From Gammaproteobacteria bacterium (GTDB lineage Bacteria > Pseudomonadota > Gammaproteobacteria > Steroidobacterales > Woeseiaceae), in NCBI GenBank assembly GCA_013151645.1, contig JAADHU010000066.1, positions 1-39,100 on the forward strand: 39,100 bases of DNA, read 5' to 3'. The notes beneath the pieces were generated by a model. It saw nothing but the letters and a program-made list of their open reading frames with translations, was not told where the DNA came from and made no database searches. Below are positions 1 to 39,100 of this stretch, piece by piece. A program made the translations under genes and the position numbers. How positions within the stretch are numbered: position 1 is the stretch's first letter; each line of letters begins with the position of its first letter.

Positions 1-78
1 CGGGCTCTGAGACCGTGCCCCGCAGGGATGCGGGGCCCGAGCTTACAGGGACGTACTTGCAGCGGGTCTCAGAGCCCG
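1..78. repeat. Palindromic intergenic repeat with nested hairpin
   Basis: The first 14 bases (CGGGCTCTGAGACC) are the exact reverse complement of bases 65-78. Inside them, 17-24 (GCCCCGCA) and 29-36 (TGCGGGGC) form a second 8-bp stem with a 4-base loop. The 3' part contains GAGCTTACAGGGACGTACTT. From memory, similar hairpin-plus-tail modules are dispersed between genes in marine and pseudomonad gammaproteobacteria, so I call it a repeat rather than a terminator. There is no T-tract. It may extend left of the window. Confidence 0.6.
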
Positions 79-213
79 ACCCTGGCACACGCTTTCGCAG
101 CACCACACCTCGCAACAAGCGCTGCCATGAATAACAGACCAACCTCCTTCCCGGCCCTGGGTCAGTGCTATCATCCGCCGCGAACACACAAAGCCTAAGG
201 AGCCATTCAAGCA
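79..213. other. Upstream region of pyrF
   Basis: Non-coding stretch between the palindromic repeat and pyrF. The only element I can support is the ribosome-binding site TAAGGAG at 196-202, 11 bases before the GTG start of pyrF. No clear promoter was identified. Confidence 0.4.
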
Positions 214-924
214 GTGACCAGTAAATCAATATCGCCGAAAGACCGACTTATTTTCGCCCTGGACGTGCCGGACTGTGGCCGCGCACGGGCGCTCGTCGAA
301 GAACTGGGCGATGCCGTGACGTTCTACAAGATCGGTCTTGAGTTGATGATGACCGGCGGATACTTCGAGCTCATGGACTGGTTGCTGGCGCGAGACAAAC
401 AGGTGTTTGCCGATCTCAAATTTTTCGATATTCCCGCCACGGTGGGTTCGGCGATTCGCCAGCTGCAACATCGCGGTGCCAGTTTTGTGACGGTGCACGG
501 CAATCAGTCGATCATGGAAGCGGCCGCTGAAAACAAGGGAGACCGCCTCAAAGTTCTGGCCGTCACCGTGTTAACGAGTCTCGACCGCGGCGATCTCGAT
601 GATCTTGGTTTCGACTGTGACGTGAGCGATCTGGTCTTGTCGCGGGCGAAAAGAGCGCTTGAAGCGGGTTGTGACGGGGTCATATCGTCCGGACTCGAGG
701 CGCCGAGCTTGCGGCAACATATCGATTCCAGGCTGCTGGTGGTGACACCGGGCATACGGCCGGTCGACAACAAGCCCGGTGGCGATCAGAAGAGAGTCGT
801 GAGCGTTGAGAAAGCATTCGCTAACGGCGCGGATCACATTGTGGTTGGACGGCCGATTCGCGATGCGGACAATCCTCGCAAGGCCGCCGAGGCAATACAA
901 GCCACGATCGCGGCGCAGTTTTAG
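214..924 (+). CDS. pyrF: Orotidine 5'-phosphate decarboxylase
   Basis: Decarboxylates OMP to UMP, the last step of de novo pyrimidine synthesis, in the cytoplasm. The 236-residue protein has the usual length of short bacterial PyrF. The catalytic Asp-x-Lys-x-x-Asp signature is visible as FADLKFFDIPATV, with D67, K69 and D72, and the phosphate-binding end is HIVVGRPIRDA near the C terminus. The start is GTG at 214, chosen because TAAGGAG lies 11 bases upstream. The stop is three bases before hemE, so the two genes are probably cotranscribed, although they serve unrelated pathways. Confidence 0.96.
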   Translation: MTSKSISPKDRLIFALDVPDCGRARALVEELGDAVTFYKIGLELMMTGGYFELMDWLLARDKQVFADLKFFDIPATVGSAIRQLQHRGASFVTVHGNQSIMEAAAENKGDRLKVLAVTVLTSLDRGDLDDLGFDCDVSDLVLSRAKRALEAGCDGVISSGLEAPSLRQHIDSRLLVVTPGIRPVDNKPGGDQKRVVSVEKAFANGADHIVVGRPIRDADNPRKAAEAIQATIAAQF

Positions 925-927
925 ACG

Positions 928-2019
928 ATGCCGGCCGCACTAAAAAACGACCTACTGATTCGAGCGTTGCTGAGGCAGCCGGTGTCACGGACGCCGGTCT
1001 GGATCATGCGCCAGGCCGGACGGTATTTGCCGGAATACCGGGCCGTGCGCGAGAAAGCCGGCGACTTTATGAGTCTGTGTGCGAACCCGGAACTTGCCTG
1101 CGAAGTGACATTGCAACCGCTCAGGCGCTTCGATCTCGATGCGGCGATCCTGTTCTCGGATATCCTGACAATCCCGGATGCCATGGGGCTTGGATTGTAT
1201 TTCGAGGCGGGCGAGGGCCCGAAATTCAAGCACCCGGTGAGGACGGCGGCGGAGATACGCAAGCTTGCAGCGCCGGATGTGGCGGACAGCCTGGGCTACG
1301 TTTTCGATGCGGTCGCATTGATTCGACGTGAGCTGGACGGCGCCGTGCCGCTTATCGGCTTCGCCGGCAGCCCGTTCACGGTCGGTACCTACATGGTTGA
1401 GGGCGGCTCCAGCAGGGAGTTCAAAAAAATAAAGGCCCTTGCGGCCGAGGATCCCGCAACGCTCGACCACCTGTTGGCTACCGTGGCGAAAATGACCGCG
1501 AACTATCTGAACGCTCAGATCGATGCCGGTGCGCAGGTCATCATGATCTTCGATACCTGGGGTGCTGCGCTCGAGCCGGACGACTACCGTCGATTTTCGC
1601 TGACGCACATGCAGGCGATTCTCGACGATTTGCAGCGCGAGCGTGACGGACAACGAATTCCGGTGATTCTCTTCACCAAAGGCGCGGGGCCACTGCTGGA
1701 GGATATGGTTACGACGGGTTGCGACGCGCTTGGCGTTGATTGGACCACGGACCTTGCCACGGCGCGACAATATACCGGCGACAAAGTGGCGTTACAGGGC
1801 AACCTGAATCCGGCCGTATTGCGAGAGTCGCCTGCGGCGATTGAACAAGGCGTTGCCGAGGTGCTGGCGAGCTATGGTAACGGCCCCGGTCATGTCTTCA
1901 ACCTGGGCCACGGCATCACGCCGGATATCGATCCGCAGCACCTGAAAGTGCTGGTTGACGCTGTGCATCGATTAAGCCCCCGCTATCATGACAAGAGTGA
2001 GCCGGAACAGATCTCGTAA
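928..2019 (+). CDS. hemE: Uroporphyrinogen decarboxylase
   Basis: Converts uroporphyrinogen III to coproporphyrinogen III in haem biosynthesis by removing four acetate carboxyls. The length of 363 residues is typical. The N-terminal signature [17 protein letters not shown] carries the arginines that bind the substrate carboxylates, and [17 protein letters not shown] is the second family block. The C-terminal [13 protein letters not shown] is also characteristic. It starts three bases after pyrF and is followed 24 bases later by the S9 peptidase gene, which has its own strong ribosome-binding site. Confidence 0.97.
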
Positions 2020-2043
2020 GTCACCCAAACCAGGAGAACTCCC

Positions 2044-4125
2044 TTGAGGACGCCGATAATACACCGCCTGTTTTTCGCCCCTCCCATTCTGAGTATTTGT
2101 GCGATCACGTTGCTCTCCGGCGCCGCGGTGGCAAAAGACGTTGACAAACGACCGTTTCAGCCGACGGACATACATCGCGTGAAACAGGTCGGTGACGTTG
2201 CGATTTCACCGAACGGTGAGTGGCTGGCGTATGCCCTCGGAGCCACTGACGTCGACAAGGATACGAGTTCGTCCAACTTGTTCATGGTTCGGTGGGACGG
2301 GTCCGAGCGCATTCAACTCACGCATACCCGCAAGGATAGCGAGGGTCATCCCCGATTCAGTCCCGACGGTCGATACCTTGCCTTCATCGCCGGACGCGCG
2401 GACGGCGCCTCGGATGACGAAGACGACCCCGGCAACAAAAGCCAGGTCTGGTTGCTCAATCGCGCCGGTGGTGAGGCGCAACGGCTGACAGAATTGCCCG
2501 GCGGTGTGTCGGCTTTTGAATGGTCACCGGACAGCACGCGGCTGGTGCTGGTCGCCAGGGACCCCGAAGAAACGCCCGGCGAAGATGACGCCGAAGATGA
2601 AGCAGGCACGAAAAAAACGCATGACACACCGAAACCGATCGTAATTGACCGCTACCAGTTCAAGAGCGACAGCGAAGGTTATCGGGGAAATCGCTACAAA
2701 CGACTCTACCTGTTCGACGTCGCGAAACGCGAAGCGTCACTCCTGACCGCGGGTGCCTACGACAGCACTCAGCCGGCCTGGGGTCCCGACGGCAAAATCA
2801 TCGCTTTTAGCAGCCGTCGCGAGGGCGACCCGGATCGCCATAACAACAGCGATATCTACGTGATCAAGGCGGCGGCGGGAGCGGCGGCAAGACAGCTAAC
2901 AACACAGGAAGGCGCGGACACCTCACCCGTGTTCAGCCCGGACGGCCAGCGGATCGCCTACCTGCAGGGCAGCGCTTCGAAGTACGCGAGTTACGATCCC
3001 GCTACACTCGCCATAATTTCCGTCGACGGCGGAGAACCTTTTCTACCGGCCGCGAAGCGGGATCGGAACATTCAGTCGCCGCGCTGGACCAGCGACGGCA
3101 AGGCAGTGCTGTTCCTGGTCGCCGACGATCGAGTCCAGGCCGTGGAGCGGGTGTCGGCCGGTGGCGGCCGCATCAAGCGACTTTACCCCCCGGCAAAGCA
3201 GCCAGGCGTGGTCAAATCGTTTGCGGCAGGACGCAAGGGTATCGTTGCTGTCACCTCGTTCGGGCAGCGACCTGCCGAGATTTATCGGCTGGCTGACGGC
3301 GTGGCACTGAGTAGTCACAACAGCGCGTTGCACGAGCAGATTGAGTGGGCAACGGTTGAAGGTTTTGACAGCATCGGCGAAGACGGTGTACGGATCGGCT
3401 CAATGCTGCTCAAGCCGCCGGGTTACCGAAAAGGCGTCGCCTATCCGACGATCGTCTACGTGCACGGCGGTCCGGTGGGCCAGGATGGCTACGAGTTCGA
3501 TACGATCTCCCAGGCGCTCGCGGCCCGGGGTTACCTGGTCGTCAACCCGAACTATCGTGGCAGTTCCGGCCGCGGGCAGGAATTCTCGCGGGCGATATAC
3601 GCAAAATGGGGTCAGCTTGAAATCAAGGACATTCATGCGGTGGTCGACACACTGGTCGAACAGGGCCTGGCCGATGCCGAGCGACTGGGTATTGGCGGCT
3701 GGAGCTATGGCGGCATGAACACCAACTATGCCATTGCCACCGATACTCGATTCATCGCAGCCGTTTCAGGCGCCTCAATCGCCAACATGATCACGGGGTA
3801 CGGTACGGATCAATACATCCGGCAATACGAGAACGAACTTGGTCTGCCGTGGGAATCGATTGACACCTACCTGCAGGTCTCATACCCCTTCTTCCATGCG
3901 GATCGCATCAAGACGCCGACGTTGTTCATGTGCGGCGAAAAAGATTTCAACGTGCCACTGATAAACTCGGAGCAAATGTACCAGGCACTGCGAAGCCTGA
4001 ATGTACCGACTCAGCTGATCATCTATCCGGGACAACATCACGGCCTGGCAAAACCAAGCTACCAACAGGATCGTCTGGAGCGAATGCTCGAGTGGTACGG
4101 AAAATACCTTGGGCCGGGGATGTAA
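2044..4125 (+). CDS. Secreted S9-family serine peptidase (prolyl oligopeptidase/acylaminoacyl peptidase type)
   Basis: A 693-residue exported peptidase. The start is TTG at 2044, with AGGAG at 2032-2036 seven bases upstream. A signal peptide spans about residues 1-30 (hydrophobic core, then SGAAVAKD), so it probably acts in the periplasm. Residues about 40-420 hold TolB/WD40-like propeller repeats (SPDGRYLAFI, SPDGQRIAYL), with an acidic low-complexity insert near 180-200. The C-terminal alpha/beta-hydrolase domain has the nucleophile in GGWSYGG (Ser554), the acid in GEKDFNVP (Asp634) and the base in GQHHGL (His666). Oligopeptide cleavage is inferred from the family. It ends 21 bases before the convergent fadD. 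Confidence 0.9.
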   Translation: MRTPIIHRLFFAPPILSICAITLLSGAAVAKDVDKRPFQPTDIHRVKQVGDVAISPNGEWLAYALGATDVDKDTSSSNLFMVRWDGSERIQLTHTRKDSEGHPRFSPDGRYLAFIAGRADGASDDEDDPGNKSQVWLLNRAGGEAQRLTELPGGVSAFEWSPDSTRLVLVARDPEETPGEDDAEDEAGTKKTHDTPKPIVIDRYQFKSDSEGYRGNRYKRLYLFDVAKREASLLTAGAYDSTQPAWGPDGKIIAFSSRREGDPDRHNNSDIYVIKAAAGAAARQLTTQEGADTSPVFSPDGQRIAYLQGSASKYASYDPATLAIISVDGGEPFLPAAKRDRNIQSPRWTSDGKAVLFLVADDRVQAVERVSAGGGRIKRLYPPAKQPGVVKSFAAGRKGIVAVTSFGQRPAEIYRLADGVALSSHNSALHEQIEWATVEGFDSIGEDGVRIGSMLLKPPGYRKGVAYPTIVYVHGGPVGQDGYEFDTISQALAARGYLVVNPNYRGSSGRGQEFSRAIYAKWGQLEIKDIHAVVDTLVEQGLADAERLGIGGWSYGGMNTNYAIATDTRFIAAVSGASIANMITGYGTDQYIRQYENELGLPWESIDTYLQVSYPFFHADRIKTPTLFMCGEKDFNVPLINSEQMYQALRSLNVPTQLIIYPGQHHGLAKPSYQQDRLERMLEWYGKYLGPGM

Positions 4126-4146
4126 GCCGGCCTCCGGGGCCCGTCG

Positions 4147-5811
4147 TTATTCGTCGCGCAGCGCACGGCGCAAAATCTTGCCGACGTTCGTTTTCGGCAA
4201 GTCGTCCCTGAACTCAACGAGTTTTGGCACCTTGTAACCGGTCATGTTCGCTTTGCAGTGCCTGAGGACATCCGCTTCGGTAATTGTGTCGTCCGTCCGG
4301 ACGACAAACAGTTTGACCACTTCGCCCGATTTCTCATCCGGCATGCCGATGGCGGCCGCTTCGAGAATGCCGTCCATCTCAACCACAACGCTTTCAATTT
4401 CGTTTGGATAAACATTGAAACCGGACACGAGAATCATGTCTTTTTTGCGGTCTTCGATGAACACGTAGCCGCGCTCATCCATACGTCCGATATCGCCGCT
4501 GCGGAACCAGCCGTCGGGTAACATGACCTTGGCGGTCTCTTCCGGATTGTGCCAGTACCCTTCCATAACCTGCGGGCCGCGAATGCATATTTCACCCGCT
4601 TCACCGGGTACAACGTCCTGGCCCGCATCATCGCAAATGCGCACCTCGGTTGACGGCAACGGTAGGCCGATGGAGCCGGTAAAAGTTTCCGCGGTTAGTG
4701 GATTCGCGATTGCACCGGGCGAGGTCTCGGTAAGCCCGTAGGCCTGCAGAATCGAATTGCCGGTTACTTCCTGCCACTTGCGAGCGACCGCTTCCTGCAC
4801 GGCCATGCCGCCGCCGACGGTCAGTTGCAATGCGCTGAAATCGAGCTCGTCGAAGTGCGGCGTGTTCAGCAGCGCGGCGAACAACGTATTAACGCCGCTG
4901 AAATAGACGAATTTGTGTCGGGACAATTCCTTGACGAAGCCTGGAAAATCGCGCGGATTGGTGATTAAGACGTTTTCGCCCCCGAGCGACATGATGGACA
5001 GGCAATTACTCTGCAGGGAAAAAATATGGTAGAGCGGTAACGCGGTGATGGCGACAACGACGTCGGTGTCGTCAAACGCGGGGCCCTGCCAGGCTCTTGC
5101 CTGCATAACATTAAAGACCATGTTGCGGTGGCTGAGCATCGCCCCCTTCGACAGACCGGTCGTACCCCCGGTGTACTGCAGGAATGCAATGTCAGCAAAG
5201 CCGAGCTCTACCGGTTTGAGCGTCCCGGAATCGCCGGCTGCAAGCGCGGCCTTGAAGGTTTCGGCGCCGGGCAACGAATACGACGGCACCATTTTCTTTA
5301 TGTGCCGGAGCACGAAATTGGTGATCGCCCCTTTCGGAAAACCCAGCAGATCGCCAATGGCGGTCCGGATGACGTGCTGTATATCGGTGTCGTCAATGAC
5401 AGCGGTCAATGTCGTCGCGAAGTTTTCCAGTATGACAATACACTTCGCCCCGGAATCGGCCAGCTGATGCCTGAGCTCGCGAGGCGTGTACAACGGATTA
5501 ACATTAACGGCAACCAGGCCAGCGCGAAAAATGCCGCACAGGACGACTGGATACTGCAGGATATTGGGCAGCATGATGGCGACGCGTTCGCCTTTCACGA
5601 GACCCAGGTCCTGTTGCAGGTAACAGGCAAATTGTGTGGATAGCCGATCGAGTTCACGGTACGTCAGACGGGCGCCCATGTTCGAATACGCCGTCCGGTC
5701 GGCGAATTTTGCCATACTGGCATCGAGCAAATCCCGGACCGAATGGTATTCAGGGGTCGGGATTTCTGCAGGCATGCCGTCCGGATAGGAATTCAGCCAG
5801 GGTTTATCCAT
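4147..5811 (-). CDS. fadD: Long-chain fatty acid-CoA ligase
   Basis: Activates free fatty acids with ATP and CoA, for beta-oxidation or lipid synthesis. The 554 residues resemble E. coli FadD (561 aa) throughout, including the N terminus (WLNSYPDGMPAEI) and the C terminus (GYKVPKLVEFRDDLPKTNVG). The ATP-binding loop is YTGGTTGLSKG at residues 213-223, the adenylate motif is YGLTETSPG, and the hinge and fatty-acyl signature is GWFRSGDIG ... DRKKDMILVSGFNVYPNEIE. It lies 52 bases downstream of tesA on the same strand. A tesA-fadD unit is plausible, with a thioesterase releasing acids and FadD activating them. Confidence 0.96.
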   Translation of the reverse strand: MDKPWLNSYPDGMPAEIPTPEYHSVRDLLDASMAKFADRTAYSNMGARLTYRELDRLSTQFACYLQQDLGLVKGERVAIMLPNILQYPVVLCGIFRAGLVAVNVNPLYTPRELRHQLADSGAKCIVILENFATTLTAVIDDTDIQHVIRTAIGDLLGFPKGAITNFVLRHIKKMVPSYSLPGAETFKAALAAGDSGTLKPVELGFADIAFLQYTGGTTGLSKGAMLSHRNMVFNVMQARAWQGPAFDDTDVVVAITALPLYHIFSLQSNCLSIMSLGGENVLITNPRDFPGFVKELSRHKFVYFSGVNTLFAALLNTPHFDELDFSALQLTVGGGMAVQEAVARKWQEVTGNSILQAYGLTETSPGAIANPLTAETFTGSIGLPLPSTEVRICDDAGQDVVPGEAGEICIRGPQVMEGYWHNPEETAKVMLPDGWFRSGDIGRMDERGYVFIEDRKKDMILVSGFNVYPNEIESVVVEMDGILEAAAIGMPDEKSGEVVKLFVVRTDDTITEADVLRHCKANMTGYKVPKLVEFRDDLPKTNVGKILRRALRDE

Positions 5812-5863
5812 GTCTCATCGTGTCCTTTACGGGCAACAGCCCGCCTGCCACCGATTGCTCGAA

Positions 5864-6490
5864 TCAGTCGCCTGACGCCCGTCCGTCGAGGGCCGCGGCA
5901 ATGATCGGCCAGGCGTTCTCAAGCAGTATGGGCTGAGCTTCTGCATTCGGATGAATACCGTCATCCTGCATCAAATCCTTGTTCAGCGCGATGCCGTCCA
6001 TGAAAAACTCGATCCACGGCACGTCGAGTTGCTGCGCAAGTTCCCGATACACATTGTCGAAGGCCTGAGTATACCGCGGCCCGTAATTGGTGGGGATTCG
6101 AATACCGAGGAGTACAATCGCGGTACCATTGGCTTGTGTGGTCTCAACAATCTTGCGCAGGTTGGCCCGCAGGCGCTCCGCTGGAAAGCCGCGCAGGCCA
6201 TCATTGCCACCGAGCTCCAGGATAACGAGATCGGGCGCGAATTTTTCCAGTGTTGAATGAATGCGGGTGACCCCACCTTCGGTCGTCTCTCCGCTTATAC
6301 TGGCGTTCACGACCCGATGTTCGTACCCTGAAGCGGTCAGCCTTGATTGCAACAAAGCCGGCCAGGATTGGTCAACGTCTATACCGTATCCGGCGCTCAG
6401 GCTGTCACCGAATACCACTACAGCCGGACCGTCGGCGCTGTGAGCGCCGCAAGACACTAACAACATAAAAAAGGTCAAAACTATTCGCAT
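5864..6490 (-). CDS. tesA: Multifunctional GDSL/SGNH esterase TesA (thioesterase I / lysophospholipase L1)
   Basis: An SGNH-hydrolase of 208 residues, the size of E. coli TesA. All conserved blocks are present: GDSLSAGYG (nucleophile Ser), the oxyanion Gly in SISGET, GGNDGLRGF (block III Asn) and DDGIHPNAEAQ (catalytic Asp and His). The frame is open further upstream, but the MRIVLTFF start at 6490 is chosen because it opens a signal peptide and has AGGTGA ten bases before it. Residues 11-14 read LVSC, which fits a lipobox, so it might be a lipoprotein; cleavage after AHSA is the alternative. Its start codon overlaps the divergent ybbA start, an arrangement syntenic with E. coli. Confidence 0.93.
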   Translation of the reverse strand: MRIVLTFFMLLVSCGAHSADGPAVVVFGDSLSAGYGIDVDQSWPALLQSRLTASGYEHRVVNASISGETTEGGVTRIHSTLEKFAPDLVILELGGNDGLRGFPAERLRANLRKIVETTQANGTAIVLLGIRIPTNYGPRYTQAFDNVYRELAQQLDVPWIEFFMDGIALNKDLMQDDGIHPNAEAQPILLENAWPIIAAALDGRASGD

Positions 6491-7196
6491 GTCGAAAAAT
6501 TCACCTGATGCCTCGGCCGTTCTGGCCGCAGCAAACGTTACCAAAGTGGTCACCAGTCCGGAAGGGAGTTTGACCATTTTGTCGGACATCAGTTTCACCG
6601 TCGATAAAGGCGAGTCGATTGCCATCATTGGCCCGTCCGGCGCAGGTAAGTCAACACTGCTGGCATTGCTGGCGGGGCTGGATCTACCGACCCGCGGCGA
6701 AATCTGGCTCGATGGCCAGTGTCTGACCGATCTGGACGAAGACGGCCGTGCCGCGGCCCGTGCCCGCAGTGTGGGTTTTGTGTTCCAGTCTTTTCACCTG
6801 GTGCCGTCGTTGAATGCGCTCGAAAACGTCATGTTGCCGCTGGAGCTGGCGGACCAGGATGCGCCGCGTGACCGGGCGATGCGTATTCTTTCCGAGGTGG
6901 GTTTACAGGATCGCTGGAGTCATTATCCGGCGCAATTGTCGGGTGGTGAGAAGCAGCGGGTTGCTATTGCGCGCGCGTTTGCTGCGGAGCCGGCGGTCTT
7001 GTTCGCGGACGAACCGACCGGCAACCTGGATGCACGTACCGGCGACAACATCATGAATATCATGTTTGAGTTGAACCGCAACTTGTCAACGACGCTGGTG
7101 CTGGTCACTCACGACAAGGCGCTGGCCGCACGATGCGATCGCGAAATCGGCCTGGATGCGGGTCTGCTGGTCTCCGATGCCCAGGCGGTCGCGTGA
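6489..7196 (+). CDS. ybbA: ABC transporter ATP-binding protein YbbA
   Basis: Cytoplasmic ATPase subunit of a MacB/LolD-like ABC system. It has 235 residues, with Walker A GPSGAGKST at 48-56, Q-loop VFQSFHLVPSLNALENV, signature LSGGEKQRVAIARAF, Walker B VLFADEPTGNLD and switch His in LVTHD. It is very similar to E. coli YbbA and sits in the same place, divergent from tesA and directly ahead of the ybbP permease, which it overlaps by four bases (GTGA). No close ribosome-binding site precedes the ATG at 6489; the nearest purine run, AAAAAAGG, ends about 15 bases away. The exact substrate of YbbA-YbbP is not established to my knowledge. Confidence 0.93.
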   Translation: MSKNSPDASAVLAAANVTKVVTSPEGSLTILSDISFTVDKGESIAIIGPSGAGKSTLLALLAGLDLPTRGEIWLDGQCLTDLDEDGRAAARARSVGFVFQSFHLVPSLNALENVMLPLELADQDAPRDRAMRILSEVGLQDRWSHYPAQLSGGEKQRVAIARAFAAEPAVLFADEPTGNLDARTGDNIMNIMFELNRNLSTTLVLVTHDKALAARCDREIGLDAGLLVSDAQAVA

Positions 7197-9682
7197 AAGC
7201 AGTTCGCTTTGCGCTGCGCAGTTTTGCTCGCGAGTTGCGATCCGGCGAGGTCGTCGTTTTGCTGCTTTCGGTCGCGCTCGCGGTTGCCGCGCTGACGGCC
7301 GTCGGTTTTCTCACTGACCGCATTGGTAAATCGGTCGCCCGCCAGGCAAACGAAATACTGGCGGCGGACATCCGCCTGCGATCACCGGAGCCGATTCCAC
7401 CACAATGGCGGCAAGCGGCTGAAGCGCACAGCCTGGATACAGCCGAGACACAAACATTTCCGAGCGTGGTCTTTGCCGGTGACGAGAGTTCGCTCACCAC
7501 CGTAAAAGGTGTGAGCGCGGACTATCCATTGCGAGGCCACGTGCGTATTTCCGATCGCCTTTTCAGCGAACAATATGAGGTCGACGATATACCGCAGCCC
7601 GGAACGGTCTGGGCGGACGGGGCGCTCATGGCGCGGCTTGGCATCAGCGTTGGCGACACGGTGTCTGTTGGCGAAGCAGATCTCGAGGTGGCCGCTGTAC
7701 TGACCTATCGGCCGGATCAGTCCATCGGCTTCGCTTCACTCGCACCGTCAATCCTCGTCAATCTCGGCGACATGCCGCGTACCGGTCTGATCACTGAGGG
7801 CAGCCGCGTCGGCTATGCACTGCTGGTCGCGGGAGAGGAAGACGCGGTCAATTCGTTTTATGACGCCGTCGAAGAAACGCTTCCGGACTCGGTGCGCGTG
7901 CGCAATCGTGAAGACAGCAGCGGCCGTGCGGGCGATGCTGCAGATCGCGCGGAACGATTCCTGTCATTGACGGCTGTGATCAGCGTGCTGCTTAGCGCCG
8001 TGGCGATTGCGATGTCGGCACGTCGCTTCACGCATCGGCGCATGGATACCGTGGCATTGATGAAGAGCCTCGGGGCCAGCCAGCGATTCATCATCACCGC
8101 CGCGTCCGTGCAAATAGTGTTGTTGGGCGTTCTTGGCATCGTCATTGGTTGCGCGGTGGGTTTCTCGGCCGAAAAACTCATCACGAGCATGCTGGCGGAC
8201 CTGTTCCAGAGCGATCTTCCGGACCCCGGTCTTGCACCGGTTGCGCTGGGCAGCGCGGTGGCACTGATCCTGGTCATAGGTTTCGCCATGCCGGCGCTCG
8301 TGCAACTGCGCAACACGCCACCGTTGCGCGTATTGCGGCATGACGCCATACCGCCGCCACCATCGCGACTTTTTGTGGCGGGCAGTTCGTTATTGGCCGT
8401 CGCCGCGTTGCTTTACAGCGTCATCGGGGACGGACGGATGTTGCTCATCGTCCTCGCTGGCATGTTGGTGATCTCCGGCTCCCTCTACGTCGTCGGCCGT
8501 GGCCTGGTCGTGCTGATCGGCCGGTCACGCGGTGGCGTCGGCGTTGCGTGGCGTTACGGCCTCGCGAACGTCGCCCGTCGGGGCCGCGATAGCGCGGTGC
8601 AGATCGTCGCGTTCGGTCTGGGGTTGACGGTGCTTCTCTTGCTGACCTTTGTGCGTACAGAGTTACTGGAGAGCTGGCAGCAATCGCTCGCCGAAGACGC
8701 GCCGAATCAGTTTCTGATCAACATTCAGCCGCAGGAGCGTGATTCAATTGCGGCGATATTCGAGCAGGCCGATATCGCGGCGCCGGATTTCGTGCCATTG
8801 GTGCGCGCCCGCATGTCGACGATTAATGGCGAAGACGTGAAGACGCGCGAGTACCCGGCGGAGGACGGTCGCTGGATGGCGAACCGCGAAGCGAACCTGA
8901 GCTGGGCGACGACGCTCAGCGACAGCAATGAACTGCTGGAAGGCGAGTGGTGGGACGCGGATTATCAGGGACCGCCACTCGTTTCGGTTGAGGAAGAAGC
9001 GGCGCTGGAAATGGGTGTCGGCCTTGGCGATCAACTTAACTTCATGATTGCCGGTCAGGAAGTCGAACTGACCATCGCGAGTCTTCGCCGCATCGACTGG
9101 AATTCGTTTCGACCAAATTTCTTCATGGTGTTGTCGCCAGGCGCGCTCGAGGACTATCCGGCGACGTACGTTGCCAGCCTGAAGATCGACGCGACGGAGA
9201 AAGGGGTGTTGCTGACACTGGTGCGTGCGCACCCGACGGTGTCCGTTATTGATCTCGATGCCATTCTGGAGCAGGTGCAAAGTATCATGGATAAAGCGAG
9301 CCTCGCCGTACAGGCGGTGTTCGTATTCACACTCGCCGCCGGAATCGCCGTGCTGTTTGCAGCCGTGCAATCCACCATCGACGAGCGCCGCTTCGAAAGC
9401 GCGATGTTGCGAGCGTTGGGCGCAAGAAGACGTACGGTGCTCGCCGGCGTCCTGACGGAATTCGCTGCGCTGGGTTTCGCAGCCGGTTTACTGGCCTCGG
9501 CGGGGGCGTCGATTCTCGCGTACATTATCGCCGTGAACCTGTTCGAACTTGACTACGATTTCAGTCCGGGACTCTGGCTCGCGGGGCTTTTGGGCGGCAC
9601 GTTGCTGGTTTGCGTCAGCGGATTTATTGCCGCCCGGGGCGCTATCAATGCGCCGCCGATCGATGTCCTGCGAGCGGCGTGA
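7193..9682 (+). CDS. ybbP: FtsX-like ABC transporter permease YbbP
   Basis: A large inner-membrane permease (829 residues) with two FtsX-type units, partner of YbbA. The open frame begins upstream at 7133, but the GTG at 7193 overlapping the ybbA stop gives the natural N terminus (membrane helix at about residues 15-38) and matches E. coli YbbP (about 804 aa). Motifs conserved with that protein include SRVGYALLV, KSLGASQRF, a central pair of helices, PNQFLINI, VRARMSTING and WNSFRPNFF. The C-terminal FtsX domain contains RALGARRRTVLAG. The long extracytoplasmic regions resemble MacB-like mechanotransmission systems, so a role in extracting lipid or a lipophilic product is inferred. Confidence 0.92.
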   Translation: MKAVRFALRSFARELRSGEVVVLLLSVALAVAALTAVGFLTDRIGKSVARQANEILAADIRLRSPEPIPPQWRQAAEAHSLDTAETQTFPSVVFAGDESSLTTVKGVSADYPLRGHVRISDRLFSEQYEVDDIPQPGTVWADGALMARLGISVGDTVSVGEADLEVAAVLTYRPDQSIGFASLAPSILVNLGDMPRTGLITEGSRVGYALLVAGEEDAVNSFYDAVEETLPDSVRVRNREDSSGRAGDAADRAERFLSLTAVISVLLSAVAIAMSARRFTHRRMDTVALMKSLGASQRFIITAASVQIVLLGVLGIVIGCAVGFSAEKLITSMLADLFQSDLPDPGLAPVALGSAVALILVIGFAMPALVQLRNTPPLRVLRHDAIPPPPSRLFVAGSSLLAVAALLYSVIGDGRMLLIVLAGMLVISGSLYVVGRGLVVLIGRSRGGVGVAWRYGLANVARRGRDSAVQIVAFGLGLTVLLLLTFVRTELLESWQQSLAEDAPNQFLINIQPQERDSIAAIFEQADIAAPDFVPLVRARMSTINGEDVKTREYPAEDGRWMANREANLSWATTLSDSNELLEGEWWDADYQGPPLVSVEEEAALEMGVGLGDQLNFMIAGQEVELTIASLRRIDWNSFRPNFFMVLSPGALEDYPATYVASLKIDATEKGVLLTLVRAHPTVSVIDLDAILEQVQSIMDKASLAVQAVFVFTLAAGIAVLFAAVQSTIDERRFESAMLRALGARRRTVLAGVLTEFAALGFAAGLLASAGASILAYIIAVNLFELDYDFSPGLWLAGLLGGTLLVCVSGFIAARGAINAPPIDVLRAA

Positions 9683-9724
9683 AGACCAATCGCGGCCGGG
9701 ATGCCGTTCCTGACGACGCTTAAC

Positions 9725-10684
9725 TTATACCACTCGATTGCGTTGTTCGCCGCGCTGAAAAGCGGCCACATTTTCGGCTAGCTCGTTGATCGCATTTTGT
9801 CGGGCCTCGAAGGTGCCCCAGGCGATATGCGGTGTGACGATCAGGTTGTTGCCCGTATAGTCGAGCAGCGGGTCGCCGTCGACAGGCGGCTCCTGTGGCA
9901 GTACATCAATGGCTGCCGCCGCTATCTCACCGGAGCCAAGTGCCGCGGCCAGTGCCGTTGAATCCACCAGGCCACCGCGTGCCGTATTGATCAGGATACT
10001 GTCGGCTTTCATGGCGCGAAATTCGTCGGCGCCCATCAGCTCGTGCGTCGCGTCGTTCAGGGGGCAATGCAGCGATATCACATCCGCCTGTTGCAGCATC
10101 TCTTCGAAATCGACGCGGCCGTCATCCGTTGTGCCGGCATCACCGCGTCGCCTCGCAATCATCACATTCATACCAAAAAACTCGGCGGCCCGGGCAACGC
10201 CCTGACCCAGCACGCCGTTGCCGACAATGCCCAGCGTCATCGCGGACAATTCCCGGATCGGAAAATCGAGCATGCAAAACTCCTGCGCTTTTTGCCACGC
10301 ACCCTGTCGCACGGCATCGTTGAACGGACGCAAGCTGTGGGTGAGGGAAAGCAGCGTGCCCATCACATGCTCGACAATGGATTGCGTGCAATATGCACGG
10401 ATATTGCACACGGCGATGCCGTTTTCCTTCGCAAATTCAAGATCGATATTGTCGGTGCCGGTTGCGGTGAGCCCGATGAAGCGCAGCGCCGTTGCATCTG
10501 CCAAATTGTTCGCGTTCAACTTCACCTTGTTGGCCAGCACGAACTCGGCTTCTCGAATTCGCTCAACCGTTCGTTCGGCCTGGGTGTTTTCGAACACCTT
10601 GAGCCCCGGCAGGCGCTGTTGCAGCGGAGACGGGTCGAGACCGCCACCGCCCATCGTCGCAAAATCGAGAAATACGGCTTTCAT
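9725..10684 (-). CDS. D-isomer-specific 2-hydroxyacid dehydrogenase (glycerate/hydroxypyruvate dehydrogenase-like)
   Basis: NAD(P)-dependent reductase for a 2-oxoacid such as hydroxypyruvate or glyoxylate. It has 319 residues from the MKAVFLDF start; the frame is open 16 codons further upstream but that would run into the divergent ycgN region. The Rossmann motif is GIVGNGVLGQGVARAAEFFG. The catalytic arginine is in INTARGGLVD, the glutamate in VLPQEPPVDGDP and the histidine in VTPHIAWGTFEAR. The SLHCPLNDATHELM block resembles glycerate dehydrogenases (HprA type). The cofactor and substrate are not decided by sequence. It is convergent with ybbP and divergent from ycgN across 53 bases. Confidence 0.88.
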   Translation of the reverse strand: MKAVFLDFATMGGGGLDPSPLQQRLPGLKVFENTQAERTVERIREAEFVLANKVKLNANNLADATALRFIGLTATGTDNIDLEFAKENGIAVCNIRAYCTQSIVEHVMGTLLSLTHSLRPFNDAVRQGAWQKAQEFCMLDFPIRELSAMTLGIVGNGVLGQGVARAAEFFGMNVMIARRRGDAGTTDDGRVDFEEMLQQADVISLHCPLNDATHELMGADEFRAMKADSILINTARGGLVDSTALAAALGSGEIAAAAIDVLPQEPPVDGDPLLDYTGNNLIVTPHIAWGTFEARQNAINELAENVAAFQRGEQRNRVV

Positions 10685-10737
10685 CGGGATTTCAGTTATC
10701 CTTGCAAGTCTTCGTTTCGATCCTGATTTCACATTAT

Positions 10738-11169
10738 ATGGACAAATCCTTCTGGGAACACAAGACGCTGGCCGACATGAGCGTCGCGGAGTGGGAGTCG
10801 CTTTGCGACGGTTGTGCGTTGTGCTGCATGCACAAGCTCGAAGACGAAGATAGCGGCGAAATTCTGTTCACGGACATCGCCTGCAAGCTGCTGGATATCG
10901 AGTCGTGCCGATGCACAAATTACGGCGCACGTTCAAGGCTGGTAAAAGCATGCCTGATTCTCGCCCCGGACAAGCCGGCGGTGTTCTCCTGGCTGCCCGG
11001 TACCTGCGCGTATCGGCGCCTCGCCGAGGGCGAGGACCTGCCGCCGTGGCACCCGCTGATAAGCGGCGACTTCGATTCAGTGCATGAGGCGGGTATTTCA
11101 GTGCAGGGAAAAGCCACTTCAGAACAGGAAAGCGGTGAACCGACCGTTTTCAGAACTCTATCAACCTGA
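10738..11169 (+). CDS. ycgN: YcgN family (UPF0260) cysteine-cluster protein
   Basis: A 143-residue cytoplasmic protein of the YcgN/YkgJ cysteine-cluster family. The family signature is clear: CDGCALCC at residues 23-30, Cys49, Cys57, Cys59 (SCRCTNYGARS), Cys72 and Cys90. The cysteines probably bind zinc or an Fe-S cluster. The biochemical role is unknown. The ATG at 10738 matches the usual family N terminus (WEHKTLADMSVAEWESLC), so an in-frame upstream ATG at 10702 is not used here. The iodotyrosine-deiodinase-like gene follows after 20 bases and may be cotranscribed. Confidence 0.9.
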   Translation: MDKSFWEHKTLADMSVAEWESLCDGCALCCMHKLEDEDSGEILFTDIACKLLDIESCRCTNYGARSRLVKACLILAPDKPAVFSWLPGTCAYRRLAEGEDLPPWHPLISGDFDSVHEAGISVQGKATSEQESGEPTVFRTLST

Positions 11170-11189
11170 CAAAGACGACGGCTGAAAAT

Positions 11190-11864
11190 ATGACAGACTA
11201 TCCTTTCATTCCGCTCGAATCGTATGAGGAGTATCCTGCCGGGGAAATGCGTCAACGACTGAATGCGTTTTACCGAAACATGGATCGCCGTCGCACGGTA
11301 CGGGATTTTTCTGCCCGCCCGATACCGGGCGGAATCATCGAACAGGCATTAAGGACAGCGGGGACAGCGCCAAGCGGCGCGAATCTGCAGCCCTGGCATT
11401 TCGTGGTCGTGACCGGCCCTGAAACGAAACACAAGATTCGCGTGGCAGCGGAAGAAGAAGAAAGGGAATTCTACGAACACCGGGCTTCGGAAGAATGGCT
11501 GCAAGCGTTGGAATCCCTGGGCACAAACACCGACAAACCCTTTCTGGAAACGGCTCCCTGCCTGATCGCCGTGTTTCTGCAAAAGTTCAGCCACCTGCCG
11601 AACGGAAAAAAAGTGAAACACTACTACCCGGTCGAGTCGACCGGCCTGGCAACGGGTTTCCTGATTACCGCACTGCACCAGGCGGGACTGGTTTGCCTTA
11701 CGCACACCCCTAGTCCAATGAGTTTCCTGAATGAAATTCTCGAACGCCCCAGGAGTGAACGACCATTCCTGCTTCTTGTAACGGGGTACCCGGCTGAGGA
11801 CGCGACCATTCCTGACATTCAACGCAAACCGCTCGAAGATTTCGTCAGCTTCATTGACCGTTAG
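11190..11864 (+). CDS. Nitroreductase-fold flavoprotein, iodotyrosine deiodinase (IYD) type
   Basis: An FMN enzyme of 224 residues. The FMN-binding signature is RRTVRDFSARPIP (33-46), followed by AGTAPSGANLQPWHF (57-71). Over the rest of the chain it follows animal iodotyrosine deiodinase from memory. The residues that bind the zwitterion of halotyrosine in human IYD (E157, Y161, K182) are matched with identical spacing by E91, Y95 and K116. The tail YPAEDATIPDIQRKPLEDF also matches. In the family, FMN drives reductive dehalogenation of iodo- or bromotyrosine. The start is ATG at 11190, 20 bases after ycgN. Activity is inferred; a general nitroreductase role is less likely given the retained lid. 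Confidence 0.85.
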   Translation: MTDYPFIPLESYEEYPAGEMRQRLNAFYRNMDRRRTVRDFSARPIPGGIIEQALRTAGTAPSGANLQPWHFVVVTGPETKHKIRVAAEEEEREFYEHRASEEWLQALESLGTNTDKPFLETAPCLIAVFLQKFSHLPNGKKVKHYYPVESTGLATGFLITALHQAGLVCLTHTPSPMSFLNEILERPRSERPFLLLVTGYPAEDATIPDIQRKPLEDFVSFIDR

Positions 11865-11992
11865 GCAAAAGCATCGTGTTGAGCGCTGTCGCCTGAACCC
11901 GCTGGTCGCGCCTCAGGTGACGCTCCTACAATTCGTTCTACTGGCACTCCTGAGGAGCGTCACCTGACACGCAACTGCGGTCAACCGTACCC
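11865..11992. repeat. REP-like inverted repeat between IYD gene and ppc
   Basis: The intergenic region between two convergent genes holds a perfect 15-bp inverted repeat: TCAGGTGACGCTCCT at 11913-11927 against AGGAGCGTCACCTGA at 11953-11967, with a 25-base loop. The stem extends by GCG/CGC after a two-base mismatch. The same core (GTAGGAGCGTCACCTGA) recurs at 18774-18790, so it is a dispersed element. It could act as a bidirectional terminator for the two converging genes, though there is no T-tract. Confidence 0.75.
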
Positions 11993-14710
11993 TTACCCCG
12001 TATTCTGCAACCCTTGCGCGATTCCGTTGACGCTCGCCAGCAATGCTTCGAATAATTCCGGGTCTTGCCGATCAGACGCTCGCCAGCGACGCAACAGATC
12101 GACCTGCAACAAGCTCATGGGATCGACGTAGGGATTGCGCAGCATAATGGCCCGTTGCAGCGTGCGATCGCCCTCGAGAAGCTCGTTTTGACCGGAGTAT
12201 TCGAGGATCATATCCCGGGTAAGATTGAACTCTTTCGTGAGCAGCGGAAAAAATTCGCCGTGCAATTCGCCGGCAAGCTCCGAATATATCTCGGCGATAC
12301 CAAGGTCGGCTTTTGCGAGCACCATTTCCGCATCGGATATTAACGCCCGCATGAAATACCATTCCTGGAACATGCTGCGGAATACGTCATCGTCAAACTG
12401 TTCGGCGGCCGCCGCGAGGCCGCGGCCAAGACCGTACCAGCCAGGCAGGATAAGGCGGCTCTGCGTCCATGAGAATACCCAGGGAATAGCGCGCAGATCG
12501 TCGACGCCGGTGCCGCCACGACGAGAGGAGGGGCGCGAGCCGATGCGCATGCGTTCGATCAGGTCGATCGGCGTTGCCCGGCGAAAATATTCGTAGAAAG
12601 CGGGTGTTTCGAAAATGAGCTTGCGATAATAGTCCCGGCTGGTATCCGCAATAAGCTGCATCATCGTGTGCCACTCGGGCAGATCGTTGCCACGATGCTG
12701 CGGCATCGCGGTCGCCAGTAACACCGATCCGGTGACCTGTTCGAGGGTGCGCAAAGCGATGCCGCGAAGCCCGTATTTCTCGTTGATGATCTCTCCCTGT
12801 TCGGTCACACGAAGATATCCGTTGATGGTGCCGGGCGGGGCGCCAAGTACGGCGGCATGCGTCTTGCCACCACCACGACTGATCGTGCCGCCGCGCCCGT
12901 GAAAAAGGCGTAGCTCGATGTTCTCTTTGGCAACGGATTCGACCAGGGCAACCTGTGCATTTTGCAAGGCCCAGCGGGCGGATGCGAGACCGGCGTTCTT
13001 GTTGCTGTCGGAATAGCCAATCATGACCATTTGCTTGTTCTTGCGGTATTCGAGGTGCTCGCGATACAGGGTGTTGTTGAGCAATGAGCGGATGATTTCC
13101 GGGCCGCGCTCCAGGTCGTCCACCGTTTCCAGCAGCGGCGCGATGTCCATGGGGACGTTACCACGACGCGTATGCAGCTCACTCCAGTTGGCAAGCAGCA
13201 GCACGGACAAAATGTCGTCCGTGTCCTGGGTCATACTGATGATGAACGGGCCAATGGCCTGCGACCCGTATTTTCGCCGACAGAAAGAAATTGCCTGGAA
13301 CACCGCGAGCGTTTTTCGTGTTTGTACACTTTGCGTATCGGGTGCCGATTCCTTGGTCGTCATCGCCTCGACAATGCGTTTCGTGCGTGCCGCGGGGCTC
13401 CACTCAAGCCAGTCGTCTTCGCCAAGGCACTCACCGACGACTTGTCGGTGCACCATGGCATCCTGGCGAACATCGAGTGTGACCAGGTGAAAACCAAAGG
13501 TATCGATGCGCCGCAACAAGCGCCGCACCGCAAACAGACCCGCGTGCTGACCCTTGTTCTCCGTCAGGCTGTCCGCGATGATCTGAATGTCGTCGCGCAG
13601 CTGTGTCGCGGATTCGTACGGATAGGCGTCGTCGTCGTAGGTGGCCTGCAGACGCTGCTGCATCAGGCGCAGCAGCACCCGATACGGCATGTCTCTGTGC
13701 CGTACGGGAACGGCATGATAGGCGTTTTGAAAAATATCGCGGTACTGGCGGATCTTGTCGCCGACTGCATCACTGACACCGATGCGTGAGGATGACTGGC
13801 TAAGCTTGCCCGATAGCGTGCCACACTCTTTGTAATAAAGATCGAGAATCAGGCGCCGTTGCCGTGCGAGGGTCGAGCGGATCGTTTTCGCATTGACGTT
13901 CGGATTGCCATCCATGTCACCGCCGACCCATGAGGCGTAGTGCAAGAAGTCAGGTACTACAAGGTTCTTGCCCTCGTCGCCAAAAACACGCACAACCGCA
14001 TTTTCGACATCTTCGTAGAAAGGAGGCATTACCCGGTACAGCACGTCGGTCACGAAGAACAGGACGTGTTCAAGCTCATCGGACACCGTCATTTGCTCGG
14101 CCGGATGTTCCTGCGTTTGCCAGCCGGTGGTGACATCAAGCTTGATGTTCTCGATACAGGCCTCGGTTTCCTGTGCCGTCATGGTGGGGTTCAGCATGTC
14201 GATCAGGCGTCGAACGATGCGTTGTTCCTTGCGCAGGACAGTTCGGCGTGTCGGTTCTGTCGGGTGGGCGGTGAAAACCGGTTCGACGCACATCGCGTTC
14301 AGAAGGTCCTGTACGGCGTCGATGCCGAAACCGGCCGCCTTCAGTTTTACCAGCGTCTCCTCGAGGCTGCCGGGTTGATATTGTCCGGCCCGTCGCAGGT
14401 ATTCCCGGCGGCGGCGAATTCGGTGCACTTTCTCCGCTGTATTGGTGACCTGGAAGTAGGTAGAAAAGGCACGAATAACTTCGATGCCACAGGCGAGATC
14501 CAATTCGCGAAAAAAATCCTCGAGCGTTTCGTCAGGATCCTCATTCCCCTCGCGACGGCGAATCGCGAGCAATCGCGCCGTCTCAACGAATTCGTATAAA
14601 GACTCACCGCCCTGTTCACGCAGCAGGTCGCCGACCAGCGTACCCAGCGTACGCACATCGGCACGCAGCGCGTCGTCTTTGTCTTCGAATGTGATGTCCT
14701 GCCGCCGCAC
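11993..14710 (-). CDS. ppc: Phosphoenolpyruvate carboxylase
   Basis: Anaplerotic enzyme making oxaloacetate from PEP and bicarbonate. The 905 residues are full length. The catalytic histidine is in VFTAHPTEPTRR (His149), the second signature is VMIGYSDSNKNAG, and FHGRGGTISRGGGKTH is the glycine-rich loop. The C terminus ends QGLQNTG, as is usual for bacterial PPC, where the tail reaches the active site and the aspartate inhibitor site. The start is GTG at 14710; no strong ribosome-binding site is visible. Upstream, 87 bases separate it from the end of yajQ on the same strand. Confidence 0.97.
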   Translation of the reverse strand: MRRQDITFEDKDDALRADVRTLGTLVGDLLREQGGESLYEFVETARLLAIRRREGNEDPDETLEDFFRELDLACGIEVIRAFSTYFQVTNTAEKVHRIRRRREYLRRAGQYQPGSLEETLVKLKAAGFGIDAVQDLLNAMCVEPVFTAHPTEPTRRTVLRKEQRIVRRLIDMLNPTMTAQETEACIENIKLDVTTGWQTQEHPAEQMTVSDELEHVLFFVTDVLYRVMPPFYEDVENAVVRVFGDEGKNLVVPDFLHYASWVGGDMDGNPNVNAKTIRSTLARQRRLILDLYYKECGTLSGKLSQSSSRIGVSDAVGDKIRQYRDIFQNAYHAVPVRHRDMPYRVLLRLMQQRLQATYDDDAYPYESATQLRDDIQIIADSLTENKGQHAGLFAVRRLLRRIDTFGFHLVTLDVRQDAMVHRQVVGECLGEDDWLEWSPAARTKRIVEAMTTKESAPDTQSVQTRKTLAVFQAISFCRRKYGSQAIGPFIISMTQDTDDILSVLLLANWSELHTRRGNVPMDIAPLLETVDDLERGPEIIRSLLNNTLYREHLEYRKNKQMVMIGYSDSNKNAGLASARWALQNAQVALVESVAKENIELRLFHGRGGTISRGGGKTHAAVLGAPPGTINGYLRVTEQGEIINEKYGLRGIALRTLEQVTGSVLLATAMPQHRGNDLPEWHTMMQLIADTSRDYYRKLIFETPAFYEYFRRATPIDLIERMRIGSRPSSRRGGTGVDDLRAIPWVFSWTQSRLILPGWYGLGRGLAAAAEQFDDDVFRSMFQEWYFMRALISDAEMVLAKADLGIAEIYSELAGELHGEFFPLLTKEFNLTRDMILEYSGQNELLEGDRTLQRAIMLRNPYVDPMSLLQVDLLRRWRASDRQDPELFEALLASVNGIAQGLQNTG

Positions 14711-14797
14711 TGCTCGATGCTCGTCGTGATCCGGTTTCAGGTTGTCGCCGGGAGGTTAACTGCCCGGGCCTGCTCGCATAGGCAAGTATAGAAGCTA

Positions 14798-15280
14798 TTA
14801 GTCACGAAAGTTTTCATATTGCAGCGGCAATTCGACATCGGCATCCTTGAGCAGCGCAATAACGGCCTGCAGATCATCTCGTTTCTTGCCGGAGACCCGC
14901 AGTTTGTCGCCCTGAATGGCGGTCTGCACCTTGATCTTGCTGGCCTTGACCTTCTTGACGAGGTCGCGGGCGAGCGAGGTCTCAATGCCCTGGCGAAGTA
15001 TTACCTTCTGGCGCGCTTCGCTGCCGCTGATCTCGACGTCTTCTTCTTTCATACAGGCGATGTCGATGCCGCGCTTGACCAGCTTCTGGCGCAGAATATC
15101 CAGCATCTGCTGCAGTTGAAACTCCGACTGGCTGCTGAGGTTGACCACATTTTCCTCCAGCACGAACTTCGAGCCGGTGCCCTTGAAGTCGAAACGATTG
15201 GTTACTTCACGATTCGCCTGATCGACGGCATTCGTGACCTCATGAGCGTCGAACTCGCTGACTACGTCAAACGTTGGCAT
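14798..15280 (-). CDS. yajQ: YajQ family nucleotide-binding (cyclic-di-GMP effector) protein
   Basis: A 160-residue protein with two ferredoxin-like folds, matching the whole YajQ/UPF0234 family: MPTFDVVSEFD at the N terminus, NREVTNRFDFKGT, KEEDVEISGSEARQKV and the C-terminal LPLQYENFRD. Members bind c-di-GMP in Xanthomonas and related bacteria and affect transcription or translation. The start at 15280 is chosen over an upstream in-frame ATG because it has GGAG eight bases before it and is the invariant family N terminus. It is divergent from the RNR-like gene at 15401. Confidence 0.95.
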   Translation of the reverse strand: MPTFDVVSEFDAHEVTNAVDQANREVTNRFDFKGTGSKFVLEENVVNLSSQSEFQLQQMLDILRQKLVKRGIDIACMKEEDVEISGSEARQKVILRQGIETSLARDLVKKVKASKIKVQTAIQGDKLRVSGKKRDDLQAVIALLKDADVELPLQYENFRD

Positions 15281-15400
15281 TGGTGGGTCTCCATAGCGGC
15301 GACGCGACAATAGCAAAAACTGTACAGGCTGCCCAGTTTGAGATGCGGTGTATAAGTTTCGCCCGCGGCAGAATAGTCGAAAGTCCAGGGAAGGACCATC
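15281..15400. promoter_or_regulatory. Divergent intergenic region yajQ / RNR-like gene
   Basis: A 120-base gap that must hold the promoters for both yajQ (minus) and the gene at 15401 (plus). A ribosome-binding site AGGGAAGGA at 15387-15395 precedes the ATG at 15401. No confident -35/-10 pair was picked. Confidence 0.3.
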
Positions 15401-16741
15401 ATGTTAAGAACCGTTGCGACCACCAGGGCCTCAGGTCCGCCGCCGAGGGTCAAGCGACCCCGCGAAGCGGCGAGCGAGCAGGCCACCAACCTTGCGCGGC
15501 AGCTGCGGTTGCTGGGCGTCGAGCCCAAAGTTCGTGTGTTTCCCTGGGGAACGTCGGCCGGCGGGATCGCTTTGCGAGTCAGGGTTCGCGAGCTAATCGC
15601 TTTGCCGGACAGGCTGAATACCTGGCTGCAGGAAATCCGCAACATCCTGGAAAGCGGCGTGCGACTGACCTTGTCCCTGGACGATCTGGGTCTTGACGAC
15701 AAGAGTATCGATTGCCTGCAACTTTTTTGTAACGAGGTACAGGTGGCCTTGCGCGAGGGTGGCATGCCGCAGCAGCAGCTCGGTTTGTGCGTTGCTGCGA
15801 GCGATATCGCGCTGCCTGCGTTTCAGGTGATCTCGAGTGCATTGTTGGGATGCGGGCCACGTTATGTGGTCATGAGCAGTGCCTACATGGACGCCGACAC
15901 AACGGACCGGGCCATCCAGACGGACTGGGCGGCACTTTTTAATCGCAGGGCCGGTCCCGCGCCATTGTGGCCGGTCTACGCGGCCGGTGTCCGCAGCCGT
16001 TGCCCGTTGCTGAACAATGAAGCCACTAACGCATTGCTGCCAGGCGCTGGCATCGCGGTGCCAGCCGGCACGGCCTGGCTACCGATGGAACTCGATATTG
16101 GCCGTTTCGCCGATGCGAGCGGCACGCTAAATAGCGATGCGCTGACCAACGCCCTCGAAGCCTGTGTCGTGCTGGGCGACCGGCTTTTCGGCCTCTTGTC
16201 GTGGCCGGAAGAACGACAGCAGTCCGACGCGCGACTGAATCGTCGCCTGGCGGTGATGCTTACCGGCTTGGGCGACCTGGTGGTCCTGCGCAAGCACAAG
16301 CCGGCGGATCTCGCCTGCCTGCGTGAACTCGACCAACTGGTCGGGTATATCCATCACACGTTGTGGGAGAAATCGAAACAACTGGCTGAGGCATGCGGGC
16401 CGTTGCCCGCCCTCGATCAGCCGCATCCGGCCGGCCGCTGGCCGGATGAGTCGCACCGTCAGGACTGGCAGCAACGCTGGCAGAATGCCATGACAACGGC
16501 ACAGGTACGACACCGCAATCTATTGGTCATGTCGCCCTATTCAGTATTACCGCGCTATGGCCCGGCACACGAGGACTATGTTGATTTGCTGCCGTTAATT
16601 GCGCATGCAGACGCGCTGAGTTTCGCATCGCCACCCCTCTGGCCTGGCTGCAACGCCAGCGCTTTCACGGCTTTTCATCGTCGCGCGTGGGCGATCACAC
16701 AGCGTCGGGATGCGGCTTCTTTCGTTGCAGCCGGGGTATGA
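15401..16741 (+). CDS. Degenerate ribonucleotide-reductase-like protein of unknown function
   Basis: A 446-residue protein that I do not recognise as a named family. Residues about 225-385 follow the C-terminal part of class I/II ribonucleotide reductase large subunits. NRRLAVMLTGLGDLVVL (280-296) resembles the RNR block NRRIGLGVMGWADLL. YIHHTLWEKSKQLAEACGPL (316-335) resembles the helix ending ASRELAEERGPFP. RNLLVMSPYSVLP (372-384) lies where RNR has RNATLLAIAPTGTIS. The catalytic NPCGEQ cysteine motif is absent; the nearby sequence is CPLLNNEATNALLPG. It is therefore probably not a functional reductase. Possibly a regulatory or structural paralogue. A clear AGGGAAGGA ribosome-binding site sits five bases from the ATG. 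Confidence 0.5.
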   Translation: MLRTVATTRASGPPPRVKRPREAASEQATNLARQLRLLGVEPKVRVFPWGTSAGGIALRVRVRELIALPDRLNTWLQEIRNILESGVRLTLSLDDLGLDDKSIDCLQLFCNEVQVALREGGMPQQQLGLCVAASDIALPAFQVISSALLGCGPRYVVMSSAYMDADTTDRAIQTDWAALFNRRAGPAPLWPVYAAGVRSRCPLLNNEATNALLPGAGIAVPAGTAWLPMELDIGRFADASGTLNSDALTNALEACVVLGDRLFGLLSWPEERQQSDARLNRRLAVMLTGLGDLVVLRKHKPADLACLRELDQLVGYIHHTLWEKSKQLAEACGPLPALDQPHPAGRWPDESHRQDWQQRWQNAMTTAQVRHRNLLVMSPYSVLPRYGPAHEDYVDLLPLIAHADALSFASPPLWPGCNASAFTAFHRRAWAITQRRDAASFVAAGV

Positions 16742-16763
16742 ACTGAGATACCGTTGCTAATCA

Positions 16764-18623
16764 TTGGCCAGACCGGAAGACAGTTCATTGCAAGCAATTA
16801 CGGTCGACGCTCACGGGTATGCTGTGCTGTTGCTTACCGCAGTAGCATTGTTCCTGTTTACACGTGATCGAATTCCGCTGGAGACGTCAAGCCTCGCCGT
16901 TTTGATCGCGTTGGTCGCAGGGTTTCAGATCTTCCCTTATGCTCGCGACGATGTTTCGTTGCGTGCCGTCGATTTTTTCGCGGGTTTTGGCAATGAGGCG
17001 CTGATCGCGATTTGCGCCCTGATGATTGTTGGCAAGGGCCTCGAGACCACCGGTGCGTTGCAACCGTTGGCGACGATCGTCGGGCGTGCGTGGTCAACAA
17101 GACCCGTGCTCGCTCTGTTCGTGACGCTGGTCGCCGCCGCCGTGCTCAGCGCTTTTATGAATAACACGCCGATCGTCGTGTTGCTTATGCCGATCCTGGT
17201 CGGCGTATCGTTGCGCGCGAAGTTTCCGGTGTCGGGCGTGATGTTACCGATGGGACTCGCAACGATCATTGGTGGCATGTCGACGACAATCGGTACATCG
17301 ACCAATTTGCTGGTCGTGGGTATTTCGCACGACCTGGGTGTGCATCAGTTCGGCATGTTCGACTTCGTCGTGCCGTCACTGATCGTCGGCGGCGTCGGCC
17401 TCCTGTTTCTCTGGCTGGTTGCACCGCGTTTATTGCCGGACCGGATTCCGCCGATGGCCGATACCACGCCGCGAGTATTCAACAGCCAGTTGAACATCCA
17501 GGAAGGTGGTTTCGCGGCGGGCAAGACACTGTCGGAAGTGCTGGCTAAAACGCAGGGAGACATGCGTGTCGACAAGATTCAGCGGACCGAGTCGCTGTTC
17601 CTGGCCAAGCTGCCGTCGGTTACATTGCTGCCCGGTGACCGTCTCTTTGTAAGAGACTCCCCCGAAAACCTCAAACGTTTCGAGCACCTGCTGGGCGCAA
17701 CGCTTTACAATATTTCCGACAGCGAGCATCCGATCAACGAGGAAACACCGTTGACCGCGTCCGGCCAGCAACTTGCGGAAGTCGTGGTTACACGCGGTTC
17801 GCCGCTGCATTTGCGAACCCTGGCAACGGCGACCTTCAGCTCCAGCTATGGCTTGATACCACTCGCCATTCACCGTGCGCGTTCCCCGAATACACAGGTC
17901 ACCGGCGATCTGACGACGATTCGCCTGCGCGCCGGCGATGTATTGCTGGTGCAGGGAACGGCCGACGCCATCGACAAGCTGAAGGTGAGTGGCACCATGC
18001 TGGTTCTCGACGGAACCACCGAGTTACCGCATACCGAAAAAGCCAAACGTGCGCTGGGAGTGATGGCGCTGGTGGTACTGGCGGCCGCGACCGGGCTGTT
18101 GCCTATATCCGTGAGCGCCCTGATCGGTGTTGGCCTGATTCTGACTTGCGGGTGTTTGACCTGGCGGGATGCGGCCGGTGCGCTGTCGGCGCCGGTGATC
18201 ATGATTATTGTTGCGAGCCTCGCGTTAGGTAAGGCGCTGACGGTGACGGGAATGGCCGATTTTCTTGCCGTGGGATTTGTGAATGCGTCGATCGGCATGC
18301 CGGTGCCGTTGATTCTCAGCGCCTTCATTCTCGTCATGACGATCTTGACGAATGTCGTATCGAACAGCGCCGCGGCTGTGATTGGTACGCCCATCGCGGT
18401 TGCGATTGCGCAGCACCTGAATGTCAATGCGGAGCCTTTCATCCTGGCCGTGCTGTTTGGTGCGAATATGAGTTATGCCACGCCGTATGGCTACCAGACG
18501 AACCTGCTGATCCTGAGCGCGGGTGGTTATAAGTTCACTGATTTCCTGCGGGTGGGCATTCCGCTGACGATCATTATGTGGATTGGTTTTTCGCTGGTGC
18601 TGCCATTTCTTTACGATCTGTAG
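16764..18623 (+). CDS. SLC13-type (DASS) permease with two RCK_C/TrkA-C domains
   Basis: A polytopic inner-membrane transporter of up to 619 residues, probably for sulfate, a dicarboxylate or another anion with Na+. The N-terminal membrane half contains AFMNNTPIVVLLMP and GTSTNLLVVGISHDLG, which are SLC13 signatures. Two soluble RCK_C-like domains follow at about 230-310 and 325-405. The second membrane half holds TNVVSNSAAAVIGTPIAVA and ATPYGYQTNLLI. This SLC13-RCK_C-RCK_C-SLC13 layout is known for bacterial homologues. The start is uncertain: TTG at 16764 lacks a good ribosome-binding site, while TTG at 16788 has GGAAG eight bases upstream and would give 611 residues. The stop abuts the tandem repeat. 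Confidence 0.88.
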   Translation: MARPEDSSLQAITVDAHGYAVLLLTAVALFLFTRDRIPLETSSLAVLIALVAGFQIFPYARDDVSLRAVDFFAGFGNEALIAICALMIVGKGLETTGALQPLATIVGRAWSTRPVLALFVTLVAAAVLSAFMNNTPIVVLLMPILVGVSLRAKFPVSGVMLPMGLATIIGGMSTTIGTSTNLLVVGISHDLGVHQFGMFDFVVPSLIVGGVGLLFLWLVAPRLLPDRIPPMADTTPRVFNSQLNIQEGGFAAGKTLSEVLAKTQGDMRVDKIQRTESLFLAKLPSVTLLPGDRLFVRDSPENLKRFEHLLGATLYNISDSEHPINEETPLTASGQQLAEVVVTRGSPLHLRTLATATFSSSYGLIPLAIHRARSPNTQVTGDLTTIRLRAGDVLLVQGTADAIDKLKVSGTMLVLDGTTELPHTEKAKRALGVMALVVLAAATGLLPISVSALIGVGLILTCGCLTWRDAAGALSAPVIMIIVASLALGKALTVTGMADFLAVGFVNASIGMPVPLILSAFILVMTILTNVVSNSAAAVIGTPIAVAIAQHLNVNAEPFILAVLFGANMSYATPYGYQTNLLILSAGGYKFTDFLRVGIPLTIIMWIGFSLVLPFLYDL

Positions 18624-18822
18624 GCACGATCCTTTGAAGCCCGGTCGCGCGTCAGGTCACGCTCCTACAGGAGTGGCAATAGAACGATTGTAGAAACGTC
18701 TCGCAGGCACGATCCTTTGAGGCCCGGTCGCGCGTCAGGTCACGCTTTCGCAGAAGTGCCAATAGAATAATTGTAGGAGCGTCACCTGAGACGCGATCCC
18801 CTTAAGCCTGGTCGCGCGTCAG
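18622..18822. repeat. Tandem 83-bp REP-like repeat, about 2.4 copies
   Basis: Two near-identical units start at 18622 and 18705 (period 83), each beginning AGGCACGATCCTTTGA, then CCCGGTCGCGCGTCAGGTCA and CAATAGAA. A third, shorter copy begins near 18789 (ACGCGATCCCCTTAAG, then GGTCGCGCGTCAGG). The end of the second unit contains GTAGGAGCGTCACCTGA, the same core as the inverted repeat at 11913-11967. The array begins within the TAG stop of the SLC13 gene and ends about 45 bases before the trp promoter. Confidence 0.85.
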
Positions 18823-18866
18823 GAGATGCCCTTACCACGCTGCCGAAAATAAGCACTCCCCATCGC

Positions 18867-18894
18867 TTGACCTGTGCTGACCATGTGTTAATAC
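18867..18894 (+). promoter_or_regulatory. Candidate trp operon promoter
   Basis: TTGACC at 18867-18872 and TAATAC at 18889-18894 are separated by 16 bases and resemble a sigma-70 promoter. Transcription would begin around 18900-18903, essentially at the ATG of the leader peptide, which has no ribosome-binding site. The leader would then be leaderless or nearly so. The assignment is by eye only. Confidence 0.45.
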
Positions 18895-18902
18895 TCAACA
18901 CC

Positions 18903-18968
18903 ATGACGACGACTCAACAGAGCTGGACCTGGCTGTGGCAATCCCGACAGGAGTGGATGGCCGACTGA
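18903..18968 (+). CDS. trpL: trp operon leader peptide
   Basis: A 21-codon reading frame, MTTTQQSWTWLWQ followed by SRQEWMAD and a TGA stop. It has four tryptophans, three of them within five residues (WTWLW). It lies 29 bases ahead of an attenuator-type hairpin and upstream of trpE. In transcription attenuation, ribosome stalling at Trp codons when charged tRNA-Trp is scarce lets transcription continue into the structural genes. The position, codon content and following hairpin all fit that mechanism. No Shine-Dalgarno sequence precedes the ATG. The peptide is too short for automatic gene finding. Confidence 0.85.
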   Translation: MTTTQQSWTWLWQSRQEWMAD

Positions 18969-18997
18969 TACCTCGTTTTCGCAAGAGTACACACAAG

Positions 18998-19035
18998 CCC
19001 CTCTCCGCCGGATACGTGGAGGCGGGTTTTTTTTT
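18998..19035 (+). terminator. trp attenuator terminator hairpin
   Basis: CCCCTCTCC at 18998-19006 pairs with GGAGGCGGG at 19018-19026, giving nine positions with one C/C mismatch and one G-U pair around an 11-base loop. It is followed directly by nine T residues (19027-19035). The AAG before the stem can also pair with the first Ts. GGAGTGG at 18949-18955, within the leader's Trp region, could pair with the 5' arm as the competing antiterminator. Confidence 0.82.
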
Positions 19036-19063
19036 GGCCACGACAACAGAGAGTTCAATTGCC

Positions 19064-20455
19064 ATGAGCATGGAGCCGCCATTCGACATCGCTGCGGATC
19101 TGGATACGCCGGTGTCGGCGTATCTGAAGCTAAGCGACATGCAGCCGCGTTTTTTGCTCGAGAGTGTCGAGGGCGGTGAGCGTCTGGCGCGATATTCCTT
19201 CCTGGGTTTCGGCGACGCCGTGGAACTCCGCCTGGATGCAGACGGTCTTTGCGTCGATGGCAGGACGTCGCCGCGTCCGCGGACACAACAAGACTATTTA
19301 CAGGTGTTGCGCGATGCGCTGGCGCTGGCGCCGCGACCCAGGCCGGAGCTGCCGGGTTTGCCCTTCTCCGGTGGACTGGTGGGGGTCTCCGGCTATGACG
19401 TCGTGCGCCTGTTCGAGCATTTGCCGCAAAACAGCACGCCACAGAGCGGCATTCCCGATGCGGCCTTCACCGCACCGTCTTCGGTGCTGGTCTTCGATCA
19501 CCTCACCCGCCGGATAGCACTCCTGCACGACGGCCCGGAGGCTGAGCGGCAGAGTCTCCGCAAGGAAGTGGTCAGGCGATTGCGCGGGCCGGTGCCGACG
19601 AACGGCGGTGAGGGGAAAGTATCGCCACCGGTGGCTGGAATGTCCGAAGGCGAATACATGCAGCGTGTCGACGCGTGCAAGGAATACATTGCGTCCGGCG
19701 ACATCTACCAGATCGTCGTGTCGGTGCTCTTCAAAGGCCGTTCGAACCTGGAGCCGTTCGAGGTGTATCGGGCCTTGCGGCTGCTCAATCCATCGCCGTA
19801 CATGTTTTTCCTCGAGTTCGGTGACTTGAAGGTCGTCGGTTCGTCGCCGGAGGCGCTGGTCAAGCTGCACGGTCGAAAGGCATCGCTACGGCCGATCGCC
19901 GGCACATTGCCACGCGGCAGAACCCCCGATGAGGACATCGCCAACGGCGAGCGCCTGCTGGCGGATCCCAAGGAGTCGGCGGAACACGTCATGCTCGTGG
20001 ACCTGGCCCGCAACGACCTCGGCCGTGTTGCGACGGCGGGCAGTGTGTACGTCGATCCGTACCGGTCAATCGAGCGCTACAGTCACGTTATGCACATTGT
20101 GAGCGGCGTGACAGGGACGCTGGCCGACGAGTACGATGCCTTCGACCTGTTTGCAGCAAGTTTTCCCGCCGGGACACTGGTGGGCGCACCCAAGGTCAGG
20201 GCCATGGAGATTATCGAGGAAATGGAACAGGTCGGACGTGGTCTGTACGCTGGCACCGCCGGCTATTTCGATATCAACGGTGACATGGACCAGGCCATCA
20301 CCATTCGTACACTTGTGTTTAATGGCGACGAATACAGTTTCCAGGCCGGTGCCGGCATCGTGGCCGATAGCGTACCGAAGAAGGAGTTCGCCGAGGTGCT
20401 GGCAAAGAGTGCCATCCTCCGACGAGCACTCGATATCGCGGGAGCAGGCCTGTGA
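19064..20455 (+). CDS. trpE: Anthranilate synthase component I
   Basis: Makes anthranilate from chorismate with TrpG supplying ammonia. The frame is open from 18935, but that stretch is the attenuator, so the ATG at 19064 is preferred (463 residues; 19070 is the alternative). The N-terminal feedback motif is FLLESVEGGERLARYSFLG, which binds tryptophan in the family. Chorismate-binding motifs follow: GSSPEALVKL, RPIAGTLPRGRTPDED, PAGTLVGAPKVRAMEI and AGAGIVADSVPKKEF. It is about 40 residues shorter than usual TrpE at the N terminus but keeps the inhibitor site. It overlaps trpG by four bases (GTGA). Confidence 0.95.
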   Translation: MSMEPPFDIAADLDTPVSAYLKLSDMQPRFLLESVEGGERLARYSFLGFGDAVELRLDADGLCVDGRTSPRPRTQQDYLQVLRDALALAPRPRPELPGLPFSGGLVGVSGYDVVRLFEHLPQNSTPQSGIPDAAFTAPSSVLVFDHLTRRIALLHDGPEAERQSLRKEVVRRLRGPVPTNGGEGKVSPPVAGMSEGEYMQRVDACKEYIASGDIYQIVVSVLFKGRSNLEPFEVYRALRLLNPSPYMFFLEFGDLKVVGSSPEALVKLHGRKASLRPIAGTLPRGRTPDEDIANGERLLADPKESAEHVMLVDLARNDLGRVATAGSVYVDPYRSIERYSHVMHIVSGVTGTLADEYDAFDLFAASFPAGTLVGAPKVRAMEIIEEMEQVGRGLYAGTAGYFDINGDMDQAITIRTLVFNGDEYSFQAGAGIVADSVPKKEFAEVLAKSAILRRALDIAGAGL

Positions 20456-21042
20456 GTTTCGACAACGTGCGCATATTGCTGATCGATAATTACGATTCCT
20501 TTACCTACAACCTGGTGCAGGCGTTTCGCGCACAGGGAGCGGAGGTCCTGATTTATCGCAACGACCGGATAGAGGTGAGCGAGGCGCTGGCGCTTGAGCC
20601 GACACACCTGGTGATTTCACCGGGTCCGGGCCATCCGCGGGATGCCGGTAACTCGGTTGCGATGATCGACGCGTTTGCCGGGCGAACACCCATTCTCGGT
20701 GTTTGTCTCGGACACCAGTGCATCGTCAGTCATTTCGGCGGTGAGATTGTGCGTGCTGACAGACTGATGCACGGTAAGACGTCGTTTGTGCAACACGATA
20801 ACGAGACCCTGTTTGCCGGTTTGCCGGCGCCCTTCGAGGCGGGTCGTTATCATTCGTTGATCGCCGCGCCGGCGCGGCTGCCGGATTCGCTGCGGGTGAG
20901 TGCACAAACCGAGCGGGGCGAAATCATGGCCGTGCGGCATCGGCAATTGCCCATCGAGGGCGTACAGTTTCATCCGGAGAGCGTTTTGACGCCCAATGGC
21001 GATGCGCTTATGGCGAATTTCATGCGGATCGAAGCATCATGA
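20452..21042 (+). CDS. trpG: Anthranilate synthase component II (glutamine amidotransferase)
   Basis: Class I glutamine amidotransferase of 196 residues that feeds ammonia to TrpE. The nucleophile Cys is in ILGVCLGHQCI and the His-Glu pair in GVQFHPESVLT. The oxyanion region is SPGPGHPRDAG and the N-terminal block is LLIDNYDSFTYNLVQ. The start is GTG at 20452, overlapping the trpE stop, and the stop overlaps the ATG of trpD. Both overlaps point to translational coupling. The protein is not fused to TrpD, unlike in enterobacteria. Confidence 0.95.
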   Translation: MSFDNVRILLIDNYDSFTYNLVQAFRAQGAEVLIYRNDRIEVSEALALEPTHLVISPGPGHPRDAGNSVAMIDAFAGRTPILGVCLGHQCIVSHFGGEIVRADRLMHGKTSFVQHDNETLFAGLPAPFEAGRYHSLIAAPARLPDSLRVSAQTERGEIMAVRHRQLPIEGVQFHPESVLTPNGDALMANFMRIEAS

Positions 21043-22067
21043 GCGACACCTGTTCCGTATGGCTAAATCGACTGTTGAATGGCGGATCACTCACCGAAGG
21101 TGAGGCATCTGACCTGATGCGTGCGCTGGCGGCCGGCGACATAGCGCCGGCACTGGCCGGTGCGCTGCTCGCGGGATTGCGCATGAAGGGAGAAACGGCC
21201 GAGGAAATTCGCGGCTTCGCTACCGCCATGCGCGAGCTCGCACTCAAACCGTCACTTCCCGACGGTGCGCCGACCGTGGATTCGGTCGGCACAGGCGGCG
21301 ACGGCTCCGGCAGTTTCAATCTGTCGACAGGCACCGGTCTGCTCGCGGCCGCCTGCGGTGCGCGAGTCGTCAAGCACGGCAACCGTTCGATATCGAGTCG
21401 TTCCGGCAGCGCGGACATGTTGCAGTGCCTGGGCTTGCCGATGCCCCTGGACGAGCAAGGCGTCGCTGACGCGCTGAGTGCGCTCAATTTTACGTTCCTG
21501 TTTGCGCCCGCGTTTCATCCGGCCATGAAATCGATCATGCCGGTGCGCAGTGCCCTCGGTGTGCGCACCGTATTCAATCTCCTCGGACCACTGACCAATC
21601 CGGCTGCACCGCCTTTTCAGCTTATCGGTGCATTCAGTCCGTACGCGGCGAAACTGATGGCCGATGCCTTGTCCGGCATGTCGATTGAACGAGCATTCGT
21701 CGTGCACGGCGAGCCCGGCTGGGATGAAGCGACACCGGCGGGCGCCTTTCTGCTCTACGACGTGACGCCCGGCTCGGTAACGGAGCGGCATCGAACGCCG
21801 GAAGATTACGGTCTTGCACGATGCAAGCCGGACCATCTGGCGGGAGGCGATGCGCACCACAACGCACGCGAGTTGACGCGTGTTTTTCGCGGCGAAGACA
21901 AAGGGCCTCACCGCGATGCTTTGTTAATGGGCGTCTCACTCGTGCTCGAGGTCATGGGTACCGTCGACAACGCGAAAGACGGCGTGGCGGTGGCCGCCGA
22001 GACCATCGACTCCGGTAAAGCGAACGATTTTATCGACAACTTCCGCCGGCATTTTTCAGGCCGATGA
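21039..22067 (+). CDS. trpD: Anthranilate phosphoribosyltransferase
   Basis: Transfers phosphoribose from PRPP to anthranilate. The 342 residues are of normal length. The glycine-rich PRPP loop is DSVGTGGDGSGSFNLST, followed by VVKHGNRSISSRSGSADML, which is the family hallmark. FNLLGPLTNPA and the C-terminal Asp-Glu region near HGEPGWDEATP complete the active site. It overlaps both trpG and trpC by four bases (ATGA). Confidence 0.96.
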   Translation: MSDTCSVWLNRLLNGGSLTEGEASDLMRALAAGDIAPALAGALLAGLRMKGETAEEIRGFATAMRELALKPSLPDGAPTVDSVGTGGDGSGSFNLSTGTGLLAAACGARVVKHGNRSISSRSGSADMLQCLGLPMPLDEQGVADALSALNFTFLFAPAFHPAMKSIMPVRSALGVRTVFNLLGPLTNPAAPPFQLIGAFSPYAAKLMADALSGMSIERAFVVHGEPGWDEATPAGAFLLYDVTPGSVTERHRTPEDYGLARCKPDHLAGGDAHHNARELTRVFRGEDKGPHRDALLMGVSLVLEVMGTVDNAKDGVAVAAETIDSGKANDFIDNFRRHFSGR

Positions 22068-22882
22068 CGAATTTCCTTCAGGACATGGCCCATTCAAGTC
22101 GTGAACGCGCGGCATTGCTGCCAACGGTGTCTGCAGCGGCGGCACTGGACAAACCGGTGTTCCCCCTGCGTCTCGGTGGCTTCGATATTATCGCGGAGAT
22201 CAAGGATGTTTCACCGGCGGAGGGTGCATTGACGAGCGGCACTTCAGACCGGAAGCAGCGCGCGCTCGACTACGCCGAGGGCGGTGCCGCCGCCATTTCG
22301 ATTCTCACCGAGCCATCGCAGTTCGCCGGCGAAGTCGCACACCTCGAAGAAGTCGCTGCAACGGTCGCGAGCCTCAAGCTGCCGGTCATGCGGAAAGATT
22401 TCCTGGTCGATGTGCGGCAAATTGTCGAGGCAAGAGCCTGCGGTGCGAGTGGCGTGTTGTTGATCGCCGCCATGCTGGACGATCGCGAACTGGCGAGCAT
22501 GCTCGACTGCGCGCTGGAACACTCGTTGTTCGTGCTGCTCGAATCGTTTGATACGAACGACCTGAAACGCTCATCCAGGCTGCTCGGGAACACCCGCTAC
22601 GCGGATTCTGCCGCGGCAGCACGCCTGCTTATCGGCATCAATACGCGCAACTTGCGCACACTGCACGTCGATCCGGCAAGGCTCGAGCAGCTGTCGGGCG
22701 AGCTTCCCGGTGGCGTTATCGCGGTTGCCGAAAGCGGCCAGACGTCGGCGGACGATGTGGCGCGGGTGGCCGGATGGGGTTATTCGATGGCGCTGGTCGG
22801 CACGGCCCTGATGCGCAGCGACAACCCGCGAGCATTGCTTGCCGACATGCGTGCAGCGGGCCGCGAGCATTGTTCGGCATGA
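22064..22882 (+). CDS. trpC: Indole-3-glycerol-phosphate synthase
   Basis: Closes the indole ring from CdRP. The 272-residue TIM barrel retains the expected catalytic positions: Glu and Lys in IIAEIKDVSPAEG, the general-acid Lys in VMRKDFLVD, Glu in LLESFDTND, Asn in IGINTRNLRTL, and Glu-Ser in VAESGQTSADD. The first motif departs from the usual IKKASPSKG but keeps the essential residues. It overlaps trpD at its start and trpF at its end by four bases. It is not fused to TrpF. Confidence 0.93.
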   Translation: MTNFLQDMAHSSRERAALLPTVSAAAALDKPVFPLRLGGFDIIAEIKDVSPAEGALTSGTSDRKQRALDYAEGGAAAISILTEPSQFAGEVAHLEEVAATVASLKLPVMRKDFLVDVRQIVEARACGASGVLLIAAMLDDRELASMLDCALEHSLFVLLESFDTNDLKRSSRLLGNTRYADSAAAARLLIGINTRNLRTLHVDPARLEQLSGELPGGVIAVAESGQTSADDVARVAGWGYSMALVGTALMRSDNPRALLADMRAAGREHCSA

Positions 22883-23475
22883 AGACGTTCGTGAAAATTT
22901 GCGGCTTGACGGAGCGTACCGATGTCAGGGCCGCTATCGATGCGGGTGTCGATGCAATAGGTTTTGTTTTTGCGAAGTCGGTGCGACAGGTATCGGTTGA
23001 GCATGCCCTGGAGATCAGCCGTGACGTACCAAAAACCCTGCGGCGGGTAGCCGTCATGTTGCATCCGACACAAGAGGAATGGCAGCGTGTCGCCGAGGGG
23101 TTCGCGCCCGATGTGCTGCAAACTGACGCCGCCGACTTCGACGGTCTCGATGTTGACGACCACGTCGAGCGCTGGCCCGTCTATCGGCAGGGACAGGTTT
23201 TGACGGTTGACGAAATGCCGGCGATTTTCGTGTACGAGGGCGAACAAAGTGGCCAGGGAAAAACCGTTGACTGGCAGGTTGCTGCTTCGCTTGCGGCGAA
23301 GAAAAAAATGATTCTCGCCGGTGGGCTTGGTCCGCACAACATTGTCGACGCGATCCGCCAGGTGCACCCGTTCGGTGTCGACGTGTCGAGCGCCGTGGAA
23401 GCGTCGCCCGGTCGAAAGGATGCTGGAAAAATAGTGGCATTTGTTACCGCGGCAAGGCGGGCCGAATTCGCATGA
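22879..23475 (+). CDS. trpF: Phosphoribosylanthranilate isomerase, divergent active site
   Basis: Amadori isomerase converting PRA to CdRP, 198 residues. The general-base Cys8 is in KICGLTERTD, and the phosphate-binding end is ILAGGLGPHNI then DVSSAVEASPGRKD, all typical. Two usual landmarks are altered. The QLHG motif after strand 3 reads LQTDAAD, and the general-acid Asp (Asp126 in Thermotoga TrpF) aligns with Val118 in AIFVYEGEQSGQGKTVDW, with Glu120 close by. Operon position makes the assignment firm. Whether Glu120 replaces the acid is open. The start is ATG at 22879, overlapping the trpC stop. Confidence 0.9.
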   Translation: MKTFVKICGLTERTDVRAAIDAGVDAIGFVFAKSVRQVSVEHALEISRDVPKTLRRVAVMLHPTQEEWQRVAEGFAPDVLQTDAADFDGLDVDDHVERWPVYRQGQVLTVDEMPAIFVYEGEQSGQGKTVDWQVAASLAAKKKMILAGGLGPHNIVDAIRQVHPFGVDVSSAVEASPGRKDAGKIVAFVTAARRAEFA

Positions 23476-23499
23476 CCAATATCGAAAGGTGATAGAAAG

Positions 23500-24756
23500 A
23501 TGAAATCCATACTGGCAGCGTCCGACGCTGCAGCATTGCTGGCGTCTTCAATCAGGGGCGAGTTGCCCGATGAACGCGGGCGATTCGGCCCGTTCGGCGG
23601 GCGCTACATACCGGAGACTCTGGTGCCGGCATTCGAGCGTCTTGAGGCGGGCGTCAGGCGGTACCTGCCGGATGCCGGGTTTCAACAGGCGTTTCGCCGC
23701 GAACTGCGGGAGTGGGTCGGCAGACCGACGGCGCTGACGTTTGCGGCACGCCTGAGCGAAAGTTGGGGCACTGAGGTCTGGCTGAAACGCGAGGATCTCG
23801 CGCATACCGGTGCCCACAAAATCAACAACGCGATTGGTCAGGCACTGCTGGCGAAAAGACTGGGCGCAAAACGCGTGATCGCTGAAACCGGTGCCGGGCA
23901 ACACGGAGTTGCCTCGGCGGCAGCCTGCGCAAGAGTCGGGCTGCCCTGTCGGGTATTCATGGGGGCCGTTGATATCGCACGGCAGGCACCGAATGTCGAT
24001 CGGATGCACCGACTCGGTGCAGAAGTCGTCTCAGTGGAGACCGGTGACAAGACGTTGCGAGCCGCCATCGATGAGGCGATGCGCGAATGGGTATCGGACC
24101 CGAATGACATCTACTACCTGCTGGGGTCGGCCGTGGGTCCGCATCCCTACCCCTGGCTGGTGCGGGAACTGCAGTCGGTTATCGGTGCGGAAGCGCGGCA
24201 GCAGATGCTCGATCAGGCGGGTGGGCTCCCGGACGTCGCCTTTGCCTGTGTCGGCGGCGGTTCCAACGCGATTGGTTTGTTCTATCCGTTGCTGGGCGAT
24301 GCAGCAATCGAACTAATCGGCGTTGAAGCGGGTGGCACCGGGAGCGGCCTGGGCCAGAACGCGGCGACGCTCGCAACCGGGACGCCGGGTGTCCTGCAGG
24401 GTTGTTATTCAATGATTCTCCAGAACGACGACGGCCAGGTGCAGGAAACGCATTCGATTTCAGCGGGGCTCGACTATTCGGGCGTCGGGCCGGAGCATGC
24501 TTTGTTGCAGGCCGTCGGCCGGGTTTCCTATGTCAGCGCCGACGACGAGGAAGCCCTCGCGGCGTTGGAGGAGGTTTGTGCGCTGGAGGGAATTCTGACG
24601 GCGCTCGAAACGGCGCATGCTTACGCGGCGGCAAAGCGCTGGTCAAAAGATCATCCGGGGAAACGAATACTGATTGGCAATTCCGGGCGGGGCGACAAAG
24701 ACATGCCGACACTGACGCAGCATCCTGTGAGGATATTCAGCCATGCAAGCGCATGA
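23500..24756 (+). CDS. trpB: Tryptophan synthase beta chain
   Basis: PLP enzyme joining indole to serine, 418 residues. The N-terminal block is GRFGPFGGRYIPETLVPAFE and the PLP lysine is in HTGAHKINN. Further landmarks are AETGAGQHGVA, the phosphate-binding CVGGGSNAIG and SAGLDYSGVGPEH. The ATG at 23500 has AAGGTG upstream. It follows trpF after a 24-base gap, the widest inside the operon, and overlaps trpA by 14 bases. Confidence 0.97.
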   Translation: MKSILAASDAAALLASSIRGELPDERGRFGPFGGRYIPETLVPAFERLEAGVRRYLPDAGFQQAFRRELREWVGRPTALTFAARLSESWGTEVWLKREDLAHTGAHKINNAIGQALLAKRLGAKRVIAETGAGQHGVASAAACARVGLPCRVFMGAVDIARQAPNVDRMHRLGAEVVSVETGDKTLRAAIDEAMREWVSDPNDIYYLLGSAVGPHPYPWLVRELQSVIGAEARQQMLDQAGGLPDVAFACVGGGSNAIGLFYPLLGDAAIELIGVEAGGTGSGLGQNAATLATGTPGVLQGCYSMILQNDDGQVQETHSISAGLDYSGVGPEHALLQAVGRVSYVSADDEEALAALEEVCALEGILTALETAHAYAAAKRWSKDHPGKRILIGNSGRGDKDMPTLTQHPVRIFSHASA

Positions 24757-25519
24757 AAAAATAGGCGTCGCGATCAATGGGGCCAGGGATGCCGGTCGTA
24801 CGGCGCTCGTTCCGTATATCACGGCGGGTTACCCGGACACGGCGACGTTCGCCGACACACTGGAAGCAGTCAGCGCGGTCGGCGATGTGGTTGAAATCGG
24901 TGTGCCGTTCTCCGACCCCATGGCCGATGGCCTGACGATCCAGCGATCCAGCCATACAGCACTGAAAAACGGTGTGAGCCTGAAATGGATTTTCGATCAG
25001 CTCGATTTGACCAAGCCGCGAGTCGAGGTACCGCTGGTGTTGATGTCCTACGTCAATCCGTTGCTGGCTTTCGGCTACGATGAACTCGCTTCGCGAGCAC
25101 TGGCAAGCGGTGTTTGTGCTTTCATCGTTCCGGACTTGCCGCTGGAAGAAAGCGATGCATTGCGCACCGCACTCGAAGCAAAAGGAGTGGGTCTTATTCA
25201 GATGGTCACCCCGGCGACGCCCGACGACCGCCTCGCAAGACTCGCGCAGGCATCGTGCGGTTTCCTGTATGCCGTCACCGTGACGGGCATCACCGGTGGA
25301 GGCGCTGAGCCGTCAGACGACCTGCCGTTCTACCTCGACAAGGTAACGGCGATATCGCCATTGCCGGTCTGTGCCGGTTTCGGTATTCGCAAGGCCGCCG
25401 ATGTTGCCTCCGTTGGAGAACACGTGGCGGGCGTCATCGTGGGATCGGCGCTGGTCGAGGTTCTGGAGCGTGGCGAAGACCCGGCCGCTTTTCTCCGCGG
25501 CCTGATTCACGCGGCCTGA
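24743..25519 (+). CDS. trpA: Tryptophan synthase alpha chain
   Basis: Cleaves indole-3-glycerol phosphate to indole and GAP in complex with TrpB. The protein has 258 residues, with catalytic Glu and Asp in VVEIGVPFSDPMADGLTIQ, the loop PDLPLEES and the phosphate site VTGITGG ... GFGIRKAADV. The gene starts within the last codons of trpB (14-base overlap), which suggests translational coupling of the two subunits. A small DUF2007-like gene follows nine bases after its stop. Confidence 0.97.
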   Translation: MQAHEKIGVAINGARDAGRTALVPYITAGYPDTATFADTLEAVSAVGDVVEIGVPFSDPMADGLTIQRSSHTALKNGVSLKWIFDQLDLTKPRVEVPLVLMSYVNPLLAFGYDELASRALASGVCAFIVPDLPLEESDALRTALEAKGVGLIQMVTPATPDDRLARLAQASCGFLYAVTVTGITGGGAEPSDDLPFYLDKVTAISPLPVCAGFGIRKAADVASVGEHVAGVIVGSALVEVLERGEDPAAFLRGLIHAA

Positions 25520-25528
25520 TCGAACAGC

Positions 25529-25837
25529 ATGAAAAAAGTGACCTCTGCAGATTCTCTGATCACGATCAGCCACTACAAGAATATTCTGACCAGCGAAGGT
25601 ATTGAAGCCTTTCTGCGCAACGAACACCTGGGCAGCATTATCGGCGAAATGCCGTTTCAGGAAGTGTGGCCGGAGCTGTGGGTGGAAAACGATCTCGACT
25701 ACGAACGGGCGAAGCAGTTGATCGACGACTCAACGATTATTGACGAGAGTCCGCAAGCATCGTGGCGATGTAAAAACTGTGGTGAAGACAATGAGGGCCA
25801 GTTCGGAGTTTGCTGGGCCTGTGAACAAGCGCCCTAA
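25529..25837 (+). CDS. DUF2007-like protein with C-terminal zinc ribbon
   Basis: A 102-residue protein. The first 70 residues resemble the DUF2007 'signal transducing protein' fold (short alpha/beta unit, ...ADSLITISHYKNILTSEGI... then WPELWVENDLDYERAKQLI). The end has a RanBP2-like zinc finger, WRCKNCGEDNEGQFGVCWAC, with Cys81, Cys84, Cys95 and Cys98. Function is unknown; in this family the domain is thought to bind something small, but that is not established. It begins nine bases after trpA and is probably cotranscribed with the trp operon. Its stop overlaps the stop of the convergent VOC gene by two bases (TAA against TAG). Confidence 0.8.
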   Translation: MKKVTSADSLITISHYKNILTSEGIEAFLRNEHLGSIIGEMPFQEVWPELWVENDLDYERAKQLIDDSTIIDESPQASWRCKNCGEDNEGQFGVCWACEQAP

Positions 25838-26700
25838 CAGGTGGCGTCTGAACCCGGTCGGGCGACGAATTCAAGTACCGTATCGAACGCGGGTTCACGA
25901 ATGACCAGGCTTGCGGGTTCGACAGATGTGGGCCGCTGGCTAGTACGGGCAATGTCGCGAATCGTCGACAAGTCGCCCGTGGAGAGAGCCACAGCACCAA
26001 AAATCGCCGGCCTGGCCAACATCGCCGTTGCCAGATGAGCGTAGCGTTCCCGGTAGGCCGCCGGAGACAGAAAGGTAATTTGTGCCCCGTCCAATCTGAC
26101 GGCTGTACAATCGCCGGAATCCACAGCATCCGAGCGCAGTAGTGCAGCGAAGTCGTCGGCGATTCGGCGCTGGTCTTCGGCGACAATGACGACCTCATGG
26201 ATGCCCGAAACTCCATTCTCATGATGCTGATATTCAGGACGCCAAACGAGTTCAGGCGTCTGATGCTCGCAAAAATAGACTCGCCCTCCGGAGAACACAT
26301 CGCTTCGAAGCTGCACTGTACGAAAGCAAGCGTCTACGGTGCGACCAGCTAACTTCACCGGCCTGGAAAAAGATATCGGAGGTTCTCCCGCCATAGCCAA
26401 CGCCTGCAAATGAGCATAGGACTCATCTGCATTGGAGGTTTTCAGAACAAGCCCGTTAATTCCCGAACACGCATTGGCTATCTCCGGGCGACCCGGCTTT
26501 TCAGTGCTCGAATCGGCCGGCAGTCCGATTAATTCCAAATAGTCGCGGCCGAACATCATGAGATGATTAATCGACCCGAGCGTGTGATAGCCGCGTTCGG
26601 TCAACTGAAACCCCAGGTCTCTGAACGCGGTCTCTGCCCGGTCCATCTGATAGCGAACATTGACTACGACGTGATCAATCTGCGGGAGTGGAACTGACAT
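25834..26700 (-). CDS. VOC/glyoxalase-like domain protein
   Basis: A 288-residue protein of the vicinal-oxygen-chelate superfamily, nearest to the glyoxalase-like (PF13468-type) proteins. It opens with PQIDHVVVNVRYQMDRAETAF, and a second repeat-like block begins around GIHEVVIVAEDQRRIAD. Metal ligands are plausibly His in IDHVV, Glu in RDYLELIGL and His in GIHEVV, but I cannot assign them with certainty. It is the last gene of the 2-oxoacid oxidoreductase operon, 26 bases after the ferredoxin. VOC enzymes can isomerise, epimerise, lyse or dioxygenate, so its reaction is not inferred. Confidence 0.75.
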   Translation of the reverse strand: MSVPLPQIDHVVVNVRYQMDRAETAFRDLGFQLTERGYHTLGSINHLMMFGRDYLELIGLPADSSTEKPGRPEIANACSGINGLVLKTSNADESYAHLQALAMAGEPPISFSRPVKLAGRTVDACFRTVQLRSDVFSGGRVYFCEHQTPELVWRPEYQHHENGVSGIHEVVIVAEDQRRIADDFAALLRSDAVDSGDCTAVRLDGAQITFLSPAAYRERYAHLATAMLARPAIFGAVALSTGDLSTIRDIARTSQRPTSVEPASLVIREPAFDTVLEFVARPGSDATC

Positions 26701-26726
26701 AGGTACCTCACAGCGGTGTTCGGGTC

Positions 26727-27017
26727 TCAGGAAGGAATCATCTCACCTGCAGGTTCGCCGCCGTTCCTGAAAACCACGGGTCGTGCGCCCTTTTTAGCCA
26801 TTGTTCCGGCCTTCGCCAGATACTTTATCCTTTCCGGAGCGCAAGCATTCACCGGACACACTAACTTGCAGCGGGCCACCGGAAAATAGCCCTCGCAATC
26901 AATACAGAGGTTTTCATCGATAACGTACTGATTGTTTGCAGGTGCGATCGCACGGACCGGGCAGTCCATTTCGCAGGCACCGCAATTGATACATTCAGCC
27001 GTAATCATGTAAGACAC
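26727..27017 (-). CDS. Alvin-type 2[4Fe-4S] ferredoxin
   Basis: A 96-residue ferredoxin. The first cluster motif is normal (CINCGACEMDCP). The second has an expanded spacing, CIDCEGYFPVARCKLVCP, that is C-x2-C-x8-C-x3-C, which defines the Allochromatium (Alvin) group with unusually low redox potential. A C-terminal extension of about 30 residues carries no cysteine. It sits two bases after the flavoprotein gene, so the two probably work as an electron-transfer pair. Confidence 0.9.
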   Translation of the reverse strand: MSYMITAECINCGACEMDCPVRAIAPANNQYVIDENLCIDCEGYFPVARCKLVCPVNACAPERIKYLAKAGTMAKKGARPVVFRNGGEPAGEMIPS

Positions 27018-27019
27018 GA

Positions 27020-28312
27020 TCAGATGACCCGTTGTTCGAAGATGCCTTCAAGACCAGCAGAAGATACTCGTTTCGAAATGGCATCCAGATCCGTTGTATA
27101 CAGGTTTCGTTCCTTCATTCGATCAAAGTAGACGGAACCCGAGAACGTATACTTCTTGCACATACCCGCTTCAGTCTCCATTTCCTCGCGCACGTTTGTT
27201 ATCGCATCACCGGTCGCAAGGCTGTCAGGCAGGATTATTGGTTCCTTGCCGGCCATCGCTCGAACGGCATTGTGCCCACCCAGTGAACCGGTCACTATCG
27301 CTTCAGTATGTCCGACCAGTAGCCCGGCCTTTTCACCGCCGCAGAAAAGGTTGTCAATGTCGCCTTCCACGCGCAGCGCATCGTCGCGGGGTGCGAGGTT
27401 CGAGTAACGCATGGAATTGCCTAACGTTCCCGAATAAGGGTCGACATATTTGACCTCTTCCATGCCTGGAAGCTGGCGCAGTTTGTGCAGAGGCATGTAC
27501 GCCAGCATCAATTTGACGTGACCGGTATCCAGCAGGATCAGATTTTCGGCGAACGCCTTAAGGGCGTATTGCGCACAGGCTTTCGCACTTTGTTTGCTGT
27601 CGCTCACTTTCAACTCGTCGGGTAACGGAATGATCGCAAGGCCGGTCCTTTCCATCTCCTCAATAATCTCCGGTGCGATCGTTTCCTTACTCAGCTTGCA
27701 CGAACCACTCATGGCACCCAGGGTTCCGTCCGGCTTTTTGCCGTTGCGCTCAGCGATACCACACATTTCGACCAGACTGACCCGGGGACCGAACGTTGGA
27801 CATCGAATGACGCACATGACGCAGCCATTGCCGTTTTCAGTGCACTGGGATTGCGCACCACAGGATCCCGTGGTGTCCAGAAAAACATCGCCTTCAACGC
27901 GGGTTCCACCTTCGAGAAGAACCGCGTTTATGGAGCCGTTATCAATGTCCGCCTCTGTAATACGACTGAACGTCCAGATTTCGATGCCGTGTTCGACCAG
28001 GCAACGCCGCACCGCGGGTTCGATTTTCGATACATCGTAAAGAGATGCATGTTTGTGACCCGGAAATTCGATGTTCACGTGACGGGAGTTCCGGTCACAA
28101 ACCTCGAATAGATGGCCGGCGCCCAGCGCGATCATCTCTTCGGCTGCGGTGAATCTGCCGTTGTTACGCATAATTCCACCCACCAGCCCCGTACCCAACA
28201 GACTGTCCGTCCGCTCAAGAAGGATAACCTCCTCGGCACCCGCGTTCCTGGCCGTCAATGCGGCGGCCGACCCGGCCCAGCCCCCACCAACGATAACGAT
28301 ACGTTTGCCCAC
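27020..28312 (-). CDS. FAD-dependent oxidoreductase with Cys-rich motif
   Basis: A 430-residue flavoprotein. The N terminus has the dinucleotide motif RIVIVGGGWAGSAAALTARNAG followed by acidic LLERTD. The C-terminal half has NLFCGGEKAGLLVGHTEAIV, as in GidA/TrmFO-like and related FAD proteins. A cysteine cluster at 151-171 (C151, C157, C164, C167, C171 before Pro) has a C-x2-C-x3-C-P core like a [4Fe-4S] ligand set. I do not recognise a characterised member. Its place between the gamma-fusion and the Alvin ferredoxin suggests it moves electrons from or to ferredoxin, possibly onto an organic substrate. Two bases separate it from the ferredoxin and one from the gene upstream. Confidence 0.7.
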   Translation of the reverse strand: MGKRIVIVGGGWAGSAAALTARNAGAEEVILLERTDSLLGTGLVGGIMRNNGRFTAAEEMIALGAGHLFEVCDRNSRHVNIEFPGHKHASLYDVSKIEPAVRRCLVEHGIEIWTFSRITEADIDNGSINAVLLEGGTRVEGDVFLDTTGSCGAQSQCTENGNGCVMCVIRCPTFGPRVSLVEMCGIAERNGKKPDGTLGAMSGSCKLSKETIAPEIIEEMERTGLAIIPLPDELKVSDSKQSAKACAQYALKAFAENLILLDTGHVKLMLAYMPLHKLRQLPGMEEVKYVDPYSGTLGNSMRYSNLAPRDDALRVEGDIDNLFCGGEKAGLLVGHTEAIVTGSLGGHNAVRAMAGKEPIILPDSLATGDAITNVREEMETEAGMCKKYTFSGSVYFDRMKERNLYTTDLDAISKRVSSAGLEGIFEQRVI

Positions 28313-28313
28313 T

Positions 28314-29585
28314 TCATTCTCCCATCAAGGTTGTTCGAGTCACTGTGTAACCGGCCACTAAAGCATCAATATTTTTCGCGACCATCTTCCTGGGAAGCTT
28401 CAGGGCGACCATCTCTTTGATGGCCTCAAGTGAAACAAAATCGGCTACGGCCGCGATGCACCCCAATGAAACAATGCCGGCGGCAATGGGCTTTCCCACA
28501 AACTCCACCGCAATTTTAATGATTGGAATCGCCAGTGATTTTGCGGGAACCGACGTGACCTGATCGCTGTCCACGATCAAGTATCCCGATGGTTTTACCG
28601 AATCGGCGAACTGCTGCAACGAATTCTCGTTCAATACGACCAGAACATCGGGATTGTCCGCGCCGGGATAACCAATGCGGCGGCTGCCCGCGACCACGTC
28701 CACCACGCTTGGGCCCCCTCGAGTGGCCGAACCGTACGATCCTCTTTGGGTGGTCCAAAGACCCGCAAGATTTCCGGCAGCGTCGCTTAGTATCGAACCG
28801 GCCAGTTTCACGCCTTGTCCGCCGATACCGGCAATCTTGATTTCGTGCCGGGGAACGTTTCGTGAGGATGGCGAAAGATTTTGCTTGTCGACAATCGGCT
28901 GCGGGTTTGCGCTTTGATCGCTCACTCGCATGCTTTGCCGGAGAGATGCGGACCAGCGTCTGTAGGACTCGAAATATTCCGGCAAGTCGGTATGACTCAG
29001 GATGCCTCGTGGCAACCGGTTTTCGGAGGTAATGCCGATCATTGAAAAGCCTGGTTTGGCCATTGCCGCACTAATCAACTGCGTGAGCTGTGGAACGTCA
29101 TCAATCGATCCACGGGACACCGAAGAAGCTTCAAGACTGGTTGCCAGCTCCAGGGGGGTCGCCTTTTTTTCGATACTTTCCTGGAACCCGTATGAATGCC
29201 AGTTCGTGCGCTTGACGACGGATTTCTCTACAGCATCGGTAACTTCTGAGCGCAGTATCAGCAGCGTCATTCCCATATTGCGCCGCGCGGCATGGATCAG
29301 GTGGTTCATGCCTAAAGTGACGGCATCTGCATTCATGATCAATAGCAGCGGGGTATCGGGCAATGCGGCCCCAAGGCCGATTGCCAGCGCAATATTTCGC
29401 CCCGGCGGGCCGTGAATAAACGAAATGGGCGGGCCGGGAAAGTCCTGTTCGGGCAGTTCCGGCAGACTGGTCAGGATGAGCGGAAGTTTCGCGTGGTCAC
29501 CTGGCGCAGCCGCATCCGAAATCACTTTCATCAATGTGTGCCAGGTATCGGTATGAGCCGTTTTACGTTGCGTCGCCGTTCTCAT
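28314..29585 (-). CDS. 2-oxoacid:ferredoxin oxidoreductase gamma subunit fused to a degenerate TPP-domain beta-like half
   Basis: A 423-residue fusion. Residues about 245-423 are a gamma/KorC domain (KIAGIGGQGVKLAGSILSDA, then RGSYGSATRGGPSV and the PDVLVVLNE block). Residues about 55-200 resemble the beta subunit encoded in the same operon: the region around MNADAVTLGMNHLIHAARRN (84-103) aligns with the KorB Mg/TPP block containing GDGDAMSIGGNHLISAMRRN. Here GDGDA has become MNADA, and the NNSIYGLTGGQ block has become RSEVTDAVEKS. There is no CxxC for the Fe-S cluster either. The beta-like half therefore probably does not bind TPP. The ATG overlaps the korA stop by four bases. Confidence 0.85.
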   Translation of the reverse strand: MRTATQRKTAHTDTWHTLMKVISDAAAPGDHAKLPLILTSLPELPEQDFPGPPISFIHGPPGRNIALAIGLGAALPDTPLLLIMNADAVTLGMNHLIHAARRNMGMTLLILRSEVTDAVEKSVVKRTNWHSYGFQESIEKKATPLELATSLEASSVSRGSIDDVPQLTQLISAAMAKPGFSMIGITSENRLPRGILSHTDLPEYFESYRRWSASLRQSMRVSDQSANPQPIVDKQNLSPSSRNVPRHEIKIAGIGGQGVKLAGSILSDAAGNLAGLWTTQRGSYGSATRGGPSVVDVVAGSRRIGYPGADNPDVLVVLNENSLQQFADSVKPSGYLIVDSDQVTSVPAKSLAIPIIKIAVEFVGKPIAAGIVSLGCIAAVADFVSLEAIKEMVALKLPRKMVAKNIDALVAGYTVTRTTLMGE

Positions 29586-30724
29586 GGAGTGTTTCTCAGC
29601 TGCGCGGTCACCTCAGCAAGAATCTCCGCGGGCGTTATCTGGTTTCCGTCTGCTTTGTTCACTCCAACAACGGCGGCCTGGCCGGCGCTCAGACGTTCGA
29701 CTTCACTACGGACCTGACCAAAATTCAATTCAGGAACAACGATGCAGTTGACGTTTTCAGTGAGTTTTTTCACCCTTTTCTCTGGAAACGGCCAGATCGT
29801 TTGTAACTTGAGCAGACCGAGCTTGATACCTTGTTGACGAGCGATGGCAACCGCATGATCGGCCGCCATGGAGGTGCCGCCGTAGGCGATCAGCGCGATT
29901 TCGGCATCGTCAAGTTGTTTTTCTTCGTACAGGAGGATGTCGTCGAGATTGTCCTCTATCTTGCTGTGCATGTGCTCCCACCATTGAGCCACCAGCGCAG
30001 AATCCTCTGTCGGATAGCCCTTTTCGTCATGGGACAGCCCGGTAACATGGTATCGATAGCCCTCGCCGAACGTTGCAAGCGGAGCGACACCGCCTTTCGT
30101 AAAAGCGAATGCCTTATAGTCTTCGGGTGATTCCGTCGGCTTCGGTCGTGCGTATATATCCAGTTCACTGCTATGTGGAACCGAGATTTTTTCCTGCAAT
30201 GCTGAAACCAGTGCATCGGCCAGAAAAATAACAGGCGTTCGATATTTTTCCGCGAAATTGAACGCTTTCACCGTCAGATCGAAACAGTCCTGCACCGAAC
30301 CGGGACTCAGCGCAATGATGGGGTGATCTCCATGAGTTCCCCAACGAGCCTGCATGACGTCACCCTGTGCGGCCTTCGTCGGCAGGCCTGTGCTCGGTCC
30401 GACACGTTGTACGTTAATCACAACGCAGGGCACCTCGCTGCCGACCGCGTAACCCAGGTTTTCCTGCATCAGCGAGAAACCCGGTCCGCTGGTGGCGGTT
30501 GCCGACTTCAGCCCACCCAGCGATGCGCCGATAATGGCCGCCATACTGGCAATCTCATCTTCCATCTGCACGAAAACACCGCCGACCTCCGGCAGACGAT
30601 CCGAAAGAATTTCCGCAATTTCCGTTGACGGAGTAATGGGATAGCCCGCATAGAATCGACACCCGGCTGCAATAGCACCCTCGGCTATCGCCTGGTTACC
30701 GTACATGACTTCAAATTCGGCCAT
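29582..30724 (-). CDS. korA: 2-oxoacid:ferredoxin oxidoreductase alpha subunit
   Basis: A 380-residue KorA/PorA-type subunit. It opens with the pyrimidine-binding domain, YGNQAIAEGAIAAGCRFYAG then YPITPSTEIAE, and has VQMEDEIASMAAIIGASLGG and ATATSGPGFSLMQENLGYAV. The C-terminal domain II contains LLKLQTIWPFPEKRV and VPELNFGQVRSEV. It lacks a built-in gamma domain, which is supplied by the downstream fusion. The substrate 2-oxoacid cannot be assigned; resemblance is to 2-oxoglutarate-type KorA. It begins one base from the ferredoxin stop. Confidence 0.93.
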   Translation of the reverse strand: MAEFEVMYGNQAIAEGAIAAGCRFYAGYPITPSTEIAEILSDRLPEVGGVFVQMEDEIASMAAIIGASLGGLKSATATSGPGFSLMQENLGYAVGSEVPCVVINVQRVGPSTGLPTKAAQGDVMQARWGTHGDHPIIALSPGSVQDCFDLTVKAFNFAEKYRTPVIFLADALVSALQEKISVPHSSELDIYARPKPTESPEDYKAFAFTKGGVAPLATFGEGYRYHVTGLSHDEKGYPTEDSALVAQWWEHMHSKIEDNLDDILLYEEKQLDDAEIALIAYGGTSMAADHAVAIARQQGIKLGLLKLQTIWPFPEKRVKKLTENVNCIVVPELNFGQVRSEVERLSAGQAAVVGVNKADGNQITPAEILAEVTAQLRNTP

Positions 30725-30970
30725 CTAGTTTGCTTCCTTGTATTTGCTGTGTTCAGGGTGCTCCGGGGGCAGTATTTCGATGGCGAAATCCGGGCAATGC
30801 AACTCACACAATTTGCAATTTATGCAGTTCTGCAATCCAGGGGTTATCGGATAGAGTTCTTCGTCTTCAGCGAGCACGTCCTGCGGACACCAGGCAACGC
30901 ACAACCCACATGCCTTGCAATAATTCTTGTCGATTCGGATGTCAAAAACACCGTGTCGGATTTCAGTCAT
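30725..30970 (-). CDS. 2[4Fe-4S] ferredoxin subunit of 2-oxoacid oxidoreductase (KorD-like)
   Basis: An 81-residue ferredoxin with two regular 4Fe-4S motifs, CKACGLCVAWCP and CINCKLCELHCP, the delta-subunit type that takes electrons from the beta-subunit cluster. Its start overlaps the end of korB by eight bases and it runs directly into korA, so it is part of the complex rather than a free carrier. Confidence 0.92.
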   Translation of the reverse strand: MTEIRHGVFDIRIDKNYCKACGLCVAWCPQDVLAEDEELYPITPGLQNCINCKLCELHCPDFAIEILPPEHPEHSKYKEAN

Positions 30971-31892
30971 CGGGACGGCCCGCGTGTTCTTTCTGTGCCC
31001 TGATATTTTCCAACATCGAAAAGTATCGGCGGCTGAAGCCGACAGACCCCTTATTCTCGAAAATCACTCCACGATCTTTTGTATCGGCGGCGACTGAGCT
31101 TTGAGCTGCATCGCTATTGGAGTCGCGTAGATACGTTTTGCCCGTCGCCGTCTCGCGTACCGGGTACGAGGCACGTTTTTTCAATAGCGGATTGCTGCGC
31201 ATGGTCTCTTTGTCCATGTTCGCAATCATTCCGGATGCCACCGGCTGTTCGTTCATCTTTCCGTAGAGAACATGGCAATTGCTGATGATCTCTACCAACG
31301 CGAAGCCCGAAATATTCAATGCTCTTTCGATGAGCTTCGTCAGAGAGGCCGTGTGATTGACGGTGGCACGGGCGAAAAACGGTGCACCTCCGGCACGCGC
31401 GAGCACTTCGAGATTCATGGGTCTCTCGAAGGTACGATGCCTGGCGGTCGTGGTACGGCTATCCATTGGCGTCGTCGGCGATGACTGTCCACCGGTCAAT
31501 CCGTAAATACTGTTGTTCACCACGATCGCCGTGATGTCCATGTTTCTGCGCATGGCACTGATCAGGTGGTTTCCGCCGATCGACATGGCATCACCATCGC
31601 CCATAATGGTGATGACCTGCATGTCCGGCCGAGCCAGCTTCAAGCCGGTCGCAAAAGCGGGTGCTCGTCCATGCGTCGTATGTATGGAATTGAAATCCGT
31701 GTAGCCGGACATGCGTCCGGTACAGCCAATCCCGGAAACCATCGCGACATCGTCTTTCTTCAGCCCTTGATAGTGAATGGCCTCGACGATCGAACGCATG
31801 ATGATGCCGAGACCGCAACCGGCGCACCAGGTTGTCGGCAGCGTTTCGGGACGCATGTAGTCGCGAAGAATATGGGATGTCTGCAGGGTCAC
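30963..31892 (-). CDS. korB: 2-oxoacid:ferredoxin oxidoreductase beta subunit
   Basis: The catalytic TPP/Fe-S subunit, 309 residues. Cluster ligands are in WCAGCGLGII (Cys23, Cys26) with a further Cys in SGIGCTGR (Cys57). The TPP-Mg motif is GDGDAMSIGGNH (98-109) followed by NNSIYGLTGGQSSPTTP. It decarboxylates a 2-oxoacid to an acyl-CoA and reduces ferredoxin. The start is GTG at 31892, with AGAGGA about 12 bases upstream; an internal ATG at 31856 is the alternative. It is the first gene of a seven-gene operon whose promoter carries an operator palindrome. The C-terminal about 60 residues are longer than in minimal KorB. Confidence 0.93.
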   Translation of the reverse strand: MTLQTSHILRDYMRPETLPTTWCAGCGLGIIMRSIVEAIHYQGLKKDDVAMVSGIGCTGRMSGYTDFNSIHTTHGRAPAFATGLKLARPDMQVITIMGDGDAMSIGGNHLISAMRRNMDITAIVVNNSIYGLTGGQSSPTTPMDSRTTTARHRTFERPMNLEVLARAGGAPFFARATVNHTASLTKLIERALNISGFALVEIISNCHVLYGKMNEQPVASGMIANMDKETMRSNPLLKKRASYPVRETATGKTYLRDSNSDAAQSSVAADTKDRGVIFENKGSVGFSRRYFSMLENIRAQKEHAGRPDD

Positions 31893-31942
31893 GGTTCGGC
31901 TTTTCCTCTGTGCACGACGTCGGCATTACGATGAGACCGGGC

Positions 31943-31978
31943 GAGCCATATTGTATATTGTATACAATATGGAAGCAA
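31943..31978 (-). promoter_or_regulatory. kor operon promoter with overlapping TTGTATACAA operator
   Basis: On the minus strand, TTGCTT (31978-31973) and TACAAT (31955-31950) are separated by exactly 17 bases, a good sigma-70 promoter. The whole spacer and -10 box are covered by an inverted repeat, CCATATTGTATA (31946-31957) against TATACAATATGG (31961-31972) around TTG. A perfect 16-bp palindrome, ATATTGTATACAATAT, lies at 31955-31970. TTGTATACAA-type sites are typical for FadR-subfamily GntR proteins. The divergent GntR gene is the obvious ligand, acting as a repressor by position. Confidence 0.75.
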
Positions 31979-32253
31979 CGCATCATGATCGCCCGCCGCT
32001 CGGTCCGACAACGACCGACCGCGTCCGTTGATGAGCAGGCTCGATTGATGCTTTCCCCAGTCGAACACCCGCTGATTTAGCCGGTTAAAGCGATTTCTCG
32101 TGCGGGTGATGAGCAGGCCAGCCAGACAATTTTCACTCCAGGACGACAAAGCCAGCGCTCCGGGGTGTGAGCAAATGGTATACAATATTCGTCAATACGG
32201 AATATATAACGAGGTCAGAAAGTGACCGGGAATTACAGGAACTCTTGTCGAAA
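31979..32253. promoter_or_regulatory. Divergent region between kor operon and gntR, with second operator-like site
   Basis: The full gap between korB and the GntR gene is about 360 bases, and I find no gene in it. A second operator-like sequence, TGGTATACAATATT, lies at 32176-32189 and differs from the korB site by one base in the ten-base core. The 12-base TGATGAGCAGGC occurs twice in direct orientation, at 32029-32040 and 32107-32118. Autoregulation of gntR through the 32176 site is likely but inferred. Confidence 0.5.
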
Positions 32254-32997
32254 ATGAGCAATGACGAAGCAGGTTTGGCCGATGACGACCCGGATCAAAG
32301 GCCGTCGTGGGCCCAGATCGGCGCATCGCACAAGTCATTGAATCATGCCGTAACCGACGCTTTGCGACAGGCAATACTGAACGGCGAATTCAAACCCGGT
32401 GAAAGACTGACGGAAGCCAGTCTGGCGGCGACTTTTAACGTTTCCCGCAACCCGATAAGAGATGCTCTGCGAGCTTTGCAGGTTGAGGGAACGGTAGAAA
32501 GAACTCCGCGCAAGGGTGCCCGTGTGCCGTTGTTATCGTTGGGGGAAGTTGAAGAAATTATTGAGCTCAGAGCCGAGCTTGAAGGGATGAGCGCGAAATA
32601 CGCCGCGCGCCGGTGTAACGAGGAATCGCGTGCCTTCTTGAGAACGCTGTTGGACAGAGGCAATCGGGCCGCGAAACAGAATGATACCGAGTTGCTACAG
32701 GCGTGTAACAACCAGTTTCATCAGTCTTTCGCCCAGATAGGCAAGAACCGATTTCTGGCCGGATTCATGAAATCACTGAATGAAAAAACCCAGTGGCTGT
32801 TTGCAAAAAGGTCTGAAAAGCGCGTGACCGAAAACTGGAAAGAACACGCGGCGATTCTGAAGGCCGTTATCGCGGCCGACGGAGAGTTGGCCTCAGTGCT
32901 CGCGGTTCGCCATGTCGAGGAACTCGGTGAAGAAATAACCAAAAGAATGATTGCATCCAATCAGTCAGATCCGTCAATCGAATCCCAAACAACGTAA
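32254..32997 (+). CDS. GntR-family (FadR subfamily, FCD domain) transcriptional regulator
   Basis: A 247-residue regulator. The winged helix-turn-helix spans roughly residues 25-95: DALRQAILNGEFKPGERL, then LAATFNVSRNPIRDALRALQ and TPRKGARV. A helical FCD effector domain follows (EIIELRAELEGMSAKYAA, NNQFHQSF, EHAAILKAV). The frame is open back to a GTG at 32167, but that start would lie in an operator-like site, so ATG 32254 is preferred. TTG at 32245, four or five bases after AGGAA, is a real alternative. It probably senses an organic acid and controls the divergent kor operon. Confidence 0.88.
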   Translation: MSNDEAGLADDDPDQRPSWAQIGASHKSLNHAVTDALRQAILNGEFKPGERLTEASLAATFNVSRNPIRDALRALQVEGTVERTPRKGARVPLLSLGEVEEIIELRAELEGMSAKYAARRCNEESRAFLRTLLDRGNRAAKQNDTELLQACNNQFHQSFAQIGKNRFLAGFMKSLNEKTQWLFAKRSEKRVTENWKEHAAILKAVIAADGELASVLAVRHVEELGEEITKRMIASNQSDPSIESQTT

Positions 32998-32998
32998 C

Positions 32999-33031
32999 AA
33001 GCGGCGCAAACCACTCTACCGAACGCCGCTT
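32999..33031. terminator. Hairpin at the gntR / SDR convergent junction
   Basis: AAGCGGCG at 32999-33006 and CGCCGCTT at 33024-33031 are perfect complements around a 17-base loop. They sit between the gntR stop and the SDR stop, which lies in the right arm. There is no T-tract on either side, so termination activity is uncertain. Confidence 0.4.
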
Positions 33032-33734
33032 ATGCAATGGATCTGGCAAGCCCGCCGTCGACTTTGATATTTTGACCGGTGACGTAGCTGGCGCCATCCG
33101 ACAACAAAAATGCCGCGACATCGGCGATCTCTTCAACGTTTCCATAACGACCCATCGGTACCCGGGAACGTCGCTCCTCCTTTTCCGGCAAACTGTTGAT
33201 AAATCCCGGCAAGACCGCGTTCATCCGGATGTTAACCGGAGCGTAAAGATCCGCATACAGCTTTGTCCAGGCGCCAACGGCTGCTCGCAACACGGTCATG
33301 GGAAAATCGCTTTCCGGTTCAAACGCGCAATATGACGATATGTTCACAATCGCGCCGCCGCCGTTTTCAATCAAATAAGGGGTTGCCAGTTTCGCCATTC
33401 GAATGACGCTCAGCAGATTCATTTCAAAACCTGCGTGCCAGTCGTCGTCGCTGAGTTCGAGCAACGGTCCTTTCGGGGCGTGACCTGCGCTGTTCACGAT
33501 CGCGTCAATGTGACCGTAAGTATCGATGCTAAGTTGAATCAGTTTCTCAATATCCTCCGGATCCGTAATCGAACCCTGAAGGGCGATACCACCCAGTTCG
33601 TCGGCCAGTTTGTTGATCTTCTCTGTCCGCGACATCAATGCAACTTTATAGCCATCAGCCACGAGTTTCCTGGCAATGCCCGCGCCAATTCCACTTCCCG
33701 CGGCCGTTACGATCGCAATCTTCGATTCACTCAT
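33030..33734 (-). CDS. SDR-family protein lacking the YxxxK catalytic pair
   Basis: A 234-residue short-chain dehydrogenase/reductase fold. The cofactor loop is VTAAGSGIGAG (9-19), NSAG lies at 81-84, the active-site Ser region is VNISSY (S133/S134), and the C-terminal GQNIKVDGGLA is typical. At the normal spacing of 13 from Ser133, the Tyr position is Met146, and the Lys position is Arg150 (MTVLRAAVGAW). Classical oxidoreduction would be impaired. It could still bind NAD(P) and a substrate. It is convergent with gntR and follows, on the same strand, the DadA-like gene after a 100-base gap. Confidence 0.82.
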   Translation of the reverse strand: MSESKIAIVTAAGSGIGAGIARKLVADGYKVALMSRTEKINKLADELGGIALQGSITDPEDIEKLIQLSIDTYGHIDAIVNSAGHAPKGPLLELSDDDWHAGFEMNLLSVIRMAKLATPYLIENGGGAIVNISSYCAFEPESDFPMTVLRAAVGAWTKLYADLYAPVNIRMNAVLPGFINSLPEKEERRSRVPMGRYGNVEEIADVAAFLLSDGASYVTGQNIKVDGGLARSIA

Positions 33735-33834
33735 ATACTTGTCGCTCCCTCAATTCACGCCCTGTAATCGGCGCAACGTAAACAACCATTGCATTCGAAT
33801 ATACGCACTACCATCGAATATTTGCAACCAGCAC

Positions 33835-35031
33835 CTATGCAAACCGCTCTGGCCGATAGGGGCTTAGCAGGTCTACCGAAATACCGTCAAGAATTTCACG
33901 GCTAATGCTCTGTCCGACTATCGGCGCCAGCGTAACCCCGCTATGCATGACGGCGACATAAATATCGGTACGGTCCGGAACGAAGCCAACAATCGGAAAA
34001 TCGTCTTTCGGTAGCGGACGAAAACCCAGTGTAAGGTGATCCAGGGCGGTACCTCGGGAATCGGGCAGTACCGTCGATATCTTGTCGAGAATCCGCAGGC
34101 CGTGCATATCGCGAATATCGTCGCTCGGGAAATCAAGGCGCTCGTGACGTATATCGTAGTGAATCGGAGTATCCGGTGCGTACGCGCTATCCGCCGCGAC
34201 GATAACCCCGCTCTTCAATTGTTTGAAATGAAGACCCGAACCATAGTTCACTGTTCCAATCATCGGCCGAGCGGGAACGCTATGCGCGAGAATACCGGGT
34301 GAGTGCACTAGTGGCGGCCGATAGCCCAGCTGCGAAGATAAAACCGGTACGTCCACACCACTCGCAATGACCAGTCGATCAAACGAAAAAGACCCCCGGC
34401 TCGTACTGACACCGCTCAAGCGATTACCGCTAAGTTCGATTTCATCGACCGCGCAGGGGTAGATCACTCGTGCCCCGTGTTTTTCCGCCTGCGCCAGAAA
34501 TTTGCGAGTAACGCCCACGGGATCGAGGTGACCATCCATCTCGCCGTAAACCGCGACCTCGAAAGGCCCCGGCAAAACATTCGGTGCAATCGCGGCGAAA
34601 TCCGTCGAACTTAACAATCTGAGAGGATACCCGCCGTTACTGAAACGTTCGGCCTGGTCACGAAGCCTGGCCACGACCTCAGGATCGCTCTCCCAATTGA
34701 GGTAGCCGCCCCACGTAATATCCAATTGAAGTTGCTGGTCCAACTCGTGGTACGCAGCAATACTCCGTAGACGAAAATTCCGATAGTGAGCGTTATCGCT
34801 GTACGCATTCAACCACGCAAAAGAGTCACCTGTCGCACCACTCGCCGGGGCAGTTTTCTCAAACACCGTGACATCAGCACCCGCCTGCGCCAAATGCATC
34901 GCGATCGACGCGCCGACAATTCCGCCGCCAACTACGCCAACAGAAAGGCGCGAAGTCGCCGCCATGAGTACCTTAGGTACGGCCGCAATAGCAGCACCCC
35001 CGAGCAATAAGTTTCTTCGAATCAGGTCCAT
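33835..35031 (-). CDS. FAD-dependent DadA-like amino-acid oxidoreductase with Tat-type signal
   Basis: A 398-residue DAO-fold flavoprotein. Residues 1-26 form a Tat-like signal: an RR pair in LIRRNLLLGGAAIAAVPKVL with a small-residue end (LMAAT). The FAD motif is VGVVGGGIVGASIAMHLAQAG then VTVFEK. The C-terminal LGFRPLPKDDFPIVGFVP and MHSGVTLAPIVGQ are typical of D-amino-acid dehydrogenase and related imino-acid oxidases. It probably oxidises a D-amino or cyclic imino acid in the periplasm. The ATG at 35031 has GAGG eight bases upstream. The substrate is not determinable. Confidence 0.82.
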   Translation of the reverse strand: MDLIRRNLLLGGAAIAAVPKVLMAATSRLSVGVVGGGIVGASIAMHLAQAGADVTVFEKTAPASGATGDSFAWLNAYSDNAHYRNFRLRSIAAYHELDQQLQLDITWGGYLNWESDPEVVARLRDQAERFSNGGYPLRLLSSTDFAAIAPNVLPGPFEVAVYGEMDGHLDPVGVTRKFLAQAEKHGARVIYPCAVDEIELSGNRLSGVSTSRGSFSFDRLVIASGVDVPVLSSQLGYRPPLVHSPGILAHSVPARPMIGTVNYGSGLHFKQLKSGVIVAADSAYAPDTPIHYDIRHERLDFPSDDIRDMHGLRILDKISTVLPDSRGTALDHLTLGFRPLPKDDFPIVGFVPDRTDIYVAVMHSGVTLAPIVGQSISREILDGISVDLLSPYRPERFA

Positions 35032-35262
35032 CGACTTAACCTCGTCGTATTTTTTTGGTCTCTAAGTTTGTTCCCTTTTACATTATTATTCACGTTCGTT
35101 CGGAGAAAAGCACGCGCCACCCAAAATGCGGAACTCGTCGTGTCGACCGGGATTAACGAAGCGACGGACGGTTTCGCGTTACTTGCGCTGCTTTCATGCC
35201 TCAGGCAAAGTGACGCGAAAATGGCTTGCGTGAAGCCGACTCTTACTAACTATTAGTTCGTT
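35032..35262. promoter_or_regulatory. Divergent intergenic region with long inverted repeat
   Basis: The gap between the divergent DadA-like and SDR genes. It contains TTTCGCGTTACTT at 35172-35184 and AAGTGACGCGAAA at 35208-35220, a 13-bp stem with a single G-T pair and a 23-base loop. It could be an operator for a dimeric regulator, or a transcript hairpin in front of the SDR gene. The TTGTATACAA motif is not present here. Confidence 0.45.
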
Positions 35263-36036
35263 ATGCAGCTGAACCTGAAAATGAAAAAGGCTTTTGTCCT
35301 TGGCTCAAGCTCCGGCCTGGGAAAAGCCATTGCACTAAAGCTCGCGGCGGAAGGCGCCGCAGTGGTCATTGCCGGTCGCGATGAAAGTAAGTTGCAGCAA
35401 GCCAGCAAAGACACTGGCGCGGTGGCGGCAATTGCAGGTGATCTGACCATACCGGGCGAACCCGAGCGAATGGTCCGTGAGGCCGCGGCGTCCCTGGGCG
35501 GCCTGGATATCATCGTTATTAACTCCGGTGGCGGCGGGCCGGGAACGCTGGGTGAATCAACGAACCACGCAAGAGAGAATGCCTATCACGCGATGTTACG
35601 CCCGGCAATCGATGCGGCGACCGCCGCTATCCCCTTCTTGCGAGAGTCGCACTCGGGTCGTATGCTTTTCGTCACTTCCAGGTCCGTTGTTGAAGCCACG
35701 ACCGAACTCGCACTCTCGTCCGTTTATCGCAGCGGTGTCGCCGCTGCAGCACGATCGCTGGCACTCGAACTGGCGCCAAAAGTCCTCGTGAACGTAATTG
35801 TGCCGGGGCAGTTCGACACGCCCGCCTATCATAAATTTCAAGCCTGGCTGGCGGCAACCGATGGCGTTAGCGAAGCCGAAGTCGCACGCAAGCAGATGTC
35901 AGCGATACCACTCGGTCGACTGGGAACGGCCGATGAGCTCGCCGACGTGGTTACCTTTTACTGCAGCGAACGATCCAGTTTCGTCACCGGAACGGTCATT
36001 CGCGTCGATGGCGGCGCCGTTGTCGGCTTTCACTGA
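35263..36036 (+). CDS. SDR-family protein with atypical catalytic residues
   Basis: A 257-residue SDR fold. The cofactor loop is LGSSSGLGKAIALKL (13-27), and NSGGGGPG replaces the usual NNAG motif. S139 lies in FVTSRSV. Where YxxxK is expected, the sequence reads SSVYRSGVAAAARSLALELA: the Lys position is Arg156 and the Tyr position is Ser152, with Tyr155 next to it. The C terminus FVTGTVIRVDGGAVVGFH is normal. The neighbouring SDR at 33030 also has Arg at the Lys position. The start may instead be ATG 35281; neither has a good ribosome-binding site. It converges on the DapA-like gene with eight bases between. Confidence 0.82.
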   Translation: MQLNLKMKKAFVLGSSSGLGKAIALKLAAEGAAVVIAGRDESKLQQASKDTGAVAAIAGDLTIPGEPERMVREAAASLGGLDIIVINSGGGGPGTLGESTNHARENAYHAMLRPAIDAATAAIPFLRESHSGRMLFVTSRSVVEATTELALSSVYRSGVAAAARSLALELAPKVLVNVIVPGQFDTPAYHKFQAWLAATDGVSEAEVARKQMSAIPLGRLGTADELADVVTFYCSERSSFVTGTVIRVDGGAVVGFH

Positions 36037-36044
36037 ACGCAAAG

Positions 36045-36971
36045 TCAGTCAGGCGAAATCCGGTAAGCGTACTTTTTGTCGAGTTCCAGCCTACGGCTGA
36101 TCTCCAGCCCGACCGCCAATGCAGGCGAGGACAGGGCCTTTAACGGTTTGCGCAGCGGACCGGCCGGTAGACCCAGTGCCCGCATCAGCGTTTTCAATGA
36201 CACGGGGTTGACCACGGAATAAAGAAAATGAAGCAACGGCAGATTTTCAAGCCAGGTTTCACGACACGCCATCGCATCGCGCCATTCACGCCAGGGCGTG
36301 GAGATCACCGCCATTTCACGAGGAATCACGTTTCCCGACATATTGGCCGTGCCATTACCCCCTAACGACATCAACGGAATAACCAGACCAAGATTCGGGC
36401 TGTCACAGCACATCAACGACATGTCAGGATGGCCAGCAATCGTTTGCGCCACCTGACCGGTTCTGGAGGTCGACTCTTTGTTGACGACGATGTTTGGGTG
36501 TTCGGCCAGCTTTAATAATGCGGTATGCGAAAGATCGGTCCGCACTCTGGGTGGATTATTATAAATGCCGACAGGAATCGGACTTTCGTCGGCGACCTCA
36601 ACAAAATAATCCACGATATCGTTCTCCGGTGCCGCGATATAGGCGGGGGCTGCAACGATGGCACCGTCTGCTCCTTCACTCGCGGCCGCACGGCAATAAT
36701 CGATTGTTTGCTGCGTATTGGTGCCGGTGCAACCGAACCACAATTCAACGTCCTTCGGCTTCATTTTAGAAGTGAGCGACATGATTTCCAGGCGTTCTTC
36801 GGGCGACAGCATTGACACTTCGCCCGTCGAACCCATGATCAGAATTGCGGATGTATTATTCTCCGCCTGAAACTCCAGCAGACGCCGAAACCCGCCGTAA
36901 TCAACCGAGTAGTCGTCATTCATTGGTGTAATCAGCGCAACGAAGGAGCCTTCGATTTTGTTCTGTCTCAT
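36045..36971 (-). CDS. Dihydrodipicolinate synthase/N-acetylneuraminate lyase family aldolase or dehydratase
   Basis: A class I (Schiff-base) TIM-barrel lyase of 308 residues. The Schiff-base Lys165 is in VVNKESTSRT, Tyr137 in IYNNPPRVRTD, Tyr111 in APAYIAAP, and GSTGE at 47-51 corresponds to GTTGE. The spacing of Tyr137 to Lys165 equals that in E. coli DapA (133 to 161), and R142 matches its carboxylate-binding Arg138. As a second DapA in a catabolic setting, it more likely acts on a sugar acid, a hydroxyproline-derived imine or a similar 2-oxoacid than on lysine synthesis. Its substrate is unresolved. It diverges from the transporter gene. Confidence 0.88.
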   Translation of the reverse strand: MRQNKIEGSFVALITPMNDDYSVDYGGFRRLLEFQAENNTSAILIMGSTGEVSMLSPEERLEIMSLTSKMKPKDVELWFGCTGTNTQQTIDYCRAAASEGADGAIVAAPAYIAAPENDIVDYFVEVADESPIPVGIYNNPPRVRTDLSHTALLKLAEHPNIVVNKESTSRTGQVAQTIAGHPDMSLMCCDSPNLGLVIPLMSLGGNGTANMSGNVIPREMAVISTPWREWRDAMACRETWLENLPLLHFLYSVVNPVSLKTLMRALGLPAGPLRKPLKALSSPALAVGLEISRRLELDKKYAYRISPD

Positions 36972-37198
36972 CTACTCGAATCCCGAATCCGTTTTCCTGA
37001 TCGCATTCGTCGCGATCAGATGATTTGCCGAAACATACGCGCCGGGCCCCAAAAAAGAAACTTTTGGGCAACGAAGCCGCAGGCGGCTTCGGTCATTCGA
37101 AAGTGATGCTACCATCCGATTCCTTGACCGATCAGGCAGTCGGCCTATCGACTGCATCGAAAGCACCCTGTCGGGGAACTCGGAGTACGGGACATCTA
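36972..37198. promoter_or_regulatory. Divergent intergenic region with stacked inverted repeats
   Basis: The region between the DapA-like and transporter genes. Three inverted repeats are visible: CTGATCGC/GCGATCAG at 36997-37004 and 37012-37019; GCCC-c-AAAA/TTTTGGGC at 37046-37054 and 37062-37069; CGAAGCCGC/GCGGCTTCG at 37072-37080 and 37083-37091. The last two form back-to-back hairpins. They may be operators or a dispersed repeat element; none has a following T-tract on the plus strand. Confidence 0.5.
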
Positions 37199-38656
37199 AT
37201 GGAAAAAATACAATTGACCGCATCGCACTGGGTTTTCCTGCTGGCCGTGTTGTCGATCCTTCTGTCCGTGGTGTTTCGAAAGGGCGTCATAATTATCTCA
37301 ATCGTGGCCACGTTCATTCTCGGTTTGTTGTCCGACGGCGGTGGCGGCGGATTCTTCAATCAGGTCATATTTTCGGTTCAGGTCGTATTCAAGGCGCTGT
37401 TGAACGCCGGTTCTGCACTATTCGACATCATGTTGGTTGTTGCGCTGATGGTCGCAATGTTGCGGTCTTTGCAGGCTCAAGGCGCCGATAAAATCATGGT
37501 CGCACCCATGATGAAACTGATGGCAGGGCCGTGGTCCGCCTTTTTTGTACTGGCGACCACCATGTACATTGCGGCCGCGTTCTTCTGGCCAACGCCCGCC
37601 GTCGCACTCGTGGGCACGGTGCTGATTCCGGTCGCGATGCGCGTTGGATTGCCCGCGATCGCCGCGGCTGTATCGGTGAACCTCGCCGGGCACGGCATGG
37701 CTCTGTCGGCCGACCCGATCATACAGGGTGCAACTCGTCTGACGGCCGGTGCTGCGGGTATCGAGCCCGGCGAGCTGCTTCCGTATACCTTGCTTTTCTC
37801 ATTGGTAACCGGTGGCGTCGCGATCTCTCTGGCCTGTCTGACCATCCGCCGCGATATGCGCAGCGGGGCTTTGGTCGCGCCCACAGAGGATGAAATCGAT
37901 CACCTGATTTCGACCGTATCCGATCAGAACAGCGGCGCATTAGAGGAAAAAAACTCGAGTCGATATGCTCGTGTTTTCGCGATCGCCGTGCCGGCCATTC
38001 TAATCGGCATTGCGTTGCTCATGATTTACAGGGCCCTGTTTAACCCGGCTGAAGCGATTCTTGGCGACTCTGCATCCGCTCTGCTTGGCGGCACCGCGAC
38101 GATCATTCTGGTGCTATCCACATTTGCAGCGCAGGGCATGCGCGCAATGGACGGGATCGCGGACCATACTCGGGATGGGTTTTACTTCGCCGTCAAAATA
38201 TTCGCGCCGATTATTCCCATCGCCGGGTTCTTCTTCCTCGGCAACCCGGATCACGCCGTAACCGTATTGGGTGAGGGTACGCCGGGTTTCCTGTTCGATA
38301 TCGGACATGTCGTGGGCAGCCACGCCGACGGCAATGTTGTAGTACTGGCTTTCGGTGTGACGTTAGTCGGTATGTTGGCGGGACTGGATGGGTCCGGATT
38401 TTCCGGGTTGCCATTGATCGGTTCACTATCCGCGGCGCTGGCTCTCGGCGCAGGTGTAAAACTTCCGGTGCTTGCCGCACTTGGACAGGTGGTAACCATA
38501 TTCACCGGAGGAGGTACGCTGGTTGCGTGGGCATTTGGCGCTTGCGCGGATGCCGGTATGTCCGGAATAACACCCGCGGCCCTGGTTCGACGAAATGTCA
38601 TGCCGGTTTTTTCCGGGCTGTTCGTCGTTACCGTTCTTGCAATATTCTTGCTGTGA
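37199..38656 (+). CDS. Polytopic carboxylate-type transporter (ion transporter/DcuC-GntP-like)
   Basis: A 485-residue integral membrane protein with about 11-13 hydrophobic segments. The frame is open from 37025, but that part is non-membranous and covers the inverted repeats, so the ATG at 37199 (MEKIQLTASHWVF) is chosen. Two pseudo-symmetric halves contain re-entrant-like loops, AGHGMALSADPIIQGATRLT and GLDGSGFSGLPLIG, and PTPAVALVG. This pattern suits the ion transporter superfamily (DcuC, GntP, CitMHS), but I cannot place it in a named family. A small organic-acid substrate is inferred from the neighbouring lyase and oxidase genes. Confidence 0.7.
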   Translation: MEKIQLTASHWVFLLAVLSILLSVVFRKGVIIISIVATFILGLLSDGGGGGFFNQVIFSVQVVFKALLNAGSALFDIMLVVALMVAMLRSLQAQGADKIMVAPMMKLMAGPWSAFFVLATTMYIAAAFFWPTPAVALVGTVLIPVAMRVGLPAIAAAVSVNLAGHGMALSADPIIQGATRLTAGAAGIEPGELLPYTLLFSLVTGGVAISLACLTIRRDMRSGALVAPTEDEIDHLISTVSDQNSGALEEKNSSRYARVFAIAVPAILIGIALLMIYRALFNPAEAILGDSASALLGGTATIILVLSTFAAQGMRAMDGIADHTRDGFYFAVKIFAPIIPIAGFFFLGNPDHAVTVLGEGTPGFLFDIGHVVGSHADGNVVVLAFGVTLVGMLAGLDGSGFSGLPLIGSLSAALALGAGVKLPVLAALGQVVTIFTGGGTLVAWAFGACADAGMSGITPAALVRRNVMPVFSGLFVVTVLAIFLL

Positions 38657-38923
38657 TCGACCGATCTGAATATTTTCCGACGGCGAAAAATATCGAAAAA
38701 CACCCTGTATCGCACAGGGCGTCTGCCGGTTCTGGCTGAAAAAGGGACGGCGGTGGAAGGCAACGGGGCATCGCAGATATGAACCGTCGTGAATCGTTTG
38801 ATGCAAGTGATACAAAATTCGACTGATCTGTTATAGCCGGTTTTGTATGGACAACATAAGTAAACAGCGGTGTGATTGGGGGGACGATCAAATACTCTTT
38901 CAACCGCTTTTGAGGTGAATGCC
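38657..38923. promoter_or_regulatory. Intergenic region with hairpin, upstream of the TonB receptor
   Basis: CCCTGT (38703-38708) and ACAGGG (38714-38719) form a 6-bp stem with a 5-base loop. A runs lie on its left, so as read it would terminate minus-strand rather than plus-strand transcription. An imperfect palindrome, ATATTTTCC...GGCGAAAAATAT, lies just before. The ribosome-binding site GAGGTG at 38912-38917 precedes the receptor ATG by six bases. No promoter was confidently assigned. Confidence 0.4.
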
Positions 38924-39100
38924 ATGCATCGGTTCGAGAACCGCAGTCTGTTCCTGTCGACTTTGTTGACGCTTGTTATCGGACTGCCATTGATGAGCGA
39001 ACCCAGCGCGGCCCAGTCGGGCAGTGACGAGTCGGTTGTTGACGAGATTATTATTACGGGTTCGCGCCGCCGCGCGGCATCGCCCTCCGACGTACCGTCA
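38924..39100 (+). CDS. TonB-dependent receptor, N-terminal part
   Basis: Only the first 59 codons lie in the window. A signal peptide (about residues 1-30: FLSTLLTLVIGLPLMSEPSAAQ) is followed by SVVDEIIITGSRRRAASPSD. That is the usual TonB-box-like EIIVTGSR motif at the start of the plug domain, so it should be an outer-membrane TonB-dependent receptor. GAGGTG lies six bases upstream of the ATG. Following the transporter in the same direction, it may supply outer-membrane uptake for the same substrate. The rest is outside the window. Confidence 0.85.
   Translation, partial: MHRFENRSLFLSTLLTLVIGLPLMSEPSAAQSGSDESVVDEIIITGSRRRAASPSDVPS

Follow-up and report, generated by a model that had tools for sequence, protein, structure and literature searches.

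In a structural study of the Sulfolobus tokodaii enzymes (PMC5020499), 2-oxoacid:ferredoxin oxidoreductases (OFORs) are described as dimers of identical protomers, and their types are given as a2, (ab)2, (abc)2, (abcd)2 'or other types'. According to the same text, the TPP of solved OFORs is located between alpha and beta; the dimer interface of StOFOR is made of domains I, II and VI, with the two TPPs 16.5 Å apart. In StOFOR1/2, domain III (gamma) is part of the alpha chain, and TPP, Mg and a [4Fe-4S] cluster are all bound by beta. Half-of-the-sites behaviour is described for the TPP enzyme E1p (PMC2663715).

Here we describe an operon in which a KorB-like domain devoid of cofactor ligands (pseudo-beta) is fused to the gamma subunit, KorC. 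This operon shares alpha, a catalytic beta, gamma and a ferredoxin-like delta with KorDABC/OorDABC (PDB 8ys5, Helicobacter pylori): 8ys5_C is the best solved relative of its KorB, and 8ys5_B is among the best for its gamma domain. It differs from KorDABC/OorDABC by the fusion of pseudo-beta to gamma, by the gene order B-D-A-(PG), and by a FAD protein and a second ferredoxin. With StOFOR1/2 (PDB 5b46-5b48), the pseudo-beta domain shares the beta fold. The phenylglyoxylate:NAD+ oxidoreductase PadEFGHI is an OFOR with a flavoprotein subunit; however, the operon described here falls far under the NCBIfam cut-offs for this enzyme (PadE 40.4/300, PadG 87.6/700 and PadI 37.1/700 bits). A literature search, with most subscription papers outside its reach, found neither an inactive OFOR beta subunit nor a beta-gamma OFOR fusion.

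Organization of the operon

The window is the whole stretch of DNA analysed, 39,100 nucleotides in length. The genes of the operon and its immediate neighbours are, in order of transcription from the divergent regulator:

32167..32997, (+): divergent GntR/FCD regulator (Pfam)
30963..31892, (-): korB, catalytic beta subunit; GDGD, NNSIYGLTGGQ and all four cluster cysteines present
30725..30970, (-): fdx1, korD-like ferredoxin with two 4Fe-4S motifs (profiles)
29582..30724, (-): korA, intact alpha subunit (NF006412, 568 bits, cut-off 411)
28314..29585, (-): pseudo-KorB + KorC (gamma) fusion gene, 423 aa, ATG start, without internal stop
27020..28312, (-): FAD protein, GidA-like FAD fold with a Cys-rich insert (PF01134, E 6e-25)
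26727..27017, (-): fdx2, YfhL-like ferredoxin, found in all 4 other fusion loci whose contig extends there
25834..26700, (-): VOC/glyoxalase-3 protein (profile), end of the gene run

The window thus encodes all four subunits (alpha, beta, gamma and delta), with alpha and beta catalytically complete. A defective catalytic korB was ruled out, as GDGD, NN and the four cysteines are all kept. This gene, which a preliminary description of the locus had placed two genes upstream of the fusion, is the third gene upstream, fdx1 and korA lying in between. The VOC/glyoxalase-3 protein was without a match in the five other fusion loci presented below.

The fusion protein comprises a KorB-like domain and a gamma domain

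The fusion gene can be divided into three parts:

28941..29585, (-): pseudo-beta domain, residues 1-215 (PF02775 and KorB profiles, VIA-align to 5b47_B)
28851..28940, (-): low-confidence linker, about residues 216-245 (pLDDT <50 at 215-240 in model 1 and at 222-239 in model 2)
28314..28850, (-): gamma (KorC) domain, residues 246-423 (PF01558 and 3on3_B, see below)

Residues 55-183 matched TPP_enzyme_C (Pfam PF02775; E 6e-9, 36.3 bits, cut-off 21.9) and residues 255-413 matched POR/gamma (Pfam PF01558; E 1.2e-31, 110.6 bits, cut-off 27.4). The best KorB profile matched residues 57-189 (E 1.1e-13), with a score far under its curated cut-off. The NCBIfam cut-off of TIGR02177 (PorB_KorB) was missed by the pseudo-beta domain (47.4 vs 261.9 bits) and likewise by the operon's own catalytic KorB (191.9 bits), and that of TIGR02175 was missed by the gamma domain (59.3 vs 81.1 bits). 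A single BLASTP comparison of the pseudo-beta domain with the operon's KorB gave 29% identity over 145 columns (E 6e-14). The solved structures matched by the first half of the fusion are OFOR beta subunits (8ys5_C, 5b46_B, 5b48_B, 6n2n_B), and those matched by its second half are OFOR gamma subunits (3on3_A and others).

An AlphaFold2 model built from the five full-length fusion proteins (model 1) had a mean pLDDT of 71.5 and a pTM of 0.46. When compared by VIA-align, its residues 7-234 superimposed on the StOFOR beta subunit 5b47_B (Z 17.5, 3.9 Å, 201 aligned) and its residues 244-421 on the gamma subunit 3on3_B (Z 24.1, 2.4 Å, 171 aligned). A second model, in which KorB and KorC rows were added to the input (pLDDT 78.4, pTM 0.49), agreed with the first, these added rows biasing it towards a KorB/KorC-like outcome. 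As the pTM is low (0.46), the mutual placement of the pseudo-beta and gamma domains is left undefined by the model. VIA-align also placed the model on residues 8-614 of one-chain PFORs, with an rmsd near 15 Å. An alpha-type (PYR) domain was ruled out for residues 1-215, since the sequence profiles name KorB and not POR_N. The resemblance to KorB first noticed by direct reading is therefore clear in the TPP_enzyme_C and KorB profiles and in the fold match, and these data confirm that residues 1-215 are a KorB-like TPP domain joined by a linker to KorC (gamma).

In the gamma domain, one near-invariant column out of 22, N370, is altered in all five full-length fusions. This residue (within 28314-28850) is Asn in 38/39 classical gamma subunits and Gly in 5/5 fusion gammas.

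A rare fusion family

Relatives of the fusion were sought by several routes. When genome contigs were scanned directly with the fusion protein, 20 pattern matches came up, none of them a relative. Genomes of the same phylum (398), family (107) and order (396), in sets that overlap and each contain the window's own genome, were searched as well, and no other fusion was among the matches listed (cut-offs E 1e-8 for the family and E 1e-20 for the order; the phylum and order searches mostly scored the four best candidates per genome). The matches were to separate KorB and KorC genes, and the one that spanned both domains (G518) proved to be two adjacent genes with a stop between them. A plasmid search returned 12 records, none of which covered 80% of the query.

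The FAD protein and its Tepidibacter relative provided the bridge: four of the 80 loci kept, out of 321 FAD loci confirmed in the contig scan, carry a full fusion within the same gene order:

L074, titled Pseudomonadales MAG: fusion 61% identical to that of the window
L075 and L076, titled Acidimicrobiia MAGs: fusions 47 and 46% identical
L077, titled Anaerolineales MAG: fusion 46% identical

Order-level searches (E 1e-40) around the genomes of L077 (241 genomes) and L075 (138 genomes) added one member, L176, found in the latter set. L176 has a whole pseudo-beta domain; its gamma part and korA are interrupted by unread bases, and its contig stops within the FAD gene. The contig of L076 starts inside korA, and a korB-ferredoxin pair of the same genome lies on another contig (L158). 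The family therefore has at least six members including the window, five of them full length, and more may exist beyond the 80 loci kept and the genomes searched. The fusion is rare, conserved and of single origin, and is present in records titled Pseudomonadales, Acidimicrobiia and Anaerolineales (three phyla). For the alpha subunits of these operons, 17 classical KorAs served as reference: they share 54 near-invariant columns, none of which has disappeared from all five of the operon KorAs compared (L176 not being among them).

Cofactor ligands are lost and a helix is retained

The six pseudo-beta domains were compared with a reference alignment of 57 KorBs (59 were found, and two very divergent ones were left out), in which 49 columns are near-invariant (>=85% in the 57 KorBs). 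Seventeen of these 49 columns are kept in the pseudo-beta domains (6/6). Two elements are relevant here:

29325..29336, (-): MNAD replacing the GDGD Mg/TPP motif, residues 84-87 (alignment with the 57 KorBs)
29277..29312, (-): kept KorB helix GMNHLIHAARRN, residues 92-103 (KorB form GxNHLIHAARRN)

The GDG Mg/TPP motif is found in 59/59 collected KorBs and in 0/6 fusion proteins, so none of the six members found retains an intact motif. The Mg-ligand Asp is replaced by Asn in the window and by Ala or Ser in its relatives, and the second Gly by Ala in all six. The preliminary reading of GDGDA turned into MNADA holds for the loss of GDG; however, the alignment sets G-D-G-D-A against gap-N-A-D-A, the M belonging to the preceding residue. 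In StOFOR2, the Mg ligands are GDG 89b-91b and Asn118b (PMC5020499). We assigned Asn118b to KorB column 127 by its equal 28-residue spacing from the Asp; this column is Asn in 57/57 aligned KorBs and Ser or Ala in 6/6 pseudo-betas. The NNSIYGLTGGQ loop is missing, as first noted and as confirmed by the alignment with KorBs. The four [4Fe-4S] cysteines (KorB columns 23, 26, 57 and 206) are gone in all six, which bears out the earlier remark that no cluster cysteine remains, and the N-terminal CxGCG cluster segment is deleted whole, beyond the loss of its cysteines. The pseudo-beta of L077 has one Cys, away from any ligand column. The His of HGR is Pro in all six, which share two new invariants: GPPGR in place of HTxHGR, and an Arg at the first N of the NN pair. 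The loop at residues 118-142 has a predicted pLDDT <50. The fusion and the loss of ligands are thus conserved together in every member.

The helix that follows the GDG site is retained. Within columns 105-117, 7 of 9 near-invariant columns are kept vs 10 of 40 elsewhere (Fisher p 0.005, for a block picked post hoc after inspection of the alignment). The preliminary description had reported that the fusion mirrors the TPP-Mg block of the korB product, including GxNHLI-A-RRNM, and for this helix it was right. In TPP enzymes, this helix sits between the two active sites.

A C-terminal motif kept by the pseudo-beta domain

A second KorB element is conserved near the end of the domain:

28950..29006, (-): residues 194-212 of pseudo-beta, with the C-terminal motif GxLx(5)PEYx(3)Y of KorB

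In its strict form, GxLx(4)(R/K/E)x(D/E/Q)Yx(3)Y, this 19-residue motif is present near the end of 17/53 classical KorBs; among the 36 others, 2 score >=20, 17 score 10-20 and 17 score <10, like controls that are not KorBs. The motif is thus common in KorB and not universal. The pattern was framed after a side-by-side view of KorB and pseudo-beta tails, and the score was built from KorB rows only. The best match in 6/6 pseudo-betas falls at one place (residues 194-212 in the window's fusion protein), and its score was reached by 0/2000 shuffles for five members and by 1/2000 for L076. By comparison, the catalytic KorBs of the six fusion operons score -1.9 to 7.7, which is at background (3.0 to 10.0 in four control proteins unrelated to KorB). 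Their eight neighbours in the KorB tree all have the strict motif, so the motif was lost on the side of the operon KorBs. The dead copy has kept an element lost by the live copy, as expected if both share one job. We also considered whether the motif is the 283-305 arm of StOFOR beta, described in PMC5020499 as crossing to the other protomer; this identification was not retained, as the motif aligns to StOFOR beta just up to residue 274, short of the arm.

The dead domain lies in the usual slot of korB

Gene order was derived from tblastn maps of 84 loci with a KorB match, and ten loci fetched twice were removed for distinct counts. Wherever alpha, beta and gamma are separate, the order is A-B-G (33/33 distinct loci), with D first where the stretch extends there. 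The complete fusion loci have the order B-D-A-(P-G) in 5/5 distinct cases (the window being also present as L001), and none of them shows the order (D)ABC with a separate gamma gene. The other loci comprise 28 with A-B only, 4 with B-D-A, 1 with B-D, 1 with B-G and 1 with B alone; the four B-D-A and the B-D loci are short pieces of fusion operons. L076, without a KorB on its contig, is outside this count. The comparison of B-D-A-(pseudoB-C) with (D)ABC therefore puts the dead domain in korB's usual slot, with a working korB added in front.

Phylogeny and selection

A tree of 65 rows included the 6 pseudo-beta domains and the 6 operon KorBs, L158 standing for the KorB of L076. The pseudo-beta group and the operon-KorB group each had 100/100 support, and they branch alike, L077 with the window and L074, and L076 with L075 and L176; two inner pseudo-beta forks are weak (93/75 and 90/70, under 80 by SH-aLRT). 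The gamma domains of the five fusions also group together in a quick tree (99 SH-aLRT) with the same branching order; the two changes counted in the gamma tree table are due to the window's copy being entered twice. The operon KorBs branch beside eight KorBs from genomes of L077's order (95/96). The pseudo-beta branch amounts to 3.8 changes per column, and the tree program flagged long branches and, for 4/6 pseudo-beta rows, an unusual residue composition. With a branch of this length, it is not recoverable whether pseudo-beta and the operon KorB come from the same korB.

The dN/dS values (NG86) of the pseudo-beta domain were 0.119, 0.136, 0.246, 0.302 and 0.177 for five pairs; KorB gave 0.04-0.11, and gamma gave 0.18-0.25 in three defined pairs, a further one being undefined. 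Since dS exceeded 1 in all defined comparisons but one, these values are rough. Codon position 3 changes most in every pair compared. Both the tree and dN/dS show that pseudo-beta evolves faster than KorB. These data indicate that pseudo-beta is under purifying selection and is held more loosely than KorB. At 0.12-0.30, dN/dS agrees with the expectation of a domain kept by selection rather than decaying, and the initial description of a degenerate KorB fused to gamma is now supported by Pfam, KorB profiles, tree, alignment and dN/dS.

The FAD protein associated with the fusion

The FAD gene directly follows the fusion in all six members. In the window and in Tepidibacter, which provided the single plasmid relative, the FAD protein has an insert C-x6-C-x2-C-x3-C, perhaps a cluster site. 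Apart from the window's own genome, all class genomes searched (368 of 369) were without a match to the gene at E <=1e-25. Of the 80 FAD loci kept (321 were confirmed), 69 show neither an alpha nor a beta nor a gamma gene within the stretch examined; conversely, 29 of the 33 classical OFOR loci are without a FAD relative in the stretch examined (16 of these stretches being just 2-4 kb long), and 4 have one 3-5 kb away. As it is mostly found without OFOR genes nearby, the FAD protein looks like a module recruited by the fusion OFOR. In L077, a second FAD gene with a YfhL-like ferredoxin copy (4091-5819) lies directly before the fusion operon. In many Clostridia, relatives of the FAD protein stand beside a B12-binding protein, a KamB-like reactivase and paired Rid proteins; this recurring gene set, without a named pathway, also has a protein weakly similar to DgaE-type PLP lyases.

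Possible role of the pseudo-beta domain

The conservation of a dead copy suggests a separate function for it, probably in assembly of the complex. We tentatively propose that the product of the fusion gene is a pseudo-beta-gamma subunit without catalytic activity, belonging to a 2-oxoacid:acceptor oxidoreductase, with pseudo-beta in one beta position of an asymmetric complex. An extra korB would have taken over catalysis and the old KorB would have turned into a structural half, which, via the kept helix and C-terminal motif, would fill one beta position out of the two in the alpha2beta2 core. The complex would have one TPP site, the flexible linker would hold gamma, and the cofactor-free half would dock the FAD protein and fdx2, which would take the electrons. 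With helix and C-terminal motif kept and the cofactor ligands gone, pseudo-beta could still fill a beta position; an asymmetric alpha-beta/pseudo-beta complex, as the preliminary description had suggested, fits the evidence from gene slot, helix and tail, from which we infer its stoichiometry and asymmetry. The matching trees, dN/dS and the 5b47_B fold match also speak for this placement, as do the StOFOR interface and TPP spacing (PMC5020499) and the E1p half-of-the-sites behaviour (PMC2663715). However, pseudo-beta evolves faster, the C-terminal motif is not universal in KorB, and the 283-305 arm is outside the aligned part. The part ascribed to the kept helix at the interface is putative. 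Gamma carried by the inactive half would lie at a distance from the active site, an uneasy arrangement should closure of this site depend on gamma. Finally, as the six members descend from one event, the association of pseudo-beta with the FAD protein counts once.

The main alternative, which we regard as somewhat less likely, is a symmetric alpha2beta2 core with two active sites, pseudo-beta being an extra domain attached to gamma that either serves as a dock for the FAD protein and fdx2 or orders gamma. The position of the fusion directly before the FAD gene in 6/6 members, the classical loci that do without a FAD relative (29/33, with the short stretches noted above) and the predicted flexibility of the linker (low pLDDT) would all suit it, as would the 69/80 FAD loci without OFOR genes, which make the FAD protein look like an added module needing an anchor; yet KorB residues are best conserved in the helix that follows the GDG site and in the C-terminal motif, not on a new surface. 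That pseudo-beta binds a cofactor or ligand through other residues (TPP without GDG, CoA or a nucleotide), in a catalytic or allosteric capacity, could account for the new invariants GPPGR and Arg in 6/6 members, but with the Mg Asp, the Mg Asn, the His of HGR and the TPP loop all lost, and with loop 118-142 predicted at low confidence, we consider it very unlikely. We give an equally low probability to a relic, i.e. an N-terminal domain carried as neutral baggage on gamma after a korB duplication: the rarity of the fusion and its faster evolution compared to KorB would agree with it, whereas a dN/dS of 0.12-0.30, similar to that of the gamma domain, and blocks invariant across records of three phyla do not. 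An assembly or annotation artefact has a negligible probability; the named relatives are metagenome bins and L176 has unread bases in several genes, but five full-length copies without internal stops come from unrelated assemblies, and the stop flagged in L076 is its own terminal stop.

If pseudo-beta does occupy one beta position, a more specific version, which we consider unlikely, is a permanently asymmetric OFOR in which one beta site is catalytic and the other has been emptied into a dock for the FAD protein and its ferredoxin, the two halves doing different jobs (2-oxoacid oxidation versus electron delivery by flavin, with bifurcation as a possibility). Built-in asymmetry could arise in an OFOR from a conserved dead beta attached to gamma, and such asymmetry would be a natural test of whether the two thiamine sites of the superfamily need each other. 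The fusion also marks a set of operons that tie an OFOR to a FAD protein. What is new here is the conserved, single-origin fusion family, its B-D-A-(pseudoB-C) slot, the purifying selection, and the kept helix and C-terminal motif.

Genomic surroundings

The G+C content of the window drops from ~0.60 to ~0.54 at 25.5 kb, beside trp genes, and stays at ~0.54 to the contig end, which fits acquisition by transfer. The OFOR operon, the GntR gene, two SDRs, a DAO, a DapA-like gene and a transporter (25500-39100) look like one acquired island. The DapA-like gene at 36045 has relatives in L075 (60%) and L176 (58%). An acetolactate-synthase-like TPP enzyme adjoins the fusion operon in 3/6 members (L075:4606-6354, L176:7965-9764 and L074 from 11405) and lies near the FAD gene in 8/80 loci. 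These pathway neighbours, the DapA-like gene and the acetolactate-synthase-like enzyme, point to no nameable OFOR substrate. The membrane transporter at 37025-38656 is without a Pfam or NCBIfam match at the thresholds used; it is related to a transporter cluster located near the FAD gene in 32/80 loci (32/32 match, best 48% identity).
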